Source: Aphanothece saxicola GSE-SYN-MK-01-06B
Lineage (GTDB): Bacteria > Cyanobacteriota > Cyanobacteriia > PCC-6307 > Cyanobiaceae
Assembly: GCA_019359745.1 (NCBI GenBank)
Contig: JAHHGT010000002.1
Coordinates: 434,001 to 498,000 of the forward strand
DNA: 64,000 nt
Direction of reading: 5' to 3'
Of this stretch, positions 1 to 64,000 are shown piece after piece. The position numbers and the translations under genes were made by a program. Within the stretch, counting starts at the first letter, position 1, and every line of letters starts with the position of its first letter. The notes under the pieces are model-generated. The model worked only from the letters and a program-made list of their open reading frames with translations, did not search any database and was not told the DNA's origin.

Positions 1-968
1 GCAAGGGGATCGTGCTGCAGGAGCCGTCCGTGGTGGCGATCGACCTGGAGCGCGGCACCCCCCTGGCGGTGGGTGAGGAGGCCAAGCTGATGCTGGGCCG
101 CACCCCCGGCAACATCCGGGCGATCCGGCCCCTGCGCGACGGGGTCATCGCCGACTTCGATGCCGCCGAGCAGATGATCAAGAGCTTCATCCAGAAGGGC
201 AACGAGGGTCGGGGCGTGATCGCGCCCCGTCTGGTGATCGGCATCCCCAGCGGGGTCACCGGCGTCGAGCGCCGCGCCGTGCACCAGGCCGGCCTGGCCG
301 GGGCCCGGCAGGTGCACCTGATTGATGAGCCGGTGGCGGCCGCCATCGGCGCCGGCCTGCCCGTGACCGATCCGGTGGGCACGATGATCGTTGACATCGG
401 CGGTGGCACCACCGAGGTGGCCGTGCTCAGCCTGGGCGGCACCGTGCTGAGCGAGTCGGTGCGGGTGGCCGGTGATGAGCTCAGCGACGCCATCAGCGTG
501 TACCTCAAGAAGGTGCACAACCTGGTGGTGGGCGAGCGCACCGCCGAGGACATCAAGATCCGCATCGGCTCGGCGTTCCCCGACGACGGCCACGACGAGA
601 CCTCCATGGACGTGCGGGGTCTGCACCTGCTCTCCGGCCTGCCGCGCACGATCAACATCCGTGCCGGAGACATCCGCGAAGCCATGGCCGAGCCGCTCAA
701 CGTGATCGTCGAAGCGGTCAAGCGCACGCTGGAGCGTACCCCTCCCGAGCTCGCGGCCGACATCGTCGATCGGGGCATCATGCTCGCCGGCGGCGGTGCC
801 CTGGTGCGGGGCATCTGCGACCTGATCAGCCACGAGACCGGCATCCTCACCCACGTGGCCGAAGACCCCCTGCTCTGTGTGGTCAACGGCTGCGGCATGG
901 TCCTGGAGGACTACAGCCGGCTGGAGCGGGTGCTTGACACCCCCGAATTTCTCCGTCAGACGGCCTGA
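1..968 (+). CDS. mreB: Rod shape-determining protein MreB (5'-truncated by window edge)
   Basis: This is the actin-like ATPase MreB, which assembles membrane-bound filaments that guide peptidoglycan synthesis. The reading frame is open from base 3 and starts inside the protein (KGIVLQEPSVVAID), so the N-terminal phosphate-1 segment lies left of the window. The GTG at 12 is internal, not a real start. The phosphate-2 motif VDIGGGTTEVAVLS, the PLRDGVIADF segment and the adenosine motif IMLAGGGALVRG are all present and intact. mreC starts 5 bp downstream and mreD follows, so this is a normal mreBCD operon. Confidence 0.97.
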   Translation, partial: KGIVLQEPSVVAIDLERGTPLAVGEEAKLMLGRTPGNIRAIRPLRDGVIADFDAAEQMIKSFIQKGNEGRGVIAPRLVIGIPSGVTGVERRAVHQAGLAGARQVHLIDEPVAAAIGAGLPVTDPVGTMIVDIGGGTTEVAVLSLGGTVLSESVRVAGDELSDAISVYLKKVHNLVVGERTAEDIKIRIGSAFPDDGHDETSMDVRGLHLLSGLPRTINIRAGDIREAMAEPLNVIVEAVKRTLERTPPELAADIVDRGIMLAGGGALVRGICDLISHETGILTHVAEDPLLCVVNGCGMVLEDYSRLERVLDTPEFLRQTA

Positions 969-973
969 TCCCC

Positions 974-1714
974 ATGCCGGCATGGCGCTGGCTGCGTTTC
1001 GTCCAAGGCTCGTCCCTGCGACGGATCACCCCCTGGCTGCTGGTGCTGCTGGCCCTTGTGGCCGTGCGCCTCAGCAAGGGGGCCCTGGTTGCCGACACCT
1101 ATGCCCTCCTGAGCCGACCCTTCTGGCCCGGGACGGCCCAGGCCGAATGGCTGCAGTCCGCCCGACGGGTCGAGGACGGGGCCCGGCTGGCCCAGCTGGA
1201 GCAGGACAACCAGCGGCTGCGCACCCTGCTGGAGCTGCAGAAGCAGAACCCCAACCGGGTGACGGCCCCGGTGATCTCCCGGGATGGCTCCGGCTGGTGG
1301 CGGCAGCTGCTGCTTGGCCAGGGGGCCCTCAGCGGCATCCGTGCCGGCCAGGCGGTGCTCGGCCCGGGCGGCCTGGTCGGCCTGGTGGGCAGCGTCACGC
1401 CCAGCACTGCCAGCGTCACCCTGCTCACCGATCCCCGCAGCCGGGTCGGCGTGTGGGTGGGGCGCACCCAGCACCACGGCCTGCTCACCGGCATCGGCGC
1501 CGGCCGGCCCCTGCTGCGCTTTCTGGAAAAGGATCCCCAGGCCCGCCCCGGTGATGTGGTGGTGACATCGCCCGCCAGCACCCTGGTGCCGCCGAACCTG
1601 CCGGTGGGCGTGATCCAGACCATGGACGCCAACGCCGACCCGGCCCCAGAGGCGGTGGTGCAGCTGATCGCGCCGGTGTCGGCCCTCGACTGGGTGCAGG
1701 TGCAGGTGCGCTGA
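974..1714 (+). CDS. mreC: Rod shape-determining protein MreC
   Basis: MreC is a bitopic periplasmic scaffold of the elongasome that binds MreB/MreD and penicillin-binding proteins. The 246-residue protein has a single N-terminal membrane segment (about residues 14-32, LLVLLALVAVRL), a short coiled-coil (LAQLEQDNQRLRTLLELQKQ) and the beta-rich domain with GLVGLVGSVTPSTASVTLLTD, which is the MreC family signature. It sits 5 bp after mreB, and its TGA overlaps the mreD ATG. The length is on the short side for the family but complete. Confidence 0.93.
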   Translation: MPAWRWLRFVQGSSLRRITPWLLVLLALVAVRLSKGALVADTYALLSRPFWPGTAQAEWLQSARRVEDGARLAQLEQDNQRLRTLLELQKQNPNRVTAPVISRDGSGWWRQLLLGQGALSGIRAGQAVLGPGGLVGLVGSVTPSTASVTLLTDPRSRVGVWVGRTQHHGLLTGIGAGRPLLRFLEKDPQARPGDVVVTSPASTLVPPNLPVGVIQTMDANADPAPEAVVQLIAPVSALDWVQVQVR

Positions 1715-2325
1715 TGGACCTGCTCACCCGGCAGCCCCTGCTCGCCGCCTCCGCCCTGCTGGTGCCGTTGCTCGTCCTGGCCTCACCGGGATGGCTCAGC
1801 CTCGACGGCGTCGGCCCCTGCTGGGCGGTGCTGTGGCTGCTTCCCTGGGCGCTGAGCGACGGTCCGTTCTCCGGGGCCTGCGCCGGGCTCGCCCTGGGGC
1901 TGCTGCTGGATGCGGTGTACCCCGGCGGTGTCACCCAGGCGCCCGCCCTGCTGCTGCTGGGCTGGTGGTGGGGCCGGATGGGACGGCGGGCACCACCGAT
2001 CCAGCGCAGTTTCAGCCTCGGCCTGCTGGCCCTGCTGGGCACGGCCCTGCTCGGCCTCACGCTCATGCTCCAGTGGGGCGTCCACGACTGGGTGAGCACC
2101 CGGGAGGCGATCCAGCTGGCGGGACCGGAGCTGGGCCGCCGCCTGGAGGGTCAGGGGGTGAACCCCGCCCTGCTGGCCCTGCCGGGGTGGCGCTGGGATG
2201 ATCTGGCAGGACCCGGTCTGCGGGTCCTGCTCTCCCAGACCCTGATCACGGCCCTGCTTGCCCCGATGCTCTGTTCCCTGCAGCTGCTGCTCTGGCGTCA
2301 GGTGGGCTCCGGCTGGCGGCGCTGA
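1714..2325 (+). CDS. mreD: MreD-like rod shape-determining membrane protein
   Basis: A 203-residue polytopic membrane protein. Its hydrophobic helices are spread from residue 5 to the C-terminus and rich in Leu, Gly and Trp. Sequence identity to MreD is weak to the eye, as is usual for this family. The assignment rests on position (start overlapping the mreC stop by one base pair step), size and topology, including the LALGLLLDAVYPGG segment that resembles the family's conserved loop. It probably anchors the MreBCD complex in the membrane. The next gene begins immediately after the stop, so translation may be coupled. Confidence 0.8.
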   Translation: MDLLTRQPLLAASALLVPLLVLASPGWLSLDGVGPCWAVLWLLPWALSDGPFSGACAGLALGLLLDAVYPGGVTQAPALLLLGWWWGRMGRRAPPIQRSFSLGLLALLGTALLGLTLMLQWGVHDWVSTREAIQLAGPELGRRLEGQGVNPALLALPGWRWDDLAGPGLRVLLSQTLITALLAPMLCSLQLLLWRQVGSGWRR

Positions 2326-2328
2326 GTG

Positions 2329-3642
2329 ATGCCCCGATCCCTGCCACGACGCCAGGCCCTGCGGCTGCTGGCCGCCCCCGTCGCCCTCGCCCTGGGCGCC
2401 GGGGCCTGCGCGCGGGGGCCCCGGCCCGAAGCGGGCAAGGTGCTGAACGTCTGGACCCTGGATCTGGCGCCCCGCTTCAACACCTACATGCGGCGGGTGA
2501 TCGCGGCCTGGGAGCAGGGCCATCCCGGCGTGACGGTGCGCTGGACCGACGTCCCCTGGGGCTCGGTGGAGCGCAAGCTCCTGGCGGCGGTGTTCGCCCG
2601 CACCGCCCCCGATCTGGTCAATCTCAACCCCAATTTCGCCGCCAACCTGGCCAGCAAGGGGGGGCTGCGGGATCTCACCCCCCTGCTCCCCCCCGACGCC
2701 GCCGATCGCTACCTGGCCGGCATCTGGACCTCGGGTCAGCAGCAGGGCGAGCAGTTCGGCATTCCCTGGTACCTGACCGCCCGGGTGACGATCGCTAACC
2801 GCCGCCTGCTGCAGCGGGCCGGCCTCACCGCCCCGCCCCGCCGCTGGGAGGAGGTGCCGGCCTACGCCGAAGCCGTCCGGCGCCGCACCGGCCGCTACGC
2901 CCTGTTCGTCACCGTCGTCCCCGACGACTCCGGTGAACTGATGGAGGCGCTGGTGCAGATGGGGGTGCAACTGCTCGACGCCCGCCAGCGGGCGGCCTTC
3001 AACAGTCCGGCCGGTCGCCGCGCCTTCGCCTTCTGGAGCGACCTCTACCGCCGCGGGCTGCTGCCACGGGAGGTGGTGAGCCAGGGGTACCGGCGGGCGA
3101 TTGAGCTGTTCCAGGCCGGCGATCTGGCCCAGGTGGCCAGTGGCCCCGATTTCCTGCGCAACCTGCAGACCAACGCCCCCGGCATCGCCGCCACCTCCGC
3201 CCCCTTTCCGCCCCTGACGGGGCCGAACGGCGAAGCCAATGTGGCCGTGATGAACCTGGTGGTGCCCCGCCAGAGCGCCATGGCCGAGGCGGCGGTGAGC
3301 TTCGCCCTGTTCCTGAGTGATGCGGCCAACCAGCTGGCCTTCGCCGAGGAGGCCCGGGTGCTGCCCTCCTCCCGGGGAGCGCTGGCGAGCCTGGAGCGGA
3401 ATCTGCGGGGGGCGGTTCCCAGCGACGGCCAGGAACGTCTGGTGCATAACGCCCGGCTGCTCTCGATCGAGACCCTGGCCCAGGCCAGGGTGCTGGTGCC
3501 GGCCACCCCGGGGGTGAAGCGGCTGCAGGCAATCCTTTACACCCAGTTGCAGCGGGCGATGCTGGGGCAGCTGGCCAGCGACGCGGCCCTGGCCGAAGCC
3601 GAGCTGCAGTGGAACCGCTATGCCGAGGCGCGCTGGCCCTGA
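2329..3642 (+). CDS. ABC sugar transporter family substrate-binding lipoprotein
   Basis: An extracellular solute-binding protein of family 1 (maltose/glycerol-phosphate type). The N-terminus has an arginine pair (LPRRQALRLL) before a hydrophobic stretch and a lipobox ending in GAGAC, so a lipoprotein, possibly exported by Tat, is predicted. The mature part begins LNVWTLDLAPRFNTYMRRV and has the usual ATFARTAPDLVNLN-like and PWYLTARVTIANRRLL segments. It starts directly after the mreD stop (GTG at 2326 is an alternative) and appears to be in the mre operon. No permease or ATPase gene is nearby, so it works with transporter parts encoded elsewhere or serves another envelope role. Confidence 0.88.
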   Translation: MPRSLPRRQALRLLAAPVALALGAGACARGPRPEAGKVLNVWTLDLAPRFNTYMRRVIAAWEQGHPGVTVRWTDVPWGSVERKLLAAVFARTAPDLVNLNPNFAANLASKGGLRDLTPLLPPDAADRYLAGIWTSGQQQGEQFGIPWYLTARVTIANRRLLQRAGLTAPPRRWEEVPAYAEAVRRRTGRYALFVTVVPDDSGELMEALVQMGVQLLDARQRAAFNSPAGRRAFAFWSDLYRRGLLPREVVSQGYRRAIELFQAGDLAQVASGPDFLRNLQTNAPGIAATSAPFPPLTGPNGEANVAVMNLVVPRQSAMAEAAVSFALFLSDAANQLAFAEEARVLPSSRGALASLERNLRGAVPSDGQERLVHNARLLSIETLAQARVLVPATPGVKRLQAILYTQLQRAMLGQLASDAALAEAELQWNRYAEARWP

Positions 3643-3782
3643 AGGCAGCGGAGGGCGGGTCAGGGTTTCCGAAGAAATGTTGCCTTCCGCCCAGAACCCC
3701 GCTGCCGGAGCCGTTTCTGTGCTCGCGGCCCCAAACGGCGTCGCGTTATGGTTGCGATTCTTCATCCGAGTGGACCGGAGCG

Positions 3783-4607
3783 ATGCCCATGCCCGCGGTT
3801 GCCTCCTCCTTCACCGATGGTGCTGATCTGGAGGCTTCCGCGGGCGGTGGTTCCCCCTCCCAGCCGATCGCCACCCTGTTGGTCGTCGACGACGAAGCGG
3901 CGGTGCGCCGGGTGCTGATGATGCGTCTGCAGCTGGCCGGTTACCGGGTGCTCTGTGCCGAGGACGGCGAGGAGGCCCTCGCCCTGTTCCACCAGGAGCA
4001 GCCCGACCTGGTCGTGCTCGACGTGATGCTGCCCAAGCTGGACGGGTTCGCCGTCTGCCGGCGCCTGCGGGCGGAATCCTGCGTGCCGATCATCTTTCTC
4101 TCGGCCCTCGATGCCATCGCCGAGCGGGTGGCGGGTCTGGACCTGGGGGCCGACGACTACCTGCCCAAGCCGTTCAGCCCCAAGGAACTCGAAGCCCGCA
4201 TCTCCACGATTCTGCGGCGCATGGGTCGGGGGGCGGCCACCAGCGAACCGCGCGAGCTGCCCACCGGCTCCGGTGTGCTGCGGGTGGGCGATCTGGTGGT
4301 CGACACCAACCGCCGTCAGGTGACCCGCGAAGGGCAGCGCATTGCCCTCACCTACACCGAATTCAGCCTGCTGGAGCTGCTCTTCCGGGAGCCGGGCCGG
4401 GTGGTGCCGCGGGCCGAGATCCTCGAGCAGCTTTGGGGCTATCCCCCCCGCCGCGCCGCCGACCTGCGGGTTGTCGACGTGTATGTGGCCCGCTTGCGAG
4501 GCAAGCTTGAGCCCGATCCCCGCAATCCCGAGCTGATTCTCACGGTGCGGGGCACGGGCTACGCCTCCCAGCGGATGGGTGAGGCCACCCTGGCCGCCGC
4601 CGGCTGA
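3783..4607 (+). CDS. OmpR-family response regulator, RpaB/Ycf27-like
   Basis: A two-component response regulator of 274 residues. The receiver domain (about 30-145) has the acidic pair VVDDEA, the phospho-acceptor Asp near residue 80 (VVLDVMLPKLDG) and the switch lysine in YLPKPFSPKELEARI. The C-terminal winged helix contains LTYTEFSLLELL and LRGKLEPDP...ILTVRGTGY, which closely resemble cyanobacterial RpaB/Ycf27. I cannot tell whether this is RpaB itself or the picocyanobacterial paralogue SrrA, so no symbol is given. The ATG at 3783 is chosen because the longer frame upstream overlaps the previous gene. No histidine kinase lies next to it. Confidence 0.9.
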   Translation: MPMPAVASSFTDGADLEASAGGGSPSQPIATLLVVDDEAAVRRVLMMRLQLAGYRVLCAEDGEEALALFHQEQPDLVVLDVMLPKLDGFAVCRRLRAESCVPIIFLSALDAIAERVAGLDLGADDYLPKPFSPKELEARISTILRRMGRGAATSEPRELPTGSGVLRVGDLVVDTNRRQVTREGQRIALTYTEFSLLELLFREPGRVVPRAEILEQLWGYPPRRAADLRVVDVYVARLRGKLEPDPRNPELILTVRGTGYASQRMGEATLAAAG

Positions 4608-4680
4608 GCTCACCCCCTGAAGCCGACGTCGGCCGGTCCTGCAGGATGGGCTGCGACCCTTCTCCATCGCCCTGCCTGCC

Positions 4681-6201
4681 TTGTCGGATCTGCGTGAGAC
4701 CCGCCTGGAGAAAGCCCGCACCCTGGAGTCCCTCGGTCGGGCTCCTTACGCGCTCGGCTTCTCCCCCAGCCACCGCACCGCCGAGCTGCAGCAGGCCCAT
4801 GCCGACCTGCCCAACGGCGAAGAGCGGGCTGTTGTGGTGGCCGTTGCCGGCCGGGTGATGACCCGTCGGGTGATGGGCAAGCTGGCCTTCTTCACCATCG
4901 CCGACGAATCCGGCCCGATCCAGCTGTTCATCGAGAAGGCGACCCTTCTGGCGGCCCACCCGGAGGAACCCGAAGGCTTCGCCCAGATCACGTCCCTTGT
5001 CGATGGCGGCGACTGGATCGGGGTGCACGGCAGCCTGCGCCGCACCGATCGGGGCGAACTCTCGGTCAAAGTGACCGACTGGGTGATGCTCACCAAGGCG
5101 CTCCAGCCGCTGCCCGACAAATGGCACGGCCTGGCGGACGTGGAGAAGCGCTACCGCCAGCGCTACCTCGATCTGATCGTCTCGCCCGACACCCGCGAAA
5201 CCTTCCGGCGCCGGGCGCGGCTGGTGAGCGCCATGCGCCGCTGGCTCGATGAGCGCGACTTTCTCGAGATCGAAACGCCTGTCCTGCAGACCGAAGCCGG
5301 CGGTGCCGACGCCCGCCCCTTCGCCACCCACCACAACGCCCTCGACCTGCCCCTCACCCTGCGCATCGCCACCGAGCTGCACCTCAAGCGGCTGGTGGTG
5401 GGGGGCTTCGAGCGGGTGTACGAGCTCGGCCGCATCTTCCGCAACGAGGGGATCAGCACCCGGCACAACCCCGAATTCACGTCGGTGGAGATCTACCAGG
5501 CCTTCGCCGACTACCACACGATGATGGACCTCACCGAGCAGCTGCTGGCCGCGGCCTGCCTCGAGGTCTGTGGTGACACGCGCCTCACCTACCAGGGCGT
5601 GGCGATCGATCTCACCCCGCCCTGGCGGCGGGTCACCATGCATGAGCTGGTGGAGCAGGCGACCGGCCTGGATTTCAACACGTTCACCGATCGTTCCCAG
5701 GCGGCAGCGGCGATGGAGGCCGCCGGCCTGGCGGTGCCCGAGGCGGCCGACAGTGTGGGCCGGCTGCTGGTGGAAGCCTTCGAGCAGGCGGTGGAAACCA
5801 CGCTCGAGCAGCCCACGTTCGTGATGGATTACCCGGTGGAGAATTCGCCCCTGGCCCGGGCCCATCGCAGCAAGCCAGGGCTGGTGGAGCGTTTCGAGCT
5901 GTTCATCGTCGGGCGGGAGACGGCCAACGCCTTCAGTGAGCTGATCGACCCGCTGGATCAGCGGGCCAGGCTCGAGCTGCAGCAGCTGCGCCGCCAGGCG
6001 GGGGACCCCGAAGCCCAGACGGTGGATGAGGACTTCCTGCACGCCCTGGAGGTGGGCATGCCCCCCACCGGCGGCCTCGGCATCGGCATCGACCGGCTGG
6101 CCATGCTGCTCACCGACAGCCCCTCGATCCGTGATGTGATCGCCTTCCCCCTGCTGCGCCCGGAGGCCCGTGAAAGGGCCGGAACCGACGCAGTGGGATA
6201 A
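4681..6201 (+). CDS. lysS: Lysyl-tRNA synthetase, class II
   Basis: Charges tRNA-Lys in the cytoplasm. The 506-residue protein has the N-terminal OB-fold anticodon-binding domain (about 55-160, with [17 protein letters not shown]) followed by the class II catalytic core. Motif 1 is around residues 185-205, motif 2 is [18 protein letters not shown], and motif 3 is [14 protein letters not shown] near the C-terminus. The start is a TTG giving [16 protein letters not shown], the usual N-terminus; no better ATG is in frame. A small conserved gene follows directly. Confidence 0.97.
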
Positions 6202-6239
6202 TGGTTTCCAGTAGGCCTTCTCCCCCTCGGGGCTCTGGT

Positions 6240-6503
6240 ATGAGTGGTGAGCGCGTCGGTTTTCGCTTTCAACACGCCGATGCGGTGGTGAAGCGCAATC
6301 CCCAGGGGCGGTCTCGCCGTGGCTGGGTCATGGAACCGGTGGAACAGACCACCAGCCGGGGAACCAAGATGCCCGCCTATCGCATCCGCTGGCGGGACAG
6401 TGAACGTCCGGAGATCGTGCTGCAGCACATGCTGATTGCCGATCCCGATCCCACCCCGCCGCCCGAAGGGGTGAGCCTGGTCCCCCCGGTGCCCAAGAAG
6501 TAG
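6240..6503 (+). CDS. Conserved cyanobacterial hypothetical protein
   Basis: An 87-residue soluble basic protein with no domain I can name. It contains the segment RGTKMPAYRIRWRDSERPEI, which I associate with a small hypothetical family found in picocyanobacteria. The ATG at 6240 (MSGERVGFRF) is preferred over the ATG at 6201, because 6201 overlaps the lysS stop and the extra residues look non-coding. It lies 38 bp after lysS on the same strand and may be co-transcribed. Its function is unknown. Confidence 0.65.
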   Translation: MSGERVGFRFQHADAVVKRNPQGRSRRGWVMEPVEQTTSRGTKMPAYRIRWRDSERPEIVLQHMLIADPDPTPPPEGVSLVPPVPKK

Positions 6504-6531
6504 AGCTCCAACGGGCCGCGGCAACGGCGGC

Positions 6532-7332
6532 TCAGATCCAGCCCCGCCAGCGGTAGGCCAGCAGGCCCAGATGCTCCCGCATGGCGGTGGTGGTCAGCAC
6601 CAGGGCCTCGGCGCTGGGCAGCAGCCCCATCACGGTGCCGGCCAGGGTGGGGTTGCCGAACGATCGCCGCTCGGGGAGCTGGAAGTCGCACGCCACCGGG
6701 ATGATCCGGACGTCCGGCGCCGCCCGGCGCAGGGTGGCCAGCGAGCGGGGCAGATGGGTGGCGCTGGTGACCAGCAGCAGGGAGGTCCAGCCCCGCTGCC
6801 GGGCCAGTCGCACCAGGGCGGTGGTCTCCTCTGCCGTGTTGCGCCCTTCTTCGCTGGTGACGATCCGATCGGCCGCCACCCCCAGGCTGGTGGCCAGGGC
6901 CTTGGCCAGCCGGGCCTCGCCGGCGGCCGGATCGTTGGCCATGAAGGTGACCTTGCCGCCCGTCACCAGCAGCCAGGGGGCTTTGCCTTCGCGCATCAGG
7001 GCCACAGCGCGCAGCAGCCGGTCGCCGGCCTCGTTGACTTCCACCCCCTGCCGAGGCGGCAGGGCCGGCCGCAGCCCACCCCCCAGCACCAGCACCGCAT
7101 CAGCCGTGGGGATCGGGGAGGGGGTCAGCCGGGCGGCCCGTTCCTCCAGCCCCCACACCAGCTGGCGGCTGAGCAGGGGCGTGGCCGCCAGCCAGAGCAG
7201 CACGATCCCGACACTGGAGAGGACCGGACCGAGGCGGCGCTGGCGGTTGAGCAGGCCCGTGATCTGGAGCAGCAGGGCCAGGCCGAGGGGGTAGAGGCCG
7301 AGCGGCAGCAGTTTCGAGAGCAGGAAACCCAT
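6532..7332 (-). CDS. YdcF/DUF218 family membrane protein
   Basis: A 266-residue protein with two N-terminal membrane segments (about 10-28 and 38-58) followed by the DUF218 domain: ADAVLVLGGGLRP, LLVTGGKV, SEEGRNTAEETTALV and LLVTSATHLPRSLATLRRA. The family includes ElyC and SanA of enterobacteria, which act in envelope integrity at the membrane; the reaction is unknown. It is the last gene of a minus-strand series starting with egtB, 13 bp downstream of the coiled-coil protein gene, so it is probably in the ergothioneine transcript without evidence of a role there. Confidence 0.88.
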   Translation of the reverse strand: MGFLLSKLLPLGLYPLGLALLLQITGLLNRQRRLGPVLSSVGIVLLWLAATPLLSRQLVWGLEERAARLTPSPIPTADAVLVLGGGLRPALPPRQGVEVNEAGDRLLRAVALMREGKAPWLLVTGGKVTFMANDPAAGEARLAKALATSLGVAADRIVTSEEGRNTAEETTALVRLARQRGWTSLLLVTSATHLPRSLATLRRAAPDVRIIPVACDFQLPERRSFGNPTLAGTVMGLLPSAEALVLTTTAMREHLGLLAYRWRGWI

Positions 7333-7345
7333 GGCGCGGCGCGGT

Positions 7346-7828
7346 TCAGCGCTGCTGGCGGCGCTTCAGCTCCTGCAGCTCCTGCTGGGCCTCGAACCGG
7401 GCCCAGTCGGCCTCGAGATCGGGCGTGGCGGCGGGGCCGTTGCTGCGTTGGCTGGTGAGCTCGGCCAGCTCCTGCTCGACACTGGCGAAGCGCTGACCCA
7501 GGTCGGTGAGGGCCTGCCAGCGTTGGCGCCCCTGGTCCATCAGCCCCGCCACATGGGCCTCGGCGCGGCCGGCCAGCTCCCCGGCCCCGGCGGTCCGGGC
7601 CCGGCCGATCCGCCCCTGCCATTGGCGGATCTCCTCCGCCAGCTTCAGCAGCTGTTTTCGCTGCTCCTCGGCCTGCTGCCGCAGCCGCACCCGCTCGGCC
7701 AGCAACTGCCGCTGCCGGTCGCGGGCGGCCTGCCCGCGCAGCAGCTCCTCCTGCTGGGGATTGGTGCGCAGGAAGCCTTCCAGCTGCTGATCCAGCCGCG
7801 CCTCCAGTTCCTCCAGCCAGCTGCTCAT
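7346..7828 (-). CDS. Coiled-coil protein of the ergothioneine operon (hercynine metabolism protein type)
   Basis: A 160-residue, highly charged, almost wholly alpha-helical protein rich in Gln, Arg, Glu and Leu, with coiled-coil heptads between about 30 and 90. It has no membrane segment and no catalytic motif. Cyanobacterial egtB/egtD loci usually carry such a protein, which automatic annotation names hercynine metabolism protein; its biochemical role is not established. Its ATG overlaps the stop of the preceding small gene as ATGA, indicating translational coupling within the operon. Confidence 0.75.
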   Translation of the reverse strand: MSSWLEELEARLDQQLEGFLRTNPQQEELLRGQAARDRQRQLLAERVRLRQQAEEQRKQLLKLAEEIRQWQGRIGRARTAGAGELAGRAEAHVAGLMDQGRQRWQALTDLGQRFASVEQELAELTSQRSNGPAATPDLEADWARFEAQQELQELKRRQQR

Positions 7829-8061
7829 GGCAGGGGTTCGCCGGGGGCGCGGGTGATCAGGGGCGCTTCGATCTCTTCCTGCAGGGGGGTGATGGCGGCC
7901 TCGCGGGAGCGCAGCAGCAGCTGGGTGAGCCGGGCGATGGCGCCCTCCCCCAGGTCCTGCTCGCCGATGCGGTCGAAGGCCTTGCGGTACAGATCCTCCA
8001 GTTCCTCGATCAGCCCTTCGCGCACCCCACGCATCGACTGACGCTGTTCCTCCCTGCTCAT
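7825..8061 (-). CDS. Small protein of the ergothioneine operon (hercynine metabolism small protein type)
   Basis: A 78-residue acidic helical protein (MSREEQRQSMRGVREGL at the start; LEDLYRKAFDRIGEQDLGEG in the middle). It is encoded within a longer frame that reads through egtD in the wrong frame; the true start is the ATG at 8059-8061. It overlaps the egtD stop by ATGA and the next gene by ATGA, so four genes are tightly coupled. Cyanobacterial egt loci commonly have this small partner. It may bind the coiled-coil protein or EgtB, but that is inference from linkage only. Confidence 0.75.
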   Translation of the reverse strand: MSREEQRQSMRGVREGLIEELEDLYRKAFDRIGEQDLGEGAIARLTQLLLRSREAAITPLQEEIEAPLITRAPGEPLP

Positions 8062-9029
8062 CGATCGCTCCGCTGCTGTTCCGAGTCTGCCTGCACCAGC
8101 AGATGCAGGGCGAAATCGCCGGCCGGGTCGCTCCATCGGCCCACTCCCTGCCAGCCGGCCGAGGCCGCCAGGGCGAGGAAGGCCTCGGGGCCGTACTTGT
8201 AGCTGTACTCGGTGATCAGCGGCTCTTCGGCCGCGAACGGCCAGCAGCGGCCCGCCAGCCGCACCTCCAGCGCCCGCCGGCTCACCAGGGCCATGGCGAT
8301 GCGGCCCTGATCGGCCTCCCACCAGGCCCGGTACCCAAAGTCGGCCGCCTGAAAGTCGCCGTCCAGATCGCGGTTGAGCCGGGTGAGCAGGTTGCGGGCG
8401 AAGGCCTCCGACCAGCCGGCGGCGTCGTTGTAGGCCGCCTCCAGCCGCTGCACCGCCTTCGGCTGGTCGATGCCGATCAGCAGGCGGCTGCCGGCCCCCA
8501 GCAGCCGGCGGAACTGGCGCAGCAGGTCCCGGGCACCGGCGGGATCGAAGTTGCCGATCGAGCTGCCCGGGTAGAAGCCCAGCCGGCCGTGGCCCTCCAG
8601 GGCGGGGTGCTCCGGCAGCTGCTCCAGGTGGCTGTAGTCGCAGCAGATGCCGAGCACCGGCAGGTCGGGGTGGCGTTGCTGCAGGGCCCGGCAGGCGGGG
8701 GCCAGGTGGTCTGCGCTGATGTCGAGGGCCACATAGGCGGCGGGCTCCAGGACGCTGAGCAGGGGGCTCACCTTGCGGGCGCTGCCGGCGCCGAACTCCA
8801 CCACTACCCCGGGTCCGAGGGCGGCGGCCAGCTCGGCCGCCCGCGCCTCCAGCAGGGCCGTCTCGGTGCGGGTCAGGCCGTACTCCGGCTGCTCGCAGAT
8901 GGCGTCGAACAGGCGCGACCCCTCGGCGTCGTACAGCAACCAGGCCGGCAGCTGCTTCGGCTGGCGGCCCATGCCCTCGATCACCAGCCGGGCCATGTCG
9001 GCCGGCTCGGGATGGAGGTCGATCAGCAT
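8058..9029 (-). CDS. egtD: L-histidine N-alpha-methyltransferase EgtD
   Basis: EgtD trimethylates histidine with three S-adenosylmethionines to give hercynine, the first step of ergothioneine synthesis. The 323-residue length is typical. The SAM-binding motif VVEFGAGSARK, the LDISADHL motif, FYPGSSIGNFDP and LLIGIDQPK are all family hallmarks. It overlaps egtB by a few bases upstream and the small protein gene downstream, placing it second in the operon. Confidence 0.95.
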   Translation of the reverse strand: MLIDLHPEPADMARLVIEGMGRQPKQLPAWLLYDAEGSRLFDAICEQPEYGLTRTETALLEARAAELAAALGPGVVVEFGAGSARKVSPLLSVLEPAAYVALDISADHLAPACRALQQRHPDLPVLGICCDYSHLEQLPEHPALEGHGRLGFYPGSSIGNFDPAGARDLLRQFRRLLGAGSRLLIGIDQPKAVQRLEAAYNDAAGWSEAFARNLLTRLNRDLDGDFQAADFGYRAWWEADQGRIAMALVSRRALEVRLAGRCWPFAAEEPLITEYSYKYGPEAFLALAASAGWQGVGRWSDPAGDFALHLLVQADSEQQRSDR

Positions 9030-10261
9030 GGCGCGCTGGCGCCATCACGGGCCAGCCGCAGGCCGGCGGCCATCCAGCGGCAGTGGGGCGCAAAGAAGTT
9101 GCGGTAGGTGGGGCGGGCGTGGCCCGCCGGGGTGAGGAAGCTGCTGCCCCGGAGCACGAACTGGGAGGTCATGAACTTGCCGTTGTATTCCCCCACCGCA
9201 CCGGCGGCGGGTTGGAAGCCGGGGTAGGGACGGTAGGGGGTGGCGGTCCACTGCCAGAGGGCCCCGAAGGCCTGGGGCAGGGGGCGGCCGCCCGGCTGGG
9301 CGGCTTCCGTCACCACCAGCTCCCATTCGGCTTCGCTGGGCAGCCGGCCGCCGCTCCAACGGGCGAAGGCATCGGCCTCGAACCAGCTCAGGTGCCGCAC
9401 CGGCGCCTGGGGGTGGCGCGGCCGGCGGCCCGCCAGGCTGAATTCCCAGTCGCCGCGCCAGTAGCGCGGGGCGCACCAGCCGCGCTCCTGCACCACCGCC
9501 CAGCCCTCGCTCATCCACAGCTCCGAGCGCCGGTAGCCCCCGTCGGTGATGAAGGCGGCGTACGCCTCGTTGGTCACGAGGGTATCGGCGAGGCTGAAGG
9601 GCTCCAGCCACTGGCGGTGGCGGGGGGCCTCGTTGTCGAAGTGGAAGCCGCCGCCTTCATGGCCGATGGCCACCAGGCCGCCGGCGTGGGACCGCCAGCC
9701 GGCGGGGGCCTCTGCAGCCTCTGCCCCGGGGGGGTCCTGGCCGTAGGCGGGCTCCAGGGGGTTGCGGCTGAAGCCGTCGAGCAGATCCATCAGCAGCAGC
9801 TCCTGGTGCTGCTGCTCGTGCTGCAGCCCCAGTTCCACCAGCTCCAGCAGGGGGCCGGCCGTCTCGACGGGCTGGCGATCCAGCTCCAGCAGCAGCGTTT
9901 CCAGCCCGGCGTCGACGCGCTGGCGCCAGGCCAGCACCTCGCCGATGGCCGGGCGGGTGAGCAGACCCCGCTGGGGGCGGGGGTGGCGGCTGCCGATCGC
10001 CTCGTAATAGGAGTTGAACAGATGGCCCCAGCGGCGGTCGGGGGTTTCATGGCCGCTCAGGTGGGGCTCCAGCAGGAAGGTCTCGAAGAACCAGGTGGTG
10101 TGGCCCAGGTGCCACTTGGCCGGGCTGGCGTCGGCCATGCCCTGCAGGCAGAGATCCTCCGGTTCGAGGCCGTCGATCAGGCGCTCGCTGTGCTGCCGAG
10201 CCGCCTGGAGCCGTTGCAGGAGCCTGGTGCTGTCCGCCGGGGAGTGTGCCCTGGAGCCCAT
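9023..10261 (-). CDS. egtB: Ergothioneine biosynthesis sulfoxide synthase EgtB
   Basis: A non-haem iron enzyme that joins a thiol donor (cysteine or gamma-glutamylcysteine) to hercynine with O2, forming a sulfoxide. The N-terminal DinB-like domain supplies the iron ligands: His51 in WHLGHTTWF, and His148/His152 in LQHEQQHQE. The C-terminal formylglycine-generating-enzyme-like domain has HLSWFEADAFARW, LPSEAEWEL, WQWTATPYRPYPGF and FVLRGSSFLT. The 412-residue length is normal. It is the first gene of the minus-strand operon. No EgtA or EgtE gene lies in the window. Confidence 0.95.
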   Translation of the reverse strand: MGSRAHSPADSTRLLQRLQAARQHSERLIDGLEPEDLCLQGMADASPAKWHLGHTTWFFETFLLEPHLSGHETPDRRWGHLFNSYYEAIGSRHPRPQRGLLTRPAIGEVLAWRQRVDAGLETLLLELDRQPVETAGPLLELVELGLQHEQQHQELLLMDLLDGFSRNPLEPAYGQDPPGAEAAEAPAGWRSHAGGLVAIGHEGGGFHFDNEAPRHRQWLEPFSLADTLVTNEAYAAFITDGGYRRSELWMSEGWAVVQERGWCAPRYWRGDWEFSLAGRRPRHPQAPVRHLSWFEADAFARWSGGRLPSEAEWELVVTEAAQPGGRPLPQAFGALWQWTATPYRPYPGFQPAAGAVGEYNGKFMTSQFVLRGSSFLTPAGHARPTYRNFFAPHCRWMAAGLRLARDGASAPC

Positions 10262-10288
10262 GGACCTGCCCTTCTCTGGGGCCGACCT

Positions 10289-10303
10289 TAGGGATGTTCC
10301 CTA
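10289..10303. promoter_or_regulatory. Dyad TAGGGA-3-TCCCTA in the egtB/cysK-like divergent promoter region
   Basis: A perfect 6+3+6 inverted repeat lies in the 60-bp gap between the divergent start codons of egtB and the cysteine-synthase-like gene, 18 bp from the latter. Its size and place would suit an operator shared by both transcripts. No known regulator site is recognised, so this is a positional inference. Confidence 0.35.
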
Positions 10304-10321
10304 CGATCCGCCCACGCAGCC

Positions 10322-11368
10322 ATGGAGAAGGCCAGCCGCATGGGAGCCCACAGCGACGGCATGAGCACAGGGATCACCGAGGGCTTCAGCGGCGCGGTAG
10401 GCCGGACGCCGCTGATCCGGCTCCATGCCCTCAGCGCCCTCACCGGTTGCGAGATCCTCGGCAAGGCGGAGTTCATGAACCCCGGCGGGTCGGTCAAGGA
10501 CCGGGCTGCCCTGGGCATCCTGCAGGAGGCGGAGGCCAGCGGCCAGCTGCAGCCGGGGGGCACGGTGGTGGAAGGCACCGCCGGCAACACCGGCATCGGC
10601 CTGACCCACCTCTGCAATGCCCGCGGCTACCGCTGCCTGATCGTCATTCCCGAAACCCAGTCGGCGGAGAAGATCGGCCTGCTGCGCAGCCTCGGCGCCG
10701 AGGTGCGCACGGTGCCGGCGGTGCCCTACAGCGACCCGGCCAACTACGTGCGCCTCTCCGGCCGCATCGCCGAGGAAACGCCCGGGGCCCTCTGGGCCAA
10801 CCAGTTCGACAATCTCGCTAACCGGCGCGCCCACTACGGCAGCACAGGCCCGGAGATCTGGCAGCAGACCGACGGCCGGCTGGATGCCTGGGTGGCCGCC
10901 ACCGGCACCGGCGGCACCTATGCGGGGGTGGCCCTGTATCTCAAGGAGCAGGATCCCTCGATTCGCTGCGTCCTGGCCGACCCCTGTGGCAGCGCCCTCT
11001 ACAGCTGGGCCACCGACGGCACGCTCAAAAGCGAGGGCAACTCGATCACCGAAGGCATCGGCAACAGCCGCGTCACCGCCAACCTGGAGGGGGCCCCGAT
11101 CGACGACGCCGTCCGCATCGACGACCCCATGGCGTTGCGCACGATCTACGGCCTGCTGTGGCAGGAGGGCCTGTTCATGGGGGGCTCGGTGGGCATCAAC
11201 GTGGCGGCGGCGGTGGAGACGGCCCGGCGGCTGGGCCCCGGCCATCGCATCGTCACCGTGCTGTGCGACAGCGGTGATCGCTACCGCTCCCGCCTCTACG
11301 ACCCTGATTGGCTGGCGGGCCGCGGCCTGGAGCAACCCGAGCGCAGCGGCGCCGCCCTGATCCCATGA
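10322..11368 (+). CDS. Cysteine synthase-like PLP enzyme (fold type II)
   Basis: A beta-family PLP enzyme of 348 residues. It has the PLP-lysine motif NPGGSVKDRAALGIL, the substrate loop EGTAGNTGIGL and the phosphate-binding ATGTGGTYAGV. The family makes cysteine from O-acetylserine and sulfide, but many members have other substrates. The C-terminal part (YRSRLYDPDWL) resembles the long cysteine synthase A-like subgroup of cyanobacteria rather than short CysK. It is divergent to egtB and may supply cysteine for the sulfur step; that link is inference. Its stop overlaps the next start as ATGA. An internal start at MSTGITEGF (10364) is also possible. Confidence 0.87.
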   Translation: MEKASRMGAHSDGMSTGITEGFSGAVGRTPLIRLHALSALTGCEILGKAEFMNPGGSVKDRAALGILQEAEASGQLQPGGTVVEGTAGNTGIGLTHLCNARGYRCLIVIPETQSAEKIGLLRSLGAEVRTVPAVPYSDPANYVRLSGRIAEETPGALWANQFDNLANRRAHYGSTGPEIWQQTDGRLDAWVAATGTGGTYAGVALYLKEQDPSIRCVLADPCGSALYSWATDGTLKSEGNSITEGIGNSRVTANLEGAPIDDAVRIDDPMALRTIYGLLWQEGLFMGGSVGINVAAAVETARRLGPGHRIVTVLCDSGDRYRSRLYDPDWLAGRGLEQPERSGAALIP

Positions 11369-13473
11369 CGGCAGCCCAGGGTCAGGTGATCGGCGGCCGT
11401 TACCGGCTGGAGCGCTACCTCGGTACGGAGAACGCCGGGCCCCAGGGAGCGTTGTGGCTGGCCAGCGACCAGCTGGCCGCCGACGCGCCCGTGGCCCTGC
11501 GCCGCATCGGACCGGAGCAGGACCAGGCCCGGGCCCGGGACCTCTGGTCGCGGCTGCAGGGGGTGCTCCATCCCCAGGTGCCCCGCATCGGCGCCGTGAT
11601 CGAGGCCGACGACCAGCTCTGGCTGGTGCGGGAGTGGCAGGCGGGCCGCACCTACCAGCAGCTGCTGGAGCTGCGGGCGGAACGCCAGCTGGTGTTCGGG
11701 GCGGGGGAGGTGCTGCTGCTGCTGCGCCAGCTGCTGCCGGTGCTCGCCGCGCTGCACAGCCAGGATCTGCTGCACGGGGATCTGAGTCCGGCCAACCTGC
11801 TGCGCCGTGACAGCGACGGGCTGCCGGTGCCCCTCGATTTCGGCCTGGTGCGGGGCAGCGCCAACGGCAGCGCTGGGGAGCGGCTGCTGGGGGCCACGCC
11901 GGGCTACGCCCCGCCGGAACTGGCCAGGGGCGAACCCGCCCAGCCCTGGATGGACCTGCATGCCCTCGGGGTGGTGGCCCTGGTGCTGCTGAGTGGTGAT
12001 GCCCCGGGCGGCCTGCTCGATCCGACCACGATGCAGTGGCGCTGGCCGGCGGCCCTGGAGGCCGAGCCCGACCTGCGGTTGCAGCTGCAGCGCCTGCTGA
12101 GCCGCCATCCCGACGAGCGTTTCGCTTCGGCCGGCCAGGCCCTGGTGGCCTTCCAGTCCCTGGCGATGCCCGACAGCACCGGCCCCGTGCCCCGTGCCGA
12201 TCGCACCGTGATCCTGGTGCCCGCTGCAGCCCCGCCCCCGCCCCCGCCCCCAACGCAGGAGCAGGCGCCGGCGGAGGTCAGCGCCCGCGAGCTGGCGTCC
12301 GCGGACACCCGCCCGCCCGAATCCCCCCGGGTGGAGCCCCAGCTGCCGCTCCGCATGGCGGCCCCGCCCCCGCCGCCCGCCGCCGTGGCTGCCCCCGACA
12401 GCCTGCGGCGCCGCTACGAGGAACGGGAAGAGGCGGCCGAGGGGGGCTTCTGGCCGGTGCTGATCGCCCTGGTGCTGTCGGCCGTGGTCGGCACGGCGGT
12501 GGGCTGGTGGTGGCTGAGCCGCGGCAAGGTGGCCGCACCGCCCCCCGGCGGGGTGCCCGAGCTGCCCAGCAGCCTGCCCCCCTCGGAGGTGGATCAGCGC
12601 CAGCAGCTGCTCAACCGCCTGCGGGCGATGCAGGTCGACCGGGCCTGGTTCCTCAGCCTGGTGGATGCGGCCCTGCTGGCCCAGTACCCCGAACGCAACG
12701 GCCGCCTTCCCTCCGACACCCTCGAGGACGCCCCGCTGCGCCGGGTCTGGAACGAACTCGCCGAGGAATGGCTGGCCCGGGTGGAGCAGCTGCCCCTGCC
12801 GCTGCGGCGGCGGCTGGGCAACTTCAGCGCCACCGACTGGGAGGCGCGCCAGGCCGGCTTCGTGCGGCAGGGCCTGAGTCCGGCGGTGCTGCGGGAGCTG
12901 GTGTCGGCCAGTGTGCAGAACCTGCTGCCGAGCCGTGCCTCCCAGGCGATGCCGCCGGAGCCCTTCCGCCAGATCTGGTATGCGGCCGCCGAGCTGACCC
13001 TAGAGAACCTCAGGATCGAGCCGATCGAGGCCCCCTCCGGCGCCACCCAGGTCCTGAGCGCCGAAGTGCCCGCCAGCGGCGCCCGGCTGTTCCCGATCCG
13101 GCTTCCCGCCGGCCATGGCCTGGCCCTCGGGGTCAACGGCTCCCCCCTGCTGCAGATGAGCGTGTTCTCCGCCGAGGGCACACCCCTGGAGGCCAGGGGG
13201 CCGCTGCGGGTGGTGACCCTGGGCTCCCAGAAGAGCTCGCCGGTGCAGCTGCTGCTCACCAACGACGGTGTCGCCCCGGCCCTGATCCGCCTGTCGCTGC
13301 GGGCCGACCCTCCGGCGCCCACGCCCCCACCGGCCCCCGACGCCCCACCGGCTCCCGAGGAGACCCCGGAAACACCGCCCGAACCGGCACCGGCCAGCCC
13401 CGGCACCGGCCAGACGCCCGCAGGGCCAGCGGCCCCCGCGCCGCCGCCGCCGGTGGAACCCACCAACCCCTGA
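11365..13473 (+). CDS. Membrane-anchored Ser/Thr kinase-like protein, probable pseudokinase
   Basis: A 702-residue protein with an N-terminal protein-kinase fold (about 10-265). The catalytic-loop equivalent is HGDLSPANLL (about residue 137) and the metal motif is DFG (Asp158). The glycine loop is degenerate (YLGTENAGPQGALW) and the position of the ATP-binding lysine reads VALRRIG, with Arg46 in place of Lys. A proline-rich linker follows, then one membrane segment (about 362-385, FWPVLIALVLSAVVGTAVGWW), an unrecognised domain and a proline-rich tail. Phosphotransfer may be lost or altered. It is translationally coupled to the cysteine-synthase-like gene. Confidence 0.8.
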   Translation: MTAAQGQVIGGRYRLERYLGTENAGPQGALWLASDQLAADAPVALRRIGPEQDQARARDLWSRLQGVLHPQVPRIGAVIEADDQLWLVREWQAGRTYQQLLELRAERQLVFGAGEVLLLLRQLLPVLAALHSQDLLHGDLSPANLLRRDSDGLPVPLDFGLVRGSANGSAGERLLGATPGYAPPELARGEPAQPWMDLHALGVVALVLLSGDAPGGLLDPTTMQWRWPAALEAEPDLRLQLQRLLSRHPDERFASAGQALVAFQSLAMPDSTGPVPRADRTVILVPAAAPPPPPPPTQEQAPAEVSARELASADTRPPESPRVEPQLPLRMAAPPPPPAAVAAPDSLRRRYEEREEAAEGGFWPVLIALVLSAVVGTAVGWWWLSRGKVAAPPPGGVPELPSSLPPSEVDQRQQLLNRLRAMQVDRAWFLSLVDAALLAQYPERNGRLPSDTLEDAPLRRVWNELAEEWLARVEQLPLPLRRRLGNFSATDWEARQAGFVRQGLSPAVLRELVSASVQNLLPSRASQAMPPEPFRQIWYAAAELTLENLRIEPIEAPSGATQVLSAEVPASGARLFPIRLPAGHGLALGVNGSPLLQMSVFSAEGTPLEARGPLRVVTLGSQKSSPVQLLLTNDGVAPALIRLSLRADPPAPTPPPAPDAPPAPEETPETPPEPAPASPGTGQTPAGPAAPAPPPPVEPTNP

Positions 13474-13482
13474 GGGTGCCGC

Positions 13483-13983
13483 TCAGAGCCGGGAGACGGC
13501 GGCCCGGGTTTCCTTGGCGATCTGCTTGTTCTTTTCGTCCTGGCGCTTGTCGTGCAGCTTGCGGCCCTTGCCCAGGCCGATGGTGATCTTGATCCAGGAC
13601 CCCTTGAGGTGCAGGTTGAGCGGAATCAGGGTGAGGCCCTTCTGATCGAGGGAGACGCGCAGCTTGTCGATCTCGCGCCGATGGGCCAGCAGCTTGCGCA
13701 CCCGTAGCGGCTCGTGGTTGAAGAACTTGCCGGCGTGGCTGTGGGGGGAGATGTGGACGTTGTGGAGCTGCATCTCGCCGTTGCGGATCAGGCAGAAGCC
13801 GTCGCGCAGGTTCACCTGACCGGCCCGGATCGACTTCACCTCGGTGCCGAGCAGTTCGATGCCGGTCTCGAGGGTTTCGAGAATCTCGTACTGGTGCCTG
13901 GCCAGACGGTTGTCGGCCAGCAGCCGGTTGGCCGGATCGGCGCTCTTGGCACCACCGCCCTTCCTGCCGGGGCCCTTCGCCAT
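13483..13983 (-). CDS. smpB: tmRNA-binding protein SmpB
   Basis: SmpB delivers tmRNA to stalled ribosomes in trans-translation. The 166-residue protein begins [11 protein letters not shown] (start at 13983; a longer MIQEQA start at 14001 is less likely). It has the family core [39 protein letters not shown] and [11 protein letters not shown], and the basic C-terminal tail [13 protein letters not shown] that enters the ribosomal decoding site. It is divergent from ruvB with 62 bp between the starts, and convergent with the kinase-like gene. Confidence 0.97.
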
Positions 13984-14045
13984 CGCTTGTTCCTGGATCA
14001 CCTGGGTGCTCCCCGACCCTAGGCAGCAGCCGGTACCCTCCAGCC

Positions 14046-15176
14046 ATGGCGATCATCTCTTCGGGGGGACCGGCCGGGCGTGTCCCGGGAGTGGGCGGGA
14101 CCAGGGCCGGCGTGGGCCCCTCGGAGCGCCTCGTCGATCCCACCGCCCGGCCCGAAGAGGAGCCGGTGGTCCGGGAGGACGGGCTGCGGCCCCGGCGCCT
14201 GGCGGATTACATCGGCCAGAGCGAGCTCAAGCAGGTGCTGCGCATCGCCGTGGAGGCCACCCGCCGCCGCCAGGAGGCCCTCGACCATGTGCTGCTCTAC
14301 GGCCCCCCCGGCCTCGGCAAGACCACCATGGCCCTGGTGCTGGCCGAGGAGCTGGGGGTGCGCTGCCGCATCACCAGCGCCCCGGCCCTGGAACGTCCCC
14401 GCGACATCGTCGGCCTGCTGGTGAACCTGCAGCCCCGCGAGGTGCTGTTCATCGATGAGATCCACCGACTCAACCGGGTGGCCGAGGAGATCCTCTACCC
14501 GGCGATGGAGGACTTCCGGCTCGATCTCACCGTGGGCAAGGGCACCACCGCCCGCACCCGCAGCCTGACGGTGCCCCCCTTCACCCTGGTGGGGGCCACC
14601 ACCCGCGCCGGTTCGCTGAGCTCGCCGTTGCGGGATCGCTTCGGCCTGATCCAGCGGCTGGAGTTCTACGGCCTTGACGACCTCGAGGCGATCGTGGTGC
14701 GGGCTGCCGGTCTGCTGCAGTTGCCCCTGCGGCCCTGCGCCGCCCAGGAGGTGGCCCGCCGCTGCCGGGGCACACCCCGCATCGCCAACCGCTTGCTGCG
14801 ACGGGTGCGGGACGTGGCGGCGGTGGGGGGGCACGGCCAGATCGATGCGGCGTTGGTGGAGGAGGCCCTTTCCCTGCACCGGGTGGATGGCCGCGGCCTG
14901 GATGCCAGCGACCGGCGCCTGCTGCGCCTGATGCTCGAGGCCTACGGCGGCGGCCCCGTGGGGCTCGAGACCCTGGCCGCTGGCCTGGGGGAGGATCCCG
15001 CCACCCTGGAAGCGGTGGTGGAGCCCTACCTGCTGCAGCTGGGCTTCCTGCAGCGCACGCCCCGGGGACGGATTGTCACGGCCGCCGGCCGCGCCCACCT
15101 CGATGGTCCTGCTGCGGTGGTTGATTCGCCCTTGGATCAACCACACGCTGAAGGAATCGGTAGCGCGCCCAACTGA
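14046..15176 (+). CDS. ruvB: Holliday junction branch-migration ATPase RuvB
   Basis: The hexameric AAA+ motor that works with RuvA to move Holliday junctions. The Walker A motif is [16 protein letters not shown], Walker B is [19 protein letters not shown], sensor 1 is [20 protein letters not shown], and the C-terminal winged helix is also present. The N-terminal extension before [12 protein letters not shown] is about 50 residues, somewhat longer than in enterobacteria but common in cyanobacteria. The 376-residue length is complete. Confidence 0.97.
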
Positions 15177-15263
15177 TCAAATCAGCGGATGATGCCCTGC
15201 ATCAATGCTGCAGTTGACAGGAATCTGCTGGAGATAGCGTTGCACGAATGAGTGGCGTTCTCC

Positions 15264-16871
15264 ATGCCGTCAAAAGCGGGGCGCACGCAGTCTGGTGGAC
15301 ATGTGTGGGTGAGAACCTTCTCTTTGCTCGAGGCGAAGCGAAGCGAAGTGATTGTGGTTGGTGCGCTCAGTGCCCTTTGTCTCTTGATCCTGCAGGGGCG
15401 TTTTGCAGACTATTCCTTCAACGCTGACGAGCTCTTTTCCTTGGCGGCCTCACGGGCGGCTTCTTGGCAGGGCCTGTTTGTGCATTGGATTCTCCCCGAT
15501 ACCTTTCCGCCGCTCTATCCCGTCCTGTTGAAAGTCTGGGTCGCGCGTTTTGGGACATCCGAGGTTGCGGTCCGATCCCTCAGCGTGATCTTTTCGCTGT
15601 TGTCGCTGGTGGCTGTGGCGCTGCTCACTTGGGACAAAAGCACAAGAGCACGCTTGCTGACGTTGTTGTTTATCGGCTGCAGCCCTGCCTTCGCGATCTA
15701 CAGCCAATATGCCAGATCCTATGCCTTGATGATTTTCTTGTCAGTCGTGACGACTGGTGCCGCCTTGATGCTGCGGCGATCCTCCGAATCTGTCCCTGCC
15801 AAGGGCAGGCTGAAGCTGCTGTATCTGTTTTACGGATCTGCCGTGCTGCTCAGCCTTTCCCATTACTTTGGCTGGCTGTTCGTTTCCATCGTGCTGGCCA
15901 GAAATCTGTTTGATCGTTGTCTGGATCGGCAGCGGGCAAGGAGTCTTGCTGTCTTCGTCGGGATCACGGCTTGGCCCATGCTGCATGTCCTCTCGGGCTC
16001 TGTTGTCGACAAGACCCAGAGGATCAGCTGGATCGTTCATCGTCCCATTTCGGGGGTATGGAATGCATTCCTTGAAGCGACGATCCCTTTGGCGCCAGAT
16101 GTCAGCTTCCCATGGTCTCCTTCGGTCACTTATCCATGGCCTCTGGTTCTCTACACTCTGATTGCCGTGATCGCGCTCTATGCCATCGGCTCACGGCGGA
16201 GGCTGGTTCGTCTGCTTTTCCCGGATCCGCTCCTGCCGCTTGCTGAGCCAGCAAACGAATGTCAATACATCGGCTCGAATGTCCTGTTGTTTCTGTTGAT
16301 TGTCATGGTGGTGGACTTCAGGACTCCATTTGGGGTTGGACGGTACTTCACCGTTCTGCTGCCTCCGATGGCCTTCCTGTTCGGTAACATCCCCGATCTG
16401 ATGTCTCCACGACAGACACGGCTTCAACGGTGGATGACCTCCAGTGCCCTTGGGATGATCCTCATGGCACAGCTGGCCACCTCGCACCTGGAACTGTCGC
16501 GGCTGGCCCTGCCGAACGTTGACTATAAAACGCTCTCGGAATTCATGCGATCAACCGGTATCTGCGGAGAAGGATGTTACCGCCAGGACACCAATTATTT
16601 CTTCCATGATGCCCTCGCTGCCTCGCCCTACTTTGAAGGGATTCAGATGAGGAAAACGCTGCTCGATGAGACCTTTTCAATCTCAGGGGCACTGCCCTTC
16701 ATTGGCTACCACAGAGATGGACTGGCTGTTCAGCTGCAAGCCAGCAATCCTGGCGTGCAGTGCTGGGAGCCCCAGCAACGCGCCAAAGCCGCAGCGTTTC
16801 TTTTCATCGATCAACGCTCTCCGATTTCGCCTGGGGTGAACGGACTGATTCCATGCCGGATTCCGAATTGA
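15264..16871 (+). CDS. GT39-like (ArnT/PMT superfamily) membrane glycosyltransferase
   Basis: A polytopic membrane protein of about 535 residues. It has the GT-C feature of an acidic pair in the first periplasmic loop (SFNADELFSLAA) followed by PDTFPPLYPVLLKVW, which matches the dolichyl-mannosyltransferase/ArnT type using a lipid-linked sugar donor. About ten membrane helices follow, then a soluble C-terminal domain. The ATG at 15264 is preferred; a GTG at 15252 is in frame. Base composition is visibly less GC-rich than ruvB and the TPR gene on either side, which suggests a separate insertion. The acceptor is unknown. Confidence 0.8.
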   Translation: MPSKAGRTQSGGHVWVRTFSLLEAKRSEVIVVGALSALCLLILQGRFADYSFNADELFSLAASRAASWQGLFVHWILPDTFPPLYPVLLKVWVARFGTSEVAVRSLSVIFSLLSLVAVALLTWDKSTRARLLTLLFIGCSPAFAIYSQYARSYALMIFLSVVTTGAALMLRRSSESVPAKGRLKLLYLFYGSAVLLSLSHYFGWLFVSIVLARNLFDRCLDRQRARSLAVFVGITAWPMLHVLSGSVVDKTQRISWIVHRPISGVWNAFLEATIPLAPDVSFPWSPSVTYPWPLVLYTLIAVIALYAIGSRRRLVRLLFPDPLLPLAEPANECQYIGSNVLLFLLIVMVVDFRTPFGVGRYFTVLLPPMAFLFGNIPDLMSPRQTRLQRWMTSSALGMILMAQLATSHLELSRLALPNVDYKTLSEFMRSTGICGEGCYRQDTNYFFHDALAASPYFEGIQMRKTLLDETFSISGALPFIGYHRDGLAVQLQASNPGVQCWEPQQRAKAAAFLFIDQRSPISPGVNGLIPCRIPN

Positions 16872-17015
16872 TTTGGAATCTGCCCCGGTCTTGGCGTGCT
16901 CGTGGCCAGCGGACCCTCCGACACCTGGCAGGGGTTGGTACATTCAAAGGATGGGGTTGATCGCAGAATTGGTCGTCAAGCCTGATCCCACGGCGGCAGA
17001 CACGCCACAGGCCCC

Positions 17016-17855
17016 GTGATCAGCCCTGCCGATCGCGGGGCAGCCCCTGCAAGGGGCCATCGCCCGCCTTGGCTTGTCCTGGTTGGCTTGCTGCTGATGG
17101 GGCTTCTCGCCCTGCCATCCGTGGTCTGGGCCGAGGCGGTGACCGGGGCGCCGTCACTGCCGGTGCTGTTCGATCGGGCCCTGGCCGCCAGCCGTGATGG
17201 GCGGTTCGGCGAGGCCCTGCCCCTGTGGGACCAGGTGGTGGAACTGGCGCCGAAGGACGCCTCGGCCTGGAGCAACCGGGGCAACGTGCAGCTGGCCCTG
17301 GGGGATCCGGTGGCGGCGATCGCCGACCAGGACCAGGCGATCAGCCTGGAGCCCGGCAGCGCCGATCCCCACCTCAACCGCGGCACCGCCGAGGAGGCCC
17401 TGGGCCGGTGGCCGGCCGCTGCCGCCGACTACCGCTGGATCCTGGATCGGGATCCGGAGGATGCCTCCGCCCTCTACAACCTGGGCAACGTGGAGGGATC
17501 TGAGGACGACTGGCCGGCGGCCCGCCAATGCTTCGAGGCCGCCGCCGCCGCCCGGCCGGGCTTCGCCATGGCCCGCTCCAGCGCCGCCCTGGCCGCCTTT
17601 CAGCTGGGGGACACGACCGCGGCGGAGAAGCAGCTGCGCGACCTGATCCGCCGCTACCCCCTGTTCGCCGATGCCCGCGCCGGCCTCACGGCGCTGCTCT
17701 GGCAAAAGGGCGCCCGGGGGGAGGCGGAGAGCCACTGGGCCGCGGCCTCCGGCCTCGATCCCCGCTACCGGCAGGAAGAATGGCTGCTGCAGATACGGCG
17801 CTGGCCGCCCGTTCCCGTGCAGGCTCTGGCCCAGTTCCTGGCCCTGGCCCCCTGA
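17016..17855 (+). CDS. Exported TPR-repeat protein
   Basis: A 279-residue protein with an N-terminal signal or anchor (residues about 19-41, LVLVGLLLMGLLALPSVVWA) followed by at least four tetratricopeptide repeats: AWSNRGNVQLALGDPVAAI, HLNRGTAEEALGRWPAAAADY, LYNLGNVEGSEDDWPAARQ and a less regular one. TPR proteins of this kind act as adaptors on the thylakoid or periplasmic side; the partner is unknown. The start is a GTG. The M20 peptidase gene begins 22 bp after the stop. Confidence 0.85.
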   Translation: MISPADRGAAPARGHRPPWLVLVGLLLMGLLALPSVVWAEAVTGAPSLPVLFDRALAASRDGRFGEALPLWDQVVELAPKDASAWSNRGNVQLALGDPVAAIADQDQAISLEPGSADPHLNRGTAEEALGRWPAAAADYRWILDRDPEDASALYNLGNVEGSEDDWPAARQCFEAAAAARPGFAMARSSAALAAFQLGDTTAAEKQLRDLIRRYPLFADARAGLTALLWQKGARGEAESHWAAASGLDPRYRQEEWLLQIRRWPPVPVQALAQFLALAP

Positions 17856-17877
17856 ACCGGCTTCGCACCCTTCGCCC

Positions 17878-19098
17878 ATGACCCCGTTGTCCTTTTCCCC
17901 CATGGCCCCGGCTGATGCCAGCTGGGAGGCGCTCGGGATGGACGCGACCCTGCAGGCGGCGTTGCCGGAGCTGATCCAGCTGCGGCGCCACATCCACCGC
18001 CACCCCGAGCTGAGCGGCCACGAGCAGCAGACCGCCGCCCTGGTGGCCGGCGAGCTGCGCCGCTGGGGCTGGGAGGTGCGCGAAGGGGTGGGGCGTACCG
18101 GCGTGGTGGCCGAACTGGGTCCGCTGGGGGCTCCGCTGGTGGCCCTGCGGGCCGACATGGACGCGCTGCCGATCGAGGAACGCACCCAGCTCGCCTATGC
18201 CTCCAGCCGTCAGGGCCTGATGCACGCCTGCGGCCACGACATCCACACCACCGTGGGCCTGGGGGTGGCGCGGCTGCTGGCCAGCGTGGCCGACCGGCTC
18301 ACGGCCCGGGTGCGGCTGCTGTTCCAGCCGGCGGAGGAAACGGCCGAAGGGGCGGCCTGGATGCGGGCCGACGGGGCGATGGACGGGGTGCAGGCCCTGT
18401 TCGGGGTGCACGTGTTCCCAAGCCTGGCGGTGGGCACGGTGGGGGTGCGCAGCGGCAGCCTCACAGCTGCGGCGGGGGAGCTGGAGGTGGAGGTGCTGGG
18501 TGAAGGCGGCCATGGCGCCCGGCCGCACCAGAGCACCGATGCGATCTGGATCGCCGCCCGGGTGGTGAGCGGCCTGCAGGAGGCGATCAGTCGCCGGCTC
18601 GATCCCTTGCATCCGGTGGTGGTCAGCTTCGGGCTGATCGAAGGCGGCAAGGCCTTCAACGTCATCGCCGACCATGTGCGGCTGCTGGGCACGGTGCGCT
18701 GCCTGGATCTGGAGGTGCACGCCCAGCTGCCGGGCTGGATCGAGGACACCGTCCATGCCCTCTGCCGCGGCCACGGCGGCGAAGCGCGGGTGCACTACCG
18801 CTGCATCTCGCCGCCGGTGCACAACGATCCCGAACTCACCCAGCTGGTGGCCGACGCGGCCGTGGCCCTGCTGGGCCGTTCCAGGGTGCAGTGGCTGGAG
18901 CAGCCGTCCCTGGGGGCCGAGGATTTTGCCGAACTGCTGGCCAACACCCGCGGCACGATGTTCCGCCTGGGGGTGGCCGGACCCGCTGGCTGCTCGCCCC
19001 TGCACAGCAACAGCTTCGATCCCGACGAGGGTTGCCTGGAGGTGGGCATCAAGGTGCTGGTCCTCAGCCTGCTGCGCTGGATGGAGAAGCCGGTTTGA
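17878..19098 (+). CDS. M20 family metallo-amidohydrolase
   Basis: A zinc or manganese amidohydrolase of the IAA-amino-acid hydrolase/hippuricase group (M20D), 406 residues. Metal and catalytic motifs are visible: RRHIHRHPELSG, RADMDALPIEE, HACGHDIHTTVGLG and FQPAEETAEGA, and the lid domain motif GGHGARPHQSTDAI. It probably hydrolyses N-acyl amino acids; the substrate cannot be read from the sequence. The ATG at 17878 gives a normal N-terminus. The stop overlaps the TTG start of the next small gene. Confidence 0.92.
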   Translation: MTPLSFSPMAPADASWEALGMDATLQAALPELIQLRRHIHRHPELSGHEQQTAALVAGELRRWGWEVREGVGRTGVVAELGPLGAPLVALRADMDALPIEERTQLAYASSRQGLMHACGHDIHTTVGLGVARLLASVADRLTARVRLLFQPAEETAEGAAWMRADGAMDGVQALFGVHVFPSLAVGTVGVRSGSLTAAAGELEVEVLGEGGHGARPHQSTDAIWIAARVVSGLQEAISRRLDPLHPVVVSFGLIEGGKAFNVIADHVRLLGTVRCLDLEVHAQLPGWIEDTVHALCRGHGGEARVHYRCISPPVHNDPELTQLVADAAVALLGRSRVQWLEQPSLGAEDFAELLANTRGTMFRLGVAGPAGCSPLHSNSFDPDEGCLEVGIKVLVLSLLRWMEKPV

Positions 19099-19322
19099 GC
19101 GTCCGTCGGGCCCCTCGCTTCCTGGCTGCCCTGCTGGCGCTCTCGGCGCCGCTGCTGATCCTGCTGGCCCTGCTGGTGCTGCTCACCCGCCAGGGGGGCG
19201 ACCGGCTGCCGGCCCTGCCCGCCCTGGTGATCGGCTGCGGGCTGCTGGGCACCAGCGCGCTGCGCCGCCGCCGCCGCCGGGCCGAGCTGCTCCGGGCCCT
19301 GCGCCAGGGGCCACAGGCCTGA
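19095..19322 (+). CDS. Small two-helix membrane protein
   Basis: A 75-residue protein starting at a TTG that overlaps the M20 gene stop (TTGA), giving MSVRRAPRFLAAL. It has two membrane helices (about 10-34 and 44-60) and an arginine-rich tail (RRRRRRAELLRAL). Nothing identifies a function. Coupled translation with the peptidase gene and sound codon usage support it being real. Small membrane proteins of this form are common and unannotated in picocyanobacteria. Confidence 0.6.
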   Translation: MSVRRAPRFLAALLALSAPLLILLALLVLLTRQGGDRLPALPALVIGCGLLGTSALRRRRRRAELLRALRQGPQA

Positions 19323-19354
19323 AGCGCGCTGCGCCAAGGTGAAGGATCCCCGCC

Positions 19355-19963
19355 GTGATCCCCGTGAGTGCGTCCACCCCCGATCTGGAAGCGGCGCGGC
19401 AGGCGATCGCCTCAGGCGACCCGAGCCGGGCGATGCCGGCCCTGGCGGGGCTGCGGGCGGTGGAGGCGGAGGCGGCCATCCCGCTGCTGCTGCTGGGACT
19501 GGAGCAGACCACCTTCGTGATCCGCTCGCTGGCCTGCGCCGGCCTGGGGGTGAAGCGCAGCGAGGTGGGCTGGCAGGCCCTGGAGACGGCGGTGCGGCAG
19601 GACGAGGACGCCAATGTGCGCGCCGAGGCCGCCAACGCCCTGGCCAGCTACGGCGTGGAGCGGGCCTGGCCTCCGTTGCGGGAGGCCTTCGTGGCCGACG
19701 ACCAGTGGCTGGTGCGCTGCAGCATCCTCTCGGCCCTGGCCGAGCAGGCGGAGATGCCGCCGGCGTGGCTGCTGGAGCTGGCGCGACTGGCCATCGCCGA
19801 TGGCGACGGCACGGTGCGGGCCGGTGGCGCCGAGATCCTGGGGCGCCTGGTGCGTGACGGCCGGGGGCCGGAGGCGGCCGAGGCGCGCGAGGCCCTGGCG
19901 GCGCTCCAGGCCGATGGCGATCACCGGGTGACGGCCGTGGCGCTGGACGGCCTGCAGGCCTGA
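19355..19963 (+). CDS. HEAT-repeat protein
   Basis: A 202-residue soluble alpha-solenoid protein with about five HEAT/PBS-lyase-type repeats: IRSLACAGLGVKRSEVGWQA, VRAEAANALASYGVERAW, VRCSILSALAEQAEM and VRAGGAEILGRLV. Related cyanobacterial proteins include phycobilin lyase subunits CpcE/CpcF and NblB, but the catalytic features of those are not evident, so it is called only by its repeats. The start is GTG at 19355. It ends just before a perfect inverted repeat. Confidence 0.85.
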   Translation: MIPVSASTPDLEAARQAIASGDPSRAMPALAGLRAVEAEAAIPLLLLGLEQTTFVIRSLACAGLGVKRSEVGWQALETAVRQDEDANVRAEAANALASYGVERAWPPLREAFVADDQWLVRCSILSALAEQAEMPPAWLLELARLAIADGDGTVRAGGAEILGRLVRDGRGPEAAEAREALAALQADGDHRVTAVALDGLQA

Positions 19964-19997
19964 CGCCTGCGCCCCCTGGCGAGGTGGTGGCGCGTTG

Positions 19998-20034
19998 ATT
20001 CCCAGTTCTGTACAGCCTGTACAGAACTGGGAAT
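19998..20034. repeat. Perfect 17-bp inverted repeat with 3-nt loop
   Basis: ATTCCCAGTTCTGTACA and its exact complement are separated by GCC. It lies 35 bp after the HEAT gene stop and about 50 bp before the TPP riboswitch. There is no T-run after it, so it is not a classical intrinsic terminator, although it could end the HEAT transcript or protect its 3' end. It could also be an operator dyad (TGTACAG-3-CTGTACA at the centre) or a small dispersed repeat. Confidence 0.7.
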
Positions 20035-20083
20035 TCCTGGTGTGGAGCCCCGCTCCCTTTCAGCCTTGCTAGGTTTCCAAAGT

Positions 20084-21615
<1,532 letters not shown>

Positions 21616-21639
21616 TTTCTCCGCTGTCACCGATGTGTT

Positions 21640-22395
21640 GATGGTCCGACCGTCCACGGTGACGGCATGGGCAACTGGCCGGTACTGATCGGCTTGGCCG
21701 CCTCGTCCTGGCTCAGAACGTGACCCTGCCCCTGCGTTATGGGGATCGGGTGAGCTTCGGCGGCCGCCATCTGGAGGTGTGCGCGCCACCCCCGGCCACA
21801 CCGACGGTTGCCTGAGCGTGGTGCTCGATGACCACAGCCCGGCCTTCACCGGCGATGCCCTGCTGGTGCGGGGCTGCGGCCGCTGCGACTTTCAGCAGGG
21901 GGATGCCGCCACCCTGTACCACTCGATCACCGGGCAGCTCCTCTCCCTGCCCGCCCACTGCCTGCTCTACCCGGCCCACGATTACAGCAGCCGGCTTGGG
22001 GGCGAGGCCGACGAGCGCGACTTCGTGGGCACCATGGAGCATGGAGAACCTGCAGCTCCCCCACCCCAACCGGATCTCCGTGGCCCTGCCGGTTTGCCGG
22101 AACTGATGGCCTACCACCGCGAGGCCCTGACGCTGGTGGATGTGCGCTCCGAAGCGGAGGTGCAGGGCCCGGACGGTCGCATCCCGGGCAGCCTGCTGAT
22201 TCCCCTGCCCGAGTTGCCGACACGAGCCGACGAGATCCCCCGGATCGGCCCACGGTGGTGTTTTGCCACTCCGGCAGCCGCTCCGCCCTGGCCACCCAAC
22301 AGCTCCAGAAGAAAGGGCTCACACAGGTGGCCAACCTGCGCGGCGGCCTGCGGGCCTGGAAGGCGCAGGGGCTGCCGCTAGAGCATCCTGCTTGA
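21640..22395 (+). pseudogene. Decayed metallo-beta-lactamase/rhodanese fusion (persulfide dioxygenase-like)
   Basis: Pieces of one protein can be read in successive frames. First is [22 protein letters not shown], then [16 protein letters not shown] and [20 protein letters not shown] (ETHE1-like), then [18 protein letters not shown] after a frameshift near 22030-22045. [21 protein letters not shown] follows, and finally a rhodanese end with the active-site CHSGSRS at about 22264-22284, finishing at a TGA near 22395. At least three frame changes are needed, and the N-terminal HxHxDH metal motif is missing, so the gene is 5'-truncated and dead. The ancestor would oxidise glutathione persulfide and transfer sulfane sulfur. 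Confidence 0.85.
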
Positions 22396-22610
22396 ATCAC
22401 ATCATTGCGCTCTGTTGTAGCCGTGAACACAAGTGGTTCTCGGACCCGATAACAACGGCTGGGATTGGAGTTCCTGATTAGAGTGCCGTTGCGGGCCAAC
22501 GGATGAAGAGACTGTCTGCTGTGAACTCAGTTGTCTTATCTGGAATAGACCTGCCGGCTGGGGGTGGTTCGTGGAACCGTCCAATAAAGAGCTAGACCTT
22601 CTCGCCACCC

Positions 22611-23153
22611 ATGACAAAAGCATCAGAAGCTTTCAATCGTTCCATCAGTGACGCAGAAGAGCTCTTAATGCGCTTTGAGGCTGAGAGGGCAACTACAAAT
22701 CATCCGCAGAACGGTGAGGTTCTCAAGCGTGCCGGACTCGTCATGGCTTTGGCGGCTTGGGAGACCTACGTCAAAGACCGTGTAAGAGACGAAATCTCAG
22801 TATGGTTGCAATCGGTGGAGGGCAGTCCGATTGGCAAGTTTGTCCGAAGGCGCCTCGAAGAAGATCTAAAGCGCTTCTTTAATCCGAATTCTGAAAGGAC
22901 TCGGCGACTATTCTTGGACTATTTTGAGGTAGACATTACAAAGGAGTGGTCTTGGGACAATTACGATACGGCTACGGCAAAGAAGACGCTCGATCTCCTT
23001 ATAGCCAAAAGAGGAGATGCGGCCCATCAAGCAAATACTTCCGAACACCCCAGTGCCCAACCACACAAGGTTAAAAGAGAAGAATTGGAAAAGGGCATTC
23101 GGTTTCTAAAAGGCCTAGTTAATGCCTCCGAAAGAGCGAGAGTAGCAAAATGA
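22611..23153 (+). CDS. HEPN-domain protein (RiboL-PSP-HEPN type), putative RNase
   Basis: A 180-residue alpha-helical protein with the HEPN signature R-x4-H at residues 134-139 (KRGDAAHQ) in a helix near the C-terminus, and a conserved AAWETYVKDRVRDE helix near residues 48-61. HEPN proteins are often metal-independent RNases found in toxin-antitoxin and defence systems; no nucleotidyltransferase antitoxin partner is adjacent. Base composition is far less GC-rich than the host core. An attC-like palindrome begins right after the stop, so it appears to be a gene cassette. The 215 bp upstream contain only short hairpins and no clear gene. Confidence 0.75.
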   Translation: MTKASEAFNRSISDAEELLMRFEAERATTNHPQNGEVLKRAGLVMALAAWETYVKDRVRDEISVWLQSVEGSPIGKFVRRRLEEDLKRFFNPNSERTRRLFLDYFEVDITKEWSWDNYDTATAKKTLDLLIAKRGDAAHQANTSEHPSAQPHKVKREELEKGIRFLKGLVNASERARVAK

Positions 23154-23154
23154 G

Positions 23155-23244
23155 ATCAAACAAGCCCCTCGAGTGGACAGTCCGCCACCAGCGCCCTGTC
23201 TTCGTTCCACACTCACTGCCTGCCACTTAGGGGCAGTGTTCGGC
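23155..23244 (+). repeat. attC-like cassette recombination site after the HEPN gene
   Basis: A 90-bp imperfect palindrome starts two bases after the HEPN stop. The outer boxes are ATCAAAC at 23155-23161 and GTTCGGC at 23238-23244. The inner arms GCCCCTcgAGTGG and CCACTtAGGGGC pair with an unpaired extra base on one side, as attC sites do. The outer box on the right departs from the GTTRRRY consensus by one base. Confidence 0.6.
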
Positions 23245-23258
23245 GGCTATTATCGGCT

Positions 23259-24197
23259 TTAATTCAGACTATTGCTGCTCAACCAAGAATGAACAACATC
23301 GTCGATCGTGATTTTTCCTTGAATCCTGTTTGTCCCATTTTCCTCAAAGACTAGCGTTCCAGCGTTGAAAGCACAGATCATCTCACTATAAGAACGGACT
23401 GTAGCAGGACTGCTCCCCATTTGCGCCAGCACCGAAGAACATTCACGCTCAGGCAGGATGATCGCTTGAACGTCCCGCTCCAAGGCTTTGCTAAAGCTGG
23501 CGGTAACATCATTTGGGCTTAAAGGGTGTAAGCCGTGAAGTTCCCTGACCTGCGTGTTTTGCCACGTTTGTATCAGCATATCCGCGCACGTCTGCCCGAT
23601 GTCAATCGCTGAAACCATCGGCATGGCCCGATCTAGCGGAGCATAGAAAGATGGCAACCTTCCCGTTTGTTTTTTAATCGGCAAAAGCGATCGCCAGTTT
23701 TCCATAAACCCCGCCGCCCGCATAAAACCAATCGCGACCTTAGACGGCAAGCTTTTGAGCTTCTCTTCCATCCTGTAGGCGGTCAGAATGTTGCCATTTC
23801 CTCGCGGGAGATGGCCTCCAATGGAAGACAGGGCAACAATTTTCGGCAAGCGTGTTCGTTGTGCTGCTTCAACGATCGCTGAAATCACCTGCTCAGCCCA
23901 TGCGAATAAATCATCTGAGGCGTAGTCAGGCGGATTCAGAACATACGCCCCTGACACCCCTTCAAAAGCACGACCCAAGGCATCCACATCGGCAAAATCT
24001 TCGACAATTGCAACCTCAGCCCTTTGTGCTTTCCAAGCGGCACCTTTGCTTTCATTCCGCACCGCTACCCGCACTGTTGCCTGTCCCATCAGGAGATTTG
24101 CCGTCACTGCACCGGTCTGTCCTGTCGCTCCTAACACAACATAGCTCGCCACTTTTTGGATTTTCCTTTTGTCTGTAAGCTGAACTGTGCCTTTCAA
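23259..24197 (-). CDS. NmrA-like NAD(P)-binding protein
   Basis: An atypical short-chain dehydrogenase-like protein of 312 residues. The N-terminal Rossmann motif is VVLGATGQTGAVTANLL, and VALSSIGGHLPRGNG follows at the usual position. The YxxxK catalytic pair is present only loosely as AYRMEEK. NmrA-type proteins may be redox sensors or quinone/NADPH oxidoreductases. It follows an SDR gene on the same strand with a 21-bp gap, and the pair is divergent from an AraC regulator. Composition is moderate in GC, unlike the host core. Confidence 0.85.
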   Translation of the reverse strand: MKGTVQLTDKRKIQKVASYVVLGATGQTGAVTANLLMGQATVRVAVRNESKGAAWKAQRAEVAIVEDFADVDALGRAFEGVSGAYVLNPPDYASDDLFAWAEQVISAIVEAAQRTRLPKIVALSSIGGHLPRGNGNILTAYRMEEKLKSLPSKVAIGFMRAAGFMENWRSLLPIKKQTGRLPSFYAPLDRAMPMVSAIDIGQTCADMLIQTWQNTQVRELHGLHPLSPNDVTASFSKALERDVQAIILPERECSSVLAQMGSSPATVRSYSEMICAFNAGTLVFEENGTNRIQGKITIDDVVHSWLSSNSLN

Positions 24198-24218
24198 TGA
24201 GGATGAATGGGCAATGAT

Positions 24219-24959
24219 TTAAAATGCGCTGGCGGTCGGGCGAACAATAATTTCATTGACATCCACATCCGCTGGTTGAGCAATCGCATATAAGACAGCT
24301 CTGCCGATCGCATCTGATGTGAGTGCCGTCTTGCGAAGTTCTTGTAAAAATCCCTTGCTGGCATTGTCCGTGATATCAGAGCCAAGTTCAGTTTCGACTA
24401 CGCCAGGGGAGATAAGCGTGACACGGATATTTTTTGACTCCTGACGCAGCCCATCGGAGATTGCCCAAACTGCGTATTTTGTGGCGCAATAAACCGCAGC
24501 AGTAGGTCCGACCCAATGAGCGGCGATCGACGCAGTATTGATAAACTGTCCACCGCCTTGCGCTTCCATGATCGGCAGTCCCGCTGCAATGCCATTTAAT
24601 ACGCCGTGAATGTTGACATTGATCATGGTGTCCCATTCCTGAACTTTCAGGGCATCTAGCCGTGATAGCGGCATCACGCCTGCGTTGTTAAAAATCACGT
24701 CAACACGGCCAAACCTATCTTTGGCAAAGTGAATGAACGCTTTCATGTCCTCACGACTGGTGACATCCACCGCTCTAAATTCTGCTGTGTTGCCCTGATC
24801 ACGAATTTCCTTGACAATCTTACCGAGCTTCTCTGCCCGTCGCGCTCCTAGAACAACGTTTGCGCCATTCTGAGACAGCAATCGAGCAGTTGCTTCACCA
24901 ATTCCACTACTGGCTCCGGTAATGACGACAACTTTCTTTTCAACGTTCAACATAGTCAT
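24219..24959 (-). CDS. Short-chain dehydrogenase/reductase
   Basis: A classical SDR of 246 residues with the cofactor motif TGASSGIGEATARLL, the NNAG motif (VIFNNAGVMPLS), the catalytic Ser in INTASIAAHW and YCATKYAVW (YxxxK). The close match to the YdfG/serine-3-dehydrogenase-like group suggests an NADP-dependent alcohol oxidoreductase. It is upstream of the NmrA-like gene and divergent from the AraC regulator, which is a common arrangement for regulated oxidoreductases. Confidence 0.92.
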   Translation of the reverse strand: MTMLNVEKKVVVITGASSGIGEATARLLSQNGANVVLGARRAEKLGKIVKEIRDQGNTAEFRAVDVTSREDMKAFIHFAKDRFGRVDVIFNNAGVMPLSRLDALKVQEWDTMINVNIHGVLNGIAAGLPIMEAQGGGQFINTASIAAHWVGPTAAVYCATKYAVWAISDGLRQESKNIRVTLISPGVVETELGSDITDNASKGFLQELRKTALTSDAIGRAVLYAIAQPADVDVNEIIVRPTASAF

Positions 24960-25075
24960 TTTTCCTGAATGATGAGTTTGTATGGATTAACAGTAAAGGC
25001 AAAGGCAAGAAAGCTAAATACATAGACCTCCCGGATTCTTGCCTAATCCTCCAAGCTGGGATTTTGTTGGTCGTC

Positions 25076-25081
25076 TATAAT
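25076..25081 (+). promoter_or_regulatory. Possible -10 box (TATAAT) of the AraC regulator gene
   Basis: A perfect TATAAT lies 39 bp upstream of the AraC gene start in the 160-bp divergent gap with the SDR gene. No convincing -35 hexamer is at the expected spacing, so the promoter may need activation. Confidence 0.4.
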
Positions 25082-25119
25082 GCTGAGTGGAAGGTGATTC
25101 AATGAGTCGGTAAAATCCC

Positions 25120-26052
25120 ATGACACCTCAACTCATTCGCTCAGTTAGCCATCAAGCTGAGATTACAAAGCGGTGCCAGGAATTGGCAGACCTTATCGCT
25201 TGTCATACCGATGGCAAGGGGAATGGGTTTCATCAAACCGCGATCGCTCAATTGGAATTTCAGCGAGAATCTTCGGTTTCCACTGCACTACGCGGTGTTT
25301 GTGACCCGATCTTTGCTATTTTGGTTCAAGGTAAAAAAGAACTGTTTCTGAATGAGGAAATCTATCGGTATGGTGCGGCGGAATACCTGGTTGTATCAGT
25401 TGAGCTGCCGCTAACCGCATTTGTTGTAGAAGCGACTTCTGACAAGCCTTATCTGGGATTTAAGCTCACGTTAAACCCCTATCAACTCTGTGATCTGATA
25501 ATTCAAACCAGTCCGATTCAACGTCAGCAAGAAAGCGCTGTGAGAGGCTTATTCGTCAGCACTATTGATATGCCGTTGCTCGATTGTGCTCTCAGGCTGA
25601 CGAAACTTTTGGATGCACCACAAGATATTCCCGTCTTGGCACCGCTAATCATTCGCGAACTCTATTACCGTCTTTTAATGAGTGACCAAGGCGCAGCAGT
25701 TCGCCAGATTGCCACATCGGGTAGCAATATGCAGCGGATTGCTGAGGTGATAAAACAGCTCAAGTCTGATTTCACACAGCCATTGCGAATCGAGGATTTA
25801 GCAGGACAAGTCGGGATGTCTGCTTCCTCGTTTCATCATCACTTTAAAGCCGTGACATCCATGAGTCCGCTACAATATCAAAAACAATTGAGACTCCTCG
25901 AGGCGCGCCGTCTGATGCTTGCTGAAAACTCTAATGCGTCCAATGCTGCCTATCAGGTAGGGTATGAGAGTCCGTCGCAATTCAGTCGCGAGTATGCTCG
26001 GATGTTCGGTGCGCCGCCGATTCAAGATATTGAACATCTACGGACAGCCTGA
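25120..26052 (+). CDS. AraC-family transcriptional regulator
   Basis: A 310-residue regulator with an N-terminal AraC_N domain (about 20-175) and a C-terminal double helix-turn-helix (about 205-305): QPLRIEDLAGQVGMSASSFHHHFKAV and AYQVGYESPSQFSREYARMFG (read in two parts). Regulators with this N-terminal domain often sit divergent to SDR genes and activate them, as here. The gene contains a GCGATCGC octamer (HIP1) near 25243, a mark of many cyanobacterial genomes, so the donor was probably another cyanobacterium. Confidence 0.93.
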   Translation: MTPQLIRSVSHQAEITKRCQELADLIACHTDGKGNGFHQTAIAQLEFQRESSVSTALRGVCDPIFAILVQGKKELFLNEEIYRYGAAEYLVVSVELPLTAFVVEATSDKPYLGFKLTLNPYQLCDLIIQTSPIQRQQESAVRGLFVSTIDMPLLDCALRLTKLLDAPQDIPVLAPLIIRELYYRLLMSDQGAAVRQIATSGSNMQRIAEVIKQLKSDFTQPLRIEDLAGQVGMSASSFHHHFKAVTSMSPLQYQKQLRLLEARRLMLAENSNASNAAYQVGYESPSQFSREYARMFGAPPIQDIEHLRTA

Positions 26053-26072
26053 TCATAACCTGTATCCTTATG

Positions 26073-26173
26073 GGCGTTGCTGAATGTAGATATAATTCGC
26101 AGATGGGCATTCTTGCAGTAGGGGCGGTTCGCGAGCCGCCCCTACGAAATTCATAAGTCAGATCAGCAACGCC
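26073..26173. mobile_element. MITE-like palindromic element
   Basis: A 101-bp element is bounded by perfect 11-bp terminal inverted repeats, GGCGTTGCTGA (26073-26083) and TCAGCAACGCC (26163-26173). Its centre is a strong palindrome, GTAGGGGCGG (26118-26127) and CCGCCCCTAC (26136-26145). Such ends and the GTAGGGGCGG core are known from dispersed non-autonomous elements of filamentous and freshwater cyanobacteria. It has no coding capacity and lies 20 bp after the AraC gene. A clear target duplication is not visible. Confidence 0.75.
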
Positions 26174-26213
26174 TGCTTGTGCTTTAGACTGAAGTTGGAG
26201 GAACGCGATCGCC

Positions 26214-26300
26214 GCCGAACAATTCAAATGTAGCGGACGGTTAAAAGGTACTAGTTTTGGATTGAAGTTCGTCTGTCGCCGCTGATTTGAGGCGTTGGTC
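26214..26300 (+). repeat. attC-like cassette recombination site
   Basis: An 87-bp imperfect palindrome. The outer boxes are GCCGAAC (26214-26220) and GTTGGTC (26294-26300). The inner arms TTCAAATgtAGCGG and CCGCTgATTTGAG pair with one extra base on the left. It precedes the next set of cassette-like genes. The right box departs from consensus at one position. Confidence 0.55.
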
Positions 26301-26312
26301 CTCTCAACGCCC

Positions 26313-26430
26313 ATGCCAAACTTCTATGACCAGATCGCACCTGTTTATCACCATGTCGATCCACGCTGGGCTGAAAGCATCCGCCGCCAAGGCGATCAAC
26401 TCTCTGCTCTCATCGCAGCAGATTGGATCG
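26313..26430 (+). pseudogene. N-terminal fragment of a SAM-dependent methyltransferase
   Basis: About 38 codons read MPNFYDQIAPVYHHVDPRWAE and then RRQGDQLSALIAADW, which is the usual start of a class I methyltransferase family (NFYDxIAPxYHL). Similarity stops after the tryptophan, and what follows is unrelated and leads to the VOC pseudogene. The rest of the gene, with its SAM-binding motif, has been deleted. This looks like a truncated cassette. Confidence 0.6.
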
Positions 26431-26508
26431 TACGAGCAACGCCTTTTCAGCCTGCGGCGCTGAGAACACACAACACGATCCACCCTCTCGACACCACTTC
26501 TTCCCACC

Positions 26509-26915
26509 ATGAAACTCGGCTACACCATCGTCTACGTCCCCCGGGTTGCGGACTCGCTTCAGTTCTAAGAGCGGGCCTTCGACCTCGAGCGGAGGTTCTT
26601 TCACGACACAGGTGACTACGTCGAGCTCAAGACAGGAGAAACCACCCTCGCCTTCGCCTCTCATGCACTGGGTGCAATGAACTTTCCAGCAGGTCACGTG
26701 CATGCCAGCGAGTCCCAGCAACCCTGGGCATGGAGATCGCTCTCGTTACCGAAGACGTGCAGGAGGCCCACCGATCCGCCATCAAGCATGAAGCCAAGGA
26801 GTTGGCTGCACCCGTGGCCAAGCCGTGGGGCCAGACAGTCTTCTATGTCCGTGCGCCAGACGGTACGCTCATTGAACTATGCACTTCCTGTTGCCGGGTG
26901 AACGGTGCGGCCTAA
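26509..26915 (+). pseudogene. Broken VOC/glyoxalase-family cassette gene
   Basis: The start reads MKLGYTIVYVPRVADSLQF, followed by a TAA at 26566-26568 where the family has tyrosine or phenylalanine before ERAF. The frame continues as ERAFDLERRFFHDTGDYVEL, then a frameshift near 26715-26730 leads to MEIALVTEDVQEAHRSAIKH and PWGQTVFYVRAPDGTLIELC. The intact protein would be a vicinal-oxygen-chelate metalloprotein of about 130 residues of the glyoxalase/bleomycin-resistance type, a frequent passenger of integron cassettes. Two lesions make it non-functional. Confidence 0.85.
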
Positions 26916-26972
26916 TCCCTCGGTCAAGCTGAGCACCAACGGCAGGCTGCCTGCTTACCTCGAACGTCAGCC
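26910..26972 (+). repeat. attC-like cassette recombination site after the VOC gene
   Basis: A 63-bp imperfect palindrome overlaps the end of the VOC frame. The boxes are GCCTAAT (26910-26916) and GTCAGCC (26966-26972), each one transition away from consensus GCCTAAC and GTTAGCC. The inner arms TCGGTcAAGC and GCTTACCTCGA pair, with a terminal hairpin GCAGGC-T-GCCTGC. Both changes are C-T transitions, so it may be a decayed, inactive site. Confidence 0.6.
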
Positions 26973-26991
26973 ATTCGCGAAGGACATCATC

Positions 26992-27677
26992 ATGTTCACG
27001 CTTGAAAAGGTTGTCCCTTGGGGTCGTTCATTCGAGGAATAAACTGGCATGTTCTTACTGGCCGAGGCCGATATCGCAGGCCGAATCCTTGGCTGTGGGG
27101 ATGGACCTGCAGACTTCAATGCAGAAGCAACAAGAAGAGGAGCCAAGGTTGTTTCATGCGATCCACTCTATGCGTTCAGCAATGCCGATATTGAAGCTCG
27201 TATTGCCGCTACCTATGAGCAAGTGATTGATCAGACGAGGCAAAACCAGAAGGAGTTCGTTTGGAAGCCATCACCTCGGTCGATGAGCTTGGCAAGGTGC
27301 GCATGGCCGTCATGAATGCGTTCTTGGCTGACTATCCTGCCGGCCTTATGGAGGGTAGGTACATGAATGCGGTTTTACCTTTTCTGCCCTTCCCTACCGG
27401 CGATTTCGACCTGGCCCTCTGCTCTCCTCTTCTCTTCTTTTATAGCCAACAGCTGGACGAAGAGTTTCATCATGCCTCACTGCTTGAGCTATGCCGAGTT
27501 GCCAAAGAAGTCAGGGTGTTTCCACTTCTTGCCTTGGGCGGTGCGCGTTCGCCCTATCTGGATGGGAGTGTCGAGATGCTGCGTACAGCTGCGCATAATG
27601 TATCGATTCAGCGGGTGAACTACGAGTTCCAGAGAGGCGCACGTGAAATGCTGCGGATTCAACGCGCTGATGGCTAG
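26992..27677 (+). pseudogene. Broken SAM-dependent methyltransferase-like cassette gene
   Basis: The start MFTLEKVVPWGRSFEE is cut by TAA at 27040-27042 (codon 17), where the intact family has a tyrosine. Reading goes on in the same frame with TGMFLLAEADIAGRILGCGD and shifts frame near 27260 into AITSVDELGKVRMAVMNAFL. It ends ...RVNYEFQRGAREMLRIQRADG. The GCGDGPADFNAEATRRGA segment is the SAM-binding glycine motif. The ancestor was a protein of about 228 residues often seen in environmental cassettes. An attC-like site overlaps its stop. Confidence 0.85.
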
Positions 27678-27758
27678 CATCAAGATTCAACGCAAGGTTT
27701 CAACGGTGCTTGATCCTTGGCTAAGGCCACTGTCAGCCGATCATCTTGAGCGTTAGTC
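27672..27758 (+). repeat. attC-like cassette recombination site after the methyltransferase relic
   Basis: An 87-bp imperfect palindrome. The boxes are GGCTAGC (27672-27678) and GTTAGTC (27752-27758), with paired arms ATCAAGAT and ATCTTGAG. It begins within the last codons of the methyltransferase relic, the normal place for a cassette site. The 135 bp after it up to the hydrolase gene show no gene. Confidence 0.55.
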
Positions 27759-27893
27759 GCCTTTATCTTTTCAGATCTGAGTATGTTCGGATTCAATTCA
27801 ACGCACTTTCCTTTATGCCCCTCAGTTCTCGTCATTCCGTAGGTTTCATCGCTGGCTGCTGGCTCTGCCTTGATTCCTGATGATGGAGGCTCA

Positions 27894-28850
27894 ATGACAA
27901 ACCCCTCAACGCCTGCCGGAGTTCACCTGATTACATCCACAGGCACTCTCCATGGCACACAGATCATTCCAACCTCTCATCTGCCAACACCAGTCGTACT
28001 GATCATCGCGGGTTCAGGTCCGACTGATCGCAATGGGAACGGGCCTCTAGCTGGCGAGAATAACAGCCTCAAGCAACTAGCTGAAGGATTAGCCGATCAC
28101 GGCATTGCCTCGATACGCTATGACAAGCGTGGTATTGGAGAAAGCTCATCCGCGGGGCCTGAAGAAGTTGATTTGCGTTTTGATACCTATGCTGAAGATG
28201 CAGCACTCTGGATTCAACAACTCCAGGTAGATCCTCGTTTCTCAGGCGTCACCGTAATTGGTCACAGTGAAGGCTCTCTGATTGGAATGCTGGCGACCAA
28301 CAAATCGGAAGCAGATGCGTTTGTCTCCATTGCCGGCCCCGCCCAATCGGCATCAGCAATTCTACGAAAACAACTACAATCGAGATTGCCTGAGTCATTA
28401 TGGCATCAGAGTGAGCAGATTCTTGTTTCTCTACAGCAAGGTAACCCTGTGATCTCCGCTCCACCGGAATTACACATGCTCTTCAGAGCGAGCGTCCAGC
28501 CTTATCTCATTTCTTGGTTCCGTTACACCCCTGCCCAGGAGATTATGCACCTCACGATTCCTGCTCTCATTGTTCAAGGAACCACAGATATCCAAGTGCC
28601 TGTCAGTGAGGCACAAGCCCTGAAAACGGCCAAGCCTGATGCGGAGCTTAGAATGATTGAAGGGATGAATCACGTCTTAAAGGCTGTTTCATTAGACCCT
28701 GAACAGCAAAATGCTTCCTACTCCGACTCGACGCTGCCAGTCGTGCCTGAACTCGTTGAAGGGATCAGTCAATTCATTCATGCCCGAGAGAGGCTTGGGG
28801 CGTCTCATCAGTTGCTGCACCGAAACCAGCCACATCGACTTCTTGAGTAG
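27894..28850 (+). CDS. Alpha/beta hydrolase
   Basis: A 318-residue alpha/beta hydrolase. The oxyanion segment is IIAGSGPTDRNGNGP, the nucleophile elbow is IGHSEGSLIGML (Ser in GHSEG), the acid is in the ALIVQGTTDIQVPVSEAQAL strand and the catalytic His is in EGMNHVLK. It lacks a signal peptide. Family members are carboxylesterases of unknown natural substrate. It is intact, unlike most neighbours, and lies in plus orientation inside the cassette-like region. The ATG at 27894 is preferred to the TTG at 27870. No full attC site is visible in the 56 bp after it. Confidence 0.88.
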   Translation: MTNPSTPAGVHLITSTGTLHGTQIIPTSHLPTPVVLIIAGSGPTDRNGNGPLAGENNSLKQLAEGLADHGIASIRYDKRGIGESSSAGPEEVDLRFDTYAEDAALWIQQLQVDPRFSGVTVIGHSEGSLIGMLATNKSEADAFVSIAGPAQSASAILRKQLQSRLPESLWHQSEQILVSLQQGNPVISAPPELHMLFRASVQPYLISWFRYTPAQEIMHLTIPALIVQGTTDIQVPVSEAQALKTAKPDAELRMIEGMNHVLKAVSLDPEQQNASYSDSTLPVVPELVEGISQFIHARERLGASHQLLHRNQPHRLLE

Positions 28851-28906
28851 AAAAGTCTAATTGCGTTCGGTGAGCTTGATCGTGACCCACCTGCCTTGGA
28901 TTATAC

Positions 28907-29422
28907 ATGCGAATCTCTTACGAACAAACCATTGAGAGGCTTGGCCTGCTTGCCAACCTGTGTTCATTCGACCCAATAGTGATCGGAACGCTGCCGCTTG
29001 GACTTGATGTTCCCAGCAGCGATATCGACATTGCCTGCGCTTGTGACGATCTTGACCGATTCGCAGAATTCACAACGCGTCAGTATGAATCGCAAGATTG
29101 CTTTCAAGTTCGACACGGCATCTTTCAAAAGCACGCATCCATTGTTGTTCAGTTCCAAGCACTCGGATGGGATGTTGATATCTTCTGCCAACCCATTCCG
29201 ACAGCCAAACAGTGGGGCGTACGGCATTTTCGGATTGAACAGCGGTTACTCGCTTTGTCTCCTAGCCTAAAGTCAACTGTGACGGAATTGAAACGTTCAG
29301 GCTTGAAAACCGAACCTGCGTTTGCCAAAGCTCTTGGATTATCCGGTGAGCCTTATGGGGCAATTCTAGGACTTGAACAATTCGACGACCGTGAGTTGTT
29401 GGCACTATCTGGGATTCAATAA
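28907..29422 (+). CDS. DUF4269-like nucleotidyltransferase-fold protein
   Basis: A 171-residue protein with a short helix, GTLPLGLDVPSSDIDIAC and later WDVDIFCQPIPTAKQ. The Asp pattern SDIDI is that of polymerase-beta-type nucleotidyltransferases, and the whole resembles DUF4269. The function of the family is not established. It is intact. A 94-bp palindromic site with a consensus right box follows 8 bp after its stop, making it the clearest gene cassette of the region. Confidence 0.8.
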   Translation: MRISYEQTIERLGLLANLCSFDPIVIGTLPLGLDVPSSDIDIACACDDLDRFAEFTTRQYESQDCFQVRHGIFQKHASIVVQFQALGWDVDIFCQPIPTAKQWGVRHFRIEQRLLALSPSLKSTVTELKRSGLKTEPAFAKALGLSGEPYGAILGLEQFDDRELLALSGIQ

Positions 29423-29429
29423 ATCCGAA

Positions 29430-29523
29430 GCCAAACGATGCGATGGGGATGGTGCGACGGAGTCACGTCGTTTCGACGTCTTGGAAGCCTCGAGTCGCCG
29501 CCTGCCCATCGCCAATGTTAGGC
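29430..29523 (+). repeat. attC site after the DUF4269-like gene (best example)
   Basis: A 94-bp imperfect palindrome. The left box is GCCAAAC (29430-29436) and the right box is GTTAGGC (29517-29523), which is a perfect GTTRRRY. Long inner arms GATG-CGATGGGGATGGTGCGAC and the complementary GTCGCCGCCTGCCCATCGCC pair with an extrahelical base, and the middle holds a small hairpin, ACGTCGTTTCGACGT. Length, boxes, bulge and position between a stop and the next start all fit an integron cassette site. Confidence 0.75.
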
Positions 29524-29542
29524 GCATGCAGCAGGAGCCACC

Positions 29543-30142
29543 ATGAGCTCAGATAAACTTGAATGGGGCAAGGACTTCGCCCAAGCCGGAAGTGATATTG
29601 CCGAGCTAACCAAAGAGGCTGGCCTTCCTGGGGTCGGGTTAATTGCTAGATTCGCTCAGCTTTTTTATCACAAGCACCTCCAGCGTCGCTTCGAAAGGTT
29701 TGTGTCCGAGGCAGAAATAGATCAGGAACTGACCGACAAGATCATAAGCGATGAGACTTACTCAAACTGCCTTTATGCTGTACTTGAGACGGTGCGCCAG
29801 ACCCACTCGAGAATCGGATGAGGCGCGCTCGCACTGATCTAGCGTGACCGCTGGGATGACGAGAGCTATCTAACTGGTGCCGTGTACTCCTTTTCTCAAA
29901 TTAGCGACAAGACCATTGAGGCATTTCTTGTGCTGTACGAGAGTATTACCGAAGGGCAGGACTATTTAAATCCTGAAGTACATAACAACAGAGACTGCCA
30001 CTCTCACGATCTCTGCAATATGGCTGTCGAGCTAATGCGACGTAACTTCTTTGTCATGACATCTGGAATCAAGGCCTACGCTAACTATCCTGTTCAAGGC
30101 ATGAAGTGGGACCACTCGGAGTCCTACTATCCGTACTGTTAA
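29543..30142 (+). pseudogene. Broken hypothetical cassette gene (one protein in two pieces)
   Basis: The first part (29543-29821, 92 codons from MSSDKLEWGKDFAQAG to ETVRQTHSRIG) stops at TGA. After a frameshift at about 29820 the same protein continues in another frame as ALALI, a TAG at 29840-29842, RDRWDDESYLTGAVYSFSQI and on to KWDHSESYYPYC. Joined, they make a soluble protein of about 198 residues with no recognised domain. The TAG again replaces what was probably a tyrosine codon. The two separate short frames should not be annotated as two genes. Confidence 0.65.
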
Positions 30143-30203
30143 AGGGCGAAGGCTCGTGTCTACCATCAAGATACAGATGACGGGAGCGGAGGCTACCGCT
30201 AGT

Positions 30204-30241
30204 GCTAACGCCTCTGCCTGCTTCTGATCTGGAGTGTTAGC
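30204..30241 (+). repeat. Short attC-like palindrome at the end of the cassette region
   Basis: GCTAAC (30204-30209) and GTTAGC (30236-30241) bound a 38-bp unit whose right box overlaps the stop codon of the HNH gene on the other strand. It is shorter than usual for attC, so it may be a remnant or the junction where the array meets the host locus. Confidence 0.35.
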
Positions 30242-31280
30242 TCCGGTGATACCTCACCTTCTGCCCCTCCCGCTCACTCTGGAACCGCTGCAGCCGGTGC
30301 GTCAGCGCCCGTAGCCGCTTCATGTCGCGCGAGTTCACCGGATCGAACAGATCCCCCCGCGCCGTTTCGATGAACACCAGCACGTCCTTGGGGGTGCAGG
30401 AACCGCTTTTCCAGCCATGAAACTCCCGATGCAGGTCGGGCACCAGCACCAGGATGTTCTCCGGCAGGTCGGCCAGATCTGGGCGGCTGCGGCGGTCGAA
30501 CAGATGGTGGCCGTCGAGGTCGATCTTCTTGTGCACCGCTGCTTGCTTGCCGGTGATTTCGCAGCGATGGCCGGCCGCCGCCTTGGCGCGTTTCATGGCC
30601 CGGTCCACGCCTTCGGTGAGGTAGCGGATCTCGGAGTTGAAGCAAGCTTCCACCACATCGCCCACGGCCTCGATCCAGGCCTGGCGCGTTTTGGTGATGC
30701 GGCTGTTGACCCGCATGTCGCGGGCCACGCGGGCGATGCCCCGCTGGCTGATCAGCACCTGCCGGTCATCACTCTGTAGGAAGTCTTTCTCGATCACCAG
30801 GGCTTCTTCCCCTTCTTCGGTGCCAGCGATGCGCAGCCGGTTCCAGGAGTTGTTCAGACCCTGGTAGTTGGTCTGCAGGATGCCAACCGTGGTTTTGCGG
30901 CTCACGAAGGCCAGATCACCCCGGATCTCCAGCGTGCCGCCGGCCTCAATGAACTCCTGGGTGATCCGGCGTGACACCAGCAGCTGCTTGCGCTTCTGCT
31001 TCACGTTGAACAGCCGCTCGCGGAACCAACCCAGCACACCCGTTTTCTCGGTGGCTTCGATGTAGCGGGCCAAGGCCTCCACGCCCTCCTCGCTGAAGCG
31101 CCGGGGTCGCTTGCCGTTGGCTCCGGCCACGGGTGGGCCGCTGTACTCGAAATGGTCGCCCTCCACCAGCTCCCATTCGTCGTCGATGTTGGCATCGAAC
31201 GTCTCCACGATCTTGTAGAGACTGTCGATGCGTTTGCCGAGAATCTTCGCCGTTTCTCGATCGGTCAGCAGGTCGCGCAT
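30237..31280 (-). CDS. HNH-type endonuclease domain protein
   Basis: A 347-residue protein. The C-terminal part has an HNH (beta-beta-alpha metal) motif: CEITGKQ at about 240, DLDGHHLFDRRSRPDL with His258/His259, PENILVLVPDLHREFHGW with Asn about 275 and His about 284. The N-terminal and middle regions (RETAKILGKRIDSLYKIVE; SRRITQEFIEAGGTLEIRGD) are unrecognised and may bind DNA or a partner. It starts 4 bp after the J-domain gene, so the two form an operon. The composition is host-like. Phage defence or DNA processing is possible but unproven. Confidence 0.75.
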   Translation of the reverse strand: MRDLLTDRETAKILGKRIDSLYKIVETFDANIDDEWELVEGDHFEYSGPPVAGANGKRPRRFSEEGVEALARYIEATEKTGVLGWFRERLFNVKQKRKQLLVSRRITQEFIEAGGTLEIRGDLAFVSRKTTVGILQTNYQGLNNSWNRLRIAGTEEGEEALVIEKDFLQSDDRQVLISQRGIARVARDMRVNSRITKTRQAWIEAVGDVVEACFNSEIRYLTEGVDRAMKRAKAAAGHRCEITGKQAAVHKKIDLDGHHLFDRRSRPDLADLPENILVLVPDLHREFHGWKSGSCTPKDVLVFIETARGDLFDPVNSRDMKRLRALTHRLQRFQSEREGQKVRYHRS

Positions 31281-31284
31281 CGTT

Positions 31285-31845
31285 TCAGGGCATCAGGGCA
31301 AGGATCGAGTCCTTCATCGTCTGCAGGCGTTCCGCCACGCGGGGATCGCCGCCGTGGTCGGGGTGGTGCACCTGGATCAGCCTTCGGAACGACTCGCGCA
31401 CCTCATCGGCCGTGGCGGTCTTCGGGTCGAGGCCGAACACCACCCAGGGCCGGAAGTGCTGCAGCACGTCGATGCCGTTGATCACGGTGGACCCGTCCTC
31501 CAGGTTGCGCTCGTTGGCCGGGATGCCGATGAAGCGCCGGTAGAGCACCAGCCAGTCGTCCTTGGTCTTCAGCGCCACCTCTTCGCCCGTCATCGAGAGC
31601 TGGAAGTTCTTGTCCTTCCGCAGCTGGGTGACGGTCTTGCACCTGAAGTGGGCCAGCACCTTGCTCTTGAGCTCGGTGGCGGTGGGGGCCTTGGGCTTCG
31701 GCGGCGGCGGAGCCTTGAACGCTGCCCCGTTGATCGTCTGTGCGAAGGCCAGCAGATCGGCCTCGCTTAGTTCCGGCTGGGCCAGGAGCACCTGGATCAG
31801 CCCCCTGACCTCCGTCAGCGTCAGCTTCTTGCTTCGGGCGGCCAC
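31285..31845 (-). CDS. J-domain (DnaJ-like) protein with C-terminal HPD motif
   Basis: A 186-residue protein. Its C-terminal third is a J-domain fragment (about 128-183): FGLDPKTATADEVRESFRRL followed by HHPDHGGDPRVAERLQTM, with the HPD tripeptide at about 161-163 that stimulates Hsp70 ATPase. The N-terminal region has a proline/lysine-rich linker (FKAPPPPKPKAPTA) and no known domain. The J-domain at the C-terminus is unlike DnaJ, where it is N-terminal. The start is GTG. It is the first gene of a two-gene operon with the HNH gene and is divergent from rfbF. Confidence 0.8.
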   Translation of the reverse strand: MAARSKKLTLTEVRGLIQVLLAQPELSEADLLAFAQTINGAAFKAPPPPKPKAPTATELKSKVLAHFRCKTVTQLRKDKNFQLSMTGEEVALKTKDDWLVLYRRFIGIPANERNLEDGSTVINGIDVLQHFRPWVVFGLDPKTATADEVRESFRRLIQVHHPDHGGDPRVAERLQTMKDSILALMP

Positions 31846-32035
31846 AGGCCAGTGGTGGAAAGGGGCTTCATGCTGCCCAGTGGCCTGTGGCGTTGCCTGG
31901 GGACTTAGGAAACTGTCGTGTTTCGCCTATCTGCCTGACCCTGCGGCAGCCACCAGAACGCCCGGCCTGTCTGGGTTCGGTGGCATGGAGTGCCTTTGCT
32001 AGGTTGCCGCCGCCTGTCTGGCCCGTTGCTGCCTG

Positions 32036-32809
32036 ATGAAAGCCGTCATCCTGGCCGGTGGACTGGGCACACGATTGGCGGAGGAGACCCACCTGCGGCC
32101 CAAGCCGATGGTGGAGATCGGCGGCAAGCCGATCCTGTGGCACATCCTCAAGATCTACAGCCACCACGGCATCAACGACTTCATCATCTGTTGTGGCTAC
32201 AAGGGTTATGTGATCAAGGAATACTTCGCTAACTATTTCCTGCACACCAGTGATGTCACCTTCCATATGGATCTCAACCATATGGAAGTGCACCGCCAGA
32301 AGGCCGAGCCCTGGAAGATCACCCTGGTCGACACCGGCGATGCCACCCTCACCGGCGGCCGTCTGGCCCGGGTGCGCAGTTACCTTCCCGACGACGAGTC
32401 CTTCTGCTTCACCTACGGCGACGGCGTCGCCGATGTGGACATCACCGCCCTGATCGCCCACCACCAGCGCCAGGGCCTGCAGGCCACCCTCACCGCCGTC
32501 CAGCCCCCCGGCCGCTACGGCGCCCTGCACCTCGACGGCGATGTCGTCACCGACTTCGAGGAAAAGCCCGACGGCGACAACGCCTGGATCAACGGCGGTT
32601 TCTTCGTGCTCGAGCCCGCCGTGATCGACCTGGTCGACGGCGACCAGTGCGTCTGGGAGCAGGCCCCCCTCAAGGCCCTCGCCACCCAGGGCCAGCTCAA
32701 CTCCTTCAAGCACCGCGGCTTCTGGCAGCCCATGGACACCCTGCGCGACCGCCAGCGGCTCGAAGACCTCTGGCAGCAGGGCCGCGCCCCTTGGAAGATC
32801 TGGAGCTGA
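32036..32809 (+). CDS. rfbF: Glucose-1-phosphate cytidylyltransferase
   Basis: Makes CDP-glucose from CTP and glucose-1-phosphate, entering the CDP-3,6-dideoxyhexose pathway. The 257-residue protein has the nucleotidyltransferase signature [20 protein letters not shown] with the second motif [17 protein letters not shown], and the Asp of [13 protein letters not shown]. The characteristic [19 protein letters not shown] segment is present. rfbG follows with 2 bp between the genes. Confidence 0.97.
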
Positions 32810-32811
32810 CC

Positions 32812-33945
32812 ATGACCAGCGCCTCCCCTAAGCGGGCCTGGCAGCAGCCCGATCCCGCCTTCTGGCAGGGCAAGCGGGTGCTGCTCACCGGCCACACCGG
32901 CTTCAAGGGCAGCTGGCTGGCCCTCTGGCTCTGCGAGCTTGGGGCCCGCGTCACCGGCTTCGCCCTGGCGCCGGACACCGACCCCTCCCTGTTCGACCAG
33001 CTCGGCCTTGCATCCCGCCTCGATCACCACGTCGGTGATCTGCGCGATCCGGCCGCCCTTTCTGCGCTGGTGGCCGCCACCCAGCCCGAGGTGGTGCTGC
33101 ACCTGGCGGCCCAGCCCCTGGTGCGGCGCAGCTACGCCGAGCCGGTGCTCACCTGGGAGACCAACGTGCTGGGCACCATCCATCTCATGGAGGCCCTGCG
33201 CCCCCTGGCCCAGCCCTGCGCCGCGGTGCTGATCACCACCGACAAGGTGTACCGCAACAACGAATGGCTCTACGGCTACCGGGAGAACGACCCCCTCGGC
33301 GGCCACGACCCCTACAGCAGCAGCAAGGCCGCCGCCGAGCTGGCCATCAGCTCCTGGCGGGCCAGCTACTGCGGCAGCCTGCCCCACCAGTCGCCCCACC
33401 TGCGCCTGGCCAGCGCCCGGGCCGGCAACGTCATCGGCGGCGGCGACTGGGCCGCCGACCGCATCATTCCCGATACCGTCCGCTCCCTGCGCGCCGGCGA
33501 GCCCATCACCCTGCGCAACCCCGGCGCGACCCGCCCCTGGCAGCACGTGCTCGAACCCCTCGGCGGCTACCTGGCCCTGGCCGAGGCCCTCGCCGAGCCC
33601 TCCGATGGGCGCGCGATGGCCGAAGCCTTCAACTTCGGGCCCCAGCTGGAGGCGAACCGGCCCGTGAGGGAGCTGGTGGAGCAGGCCCTGCACCACTGGC
33701 CCGGCACCTGGATCGATGCCTCCGATCCCAGCGCCCCCCATGAGGCCGGCCTGTTGAACCTGGTGGTCGACAAGGCCCACCACCGCCTCGGCTGGTCGCC
33801 CCGCTGGGATTTCGCCACCACCACCGCTCGCACGCTTCAGTGGTATCGCCGCGTCATCGAAGCGGGCGACGACCCGCTGGCCTGCTGCCTCGACGACCTC
33901 ACCGCCTATCTCGCCTGCTGCCCGCCGGGCCGATCCACCCCATGA
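32812..33945 (+). CDS. rfbG: CDP-glucose 4,6-dehydratase
   Basis: Converts CDP-glucose to CDP-4-keto-6-deoxyglucose. It is an extended SDR of 377 residues with the Rossmann motif VLLTGHTGFKGSWLALWL, the catalytic Thr region LITTDKVYRNNEW, and DPYSSSKAAAEL (YxxxK). The ATG at 32812 directly follows rfbF, and the stop overlaps the rfbH ATG, so translation is coupled. Confidence 0.96.
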   Translation: MTSASPKRAWQQPDPAFWQGKRVLLTGHTGFKGSWLALWLCELGARVTGFALAPDTDPSLFDQLGLASRLDHHVGDLRDPAALSALVAATQPEVVLHLAAQPLVRRSYAEPVLTWETNVLGTIHLMEALRPLAQPCAAVLITTDKVYRNNEWLYGYRENDPLGGHDPYSSSKAAAELAISSWRASYCGSLPHQSPHLRLASARAGNVIGGGDWAADRIIPDTVRSLRAGEPITLRNPGATRPWQHVLEPLGGYLALAEALAEPSDGRAMAEAFNFGPQLEANRPVRELVEQALHHWPGTWIDASDPSAPHEAGLLNLVVDKAHHRLGWSPRWDFATTTARTLQWYRRVIEAGDDPLACCLDDLTAYLACCPPGRSTP

Positions 33946-35432
33946 CCGCCGACCTCGACCAGCTCAAGCAGGAAATCCTCCGGCTCACCCGTGACTACGC
34001 CCGCCGGGCCCACGCCGCCTACCGCCCCGGCGACGACCCCGACCGCACCCCCCACGCCGACGGCCAGACCATCCCCTACGCCGGCCGTGTCTTCACCGAA
34101 GACGAAGTGGAAGCGGCGGTGGGCACCACCCTCGACTTCTGGCTCACCCTCGGCACGGAGGGGGCGGCGATGGAGAGCGAGCTGGCGGCCTTCATGGGCG
34201 TCCGCCACAGCCTGTTGGTGAATTCCGGCTCCTCCGCCAACCTTGTCGCCATCTCGGCCCTCACCTCGCACCGCCTGCCCGCCGAGCGGCGTCTGCGCCC
34301 CGGCGATGAGGTGATCACCGTGGCGGCCGGCTTCCCCACCACCGTGGCGCCGATCCTCCAGGTGGGAGCGGTGCCGGTGTTCATCGACGCCGATCCGGTC
34401 ACCGGCAACGCCCGCTGCGACCAGCTCGAAGCCGCTTTCACCCCCGGCGTCACCAAGGCCGTGATGATGGCCCACGCCCTGGGCAACCCCTTCGATCTGG
34501 CGGCGGTGCTGCGCTTCTGCCGCGCCCACGACCTCTATCTCGTCGAAGACAACTGCGACGCCCTCGGCTGCTCCTATTCCATGCCGCGGGAGCTGGCCGA
34601 ATCCCTCGGCGTCAGCGAGAACAGCCCAGGCCTCGATGAGGGCCCCGACCGCGTCATCCGCTGGACCGGCACCTGGGGCGACATCAGCACCCAGAGCTTC
34701 TACCCGCCCCACCACCTCACCATGGGCGAGGGCGGCGCGGTCAACATCGTGTGCGACCAGAAGCTCAAGGTGGTGGCCGAGAGCTTCCGCGACTGGGGCC
34801 GCGACTGCTGGTGCCCCTCCGGCAAGGACGACACCTGCGGCAAGCGCTTCGACTGGCAGCTGGGCGAACTGCCCGCCGGCTACGACCACAAGTACATCTA
34901 CAGCCACCTCGGCTTCAACCTCAAACCGCTCGATCCCCAGGCCGCCATCGGCCGGGTGCAGTTGCGCCGCCTGCCCGAGTTCATCGAGGCCCGCAAGCGC
35001 AACTGGCAGACTCTGCGCGAAGGCCTGGTGCCCACCGAGCACGTGCTGGAGTTCTCCCTGCCCACCCACGCCACCGGCTGGGATCCGGCGGCCGGCTTCT
35101 CCTGGGACGCCAGCGGCTGCCGCACCGACTGCTCCTGGTTCGGCTTCAAGATCTCGGTGAAGCCCGACGCCCCCTTCCGCCGCACCGACCTGGCCCGGGA
35201 GCTCGATGCCCACCGCATCGGCAACCGCATGCTGTTCGGCGGCAACCTGGTGCGCCAGCCGGCCTTTGTGCAGCTGCGCGCCGATCGCCCCGATGCCCTG
35301 CGGGTGGTGGGCGACCTGGCCGGCGCCGACGCGATCATGGTCGACACCCTGTTCCTGGGCACCTACCCGGGCCTGACGGCTCCGATGCTGGCCAAGGAGA
35401 TCGCCGTGATCCGGGCCTTCTGCCAGGCCTGA
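33942..35432 (+). CDS. rfbH: CDP-4-keto-6-deoxyglucose-3-dehydrase
   Basis: The unusual PMP-dependent iron-sulfur enzyme (E1, DdhC/RfbH) that removes the C3 hydroxyl of CDP-4-keto-6-deoxyglucose. The aminotransferase fold is seen in NSGSSANLVAIS and EDNCDALGCSYS. At the place of the PLP lysine the sequence reads SFYPPHHLTMGEGGAV, with histidine instead of lysine, which is the diagnostic feature of the dehydrases. The C-terminal part has the family pattern SWFGFKISVKPDAPFRRTDL. At 496 residues it is slightly longer than enteric RfbH. Confidence 0.96.
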   Translation: MTADLDQLKQEILRLTRDYARRAHAAYRPGDDPDRTPHADGQTIPYAGRVFTEDEVEAAVGTTLDFWLTLGTEGAAMESELAAFMGVRHSLLVNSGSSANLVAISALTSHRLPAERRLRPGDEVITVAAGFPTTVAPILQVGAVPVFIDADPVTGNARCDQLEAAFTPGVTKAVMMAHALGNPFDLAAVLRFCRAHDLYLVEDNCDALGCSYSMPRELAESLGVSENSPGLDEGPDRVIRWTGTWGDISTQSFYPPHHLTMGEGGAVNIVCDQKLKVVAESFRDWGRDCWCPSGKDDTCGKRFDWQLGELPAGYDHKYIYSHLGFNLKPLDPQAAIGRVQLRRLPEFIEARKRNWQTLREGLVPTEHVLEFSLPTHATGWDPAAGFSWDASGCRTDCSWFGFKISVKPDAPFRRTDLARELDAHRIGNRMLFGGNLVRQPAFVQLRADRPDALRVVGDLAGADAIMVDTLFLGTYPGLTAPMLAKEIAVIRAFCQA

Positions 35433-36298
35433 TGCGGCTGTTCCTCACCGGCGGCACCGGCTTCATCGGCTCCCATGTGCTGGCGGCGGCCCTGGCGGCG
35501 GGCCACCAGGTGCGGGCCCTGCGCCGCACCCCCGCCTCCGCCCCGGTGATCCCCCTGCCGCGTCAGCCCCAGTGGTGCGAGGGCGATCTGCACACCCTCG
35601 CCACCTCCGAGCTGGAGGGGGTGGAGGTGGTGCTGCACCTGGCTTCGGCGGGGGTGAGCCCGAAGCAGGTGCCATGGGCCGAGCTGGTGCAGGCCAATGT
35701 CGCCGGCAGCCTGCGGCTGCTGGAGCTGGCGGCGGAGGCGGGGGTGCGCCGCTGCGTCGTCACCGGCACCAGCCACGAGTACGGCAATGCCGCCCGCCGT
35801 TTTGCGGCGATCCCCCCCGACGCCCCCCTGGAGCCCCTGAGCGCCTACGGGGCCAGCAAGGCGGCGGCCTTCCAGCTGTTGCGCACCTTCGCCATCGAGC
35901 GGCGGCGGGAGCTTTTCTACGGCCGGATCTTCACGGCCTATGGCGAGGGCCAGTTCGCCGGCAACTTCTGGCCCTCCCTGCGGCGCGCCGCCCTGGCCGG
36001 GGAGGATTTCCCCATGACCTCCGGACGCCAGGTCAGCGATTTCATCCCCGCCGACGCCGTGGCGGCCCACCTGCTGGAGGCCTGCACGCGGCCCGACATC
36101 AGCGCAGGCGTTCCCCTGGTGGTCAACATCGGTTCGGGGGCCGCCACCAGCCTGCTGGCCTTCGCCGCGGCGGAATGGGAGCGCCTGGGGGCGACCGGTA
36201 GATTGCGCCCCGGTGTGCTTCCCGACCGCCCCGATCAGATCGAGCGATACGTTCCGGACCTGGCTGGTTTGAGGCTTCCCGTGTCCCCTCTGCCCTGA
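35432..36298 (+). CDS. NAD-dependent epimerase/dehydratase, CDP-paratose synthase-like
   Basis: An extended SDR of 288 residues with LFLTGGTGFIGSHVLAAAL, the catalytic TGTSHEYGNAA and SAYGASKAAAFQLL (YxxxK). Position between rfbH and an rfbE-like epimerase matches rfbS (prt), the 4-ketoreductase that produces CDP-paratose. Abequose synthase is a close relative and cannot be excluded by eye. The ATG overlaps the rfbH stop. Confidence 0.8.
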   Translation: MRLFLTGGTGFIGSHVLAAALAAGHQVRALRRTPASAPVIPLPRQPQWCEGDLHTLATSELEGVEVVLHLASAGVSPKQVPWAELVQANVAGSLRLLELAAEAGVRRCVVTGTSHEYGNAARRFAAIPPDAPLEPLSAYGASKAAAFQLLRTFAIERRRELFYGRIFTAYGEGQFAGNFWPSLRRAALAGEDFPMTSGRQVSDFIPADAVAAHLLEACTRPDISAGVPLVVNIGSGAATSLLAFAAAEWERLGATGRLRPGVLPDRPDQIERYVPDLAGLRLPVSPLP

Positions 36299-36303
36299 AT
36301 CCG

Positions 36304-37362
36304 ATGAAGGTCCTGATCACCGGCGGTTGCGGCTTTCTCGGCTCCAACCTGGCCGCCTCCTACCTCCAGGACGGCGCCGAGGTGATCGTGGTCGATGCCC
36401 TGTTCCGGCGGGGATCGGCGGCCAACCTGGCCTGGCTGGAGTCCCAGGCCGCCCCCGGGCGCTTCCATTTCATCCAGGCCGACCTGGCCGAGGCCGAGGC
36501 CGTGCTGGCCGTCTTCCGCCGCCACGCCCCCTTCGACTACATCGCCCATGTGGGCGGACAGGTGGCGATGACCACCTCCCTGCAGGATCCCGCCCGCGAC
36601 CTGCAGACCAACGTGCTCGGCACCTTCGCGGTGCTTGAAGCGGCCCGGGCCCTCTCCCCGGAGGCCCTGATCGCCTACAGCAGCACCAACAAGGTCTACG
36701 GCGACCTGGAAGGGCTCCGCTACGAGGAGACCCCCACCCGCTACCGCCTGCCGGATCACCCCGAAGGCCTCGATGAAGCGCTGGGGCTGGACTTCTCCAC
36801 CCCCTACGGCTGCTCCAAGGGGGCGGCGGATCAGTACGTGCGCGACTGGGCCCGCGTCTATGGCCTCAAGACGGTGGTGTTCCGCCATTCCTCGATCTTC
36901 GGCGGCCGCCAGTTCGCCTCCTTCGACCAGGGCTGGGTGGGCTGGTTCTGCCAGAAGGCGATCGAGCAGAAGCGCGCCCACCAGGCGGGAGTGGCCCCCG
37001 AGCCCTTCACCATCGCCGGCACCGGCAAGCAGGTGCGCGACGTGCTCCATGCCGACGACCTGATCCGCCTTTACCGGGCCGCCTACGAGCACCGGGAGCG
37101 GATGACCGGCGAGATCTTCAACATCGGCGGCGGCGCCGCCAACTCCCTCAGCCTGCTGGAGCTGTTCGCCCTGCTCGCCGAGCTGCTGGCCATTCCGCCG
37201 CTGGTGTACACCCCCACCCCCCGCCGCGCCAGCGACCAGGACTGCTTCATCGCCGACATCGCCAAGGCCCAGCGGCTGCTGGGCTGGGCGCCGGCCATCT
37301 CCTGTCGCGATGGCGTCAGCCGCATGCTCACCTGGACCGACACCCAGCTGATGGCGGCCTGA
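36304..37362 (+). CDS. rfbE: CDP-paratose 2-epimerase (CDP-tyvelose synthesis)
   Basis: A 352-residue extended SDR: VLITGGCGFLGSNLAASYL, the catalytic region YSSTNKVYGDLEGL, and PYGCSKGAADQYVRDWAR, with RHSSIFGGRQFASFDQGWVGWF. STNKVYGDL and the preceding HVGGQVAMTTSL closely follow the CDP-tyvelose epimerase family, which inverts C2 of CDP-paratose. It completes the set rfbF-G-H-S-E, in the order found in Salmonella Typhi. The product would be CDP-tyvelose. Confidence 0.88.
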   Translation: MKVLITGGCGFLGSNLAASYLQDGAEVIVVDALFRRGSAANLAWLESQAAPGRFHFIQADLAEAEAVLAVFRRHAPFDYIAHVGGQVAMTTSLQDPARDLQTNVLGTFAVLEAARALSPEALIAYSSTNKVYGDLEGLRYEETPTRYRLPDHPEGLDEALGLDFSTPYGCSKGAADQYVRDWARVYGLKTVVFRHSSIFGGRQFASFDQGWVGWFCQKAIEQKRAHQAGVAPEPFTIAGTGKQVRDVLHADDLIRLYRAAYEHRERMTGEIFNIGGGAANSLSLLELFALLAELLAIPPLVYTPTPRRASDQDCFIADIAKAQRLLGWAPAISCRDGVSRMLTWTDTQLMAA

Positions 37363-37383
37363 GCGGAGACGTTGCGCGCACCC

Positions 37384-38805
37384 ATGGCGAACATTCTCCA
37401 GAAGATCCAGCAGTTCCGCCGGTCAGCCGAGCAGCGCCTGCCCCCCCGCCTCCACGACTTTCTCGTCTCCGCCGCCCTGGTCGGCCTCTGCGCCCTCGGC
37501 TACCACCTGCGGCGTCCATCCATTTCCCTGCAACCGGGCCTCTACGCGGAGGATGGCTCGATCTTCCTGCAGCAGGCCATCGATCAGGGCGCCGGATCGC
37601 TGGTCCAGCTCTATGCGGGCTACAGCCATCTGCTGCAGCGGATCACGGCGCTCACGGCGGTGAATCTGCTCTCGCCGCTGAGCTATCCAAGCTTCTTTCT
37701 GCTGGTGGCCTGGGCCTCCTGGCTGCTGCCCCTGGTCAGCGTCGAGGCCCTGATCGGAGCCGGGGTGTTCAGCCGGGCGATGCGGCTGGCCTACATCCCC
37801 TACGTGTATTACCCCTACGCCGGCGAAACCTATCTGAACCTTCCCAACGCCTACATCTTCTTCCCGCTCGGCTTCATCCTGATCGCCTACGGCGTGGTGG
37901 CCCAGCAGGGGAGTGGCCGGCCGGAGTTTCCGCAGCATCCGGCCCTCAAAGGTCTGCTGGCGCTCTACGGGCTGGTGGCGGCCTTCACCGGCCCGTTCAT
38001 GGCCATCTACACGATTCCGCTGCTGATCTTCGCTGGCCTCCGCCACCGCCGGCTGCCGCTGCGGCCCCTGTGGCTGAGCCTGCCGGTGCTGCTGTCGTCC
38101 CTGCAGATCTACGTTTCCCAGCTGCAGACCGACTACCCCCTCTCCACGGCCCGGGCGCTTGCCAAGCTGCTGATGCATCCCGCCGTGCTGCTCGACTGGT
38201 TCACGGTGCATCTGATTGCCCCACTGCTGGGGGGCTACAAGCCCTGGTGGTACCTGCGAGACCTGCCCGATCCTCTTCAGCTGCTGGCCGTGCTCGGGGT
38301 GCTGGCCCTGGTGGTGCTGGCCGTGCGGGTGGTGACGGGGCGCATGGGCCAGCCGGCCCTGCTCTACCTGGGAATCTTTTCCACCCTGGTGCTCTCCTTC
38401 TCCAGCCTGCTGGTGGCCACCCGTCGCGGGGTGGACCTGAAGATGCTGAGCGTTGAAGATGCGGGCGGGCGTTTCTTCTACTGGAACACCGTCCTGTTTC
38501 TGTCGGTGTTGCTGCTGGCGTTCTTCTTTCTGGTGCGTGACCCCCGTACCCGGAACAGCGCCACCAGCCGAGCCCTGGCCATCTGGCTGGTGCTGACGCT
38601 GGTTTTCTATCACAACAATGTCGTCGAACGGACCGTCATCGAGGTGAGCCCATCGGGCGAGATCAGGACCCTTGTCTACGGAGATCAGCTGCGGGACCAA
38701 TGTCAGCGAAGGAATCCGCTGCCGATCAAGATCTTCGGCGGCCCCATCTGGGACTTCCAGCTGGGCCAGCGCCAGATCGACAAGCTGTGCGCCAATCTCA
38801 GCTAA
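37384..38805 (+). CDS. Polytopic membrane protein, possible GT-C glycosyltransferase
   Basis: A 473-residue protein with about ten membrane helices. The first outside loop contains an acidic pair (GLYAEDGSIFLQQAIDQG), the usual place of the GT-C catalytic Asp/Glu, and a soluble tail lies at the C-terminus (IKIFGGPIWDFQLGQR). It has no similarity that I can name with confidence. It lies after rfbE in the same direction, so a role in O-antigen assembly or modification with a lipid-linked sugar is likely. The ATG at 37384 is preferred to the TTG at 37372. Confidence 0.65.
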   Translation: MANILQKIQQFRRSAEQRLPPRLHDFLVSAALVGLCALGYHLRRPSISLQPGLYAEDGSIFLQQAIDQGAGSLVQLYAGYSHLLQRITALTAVNLLSPLSYPSFFLLVAWASWLLPLVSVEALIGAGVFSRAMRLAYIPYVYYPYAGETYLNLPNAYIFFPLGFILIAYGVVAQQGSGRPEFPQHPALKGLLALYGLVAAFTGPFMAIYTIPLLIFAGLRHRRLPLRPLWLSLPVLLSSLQIYVSQLQTDYPLSTARALAKLLMHPAVLLDWFTVHLIAPLLGGYKPWWYLRDLPDPLQLLAVLGVLALVVLAVRVVTGRMGQPALLYLGIFSTLVLSFSSLLVATRRGVDLKMLSVEDAGGRFFYWNTVLFLSVLLLAFFFLVRDPRTRNSATSRALAIWLVLTLVFYHNNVVERTVIEVSPSGEIRTLVYGDQLRDQCQRRNPLPIKIFGGPIWDFQLGQRQIDKLCANLS

Positions 38806-39143
38806 CGCCCGAACATACCAACCGCGACGATGGCATAACCAAGGGTGATCGCCACCAGGCTGGCCGGTGGCAGAGCGGCCGAATCCTTGATGGCAAACAG
38901 CACATACAGCAACGGATATTGCAGGCTCAGCATCAGCACCGCCAGTTTGCGGTCGGCGGCGGGCAGCACCAGCGCCGTGATTCCAAACGACGCGCCATAG
39001 CAAAGCAGCGAAGCCGCCAAGTAGAGCATGGAGGTGCGGAAGCCATCGGCTGGCGGGCGGATCCGCAAGATGAATTGGCCCAGGCACGCTGCGAGAACGG
39101 CAGCCAAAAGATACACTGCCTGCAGCATGCTTTTTGTCAACAT
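38802..39143 (-). CDS. Small four-helix membrane protein, SMR/EamA-like
   Basis: A 113-residue protein with four membrane helices: LLAAVLAACLGQFILR, MLYLAASLLCYGASFGI, LAVLMLSLQYPLLYVLF and LVAITLGYAIVAVGMF. This is the architecture of small multidrug resistance-like proteins, some of which (ArnE/ArnF type) flip undecaprenyl-phosphate-sugars. Next to a polyprenyl-phosphate glycosyltransferase gene, a flippase role is plausible. The start ATG at 39143 overlaps the divergent GT2 gene by 10 bp; the frame extends upstream but that part is antisense to the GT2 gene. Confidence 0.7.
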   Translation of the reverse strand: MLTKSMLQAVYLLAAVLAACLGQFILRIRPPADGFRTSMLYLAASLLCYGASFGITALVLPAADRKLAVLMLSLQYPLLYVLFAIKDSAALPPASLVAITLGYAIVAVGMFGR

Positions 39144-40093
39144 TGAGCCATCATATCGCCATTTGCATTCCATGTTACAACGAGTCCTCCAACGTTGAAG
39201 CCCTCTATGTGAGGCTGTCGAAGGTTCTTGATCAGTTCCCCGACGATGTCTTCTCCGTCGTGTTCGCCGATAATTGCTCCACCGACCACACGGTCGCTCT
39301 GATTGAGGGATTGGCGGCAAGGGATTCGCGGATTGGCCTGATTCGCAATGTTTCCAACTTCGGCTTTGTGCGTTCCTCTGCCAACGCTCTGCTGGTCCCT
39401 GATGCCGATGCCAATGTCTTCCTGATGGCGGACCTGCAGGATCCCCCCGAATTGGTGGCTGATCTGATCACGGCCTGGAAGAAGGGCGATAACCAGGTGA
39501 TCTTTGCTGTGCGGCGCTCCAGCCATGAGAGTCCGATCCTGTTTCTCTGCAAAAAGATCTACTACGCCACGCTGTCCTGGCTCTCCGACTACCCGATGGT
39601 GCGGGATACCACCGGCTTCGGCATCTATGATCGCTCCGTGATTCTGGCCCTGCGGGAGTCGATCGATTCCTACCCCTTCATCAAGGGTCTGGTCTGCGCC
39701 ATCGGCTTCAAGTGGTCGACGATTCCCTACGTGAGTGCCGATCGCAAGGGGGGCAGCAGCTCCGCCTCGCTGTCGTTCTTGGTGGATTTCGGCGTGCTCG
39801 GCATCGTCACCTCCTCCCGCAAGCCCATGCGCCTGATCACCACGGCCGGCCTGTCGCTCGGGGCCCTCTCGATCCTGCTGTCGTTCGTGGTGATGCTCAG
39901 CAAGCTGATCTACTGGCAGAGCTTCCAGTTCGGTCTGGCCATGCTCTCGATTTCGGCGCTGTTCTTCGCCGGCGCCATGATGTTTGCCCTCGGCATCCTG
40001 GGCGAATACATCGGTTTCATCAACCAGCGCACCCTGCGTCTCCCCCTTGTGGTGGAGCGCAGCCGCCATAACGTGCCGTCCCGCCAGGGCTGA
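39134..40093 (+). CDS. GT2 polyprenyl-phosphate glycosyltransferase (GtrB/DPM1-like)
   Basis: A 319-residue protein with an N-terminal GT-A domain (IAICIPCYNESSNVEALYV; the DxD-equivalent [14 protein letters not shown]) and two C-terminal membrane helices (about 232-258 and 268-293). DLQDPPE is typical of enzymes that attach a sugar to polyprenyl phosphate at the inner face of the membrane. The GRKGGSSS-like loop (DRKGGSSSASL) is also family-typical. The start is a TTG overlapping the divergent small membrane protein gene, with which it may form a sugar-P-lipid synthesis and flipping pair. Confidence 0.9.
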   Translation: MSTLSHHIAICIPCYNESSNVEALYVRLSKVLDQFPDDVFSVVFADNCSTDHTVALIEGLAARDSRIGLIRNVSNFGFVRSSANALLVPDADANVFLMADLQDPPELVADLITAWKKGDNQVIFAVRRSSHESPILFLCKKIYYATLSWLSDYPMVRDTTGFGIYDRSVILALRESIDSYPFIKGLVCAIGFKWSTIPYVSADRKGGSSSASLSFLVDFGVLGIVTSSRKPMRLITTAGLSLGALSILLSFVVMLSKLIYWQSFQFGLAMLSISALFFAGAMMFALGILGEYIGFINQRTLRLPLVVERSRHNVPSRQG

Positions 40094-40205
40094 GCCGCCT
40101 CCTGATGGTGGATCCACCGTCGTCCCAGCAGCACCGACCATGTGCTGAAAATCCGAGAAGTCCCACTAGCATTGGTCTCAGCAAAGCTTCCTGCTGCTGG
40201 CCAAC

Positions 40206-40355
40206 ATGCGCCACTCATCGAGGCTGTGCCGTTTCGCCATTCGCCGCCGGGCTGATCAGCAACGGCTCCGCAACCTGCGGCTGGCTCGCCTTTGGGTTTA
40301 CGCCTTCAAGCCCATGGTGGGGGCGTATCGCTGCCCATGGCTAACTGTTCCATGA
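40206..40355 (+). CDS. Possible small basic ORF overlapping the SDR start
   Basis: A 49-codon frame starting at ATG 40206 reads MRHSSRLCRFAIRRRADQQ and then LRNLRLARLWVYAFKPMV, and ends with TGA overlapping the SDR ATG (ATGA). The overlap and strong basic, amphipathic character are suggestive, but length alone gives little support. It may be a remnant of a larger gene or a short leader for the downstream operon. The remaining gap 40094-40205 shows nothing else. Confidence 0.3.
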   Translation: MRHSSRLCRFAIRRRADQQRLRNLRLARLWVYAFKPMVGAYRCPWLTVP

Positions 40356-41080
40356 CCGACGTCCTTCCAAATCTTGCGCCGAGGAATGCGCTGGTCTTCG
40401 GCGCTGGTGGTGCCTTGGGTTCGGCCATCGCCTCAGCGATGACGGCCCGGGGGGATCACCTCCACACGGCTGGCTCCGCAGGCGCCTCTCCCACAGCGGA
40501 TGCTCGCTCCCATGTTGCGCTGTCCTATGCCAAACCGCCGAGCGCCACCCATTTTTCGGCCTTGCCGCCGCTTGATGCGGTCGTGTGGGCCCACGGTCTC
40601 AACGCCAGTGACACGATCACCAATTTTGATCAGGTCACTTTTGAGCGGCTTTGGCAAAGCAATGTTATGTTCATTGCGGCTAGTCTTTCGGCCTTGTTGG
40701 TAAGTGGGCGGCTGCAGCGTGGCAGTCGTCTTTGTGTCATCAGTTCCATCTGGCAGCTGGAGAGTCGGCCTGGAAAACTCGCTTACACCGTATCAAAAGC
40801 TGCTCTGCAGGGCCTTGTGAAGTCATGCGCGCTGGATCTTGGAGCCCAAGGCATTCTGATCAATGCGATTCTTCCTGGTGTGGTGGACTCACCCATGACA
40901 CGACGTCACCTATCCGCGGACCAGATTGAGACGATCACATCCCAGACTGCGCTTGGCCGGCTTGCGCAGCCACAGGATATCGCAGATGCCACTGCCTTCC
41001 TTGTCGGCCCCTCCAATCGATTCATCACCGGCCAATTTCTGACCGTAGATGGCGGATTCATCGGCTTCAAACACACCTAG
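40352..41080 (+). CDS. Short-chain dehydrogenase/reductase of the cyclase/TPP module
   Basis: A 242-residue SDR. The cofactor motif is NALVFGAGGALGSAIASAM, the NNAG-equivalent is VVWAHGLNASDTI (changed to AHG), and the catalytic pair is in YTVSKAALQGLV with ISSIWQLESRPGK before it. The C-terminus TGQFLTVDGGFIGFKHT is SDR-typical. It starts a plus-strand operon with a dehydroquinate-synthase-like gene 6 bp downstream. It probably oxidises or reduces a hydroxyl of the module's intermediate; the substrate is unknown. An ATG at 40337 is an alternative start. Confidence 0.85.
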   Translation: MTDVLPNLAPRNALVFGAGGALGSAIASAMTARGDHLHTAGSAGASPTADARSHVALSYAKPPSATHFSALPPLDAVVWAHGLNASDTITNFDQVTFERLWQSNVMFIAASLSALLVSGRLQRGSRLCVISSIWQLESRPGKLAYTVSKAALQGLVKSCALDLGAQGILINAILPGVVDSPMTRRHLSADQIETITSQTALGRLAQPQDIADATAFLVGPSNRFITGQFLTVDGGFIGFKHT

Positions 41081-41086
41081 ATTCCT

Positions 41087-42199
41087 ATGCCTTCTCCCCC
41101 TCTGGCTTCGTTCCCACCCATCGAGATCAAAAGCTCACTCTCCGACTACAGGATCAACTTCGATGGGCTAACCGATCTGGGGAGTTGGCGTCCCAATGCG
41201 GACCTGCTTCTGATTGATGCATTCTTCAAGGACAGCATTCACATGAGAGAGGGTCAGCCTGTCATCTTCGTAGAGGCCAACGAAGACGCCAAGGCCCTGC
41301 CACAGACAGTCGACATCTTCGTTGCACTCAAGCAAGCTGGTCTCGGTCGCGGCTCCCGCCTGTTGGCCGTCGGGGGCGGCGTCATTCAGGATATCGCCAC
41401 GTTCGTCAGCTCGCTCTACATGCGCGGCATTTCCTGGGACTACGTACCGACCACATTCCTTGGCATGGCAGATTCTTGTCTGGGAGGTAAGAGTTCAATC
41501 AATGTCGGCGCTTTCAAGAATCTGATCGGCAACTTCCACCCCCCCAGGCGCATCGAAATTCTTCCTGTCTTTGCCCGCACACTTCCTCCTGTAGAGATCG
41601 CAGCAGGGGCTGCAGAGGCAGCCAAGATTGCTTTCTGCCGTGGACCGGAGGCCTTTGCCAGCTATCTGACGTTGGTGCATCCTGTTTTGTCTGGGACCTG
41701 GAGTGAGCAGGAGTTGGCAGGTTTGCTGCACGCCACCTTGAGGGTCAAGCAGTGGTTCGTTGAGAAGGATGAGTTTGACAGGGCCGAGAGGCGCTGCCTC
41801 AACTTTGGGCACACCTGGGGGCATGCGTTGGAGTCGGCAACTGACTTCGCCATTCCCCATGGACTGGCGGTGGCTCTTGGGATGATGGCAGCCATCTGCT
41901 ACCTCGGATCACCCTCCTACTGTCTGCCCCTATGGGAACATTGTCTCCAGCTGTTGCGTCCGACGTTGCCTCCGTCTGCTGTTGAATTGTTTGATCCGAA
42001 TCGCTTCCGGTCTGCCTTTCTTGCCGACAAGAAGCATTCGGCTGGTTTTTATCATGTGATCATTCCTTCTTCCAGCGCTTTGGAACTTGGCGTAGAGGAG
42101 GTCATGATCCCTGCCGGCGAGCCCCAGTTGGCAACCATCCTCTTCGCCATGGAAGAGGCCTTGAAGGCCGTGTCTTCTGTTCCTTTTGAGGCTACTTAG
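41087..42199 (+). CDS. 3-Dehydroquinate synthase-like sugar-phosphate cyclase
   Basis: A 370-residue member of the dehydroquinate synthase superfamily. The NAD-binding motif is LLAVGGGVIQDIATFVSSLY with RGISWDYVPTTFLGMADSC, and the metal ligands are in AAEAAKIAF and LNFGHTWGHALES. The superfamily includes AroB and the sedoheptulose-7-phosphate cyclases that make C7N carbocycles. The setting in a polysaccharide locus, not with aro genes, argues against housekeeping AroB. The next gene begins at the base after the stop. The substrate cannot be assigned from sequence. Confidence 0.8.
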   Translation: MPSPPLASFPPIEIKSSLSDYRINFDGLTDLGSWRPNADLLLIDAFFKDSIHMREGQPVIFVEANEDAKALPQTVDIFVALKQAGLGRGSRLLAVGGGVIQDIATFVSSLYMRGISWDYVPTTFLGMADSCLGGKSSINVGAFKNLIGNFHPPRRIEILPVFARTLPPVEIAAGAAEAAKIAFCRGPEAFASYLTLVHPVLSGTWSEQELAGLLHATLRVKQWFVEKDEFDRAERRCLNFGHTWGHALESATDFAIPHGLAVALGMMAAICYLGSPSYCLPLWEHCLQLLRPTLPPSAVELFDPNRFRSAFLADKKHSAGFYHVIIPSSSALELGVEEVMIPAGEPQLATILFAMEEALKAVSSVPFEAT

Positions 42200-43993
42200 A
42201 TGAAATACTCTGACGCGATGCTGCTTTGGCTGAAATCCGAGGGGTTTACCCATTGCTACTTTGTGGCAGGGGGAAACATCATGCATTTGTTGAACTCCGC
42301 CCGTCTGCAGATGGTCTGCATACCGACAGTGCATGAGGTCGCTTCCGTCATCGCTGCCGAACACCACAATGCCACGCTGAATTCAGGTACGGCTGAAGAA
42401 GGAGTCGGCCGTGCCTTCGTCCTTGTCACGGCAGGCCCCGGATTAACCAATGCTCTCACTGGCCTGGCTGGTGCCTGGCTGGAAAGCCGTGAGCTACTGC
42501 TGCTCGGAGGCCAAGTCAAAGTTGTTGATCTTGCGCCTCCCGCTCTTCGTCAGCTTGGTATCCAGGAAGTGGACGGAGTTGCACTTGCGTCGCCTCTTTG
42601 CAAGCGCAGTCTGTGTTTGAGGGAGCCCCTTGATCGCCCATCTTTCTTGGCCACTGTCGCTCTGAGCTGGCAGGGTCGCCCTGGGCCGGTGTTCCTGGAA
42701 CTGCCGCTTGACGTTCAGGCTCAGCAAGTGCCCGAGGCGTGGGCCGCGGCTGCTGAGGATCCGTCAGGCTTCGCGACCGCCCGCGCCATCCCGGATATGG
42801 CGCCCGTTGCGGCTCGCATCGCGGCTGCCCAACGGCCTGTGCTTCTCATCGGTGGAGGCGTCTCACGTCCCTGTGCTCAGAGGCTCGAATCTGTGCTGCA
42901 GTCCCTCAGCGTGCCTGTGATGACGACCTGGAATGGGGCCGATCGCTACGGATCTGAGCATTCGAACTACTTCGGTCGCCCTAACACCTGGGGACAGCGT
43001 TACAGCAATGTGCTGCTGCAGCAGTCGGACTTGCTTCTTGCCCTAGGTACCCGTCTCGGGCTACAGCAAACAGGGTTCAACTGGCAGGCGTTCATGCCGG
43101 TTGGGGATGTCATTCAGGTGGACATTGATCCTGCAGAGCTGGCGAAGCCAAATCCGCAGCTGTCGGAAGCCATTGAGGCCGATGCAGATGCTGCGCTCAG
43201 CCAGCTGCTCAGCCACGATCTTGGCCAGCATCCTGAATGGATGTCCTTCTGCCATCAAGTGAAGGCACTTCTGCCTCTTTCAGAGTCCTGCAATGCAACG
43301 ACGGAGGGCTATCTGAACCCCTATGACATGGTGATGGATCTCGCCAGTATCTGCGGTGATGCAGATCATATCGTCCCATGTAGCAGTGGCAGTGCCTTCA
43401 CAGTGATGATGCAGGCCTTTCAACTCCGCCAAGGCCAGACGATGCTCACGAACAAGGGATTGGCGAGCATGGGATACGGCCTTTCGGCAGCTATCGGAGT
43501 TGCATTTGCGGATCGCAGACACCGTACTGTTCTGGTTGAGGGGGATGGTGGTTTCAGTCAGAATCTTCAGGAGCTGGCCACAGTCGTCGTCAATGATCTG
43601 AATCTCAAAATCTTTCTCTTTTGTAATGAAGGCTATGCATCAATTCGCATGACCCAGAAGAACTACTTTGATGGCGCCTATGTCGGCTGTGATGTCCTCT
43701 CCGGTCTCGGTTTCCCTGATTGGATGCTTCTGGGGCAGGCCTACGGCCTGCCTGTTCACAGTCTCTCTGCTGAGGGTTGGTCTGATGACTCTGTTTTCCT
43801 CGAATTGTGGGAGCGCCCATCGCCAGCCTTGTTCCTTGTGTCCATCCACCCGGAGCAGACTTACTTTCCCAAGATATCAAGCCGAATCAGTGCTCAAGGA
43901 GGTATGGAATCAAACCCGCTTCATCGCATGACTCCGGACCTCCCTGCCGAGTTGGCACTTGGTGTTTACCGATACCTTGGCTCGGCTGACTGA
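42200..43993 (+). CDS. Acetolactate synthase-like thiamine diphosphate enzyme
   Basis: A 597-residue ThDP-dependent enzyme of the acetolactate synthase/benzoylformate decarboxylase type with all three domains. The catalytic Glu is in TVHEVASVIAAEHH, the central domain is VLLIGGGVSRPCAQRLES, and the ThDP motif is VEGDGGFSQNLQELATVVV ending at the Asn of CNEGYASIRMTQ. The NEGYxSIRxTQ variant suggests a group seen in LPS clusters rather than true acetolactate synthase. Known enzymes of this fold such as YerE add a two-carbon unit from pyruvate to a keto sugar. It sits directly between the cyclase-like and aldolase genes. Confidence 0.85.
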   Translation: MKYSDAMLLWLKSEGFTHCYFVAGGNIMHLLNSARLQMVCIPTVHEVASVIAAEHHNATLNSGTAEEGVGRAFVLVTAGPGLTNALTGLAGAWLESRELLLLGGQVKVVDLAPPALRQLGIQEVDGVALASPLCKRSLCLREPLDRPSFLATVALSWQGRPGPVFLELPLDVQAQQVPEAWAAAAEDPSGFATARAIPDMAPVAARIAAAQRPVLLIGGGVSRPCAQRLESVLQSLSVPVMTTWNGADRYGSEHSNYFGRPNTWGQRYSNVLLQQSDLLLALGTRLGLQQTGFNWQAFMPVGDVIQVDIDPAELAKPNPQLSEAIEADADAALSQLLSHDLGQHPEWMSFCHQVKALLPLSESCNATTEGYLNPYDMVMDLASICGDADHIVPCSSGSAFTVMMQAFQLRQGQTMLTNKGLASMGYGLSAAIGVAFADRRHRTVLVEGDGGFSQNLQELATVVVNDLNLKIFLFCNEGYASIRMTQKNYFDGAYVGCDVLSGLGFPDWMLLGQAYGLPVHSLSAEGWSDDSVFLELWERPSPALFLVSIHPEQTYFPKISSRISAQGGMESNPLHRMTPDLPAELALGVYRYLGSAD

Positions 43994-44843
43994 AAAACTG
44001 CGCATTTCTGGTAAGATTCGCGAAATCGTGATCAAGCCTATGAACGCGCATGAACGCAAGATGCTTGATATTCTTAAGCGAGGAAAAGAATGTTATGGAG
44101 TATTGGCAACAAAGGCAGAGTTTGAGGCCGAAGGAACCCGTACGGACGAACTTCTCAGGCTGTTGGAAATCGCCCATAAGGCTGAAGTCGGCATGGCTCT
44201 TAAGGTTGGTGGTTGCGAGGCGATCCGTGACATGCTGGAAGCGCGGCAATTTGGGGTTAACTACATCATCGCTCCGATGGTGGAATCACCCTATGCGTTA
44301 ACAAAGTTTATTGCCGCCAAGAACAAGGTCTTTTCTCCAGAAGATCAAGAGGACGTGAAATTCCTGTTCAATGTGGAGACAATTGCCGCTTATCGTTGTA
44401 TTGATGATTTGATAGCTGCCGCATCTGCGGAAGTAGGTTGCAATGGCGTCGTGTTTGGTCGCGTTGACTTCAGTTGTTCACTCGGCGTCGGAAGAGATGG
44501 TCTCGAAGGCGACGAGGTCACCAGGATTGGCGAAGAAATCGCCATGAAGTGCCACAGGGCCGGGCTTGAGTTCGTTGTCGGTGGGGCCGTATCCATTGAT
44601 GCGTTTCCAAATTTACGGAGGCTCCAAGCGGTGCATCTGGATCGCTTCGAAACACGCAAGGTTGTCTTTGACGGTTCAGCTCTTGACTCGCCAGATCTTG
44701 CTGAAGCATTGCTGCAGGCTGTTCACTTTGAATTGCTTTGGCTCCTCAACAAGCGTGAGTATTATGGATTGATGTATCAAGAAGATCAAATGCGGATCGA
44801 GATGCTTGAGAGTCGCTGGAAGGTCCTTGAGCGCGACGCCTGA
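43959..44843 (+). CDS. HpcH/HpaI-type aldolase/citrate lyase family protein
   Basis: A 294-residue TIM-barrel protein. MALKVGGCEAIRDM and YIIAPMVESPYALTKF resemble the HpcH/HpaI and citrate-lyase beta families, and NVETIAAYRCIDDL carries the metal-binding Glu. VFGRVDFSCSLG has the second acidic ligand. Class II pyruvate-type aldol chemistry would be expected. The start is uncertain: GTG 43959 overlaps the TPP gene by 35 bp, and ATG 44040 (MNAHERKMLDIL) is the alternative. It is the fourth gene of the module. Confidence 0.78.
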   Translation: MVFTDTLARLTEKLRISGKIREIVIKPMNAHERKMLDILKRGKECYGVLATKAEFEAEGTRTDELLRLLEIAHKAEVGMALKVGGCEAIRDMLEARQFGVNYIIAPMVESPYALTKFIAAKNKVFSPEDQEDVKFLFNVETIAAYRCIDDLIAAASAEVGCNGVVFGRVDFSCSLGVGRDGLEGDEVTRIGEEIAMKCHRAGLEFVVGGAVSIDAFPNLRRLQAVHLDRFETRKVVFDGSALDSPDLAEALLQAVHFELLWLLNKREYYGLMYQEDQMRIEMLESRWKVLERDA

Positions 44844-44938
44844 AGCTTAGGAAATTCTCCGCTTTTCATTGATGGCCATTGCGACCATTGAGCATTTAGG
44901 TTCATTCTCCGACTGTTTTTCTCTTGTCGTACCAGCTC

Positions 44939-45871
44939 ATGTCTGATTTTCAATCCAAGCCTATTGCGGTGACGGGTGCCACTGGTTGGGTTGGCAAATC
45001 TGCACTGCATGAACTACAGCTCACGCTCGAGCCAAACCTGTTTCGCCAGTATGTCAAAGCCTATGCGAGTAAGTCAGGATCTTTATGCACCACAGCCTAT
45101 GGGCGAGATCATCAGTTCGACTATCCAGTCTTCTCACTGGCCGAATTGCCTGAGCATGCAGTAAAAGATCCATTCGGTAGCATCTTTCATGCCGCGTTCT
45201 TCCCTCGTTCTGGCCTTGATGTTGTCGGAGTTGACTCTTATATCGCTATCAACCGAGAGATAACAAGGCTTGTTTGTGACGCCGTCACACACTCACCGGG
45301 AGTTCGGGTGGTCAATATCTCATCGGGAGCGGCGTCTTCCTTTGACGGCGAGCTTCCAGGATATGGCGATAAACTGCTTCAGAACCCCTATGGAGCTCTT
45401 AAACATGAGGAGGAGAAACGTATTGGAGATCTGACTGGCAGTCTTATCCTCAGGATCTACTCCCTTACTGGTAGGTTCATGACGAACCCCCAGATTTATG
45501 CCTTGGGTGACTTTCTCCTAAAGGCGCGTGACAAAACACAAATCATCCTCAAGTCAAAAAACCGTGTCGTGCGGGGATTTGGTCATGCGTCTAATATCTC
45601 TGCGTTGGCTTGGGCATGGGCGAAAAGCGACCATGCACCGCTTCAGAGTCCTTTGGCAACAGTCAGTCACGAAACTGACTTAAACGAGCTGGCTCAGAAA
45701 GTCAGCAAGATGTTCAACTTGCCTGAGCCTGTATCGTCCCTGGATAGTGCACTGTCTCCAAATATCTATTCAGCTGATACGACACCCTTTCTTGCTTTTC
45801 TCGGAGAGTTTGGCCTATCTGCGTCGACAATGGAGGAGCAGATTGCTGATACGGCTATGGGACTTTCTTGA
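44939..45871 (+). CDS. NAD-dependent epimerase/dehydratase
   Basis: An extended SDR of 310 residues. The cofactor motif is IAVTGATGWVGKSALHEL, the catalytic Ser region is VNISSGAASSFDGELP, and NPYGALKHEEEKR supplies YxxxK. It resembles NAD-dependent sugar epimerases but no substrate class stands out. It lies 95 bp after the aldolase gene and may be the last gene of the module; its end overlaps by 17 bp the end of the convergent methyltransferase gene. The ATG at 44939 is used instead of the TTG at 44924. Confidence 0.8.
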   Translation: MSDFQSKPIAVTGATGWVGKSALHELQLTLEPNLFRQYVKAYASKSGSLCTTAYGRDHQFDYPVFSLAELPEHAVKDPFGSIFHAAFFPRSGLDVVGVDSYIAINREITRLVCDAVTHSPGVRVVNISSGAASSFDGELPGYGDKLLQNPYGALKHEEEKRIGDLTGSLILRIYSLTGRFMTNPQIYALGDFLLKARDKTQIILKSKNRVVRGFGHASNISALAWAWAKSDHAPLQSPLATVSHETDLNELAQKVSKMFNLPEPVSSLDSALSPNIYSADTTPFLAFLGEFGLSASTMEEQIADTAMGLS

Positions 45872-47018
45872 GCTCATCAGGCTGATGAAGGATCTCAATC
45901 CCATCCAGCCTGAGTGCCGAAATGTGTGTATCTGCAGGATACGTTGACTGGATCACTCCAAGGATTTCTTTTGTGTATGCCGGTGCGGCAATGATTATGG
46001 CATCAGCGGCGCGTTCCAGGGCTTCAGATGGAGAGATGATTTCGATATGGGATGCTGGCGAGAACTTTCCCTGTTTAAACTCTGCTGAGTCAATGATGTA
46101 TTCAACTTTGCCCCCTATATCTGCACATGAGATGATTGTAAATCCTTGATGGCTTGCACCCCATATGGCAACCCGTCTGCCTTGACACTTGAGATCATCG
46201 ATCAATTCATTCAGCTCTCGACGTAGCCTCATATAGTTGTCTGTCAGTCCACCTAAAGCAATGACAGGTCTCTTTCTTGCATAGGCACAGATCGTGTCCT
46301 CATTGAATAGAGTGACCTCAATGACGTCGAATCCATTCGTCTCGAGCATGCGCCTTAATGTGGCTTCTGTAAAGTAAAGAAGATGGTCTCTGACAAACTC
46401 ATAGTAGGCGTTATGGCGCTGAATGTGATCAAAGCTTGGGACTGTAATAAGTCCAACACCATCAGAAGAAAGACTGCTGTGTATTCCAGCCAGCATTCCG
46501 CTTGGATTGGGTTGGTGCTCCAGGAAGTTGAAGGAGAGAAAGCCGTCATAGGGTGAGCCAGGCACAATGGACGCACAGGTGTCGACAAATCCTTCCATCA
46601 CAGGTAGACCCTTGCTTTGAGCAGCTAGAACGGAGGCCTTGCAGTGCTCAATGCCTGTGACTCTTGTGGGCTGTTCAGAGAAAAGCTGAATGAAGTCACC
46701 TTTGCCACAGCCAACTTCAATGAGATGTTTGTTCTCCAATGAAAACCTCTTGACAAAATCCTTGTATAGCTCAAGCTTCAGGTTCGCGAATGCGCCTTTC
46801 ACAGGCATTGCCCTGATCACATCGCGATAATACTCAACTGGTTCGCAGTCAAGCTGAAGAGTCTCACAAGACAGGCACTGCCTGACGTTGAAATCGATTC
46901 CTTTATCCACATCAAGTTCTTCCCTTGTTGGCATCTGTTGAGCGCCTGAAGGAAGATTGCTGTAATGAAGGATAGGGGCAGACAATTGATTGCTGCAAAC
47001 CAGGCAAGCTTGTCTCAT
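45855..47018 (-). CDS. Sugar C-methyltransferase-like SAM enzyme with zinc-finger N-terminus
   Basis: A 387-residue three-domain methyltransferase. N-terminal zinc-binding cysteines occur as CLVC (near residue 5) and CLSC (near 48). The SAM motif is LIEVGCGKGDFIQLF (about 98-112), and a C-terminal Rossmann-like domain has VAIWGASHQGFTII. This order is that of the NovU/TylC3 type C-methyltransferases that act on nucleotide keto-sugars, adding a branch methyl group. It is convergent with the preceding epimerase gene. Confidence 0.85.
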   Translation of the reverse strand: MRQACLVCSNQLSAPILHYSNLPSGAQQMPTREELDVDKGIDFNVRQCLSCETLQLDCEPVEYYRDVIRAMPVKGAFANLKLELYKDFVKRFSLENKHLIEVGCGKGDFIQLFSEQPTRVTGIEHCKASVLAAQSKGLPVMEGFVDTCASIVPGSPYDGFLSFNFLEHQPNPSGMLAGIHSSLSSDGVGLITVPSFDHIQRHNAYYEFVRDHLLYFTEATLRRMLETNGFDVIEVTLFNEDTICAYARKRPVIALGGLTDNYMRLRRELNELIDDLKCQGRRVAIWGASHQGFTIISCADIGGKVEYIIDSAEFKQGKFSPASHIEIISPSEALERAADAIIIAAPAYTKEILGVIQSTYPADTHISALRLDGIEILHQPDELKKVP

Positions 47019-47178
47019 GAGGGGTTAGGACTTGATGGCCTTGGCTGAGTGTTCGAAGTCTTGTGAGCCTGATAGGCGGACCACTCTGTGGAAGTCTGTT
47101 GCTCTTTGATTCTAGTACGTACTTCTGCAGAAGGCTCCCAGCCTTGAAGATGCTAATGCTGCCCTAGTCCTTGATCAT

Positions 47179-47580
47179 TCACTGTTTGGTTAAATGCTGA
47201 TCAGCACTTTGCTTGGCTGCAAATGACTGCTTGTATACAAAGGTGCTCCATGCATAGCCAACCGTCAAGGACGTTAGCGCTCCTAGCGCCGTCAACGCTG
47301 TTCTGCCAATGACTTCTTTGAAGATAGCGACTATTGCAATCCCTGCCAATAAAGTTGGTAGGATCGAAATGATGTAGCCACGTATCGTAACGCGATATCC
47401 TCTACTTTTTGGAAATACTAGAATGCGAAAGCTGAAGTACCTTATGATGTGGCAGGACGCTTCTGCAAGGCCTAAGGCAATAAATGCCCCCATGGGAAAG
47501 GCAAGCCAGAAAATTGCTGGTCCAAGGATGGTGAAGACAACCCCACTGAGCCCATATCGCGTCAAAGAATGGCTATTCAT
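47179..47580 (-). CDS. GtrA-family membrane protein
   Basis: A 133-residue protein with four membrane helices: YGLSGVVFTILGPAIFWLAF, FIALGLAEASCHIIRYFSF, ISILPTLLAGIAIVAIF and ALTALGALTSLTVGYAW. It fits the GtrA family, proposed to flip undecaprenyl-phosphate-glucose. The ATG at 47580 overlaps the preceding GT2 gene; an ATG at 47595 is also possible. It is the last gene of the Gtr-like triad. The 160 bp between it and the methyltransferase gene show no gene. Confidence 0.8.
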   Translation of the reverse strand: MNSHSLTRYGLSGVVFTILGPAIFWLAFPMGAFIALGLAEASCHIIRYFSFRILVFPKSRGYRVTIRGYIISILPTLLAGIAIVAIFKEVIGRTALTALGALTSLTVGYAWSTFVYKQSFAAKQSADQHLTKQ

Positions 47581-48553
47581 CCTGCCATTGATCATTGCGC
47601 AGCATGGAATATCTGAGTCTTGGTCTGAAGCCAGAATGGCGAAGTCCCTCAATCTGTCTTGACACAACTGCAGTGGTCAGCATTTGTAATCCAAAACTCA
47701 CGAGTATCAAGGCCATCACCGTTGGGATACCACCTTCATAGCGACTGTTCCCAGATAAATAGTTTGCAAGAAGGAATGCAGCCATCATGAAGGAAAACAG
47801 AATGCCAGCACCGCCGATTGTTAATGCAAGCCGACTGGCGGCAGCATCTGCTGACAGCAGCGCGCGTATCGCTTCTAACGCATACCCTGCGCCTCGATAG
47901 GAGGATGTACCGCGTGTGCGATCGGCCTGCTTGTAGTGAACAAGCACTGGAGAATGGCAACTGTTGGCGATGCACATCCGAAGATTCATTCCTGACTCAT
48001 CCCAGTAGCGAAGAATCTCCTCAACGACTTCCCTTCGATAACAGCCGAATCCATGAAAACCAGTTGGTACCTGTTGGAGTCTCGAGGAATAGCCCAGTGC
48101 TTTGTAGTAGGTTCGACGTGCCATCTGCAGAAGCGGTCCGCCTGCAGATCGACTCTTCACAGCCAGTACAGCATCTTTGGAGTTGTCCTGAAGAAGTTGT
48201 GCCACCATCTCCACGCTCTGCTCAGGTGGATCTTGCAGATCTGAGCAGAGGCATACCATCAAGGTGTAGTTCCCCGCTTGCCGGAAGGCGTTCACGGCCG
48301 AGGCCTCCGGTCCGTAGTTGCTGCTGTTGGCAATCCCGATGACGTTGGGATCCTTCGCAATAATGCGCTGAATGGCGATGAGGCTTTCATCGCTGCTGTG
48401 ATTGTCTGCGATCACCATCCCGAACTCAAGATCGGCTTGGTTTGGGAGGGAGCTTCGGATCATCTCATAGGCCTGACGACAGCGAGCGTGCAACTCATCA
48501 AGATTCAGGGATTCATTGTAGGCAGTCGTTACGTATACGAGTCGACCGGTCAT
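47573..48553 (-). CDS. GT2 polyprenyl-phosphate glycosyltransferase (GtrB-like)
   Basis: A 326-residue protein, start ATG 48553 (MTGRLVYVTTAYNESLN). The N-terminal GT-A domain has MVIADNHSSDESL and CSDLQDPPEQSVEM, and two C-terminal membrane helices follow. DLQDPPE marks polyprenyl-phosphate sugar transferases. The frame upstream of 48553 is non-coding in appearance. It lies between a GtrII-like gene and a GtrA-like gene in the order of phage and Shigella gtr operons, though here the order is II-B-A. Confidence 0.88.
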   Translation of the reverse strand: MTGRLVYVTTAYNESLNLDELHARCRQAYEMIRSSLPNQADLEFGMVIADNHSSDESLIAIQRIIAKDPNVIGIANSSNYGPEASAVNAFRQAGNYTLMVCLCSDLQDPPEQSVEMVAQLLQDNSKDAVLAVKSRSAGGPLLQMARRTYYKALGYSSRLQQVPTGFHGFGCYRREVVEEILRYWDESGMNLRMCIANSCHSPVLVHYKQADRTRGTSSYRGAGYALEAIRALLSADAAASRLALTIGGAGILFSFMMAAFLLANYLSGNSRYEGGIPTVMALILVSFGLQMLTTAVVSRQIEGLRHSGFRPRLRYSMLRNDQWQDE

Positions 48554-48683
48554 TACCCTGAAATCCAGTGCTGTCGTAGCTACCTTAGCCGATTCATTCG
48601 GATTGCCCACAAACTCTTGGCTTTGCCTGCTGACATGCGTTCGCGCTTCTAGTGGTTCTCTTGGGGATGAGTTCAAACCATGC

Positions 48684-50333
48684 CTACTCTTCTTCCTTCT
48701 GCCCCAGCTTGAGCAACAAGGTATCACCTGAAACTTGGATGGATCTAGGGTCTGGCCAAGGCTCCATCGCCTCAAACGTTGGACCGAGCTGTTTGATCCT
48801 ATCTTCGCCTGCAGCCTCTAGGTTGTGAACTCCCATCATCTTCAGATAGGAGACGACTCGCTTGCTGGAGCCGCCCACCCAGTTAAACCATGACCCATTA
48901 GCTGCAGAGTACCAGGCTGTTTCAAAATACTGTTTGCGTTTCAGTGCGCCACTCGTGGCTAGCTTGTTGACTGGTTGCCCTTGCAGTTCGGAGCGACTGG
49001 AGAGATAGGAGATGATGGTGGATGCCACCAGCTGGTCGGATCTGCTGGTAAAACTGCGGGCCCCAAAGTAATTGGAGTTAACGTTGATAATCTGAAGCAC
49101 GAGTGCGAAAACACTGGCAATGGCAGCAATCTGAATCCATGTCCTTGTCTTTGTAAAGGTATTGGATTCCAACCAAATGATGGAGAATAGCCAGAATACG
49201 TATGGCAAGCCAACCATTGCTCTGAGGGGTATGCGGTTTGGGCTTGATACCCAGTTCAGCGCTAGTGGAGTGGCTAGCAGTAGCCCAACCAGGCAAAGCT
49301 GAAGATAGAAATGTGGTCTTCCAACAGACCGGGTGTGCGCCTTTTCGGTGGACGTAGCTTCTACCCTTTCCGATCTGCCGGACTGCCATAGAACCATCGC
49401 AATCCCTCCTGCGATGACAATGGGTGCGACATAGAGGTTGCCCCCAAAAAACTGGGAAGGCCCCGTGTAGGTGCGAATAACCTGTCCCAGATTTCCGAGT
49501 ATCCAGCTCACAGGTTCTGTACGAAGCGAAAAGTAGGGGCTTATGAAATAGCGATCAATCATGAATACCTTGGCCCCTGTCAGCTGGAGCGCCAACTTGT
49601 AGACAAGCTGGTAAAGAAGAGTGGCGATGGCGGCATTGGCGATGTAGCTCGGAAGCTGGCGTGCATTGCTTTGGCTCCAGCCGACTCGACGGTCGCACCT
49701 AATGAGTGAGTAGCCTATTCCCATTGAAATGTAGAAGGTGACGAACGACTGGTAGCTCCCGAGAGCAATAAGCAGGAGAAGGATGGCTTGTACTGAAGGC
49801 GTTGATATCCAGCTTTTTCTCTGGCGTTCGTTTTCCGCTTCCTTGGTCACCCAGGCGGCTCCTGCGGTCGCAACTAGGCCTATGGCGAACCCTGGTACCA
49901 TTCCTGAAAACTCCTGAATCAACCAATTGGTTGGGAAGCCGGCAAAGATGACAAAGCAGAGCATGGTTTTCCAGCTGTGCTTCAGTCCATGCAGGTCAAT
50001 GATGAGAGCATAGGTTATAACATATGAAACCGCTAGCAGTGAGTATGGAAATAGCGGACTGATCAGTTGTGGGAACAGGCCTTCAATGACCGCACTGGTT
50101 AATCTCCCAAGCCCGAGTGCGATGTTCTTTTCCTCGCCGAGCAGGCCCCAGTCATCATCGATGGAGATGGATGGATGAAAGAGAAAACCGCCAAGCAGAA
50201 TGACCGACAACACCAGGAGCGTTAAGGCTCCTGTCTGGTCAAGCTTTGTACGCTCGGGCAGGCTCTGAAGTCTCTTCAGGACACTCCTCATGGATGTCTT
50301 GGGCGAACTTGCGTGATCACTCATTGGCTTCAT
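48684..50333 (-). CDS. GtrII-like membrane glucosyltransferase
   Basis: A 549-residue polytopic protein with about eleven helices. The first periplasmic loop has SISIDDDWGLLGEE, the acidic motif seen in the GtrII-type serotype-converting glucosyltransferases, and a soluble C-terminal domain follows. It would transfer a sugar from the polyprenyl-phosphate donor made by the GT2 gene downstream to the O-antigen at the periplasmic face. It heads a minus-strand triad with the GtrB-like and GtrA-like genes. Confidence 0.75.
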   Translation of the reverse strand: MKPMSDHASSPKTSMRSVLKRLQSLPERTKLDQTGALTLLVLSVILLGGFLFHPSISIDDDWGLLGEEKNIALGLGRLTSAVIEGLFPQLISPLFPYSLLAVSYVITYALIIDLHGLKHSWKTMLCFVIFAGFPTNWLIQEFSGMVPGFAIGLVATAGAAWVTKEAENERQRKSWISTPSVQAILLLLIALGSYQSFVTFYISMGIGYSLIRCDRRVGWSQSNARQLPSYIANAAIATLLYQLVYKLALQLTGAKVFMIDRYFISPYFSLRTEPVSWILGNLGQVIRTYTGPSQFFGGNLYVAPIVIAGGIAMVLWQSGRSERVEATSTEKAHTRSVGRPHFYLQLCLVGLLLATPLALNWVSSPNRIPLRAMVGLPYVFWLFSIIWLESNTFTKTRTWIQIAAIASVFALVLQIINVNSNYFGARSFTSRSDQLVASTIISYLSSRSELQGQPVNKLATSGALKRKQYFETAWYSAANGSWFNWVGGSSKRVVSYLKMMGVHNLEAAGEDRIKQLGPTFEAMEPWPDPRSIQVSGDTLLLKLGQKEEE

Positions 50334-50454
50334 AATGAGTGGCTTGGGTCATCCCTTTCATGGCTCCGTTCATCCTTAAGCCCTCAATGTGGAATCAGTT
50401 GCCGGTGGAGAGTGGCCCCACAAAGGCGGCCTTGTGCTGCCACCAGTTGTGGGG

Positions 50455-50670
50455 ATGGACCCAGAACGGATCGTCAGGGCACGGGAGGACCTGGCATTCA
50501 TCGTTTTCTGCTTGGACATGGCCTGGAAGCTATTTCTTGTGCCCATCATCCTTCCTTTGGCATGGTTGATGTGGGGCATCCTGGGCGTCAATCATCTGGG
50601 GAAGGCAGACAATGCTGCGAATAACACGTGGCTCTCCCTATTTCCCAACGGTACTCTCAGTATCCCGTGA
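50455..50670 (+). CDS. Small hypothetical membrane protein
   Basis: A frame of 71 codons from ATG 50455 (MDPERIVRAREDLAFIV) with one or two hydrophobic segments (KLFLVPIILPLAWLMWGILG). A longer form from GTG 50389 is open but begins with unconvincing sequence. It lies between the GtrII-like gene and a membrane transferase gene. It has no recognised family. It could be a small envelope protein or chance; the clustered hydrophobic residues favour the former. The 249 bp after it show no gene. Confidence 0.35.
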   Translation: MDPERIVRAREDLAFIVFCLDMAWKLFLVPIILPLAWLMWGILGVNHLGKADNAANNTWLSLFPNGTLSIP

Positions 50671-50919
50671 TTGCCGTGTGCTTCACCACTGACTGCGATC
50701 CTCCTAAGGCACTTTTCTGTCTGAGTCGGGCGAGACTCTGGTGTCCCTGGCACGGTTACGATCTGGTGAGTTGGCCTTCTCCTGGACAGTTGTTCAGCTG
50801 ATGTGGCCAGACACTGATCGCCCTGCGCCCCTTTTCGGTCACGGGAGCCCTCGCCGGTTTCGGCGACACCACATCTCCTTCGCCACCCAACCCACTTCCA
50901 TGAAACCACCTGTATCTTT

Positions 50920-52638
50920 GTGACCACTCGAGTGCGTTTCATGGGGCAGACCGCATCAAGGCGTCATTCATCTCCGTTGATTTCCTTGGAGTTAAGCATC
51001 GGCTTACTCCTTTTTATTGTTTCATCGACTGCCGTTCTCGCTCGTATCTTGCGTCACGGGGTCATCGCAAGCGGATTCCAGGATGACGTTCACGTGGCTG
51101 CTTCTTTGGCCCGTCGCTATCTGCAGTTGCCACCTGGCACCGAGGTGGTGGACATGTACACGCAGGGTTTTCTCCATCCGCTGCTTTACGTGCCCCTTCT
51201 GGCCTTGCTCCGGGCCATTGGTACCCCCCCCCCATTGCAGGATGGACTGGCGATCGCCTTTGTGCAGTCTGTTGCCGTCGGTCTCATTGCTTTGCTGGCC
51301 TTCGTCGGCAGCCGGGCCCTGCTGAGCCGTGGGGCATCCGTCGCCGTTTGCTTCCTCTGCGTCGGTCCACCGCTTCTTTTGCGCCCTCTGGATACGGCTA
51401 CGACGCAAGTGACTCCCAACGGCGAGATCCTTGGCAGTGTGTTGCTCCTGGGAATCTGGACCTTGCTCGTGCATCGACCTCCGGGGCTCAAGGCCCTTTC
51501 TGGTGTTGTTGTGCTTTCTGTCGGCGCGTTTCATCTCAAGTACCAGCTGGTGCCCCAAGTCTGGGCTCTCATCCTGGGTGGTGGCCTTGGCCGGCAACGC
51601 GCCTTCCGGCTCCTGTGCCTTTCCCTGGTGGCTTGTCTAGTGGTTGACCTTCTGGTCTATCGGATGGGCGGCTTTGGTCTGTTCAGTCGTGCAGGATCGC
51701 TTCTTGCCGACTACATGGGCATTGTTGATGTTGATGTGGTCAGCAAGGGTTCGTCTGGTTTCTCAATCCGGGCGATGGCTGGCTGGTTAATTGTCAATGG
51801 CTTCACCTTGGTGCGTAGCGCTCCTGATCGGCTCATGGGTTTGCTGTCCACTCTGCGCACCCTGGTTGTTGAAGCTCCACAATTCCTTCTGGCTTGGGCT
51901 GTGTGGCTGTTGCCCTTGTTACGACGACAGCCCTATGGGCCCCAGTCCCGCCACTTCCTCTTCGCGGCGCTTTTGCTCTCCGTGGCCACGATCGCTGCGA
52001 TCCTGCTGCCCAACAAGGGCATGTTGAACTATTACCTTTTGCTCATCCCAACGGCGGTGGTCGTGATGGCTACAGGCCTGGCCAACTTCTCCGGCCTCAC
52101 CTCTAGCGTTGTACTTTCCAGATCTGCGGCATCAGGGCTTGTCCGGCCGCTCGCCATCCCATGGTGGGCACCACCTCTTGCCCTTTCCCCTGTCATAGCT
52201 CTGTTGATCGGCACTGGCCTGACGTTGAACCGCCAGCTCATGGAGAGCGACCACAGGCAGAAGGCTTCGCTTCCTGCTGACACGCATCAGGCAGGTGTCC
52301 ATCTCTATGGATTGAACTCCCGGCTGCTCGGCCTTCACAACACCCACATCAGTGACCTCAACCTCGGAGTCCTACTCCTTCTGTCCTGGGTCAACCACGA
52401 TACGAAGCCGTACATCCATGCGCTGACAACTCCGCAGAGCAGCCCCCGATTCGTGCTCGATCATGTGGCCTCCCCGAGCAAGGGTGGTGGCTTGGCTGCG
52501 GCTGATTACCCTCCCCTGGCTGAACTGGCCCGACGCCACGGCATTGACTTGCTGCAGATTTACCGTGTGCGTCAGACTAATGCGTTGGGCATCCTCTATG
52601 AACGGATCAGTGATCCGCATGAGAAGCCAGTTCGTTGA
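50920..52638 (+). CDS. Polytopic membrane protein, possible GT-C glycosyltransferase
   Basis: A 572-residue protein with about ten membrane helices. An acidic motif lies in the first loop (ASGFQDDVHVAASLARRYLQ; DD at about residue 54), where GT-C transferases hold their catalytic acid, followed by HPLLYVPLLALL. The C-terminus is a soluble domain of about 120 residues. No family is recognised beyond this pattern. The start is GTG 50920; ATG 50941 is an alternative. It is the only plus-strand gene between minus-strand transferase genes, so it has its own promoter. Confidence 0.65.
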   Translation: MTTRVRFMGQTASRRHSSPLISLELSIGLLLFIVSSTAVLARILRHGVIASGFQDDVHVAASLARRYLQLPPGTEVVDMYTQGFLHPLLYVPLLALLRAIGTPPPLQDGLAIAFVQSVAVGLIALLAFVGSRALLSRGASVAVCFLCVGPPLLLRPLDTATTQVTPNGEILGSVLLLGIWTLLVHRPPGLKALSGVVVLSVGAFHLKYQLVPQVWALILGGGLGRQRAFRLLCLSLVACLVVDLLVYRMGGFGLFSRAGSLLADYMGIVDVDVVSKGSSGFSIRAMAGWLIVNGFTLVRSAPDRLMGLLSTLRTLVVEAPQFLLAWAVWLLPLLRRQPYGPQSRHFLFAALLLSVATIAAILLPNKGMLNYYLLLIPTAVVVMATGLANFSGLTSSVVLSRSAASGLVRPLAIPWWAPPLALSPVIALLIGTGLTLNRQLMESDHRQKASLPADTHQAGVHLYGLNSRLLGLHNTHISDLNLGVLLLLSWVNHDTKPYIHALTTPQSSPRFVLDHVASPSKGGGLAAADYPPLAELARRHGIDLLQIYRVRQTNALGILYERISDPHEKPVR

Positions 52639-52855
52639 CGGCTGGATCTTGAAGTCTTCGGAATAATAAAGTAGAGGGGGAGGGTCATCCCGGCTTCTTG
52701 CCTATCGATCACTTTCCGATCTCTTCGGTCAGGCTGTCGTCAATATCGTTCGAACTGTCAGCGTTACATTCGCTTGTGACCGCTCCTGTTCCCCACTCCC
52801 TTCACTGGGTCGGTTGGTAATGGGTTGGTGATAGTTGAACCCGCCAACCCTGCCT

Positions 52856-54415
52856 TCAGGGGTAATCGGAACCCCCCAGAACCTGCTGCGCGGCCATTGG
52901 CCTGAGTTTGCCCGTTTCCACATCGAGTACCCAGGCCATGGATGGACGGTATTCGGCTAAGACATAGGTTCCTGCCCTCTGCACCACCCTGCCCTGGTTG
53001 GCATGGACCTTCCAGTAGTCTCCAGCCACAAGATATGTGGCATTGTCCATCCTTCCGGACAGATCTCTGATAGCAAAGTCAAGATCCCATGATGAGCGAA
53101 ATCCATAGACGCCATTCCTTGAGATCGGACGGTCGAGGGCCACCAGGGCATTTTCTGGCAGCGTTGCATGGCTGGAGATATCGAGCTTTCTGAGCAGCGC
53201 ACGCTCACTATTCCACACAACTCTCCAGTCGGAGAGTTGGGCCACCATCGCCAATGTGAAGGAACAGGCCAGCACGATCGCCACCATCCAGGAGAGTTTG
53301 GTCGTCCAGTCGCTCCTATCGGCGGCCTCACTAAAGATGAAGGCGAGGAAGAAGGCCATCCAGAAGGAGGCCCCAATCGTGACGCGTGAATCCAGGCCGA
53401 CTCCAGATAAGGCATACCCTGCCAGTGCTGGAACAAGGCAGGACAGGCTGTAGCCGGTCAGTGCGATCAAGGCACTCAGCAGAAGCCGCTTAAAGCGTCT
53501 TCCTTCTCGATCAATGGAGCGGACAAAGACCAGGATGATGAGTCCAATGATCAGGATGATGGTGGGTGTGATCGTGCTCTCCTGGCCCGGAAAAGCCTGC
53601 AAGAGCCAGTCGGGCCGGAGATTGCGAAGAAAGAGAGAAAGCCATTCAGGATTGAAAGACTTCATCGGAGCTTTCATGTCGAGCAGCTTTCCCAGGCGCT
53701 CCAGCGAAGCTCTGGAGACAAAGGCAACGGACAAGCTCGCAAGCGTAATTAGAACAATGCGAGGTAGATACGGCGGGAGCCTTCGGGGCTTGCGATCTTC
53801 ATCCAGGTAATAGAGGCCGAGCAGCAAGGGGAGCTGTGCGATGAACATCTCATAGGACAGTGCAGAGATCAGAAGTGATACTGGCAGCCATGGAAGTAAT
53901 TGGTCCTGATATCTCCAGTGATTGAGAAGTGTCAGGCCTGCCAGGCCGAATCCCAGAACGCTCATCAAGGTGGGATTGGTGATGATCCAGGCTGTGGTGC
54001 CAAGCGTCCAGGGCATCATCAGCCACAGGCAGGCAGCGATGTTGCACCCAACTCGACTATTCTGTCGAAACGCATAGCTGATGACGGCGACCAAGAACCT
54101 CCTCAGTATCAGGGCGGTGGCGAGAACTGTCAGGGCGGCAAAGAGATGCAGGATTGCTATATGCCCTTGCGCCAGCCAGCTGGTGCCAATGTGGTAGAAG
54201 CCAAGAATGGGTCTGTTGGCGAATAGCCAGAACGTTGCGTTGGTGTTATTCCACGAAGGCGAATCAAGATAAATGACCCAATCGTCGTGATAGAGCCCAA
54301 GAAAGAAGGGCCTTGCCGCATAAAGACACAGCCATACGAGCAGAACCGGGGCGGGAGATCCAAGGAAGGAGCGCCCCTCCCAGTGCGACAACCTGTCCGG
54401 ATCTTGCCTGTCCAT
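52856..54415 (-). CDS. Polytopic membrane protein, possible GT-C glycosyltransferase
   Basis: A 519-residue protein with about eleven helices. It has LGLYHDDWVIYLDSPSWN in the first loop, that is, the HDDW pattern of GtrII/GT-C-like transferases, and a C-terminal soluble domain. The stop is directly followed on the transcript side by no further gene for 217 bp. Upstream it abuts the methyltransferase gene base to base, so it is the last gene of a three-gene operon (GT2, methyltransferase, this one). Confidence 0.65.
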   Translation of the reverse strand: MDRQDPDRLSHWEGRSFLGSPAPVLLVWLCLYAARPFFLGLYHDDWVIYLDSPSWNNTNATFWLFANRPILGFYHIGTSWLAQGHIAILHLFAALTVLATALILRRFLVAVISYAFRQNSRVGCNIAACLWLMMPWTLGTTAWIITNPTLMSVLGFGLAGLTLLNHWRYQDQLLPWLPVSLLISALSYEMFIAQLPLLLGLYYLDEDRKPRRLPPYLPRIVLITLASLSVAFVSRASLERLGKLLDMKAPMKSFNPEWLSLFLRNLRPDWLLQAFPGQESTITPTIILIIGLIILVFVRSIDREGRRFKRLLLSALIALTGYSLSCLVPALAGYALSGVGLDSRVTIGASFWMAFFLAFIFSEAADRSDWTTKLSWMVAIVLACSFTLAMVAQLSDWRVVWNSERALLRKLDISSHATLPENALVALDRPISRNGVYGFRSSWDLDFAIRDLSGRMDNATYLVAGDYWKVHANQGRVVQRAGTYVLAEYRPSMAWVLDVETGKLRPMAAQQVLGGSDYP

Positions 54416-55180
54416 CTACTTCCTGAAGATCGCCATCATGGACGTTCCAAGCAGATGGTTGGGAAGCTTCTCAAGCCGGGAGAGAAACATTAAAAGCGAA
54501 TCCATGGTGGGACTGGATGGCGAGAAGCCCCGTTGAATGATCTTGCTTTGTTCTGAAAAGCTCGTGACGATGTTTCGAGCGATCAGCACTGGAATCAGTG
54601 AAAATCCCCAGTAGCTCCACCTTTCTGCCTTGAGTTGATGTGTCTTGGCTATTCGTGCAATGTCCTTTCGATGATAACGCCGCTTGTGGCCGGCCTCGAT
54701 ATCGTAATTGGAATACAAGAGTTGAATTGCTGGAACGTTGATCAGTAGCAGTCCACCCGGTTTCAGGTGATACAAAAGTGACTCGATGAATTGCCCTTCG
54801 TCGTCAAGATGCTCAATCACATCCATGGCACTGACGATGTCGAAAGCCTCCTTGAGCTCCGCCTTTCTGCCGTTGATGTCGTAGCAAAGAGTGTGTTCTG
54901 CGCCCTGTGAATTCTGCTCCAGAGCCACCACATTCAGATCGGCTCCTGTGACGTTGATGCCGTATTTCGACTGACAGTAATTCTGGAGTACGCCCGTGCC
55001 GCATCCCACGTCAAGCCAGGCAGGTGATTCCTGGGCAAGCCCTCCGATGATCCTGTGCATCACCTCAAACCGTCGTTTGACCCAGAAATGATCCGGGCGA
55101 GAGAATTCATACCAGGAGTCGGCCATGTGGACCGGGGCCGGCTTACTCAGGAAGGTGATGCCTGCTTCAGGTGGAGTCAT
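54416..55180 (-). CDS. Class I SAM-dependent methyltransferase
   Basis: A 254-residue UbiG-like methyltransferase. The SAM motif is WLDVGCGTGVLQNYC, motif II is GADLNVVALEQNS, and SAMDVIEHLDDEGQFIES and LKPGGLLLINVPAI complete the fold. The C-terminal region has a hydrophobic segment (SLIPVLIARNIVTSF) that may touch the membrane. It overlaps the GT2 gene upstream by ATGA and abuts the transferase gene downstream. It could methylate a glycan or lipid-linked intermediate. Confidence 0.85.
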   Translation of the reverse strand: MTPPEAGITFLSKPAPVHMADSWYEFSRPDHFWVKRRFEVMHRIIGGLAQESPAWLDVGCGTGVLQNYCQSKYGINVTGADLNVVALEQNSQGAEHTLCYDINGRKAELKEAFDIVSAMDVIEHLDDEGQFIESLLYHLKPGGLLLINVPAIQLLYSNYDIEAGHKRRYHRKDIARIAKTHQLKAERWSYWGFSLIPVLIARNIVTSFSEQSKIIQRGFSPSSPTMDSLLMFLSRLEKLPNHLLGTSMMAIFRK

Positions 55181-56148
55181 TGATGGATGATCCTGGAGAT
55201 CAGCGACACGGGTCGCTGCTTGACTTCAACGAGAACCACTGCCAGGTACTCGCCGATGATACCCAGTGAGGCAAGAACCGCACTCGCCATCAAAAGAATC
55301 AGCACGGCCAGCGTGGCGATCCCTTGGCTGGCTCCGATGCTGTAGCCGAAGAGAGTGAAGGCGGGAAAGAGTCTGTTGAGAATCAGGAAGGCCGCGCCCA
55401 GGACGCAGATCAGGCCCATGCCAAGGCTGAGGAAGGAGGCGATCCGCAGCGGTGCTGTCGAAAAGCCCACCACGCCCTTCATCGCCAGACGATATAAGCG
55501 CGAGTAGTTGTACTTTGAACGGCCAAGCTTTCGCCTGGGTCGGGTATACGACACACCAACCTGTCTCAGCCCCACCCATGAGCGAAGACCACGCACGAAT
55601 TTGTCCCGCTCCGGCAACGACAGCATCATGTCCACTGTGCGTCGGTTCATCGCGCAGAAATCACCGGCATCCATCTGCCATGGATGTTCGGAGATAGCGC
55701 CCATCAAGCGATAGAAGCTCCGATAGCATCCCCTCAGTAAGGGGCCCGCTTCGCGGGTGGCGCGCACCCCATAGGCGACGTCGTAGTCGCCAGACAGCAC
55801 GATCTTGACAAGTTCCAGCAGGACCTCAGGGGGATCCTGCAGATCGGCATCCATGCAGGCACAGATCTTCCCTCTGGAATGGGTGAGCCCGGTGTAAAGA
55901 GCTGGTTGGTGCCCGAAGTTTCGCGTCAGGCTCACGCCCCAGATCTTTGGGCAGAGTTGGTGAAACGCCTCAATGCATGCTTCGGTGCCGTCCTGGCTGC
56001 CGTCGTTCACCAGAATCATCTCCCATCCCAGCTCGCCGAATGCCGAGTTGAGTTTGGGCTCAAGGGTTCGTACTAGGAGTGGGAGAGACTTCTCTTCGTT
56101 GTAACAGGGGACAATGATGGAGAGGGCTGGCTGGCTTCCCACGGGCAT
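55177..56148 (-). CDS. GT2 polyprenyl-phosphate glycosyltransferase (GtrB/DPM1-like)
   Basis: A 323-residue protein with an N-terminal GT-A domain ([32 protein letters not shown]) and the [15 protein letters not shown] motif, followed by the [16 protein letters not shown] loop and two C-terminal membrane helices. It closely resembles bactoprenol-phosphate glucosyl- and mannosyltransferases. It is the third such gene in the locus and the first of its operon. Confidence 0.92.
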
Positions 56149-56272
56149 CCATTGTTCATGGGTTGACTAATCTCACCAAGTTGATGCACCAGGGGGGCTG
56201 GCAAGGGGTTGGTGACCAGGAACGCGAGGCCCCTGAAAGGCAGGGACCTTGCCGTTCGGGCGTGATGCCGGC

Positions 56273-58291
<2,019 letters not shown>

Positions 58292-58366
58292 GGCTTGACG
58301 GGGGAGTGCAGGGAAGAGGGAGGTGTTCCTGGGATGGGAGGCCCGAGGCGCTGGCGCGTCGGGTGA

Positions 58367-59614
58367 TCAGGCCATCCGGCGGAAGGCGAGGCAGACGTTG
58401 TGGCCGCCGAATCCGAAGGAGTTGGAAAGCACGACGTTGACGTTGTGTTCCCGGGCCTGGTTGGGCACCACATCCAGATCGCAGGCGGGATCGGGCGTGC
58501 TGTAGTTGATCGTAGGCGGTACCTGGTTGTGGGTCACCGCCAGCACCGCGGCGATCGCCTCGATGCCGCCGCTGCCGCCCAGCAGGTGGCCGGTCATCGA
58601 CTTGGTGGAACTGACCGGGATGGTCATGGCGTGGGCCCCGAGGGCCGACTTGATGGCGGCGGTCTCGTTGCTGTCGTTGGCCTGGGTGCTGGTGCCATGG
58701 GCGTTGACGTAATCCACCGACTCAGGCTCCAGCCGGGCATCGGCCAGGGCCAGCCGGATGGCCTCCGCTGCCCCCACCCCGCCCGGGGAGGGAAGCGTGT
58801 AGTGGTAGGCGTCGCAAGTCATGCCGTAGCCGACGATCTCGCCGAGCACCCGCGCGCCCCTGGCCGTGGCGTGCTCGAGGCTTTCAAGCACCAGCACCCC
58901 AGCCCCCTCGCCGATCACGAAGCCATTGCGTTCGGCGTCGAAGGGACGGCTGGCCGTGGCGGGGTCATCGTTGCGGAACGACAGGGCCCGGGCGCTGGCG
59001 AAGCCGGCCACCCCCAGCGGCGTGATCGCCGATTCGGCCCCGCCGCAGACCATGGCATCCGCCAGGCCCATCTGGATCAGGCGAAAGGCGTCGCCGATGG
59101 CATTGGAGCCGGCGGCACAGGCGGTGGCCACGGCGCTGCTGGGCCCCCTGGCGCCGATGGCGATGGCCGCCAGCCCGGTGGCCATGTTGGGGATCATCAT
59201 CGGCACGCAGAACGGGCTGACCCTGTCGGGACCGCGGTCGGCAAGGACGTGGGCCTGGGTTTCCATCATCAGCAGCCCACCCACGCCGGAGCCGATCGCC
59301 ACCCCGACCCGCTGGGCATTGCTGTCGTCGATGCTCAGGCCGGCATCGGCCACCGCCTGTTTGGCCGCGACCACGCCGAACTGGCAGAAGCGATCCCAGC
59401 GCTTCGCTTCCTTCGGCTCCAGCCAGCCCGCCGTGTCGAAGTCCTTGACTTCGGCGGCGAAGCGGCAGGCATGACGGGAGGCGTCAAAGAGGGTGATCGG
59501 CGCCACCCCATTGCGGCCGCTGATCAGCCCCTCCCAGTAATCCGCGACGTTGTTGCCGATCGGTGTGACCGCGCCCAGGCCGGTGACGACGACGCGGCGG
59601 AGACCCTCCACCAT
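58367..59614 (-). CDS. fabF: 3-Oxoacyl-ACP synthase II
   Basis: The elongating condensing enzyme of type II fatty-acid synthesis, 415 residues. The active-site Cys is in VATACAAGSNAIGDAF, and the two His are in NAHGTSTQANDSNE and KSMTGHLLGGSGGIEA. N-terminal VVVTGLGAVTPIGNN is family-typical. It is 7 bp downstream of acpP. Confidence 0.98.
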   Translation of the reverse strand: MVEGLRRVVVTGLGAVTPIGNNVADYWEGLISGRNGVAPITLFDASRHACRFAAEVKDFDTAGWLEPKEAKRWDRFCQFGVVAAKQAVADAGLSIDDSNAQRVGVAIGSGVGGLLMMETQAHVLADRGPDRVSPFCVPMMIPNMATGLAAIAIGARGPSSAVATACAAGSNAIGDAFRLIQMGLADAMVCGGAESAITPLGVAGFASARALSFRNDDPATASRPFDAERNGFVIGEGAGVLVLESLEHATARGARVLGEIVGYGMTCDAYHYTLPSPGGVGAAEAIRLALADARLEPESVDYVNAHGTSTQANDSNETAAIKSALGAHAMTIPVSSTKSMTGHLLGGSGGIEAIAAVLAVTHNQVPPTINYSTPDPACDLDVVPNQAREHNVNVVLSNSFGFGGHNVCLAFRRMA

Positions 59615-59621
59615 GGACGCC

Positions 59622-59864
59622 TCAGGCCTGCTTCTCTTGGATGTATTTGACGGCGTCGCCCACCGTGGTGATCCCTTCGGCCGACTCGTCGGGGATCTCG
59701 ATGTCGAAGGCTTCCTCCAGGGCCATCACCAGCTCGACGGTGTCGAGGGAATCAGCTCCCAGGTCGTTCTGGAAGTTGGATTCCTGCTTGACCTCGTCAG
59801 CCTCCACGCTGAGTTGTTCGGCAACGATCGACCGGACTTTCTCGAAGATCGCTTCCTGGGACAT
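59622..59864 (-). CDS. acpP: Acyl carrier protein
   Basis: An 80-residue acidic carrier of fatty-acid synthesis intermediates. The phosphopantetheine serine is Ser39 in [17 protein letters not shown]. It is the first gene of the acpP-fabF-tkt operon, divergent from psaC with about 150 bp between the starts that must hold both promoters. Confidence 0.98.
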
Positions 59865-59935
59865 GGCTGCTGTGAGGGAGGCAGCATCCTACGGGTCGCC
59901 CCGGTCGGGGCCTTTCGCCGTATGAACAAGGGTGA

Positions 59936-60259
<324 letters not shown>

Positions 60260-60294
60260 GCCCCGGCGGCCCTGCTGCCCTCCCATAAGCTCTT

Positions 60295-60322
60295 GCCCGG
60301 CGCCAGCGCCGGGCTTTTTTTT
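60295..60322 (+). terminator. Intrinsic terminator of psaC
   Basis: A GC-rich hairpin (GCCCGGCGC at 60295-60303 with its complement at 60306-60314) is followed by eight T residues. It lies 35 bp after the psaC stop and 38 bp before the glmS start, so it separates the two genes' transcripts, at least partly. Confidence 0.93.
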
Positions 60323-60359
60323 GGCCCCCACCCTCGTTTCCCGCCGGATTGCTTCTCCT

Positions 60360-62258
<1,899 letters not shown>

Positions 62259-62261
62259 GGC

Positions 62262-62339
62262 TGTCGGGCCGGTGACCCCCTGCGGTGGGCGAGCCCGCGC
62301 AGCGGGCAACGCCCACCTTCGGGCGTCACCGGCCCGACA
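62262..62339. repeat. Nested hairpin repeat 1 between glmS and manC
   Basis: Outer arms TGTCGGGCCGGTGAC and GTCACCGGCCCGACA enclose an inner stem, GGTGGGCGagCCCGC and GCGGGcaACGCCCACC. The core GGCGAGCCCGC...GCGGGCAACGCC recurs in inverse orientation in the second repeat nearby. It begins 4 bp after the glmS stop and could end that transcript. It has no T-tract. Confidence 0.8.
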
Positions 62340-62407
62340 CGCTCACCGTGGGGGAGGGGGCTCAAGAGCCTTCCATCGCCTCACTCTCCTGCCCTGCCCC
62401 TGGCCGC

Positions 62408-62477
62408 CTTGATGGTGCCGACCGAAGGCGGCGTTGCCCGCGGAGCGGGCTCGCCGCCGCAGGCCGGCGCCATCAAG
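62408..62477. repeat. Nested hairpin repeat 2, overlapping the manC 3' end
   Basis: Outer arms CTTGATGGTGCCG and CGGCGCCATCAAG enclose GGCGGCGTTGCCCGC and GCGGGCTCGCCGCC. The inner core is the inverse of that of the first repeat, while the outer arms differ. The right arm includes the last codon and stop of manC. Together the two suggest a family of REP-like elements that keep the core but vary the flanks. Confidence 0.8.
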
Positions 62478-63939
62478 GCTGGCTCAGGGGTTCGGCAGGG
62501 GCCGGGACGTCGCTGCGGCCATAACGGTCGTCGAAGCGGACGATGTCGTCTTCGCCCAGGTAGGGGCCGCTCTGGACCTCGATCAGTTCCATGGCGATCT
62601 TGCCGGGGTTGGTGAGGCGGTGGCGGGCGCCGAGGGGGATGTAGGTGCTCTGGTTCTCACCCACCAGCTCCTCCACCCCGTCCTTCTCCACCACGGCGGT
62701 GCCCCGCACCACCACCCAGTGCTCGGCCCGGTGGTGGTGCATCTGCAGGGAGAGGCTGGCACCGGGCTTCACCGAGATCTTCTTGACCTGCCAGCGCTCC
62801 CCTTCCACCACGCCGTCGTAGTGGCCCCAGGGCCGGTAAATGCGGCGGTGGGCGCGGCTCTCGGGGGCGCCGTCGCGCTCCAGCCGGCCGACGATGCCCT
62901 TCACCTCCTGGGCCCGGTCGCGATGGGCCACGAGCACCACGTCGTCGGTTTCGACCACCACCAGATCCTCCACGCCCAGCCCCACCACCAGACGATGTTC
63001 ACTGCGCAGGTAGCAGTTGCGGCTGCCCTCGCTGATCACCCGGCCCCGCAGCACGTTGCCTTCGGGGTCCTGCTGGGAGGTTTCCCACAGGGCCGCCCAG
63101 CTGCCCACGTCACTCCAGTCGGCATCGAGGGGCAGCACCACGCCCCGGTCGGTCTTCTCCATCACGGCCACGTCGATGGCGATGCTGGGACCGTTGGCGA
63201 AGGCTTCCCGCTCCAGCCGCAGGAACTCCAGGTCGGCACTGTCCTGCTCCAGGGCTGTGCGGCAGGCGTTCACCACCTCGGGGGCGAAGCGCTCCAGCTC
63301 CGCCAGAATCGTGCTGGCACGGAACAGGAACATGCCGCTGTTCCAGGTGAAGCGGCCGGTGGCCAGGAACGCCTCGGCGGTGGCTTTGTCCGGCTTCTCC
63401 ACGAAGCGGGCGATCGGTACGGGCGTGGCGGCGGCCATGGCTCCGGCCGCCTCGATGTAGCCGTAGCCCGTTTCGGCGCTGGTGGGCACGATGCCGAAGC
63501 TGACCAGCTGGCCGTCGACCGCCGCCGCCATGCCGGCGGCCACGGTGGCGCGGAAGTCGGCGGCGCGGCGGATGACGTGGTCCGCGGCCAGGATCAGCAG
63601 CAGGGGGTCGTCACCACGGGCGGTGGCCTGCAGGGCCGCCACCGCCACCGCCGGCGCGGTGTTGCGACCCACCGGCTCCAGCAGGATCGCCGCCGGCTCC
63701 ACGCCGATCTGGCGCATCTGCTCGGCCACGATGAAGCGATGGTCCTCGTTGCAGATCAGCAACGGCGGCGCCAGGTTCGGCAGGCCCTGCAGACGCTGGT
63801 GGGTCTGCTGCAGGAGGGTTTCCTCGGTGGTGCCGGCCAGGGGCCAGTACTGCTTGGGGTAGCTGGCCCTGGACAGGGGCCAGAGGCGGGTGCCGGTGCC
63901 GCCGCAGAGGATCACCGGAACCAGGGAGGGGGAAGGCAT
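62473..63939 (-). CDS. manC: Mannose-1-phosphate guanylyltransferase/mannose-6-phosphate isomerase
   Basis: A bifunctional type II enzyme of 488 residues that makes GDP-mannose. The N-terminal nucleotidyltransferase domain has VILCGGTGTRLWPLSRASY and FVEKPDKATAEAFL. The C-terminal cupin isomerase domain has VKPGASLSLQMHHHRAEHWV with the metal histidines. GDP-mannose feeds polysaccharide synthesis, which suits the glycan locus nearby. The gene is convergent with glmS. Confidence 0.96.
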   Translation of the reverse strand: MPSPSLVPVILCGGTGTRLWPLSRASYPKQYWPLAGTTEETLLQQTHQRLQGLPNLAPPLLICNEDHRFIVAEQMRQIGVEPAAILLEPVGRNTAPAVAVAALQATARGDDPLLLILAADHVIRRAADFRATVAAGMAAAVDGQLVSFGIVPTSAETGYGYIEAAGAMAAATPVPIARFVEKPDKATAEAFLATGRFTWNSGMFLFRASTILAELERFAPEVVNACRTALEQDSADLEFLRLEREAFANGPSIAIDVAVMEKTDRGVVLPLDADWSDVGSWAALWETSQQDPEGNVLRGRVISEGSRNCYLRSEHRLVVGLGVEDLVVVETDDVVLVAHRDRAQEVKGIVGRLERDGAPESRAHRRIYRPWGHYDGVVEGERWQVKKISVKPGASLSLQMHHHRAEHWVVVRGTAVVEKDGVEELVGENQSTYIPLGARHRLTNPGKIAMELIEVQSGPYLGEDDIVRFDDRYGRSDVPAPAEPLSQP

Positions 63940-64000
63940 GGATGCTGCCGCTGTCCCGCAGGACCATCAGTCGGGCCCATTCAACCCGAGGTGGCCCCGG

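Follow-up and report, generated by a model that had tools for sequence, protein, structure and literature searches.

The locus analysed here raises the question of what kind of sugar is produced by a gene set that combines a protein related to dehydroquinate synthase (DHQS) with a thiamine diphosphate (ThDP) enzyme, an aldolase, two short-chain dehydrogenases/reductases (SDR) and CDP-sugar genes. It lies in a 64,000-nucleotide stretch of DNA (the window) from the cyanobacterium Aphanothece saxicola GSE-SYN-MK-01-06B. The answer that we favour, and hold to be reasonably probable, is that the cassette supplies a surface glycan with a caryophyllose-type sugar, a CDP-activated 3,6-dideoxyhexose branched at C4, with the AroB-like protein (CYC) acting without ring closure. 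The branched sugar as product is well supported; that CYC would leave the chain open is what we infer.

Organization of the locus

The five cassette genes follow each other in tight series on the forward strand and are nearly contiguous, with starts that were picked by eye inside the listed open reading frames (ORFs). The set begins with SDR1 (40352..41080), a classical SDR (adh_short_C2) and the proposed reductase of the ketone from the AroB-like step. CYC (41087..42199) is a putative AroB-like NAD-dependent sugar-phosphate phospholyase that contains the N and C domains of DHQ_synthase and matches TIGR04425 and TIGR01357 below their cut-offs. The next gene encodes a predicted YerE-like ThDP carboligase (42200..43993) with three TPP domains, and is followed by ALD (44040..44843), a pyruvate aldolase of the HpcH/HpaI fold. 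The last gene, EPI (44924..45871), encodes an extended SDR of the Epimerase family that is proposed to reduce the C1′ ketone of the branch. Both the arrangement and the families given in the first-pass annotation are borne out by these profiles, the HpcH_HpaI match of ALD being barely above the Pfam cut-off (26.7 versus 25 bits). The ThDP motif NEGYxSIRxTQ is found in the protein as NEGYASIRMTQ. The C-methyltransferase-like gene next to the module is likewise a real gene (45855-47018, reverse strand, PF08484), but of 115 aldolase loci no more than 13 have a relative nearby.

The rfbFGH genes had been placed just upstream. All three are on the forward strand and score above the curated cut-offs: rfbF (32036..32809, glucose-1-phosphate cytidylyltransferase; TIGR02623, 478 bits versus 300), rfbG (32812..33945, CDP-glucose 4,6-dehydratase; TIGR02622, 484 versus 278) and rfbH (33942..35432, CDP-4-keto-6-deoxyglucose 3-dehydrase; NF011936, 618 versus 423), the starts of rfbG and rfbH being picked by eye inside ORFs 32647-33945 and 33840-35432. 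However, they are not immediately adjacent to SDR1. The window has four further genes (35432-40093) between rfbH and SDR1, as do four close relatives (L064-L067), and the SDR directly follows rfbH in the remaining seven family members with a cassette (L068-L074). A GT2 glycosyltransferase (39134..40093, forward strand) is the candidate transferase of the branched sugar. When two GT2s of the window were compared to the glycosyltransferase (GT) of the corresponding M. marinum-complex cassette, this one showed 32% identity (148 bits), versus 22% (52 bits) for the second. GT2 matches are found near many cassettes.

Distribution of the cassette

Among 400 genomes of the family to which the window belongs, 12 contain the cassette (the five genes plus rfbF-G-H), and according to record titles it also occurs in Proteobacteria, Actinobacteria, Acidobacteria and Eremiobacterota. 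The cyclase, ThDP and aldolase genes, whose joint occurrence elsewhere had been left to be checked, are found together widely, and a restriction of the set to this locus was not seen. Aldolase loci served as bait in the search, which places cassettes without an aldolase outside the sample; of 80 loci scanned, 72 have a ThDP match close to the aldolase. Gene content was counted over a set of 72 retained loci, of which 67 have at least one rfb gene nearby. In this set SDR1 accompanies CYC in 51 of 51 loci and is present in 0 of the 21 loci without CYC. Many cassettes also show an EPI-like match close to the aldolase. A search of the INPHARED phages with the aldolase gave no match, and PHROGs holds no family for the CYC, ALD or EPI proteins of the window.

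Phylogeny and active site of CYC

A sole genomic copy that groups with the housekeeping AroB would have spoken against the first-pass reading. This is not what the phylogeny of the cyclase shows: CYC is an additional copy and falls outside the clade of AroB. In a FastTree phylogeny with midpoint root, the 34 AroB rows are united in a clade (0.86), and 66 CYCs, nine TIGR04425 members and L019 in another (0.92), with L012 in neither. A supply of dehydroquinate for aromatic amino acids was rejected for the window, where a separate AroB is encoded on another contig. Of 13 genomes with CYC that were examined, 12 have a further DHQ_synthase copy; for G731 (M. bohemicum), the cassette copy was the only one detected. 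Among 16 other genomes searched for DHQ_synthase, 12 gave at least two matches, three gave one and one gave none; two of the three single-match genomes are of the HAD type and the third is G731.

A GGGxxQD mark (Q101 in the CYC of the window) is present in 76 of 76 members of the CYC-containing clade and in 0 of 34 AroB. The residues were mapped by motif and are numbered as in Aspergillus DHQS. Each of the 13 DHQS residues checked is kept in 66 of 66 cassette CYCs, R130 not being located by the script. K250, R264, N268, H275 and K356 are kept in all 66 cassette CYCs of the tree and changed in L181 and in L206, a third M. marinum copy. Because these five residues are kept, CYC likely acts on a carboxylated, DAHP-like substrate, judging from its sequence. 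An EEVS-type cyclase was rejected, since CYC keeps the five residues changed in EEVS-like L181, which is annotated as sedoheptulose 7-phosphate cyclase and is the sole annotated EEVS-type sequence compared. The AlphaFold model of CYC has a pLDDT of 94, and the first 19 of 50 Foldseek matches are DHQS.

The ThDP enzyme and the aldolase

The AlphaFold model of ALD (pLDDT 94.3) is most similar in structure to HpaI (Z 19.6, 196 aligned, 2.7 Å), with pyruvate kinases reaching up to Z 18.9. In an alignment of 39 rows, E113 and D143, presumably the metal ligands by their motif, are invariant, and there is no invariant histidine; the catalytic base of HpaI is a histidine. In Ilyobacter, a relative with 37% identity is located within an unrelated, catabolic-looking gene set.

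The ThDP enzyme had been likened to YerE. In a comparison limited to PDB entries, the closest relative is 8rph, JanthE (E 7e-85), and the next, the best acetolactate synthase, follows at 3e-57. The locus has rfbFGH, and their CDP-4-keto-3,6-dideoxy sugar is very probably what the enzyme accepts, as was proposed from the start. According to the available part of PMC12247030, YerE uses this same acceptor, ErwE favours hydroxylated keto acids longer than C4, with MMAR_2332 being similar, and MygE showed no ketone activity in vitro. The same part cites a survey of more than 200 YerE-like enzymes, which may mention these genes.

Exchange of CYC and HAD phosphatase

Of the 72 retained loci, 48 contain only CYC, 16 only a HAD gene, three both and five neither (Fisher p 4e-9 for near-exclusivity, with loci treated as independent). 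When only strong HADs are counted, the numbers are 50, 15, one and six, and L225 carries CYC together with a strong HAD. Five of the 72 loci (L219-L222 and L225) were fetched for carrying a TIGR04425 gene, which favours CYC in these counts. On a quick ThDP tree, supported branches force at least seven switches between CYC and HAD; over independent tree paths the pairing gives a median p of 0.06 (range 0.016-0.375).

The caryophyllose cluster of the M. marinum complex

A genome that was assigned to the M. marinum complex via five mmpL12 primers from the literature, of which four match exactly and the fifth with a single mismatch, carries CYC, SDR, aldolase, ThDP enzyme, GT, rfbF, rfbH and rfbG in a row, which fits MMAR_2329 to MMAR_2336. 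In the available portion of PMC5706390, caryophyllose is given as 3,6-dideoxy-4-C-[altro-1,3,4,5-tetrahydroxyhexyl]-xylo-hexopyranose, a C12 sugar with an open, CH3-terminated branch that is deoxygenated at C2′ and C6′ and contains no carbocycle. Mutants of MMAR_2331, which would be the aldolase gene, and of MMAR_2332 and MMAR_2333 are described there as each accumulating a precursor without caryophyllose. The role of CYC in caryophyllose rests on the content of the cluster, because no MMAR_2329 or MMAR_2330 knock-out was found in the accessible portions of the literature; in the open-access collection searched, no paper combining 'dehydroquinate' and 'caryophyllose' was found.

Proposed pathway and alternatives

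The YerE-like ThDP enzyme, the rfbFGH genes and the match to the caryophyllose cluster together uphold the earlier suggestion of a branched residue. What we observed are the gene content and its conservation, the kept residues, the predicted folds, the near-exclusive CYC and HAD genes and the match in the M. marinum complex; the proposed substrates, and the order of the third to sixth steps, are those that we infer. In the first step, rfbFGH would generate CDP-4-keto-3,6-dideoxyglucose. The aldolase would then couple pyruvate to a phosphorylated aldehyde, for which erythrose 4-phosphate is the best guess in the AroB-like variant, yielding 3-deoxy-2-heptulosonate 7-phosphate (DAHP or a stereoisomer). 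In the third step CYC would, like DHQS, oxidize this compound, β-eliminate the terminal phosphate and reduce; the enol would be protonated to a methyl ketone and no ring formed. SDR1 would reduce the methyl ketone. Subsequently, the ThDP enzyme would decarboxylate the 2-keto-3-deoxy acid and transfer the six-carbon acyl group to C4 of the CDP sugar, and the new C1′ ketone would be reduced by EPI. The resulting branch would be a caryophyllose-like 1,3,4,5-tetrahydroxyhexyl group. Six branch carbons equal C2 and C3 of pyruvate plus four, which is the skeleton of the AroB substrate minus the carboxyl. In sister cassettes, the HAD phosphatase in place of CYC and SDR1 would leave a branch ending in CH2OH. 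The branch of gastriose ends in CH2OH.

On a wider scale, we see an even chance that a DHQS-fold family marked by GGGxxQD, which spans several phyla and reaches at least one lineage of viral contigs, has shifted from ring closure to deoxygenation. Its members would eliminate the phosphate of a sugar acid to give a terminal methyl ketone for reduction by the partner SDR, and their swap with a HAD phosphatase in otherwise equal cassettes would set whether the branch ends in CH3 or CH2OH.

The first-pass premise that cyclase chemistry makes carbocycles found no support here. As an alternative, CYC could cyclize the phosphorylated keto side chain once the ThDP enzyme has acted, as in DHQS, to give a 3,6-dideoxysugar with a quinate-like carbocycle at C4. 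Nothing in its sequence forbids this, since it retains each of the 13 DHQS residues checked; its predicted fold is nearest to DHQS and the NCBI name of TIGR04425 includes 'cyclizing'. The last steps of DHQS are said to be spontaneous. We nevertheless find ring closure rather unlikely: the branch served by the matching cassette of the M. marinum complex is linear with a methyl end, and decarboxylation would leave no carboxylate for the strictly kept K250 and R264, which we take to serve the substrate carboxylate. Bacterial carbocyclic sugars do exist, caryose being an example in the available text of PMC9671505. As a product, caryose was kept within the ring-closing alternative only, no biosynthetic genes for it being found in the accessible parts of the open-access literature. 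Bradyrhizose, also carbocyclic and attributed to a cluster of 11 genes in the accessible part of PMC4743980, was dropped; dehydroquinate, thiamine and epimerase do not appear in that main text as available, so no comparison was made.

Still less probable is a role of CYC and SDR1 in another sugar or a cyclitol of this glycan, with co-inheritance as their sole link to the branched sugar. L223 has SDR1 and CYC with no aldolase or ThDP match, and in the L126 genome the pair is located about 13 kb away from the aldolase. Against this, the near-exclusive swap of CYC and HAD alongside aldolase and ThDP genes that stay the same points to one shared phosphorylated intermediate, and the list of LOS sugars of M. 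marinum in the portion of PMC5706390 available contains no cyclitol. The least credible reading, to be given very little weight, is a two-carbon (acetyl) branch as made by YerE, in which aldolase and cyclase would have an unrelated function; it draws on the shared CDP acceptor. The two-carbon branch first suggested gives way because an aldolase in the cassette implies a longer α-keto acid donor; the frequent ThDP match near the aldolase (itself the bait) and the MMAR_2331 mutants devoid of caryophyllose also argue against it.

If the caryophyllose-type route is right, it provides a gene-to-structure rule for C4-branched sugars, in which the aldolase feeds the ThDP enzyme and either an AroB-like protein with its SDR or a phosphatase completes the branch. 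It would also suggest how the terminal methyl group of caryophyllose arises and place chemistry of the caryophyllose type in picocyanobacteria as well as on viral contigs, and the NCBI label 'cyclizing' would mislead the annotation of a widespread family.

Comparison with known systems

As for the YerE-like enzymes (YerE, ErwE, JanthE, MygE), a CDP-4-keto-3,6-dideoxy acceptor is expected for the window enzyme. Its donor, in contrast, would be a long keto acid from the adjoining aldolase, and it has GDG where JanthE has CDG according to the part of PMC12247030 available. CYC shares with AroB the predicted fold and the 13 catalytic residues checked, but forms a separate clade, has Q for G/T in GGGxxGD and scores 217 bits against TIGR01357, the AroB profile, below the cut-off of 305. 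With TIGR04425 (AroB-related putative sugar phosphate phospholyase, cyclizing) it has the clade and the Q mark in common, and the five of nine TIGR04425 tree members examined with flanks (L219-L222, L225) are all in ALD-SDR1-CYC-TPP cassettes. However, CYC reaches only 261 bits against the cut-off of 400, and the 'cyclizing' of the name is doubted here.

The residue had been called undescribed in cyanobacteria. The occurrence in cyanobacteria is new here, but caryophyllose and the ThDP enzyme MMAR_2332 were already known (PMC12247030, available part). The caryophyllose cluster differs from the window in gene order and in having an FGGY-type kinase gene next to it in M. marinum, none being among the window genes annotated, and the window belongs to a cyanobacterium. 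With CYC only 38% identical, the two products may differ. Alike in both are rfbF, rfbG and rfbH, the ThDP enzyme (52% identity), the aldolase (56%), the SDR (30%) and the AroB-like gene.

Organization and occurrence of the gene cassette

The first-pass annotation described a tight series of five genes, and both their positions, on the plus strand, and their families were confirmed, the latter by profile searches: an SDR (SDR1, 40352-41080), a DHQ synthase-family protein (the AroB-like CYC, 41087-42199), a three-domain ThDP enzyme (42200-43993), an HpcH/HpaI-type aldolase (44040-44843) and an extended SDR (EPI, 44924-45871), with intergenic gaps of 6, 0, 46 and 80 bases. The rfbF, rfbG and rfbH genes do lie upstream, all scoring above curated cut-offs.

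The cyclase, ThDP and aldolase genes, which that annotation regarded as one module, also occur together elsewhere. The window aldolase is matched in 26 of 400 genomes of the Cyanobiaceae (window's genome counted), 12 of which (the window, L064-L074) carry all five genes with rfbH. Six have the aldolase and ThDP enzyme without CYC (L075, L077-L081). In the remaining eight (L076, on a short contig, and L082-L088) the stretch seen holds the aldolase without a ThDP gene, and the aldolases of L083-L088 are distant relatives. The latter adjoin a second aldolase-like gene, in some cases a HAD gene, and a further protein that, judged by eye, we take to be LdpA-like; the set perhaps represents another phosphorylated keto-acid pathway.

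In a scan of species genomes, at least 489 of at least 588 listed stretches encode an aldolase relative. The best 80 of the at least 489 were taken, so that the sample is skewed towards window-like loci; 72 of these 80 stretches have a ThDP match. Less biased samples of genomes contain few carriers of the aldolase (centre genome counted each time): 8 of 398 genomes in the Pseudomonas phylum, 3 of 296 in the Mycobacterium phylum and 6 of 248 in the genus Mycobacterium. On the Novosphingobium humi plasmid (L062, 13103-15777), rfbF, rfbG and the aldolase are found, with no ThDP match in the 31 kb seen.

The order rfbH-aldolase-SDR1-CYC-ThDP enzyme is found on a pair of viral contigs that closely resemble each other, L059 (11 kb; rfbH-like to ThDP gene, 1-5305) and L060 (part of 167 kb; 1-5245). 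From its gene content, this set appears to be a virus-borne branched-sugar cassette. Nearby on L060 are one gene for a dCMP deaminase and another that matches a phage family annotated as NAD synthetase and, less strongly, matches homing endonucleases. The aldolase had no match in the INPHARED phages.

The AroB-like protein

The CYC of the window stands apart from the AroB clade and is not the sole DHQ synthase-family copy in its genome, as a second copy with a higher Pfam score (167 vs 109 bits) lies on another contig. A tree of 113 sequences places 66 CYCs from cassettes together with L019 and nine members of TIGR04425 on one side (support 0.92), and 34 AroBs in another group (0.86). One position in the GGGxxGD motif, presumably NAD-binding, separates the two: it is Gln in 76/76 of the former, whereas all 34 AroBs have Gly or Thr. 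In Mycobacterium bohemicum (L197, G731 C1:1391574), the DHQ_synthase search gave the cassette CYC alone and no AroB, perhaps owing to an assembly or search gap.

The AlphaFold model of CYC (pLDDT 94) finds DHQS as its first structural matches. Thirteen DHQS residues are retained in 66/66 cassette CYCs, among them K250, R264, N268, H275 and K356, in what we take to be Aspergillus numbering, transferred by motif. These five are not retained in L181, annotated as a sedoheptulose 7-phosphate cyclase, or in L206 (G965 C1:633082), the third DHQ_synthase-family copy of the M. marinum complex, which displays EEVS-like residue changes. If R264 and K250 are carboxylate ligands, as we assume, the substrate of CYC would retain its carboxylate and CYC would act before the ThDP enzyme; we infer this order and the substrate stereochemistry alike.

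Exchange of CYC and HAD

The exchange was scored on 117 loci, two of them (L223, L224) without aldolase. Copies of included loci (L060, L089-L096, L180, L229, L230, L236) had been excluded beforehand, as had L063 from Ilyobacter. A further 43 of the 117 were dropped for having no ThDP gene within 13 kb or less than 4 kb of sequence on either side of the aldolase. Among the 72 retained, five of which (L219-L222, L225) were fetched for their TIGR04425 gene, 48 contain CYC only, 16 HAD only, three both and five neither. With strong HAD matches only (at least 100 bits), these counts become 50, 15, 1 and 6. The 75% level of aldolase identity gives 28/13/1/4 (n=46), and the 65% level 9/8/0/2 (n=19). 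SDR1 accompanies CYC in 51/51 CYC loci and is missing from the other 21; among short or cut loci outside the 72, SDR1 is seen without CYC at L138 and L151, and L152 has CYC but no full SDR1. For L126, scored as neither, the SDR1 and CYC genes lie about 13 kb off.

In a quick ThDP tree, supported branches force at least seven changes among these states; a sign test on independent tree paths gave a median p of 0.06, missing 0.05. The HAD-type L146 (M. terramassiliense) is nested among CYC-type Mycobacterium (seven-member clade support 99, inner forks 81 to 94). All four HAD proteins examined are HAD_2, and the two run against NCBIfam came nearest to phosphoglycolate phosphatases, below cut-offs. 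The simplest account of this exchange would be a shared phosphorylated intermediate with two alternative finishes.

L225 (8885-10653) is the sole retained locus with CYC and a strong HAD match, the HAD gene lying between the CYC and ThDP genes. At L223 (~7600-10100; G272, from the window's family), SDR1 and a CYC with the Gln mark occur with no aldolase or ThDP match in 19 kb, which may reflect a distinct role for these two genes.

Aldolase and ThDP enzyme

Among structural matches to the aldolase model (pLDDT 94), HpaI pyruvate aldolases come first (Z 19.6), closely followed by pyruvate kinases. All 39 aligned rows share E113 and D143, but no histidine is conserved throughout; the base may therefore differ from that of HpaI. 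An Ilyobacter relative (37% identical) sits amid aconitase- and dehydrogenase-like genes, and some relatives appear to serve purposes other than glycans.

The closest solved structure to the ThDP enzyme is JanthE (8rph). According to a review (PMC12247030), ErwE favors hydroxylated keto acids larger than C4, MMAR_2332 of caryophyllose resembles it in its choice of donor, and MygE (gastriose) accepts C3 to C8 keto acids; ketone acceptance by the latter two is so far putative.

Probable relation to caryophyllose biosynthesis

Genome G965 was assigned to the M. marinum complex through five published mmpL12 primers of M. marinum, of which four match exactly and the fifth with a single mismatch. 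The ORFs at this site (2123, 585 and 1408 residues) would encode a pks, a fatty-acyl-CoA synthetase and mmpL12, ordered as in a table of PMC4403928. About 24 kb away lie the genes for CYC, SDR, aldolase, ThDP enzyme and GT2, and rfbF, rfbH and rfbG. An FGGY-type carbohydrate kinase gene adjoins CYC in this cluster (L178, 5796-7262, minus strand) and could be the source of a phosphorylated aldehyde precursor.

Since MMAR_2333 is a GT (PMC4403928) and MMAR_2332 the ThDP enzyme of caryophyllose (PMC12247030), we infer that MMAR_2331, MMAR_2330 and MMAR_2329 are the aldolase, SDR and CYC. According to PMC5706390, mutants of MMAR_2331, 2332 and 2333 lack caryophyllose in their LOS, and its branch is a 1,3,4,5-tetrahydroxyhexyl group; PMC7821131 describes it as a C12 sugar that bears a hydroxylated C6 chain on C4.

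Carbon by carbon, C1' and C2' of the branch would derive from C2 and C3 of pyruvate and C3'-C6' from a four-carbon aldehyde, the C6' methyl being the expected remnant of phosphate elimination and ketone reduction. The window CYC shares 38% identity with its counterpart in the M. marinum complex, and may still close a ring in the cyanobacterial product. Caryophyllose, tied to the matching gene set there, holds no ring in its branch. From this open branch and the carbon-by-carbon fit, it is proposed that the AroB-like CYC deoxygenates its substrate instead of cyclizing it.
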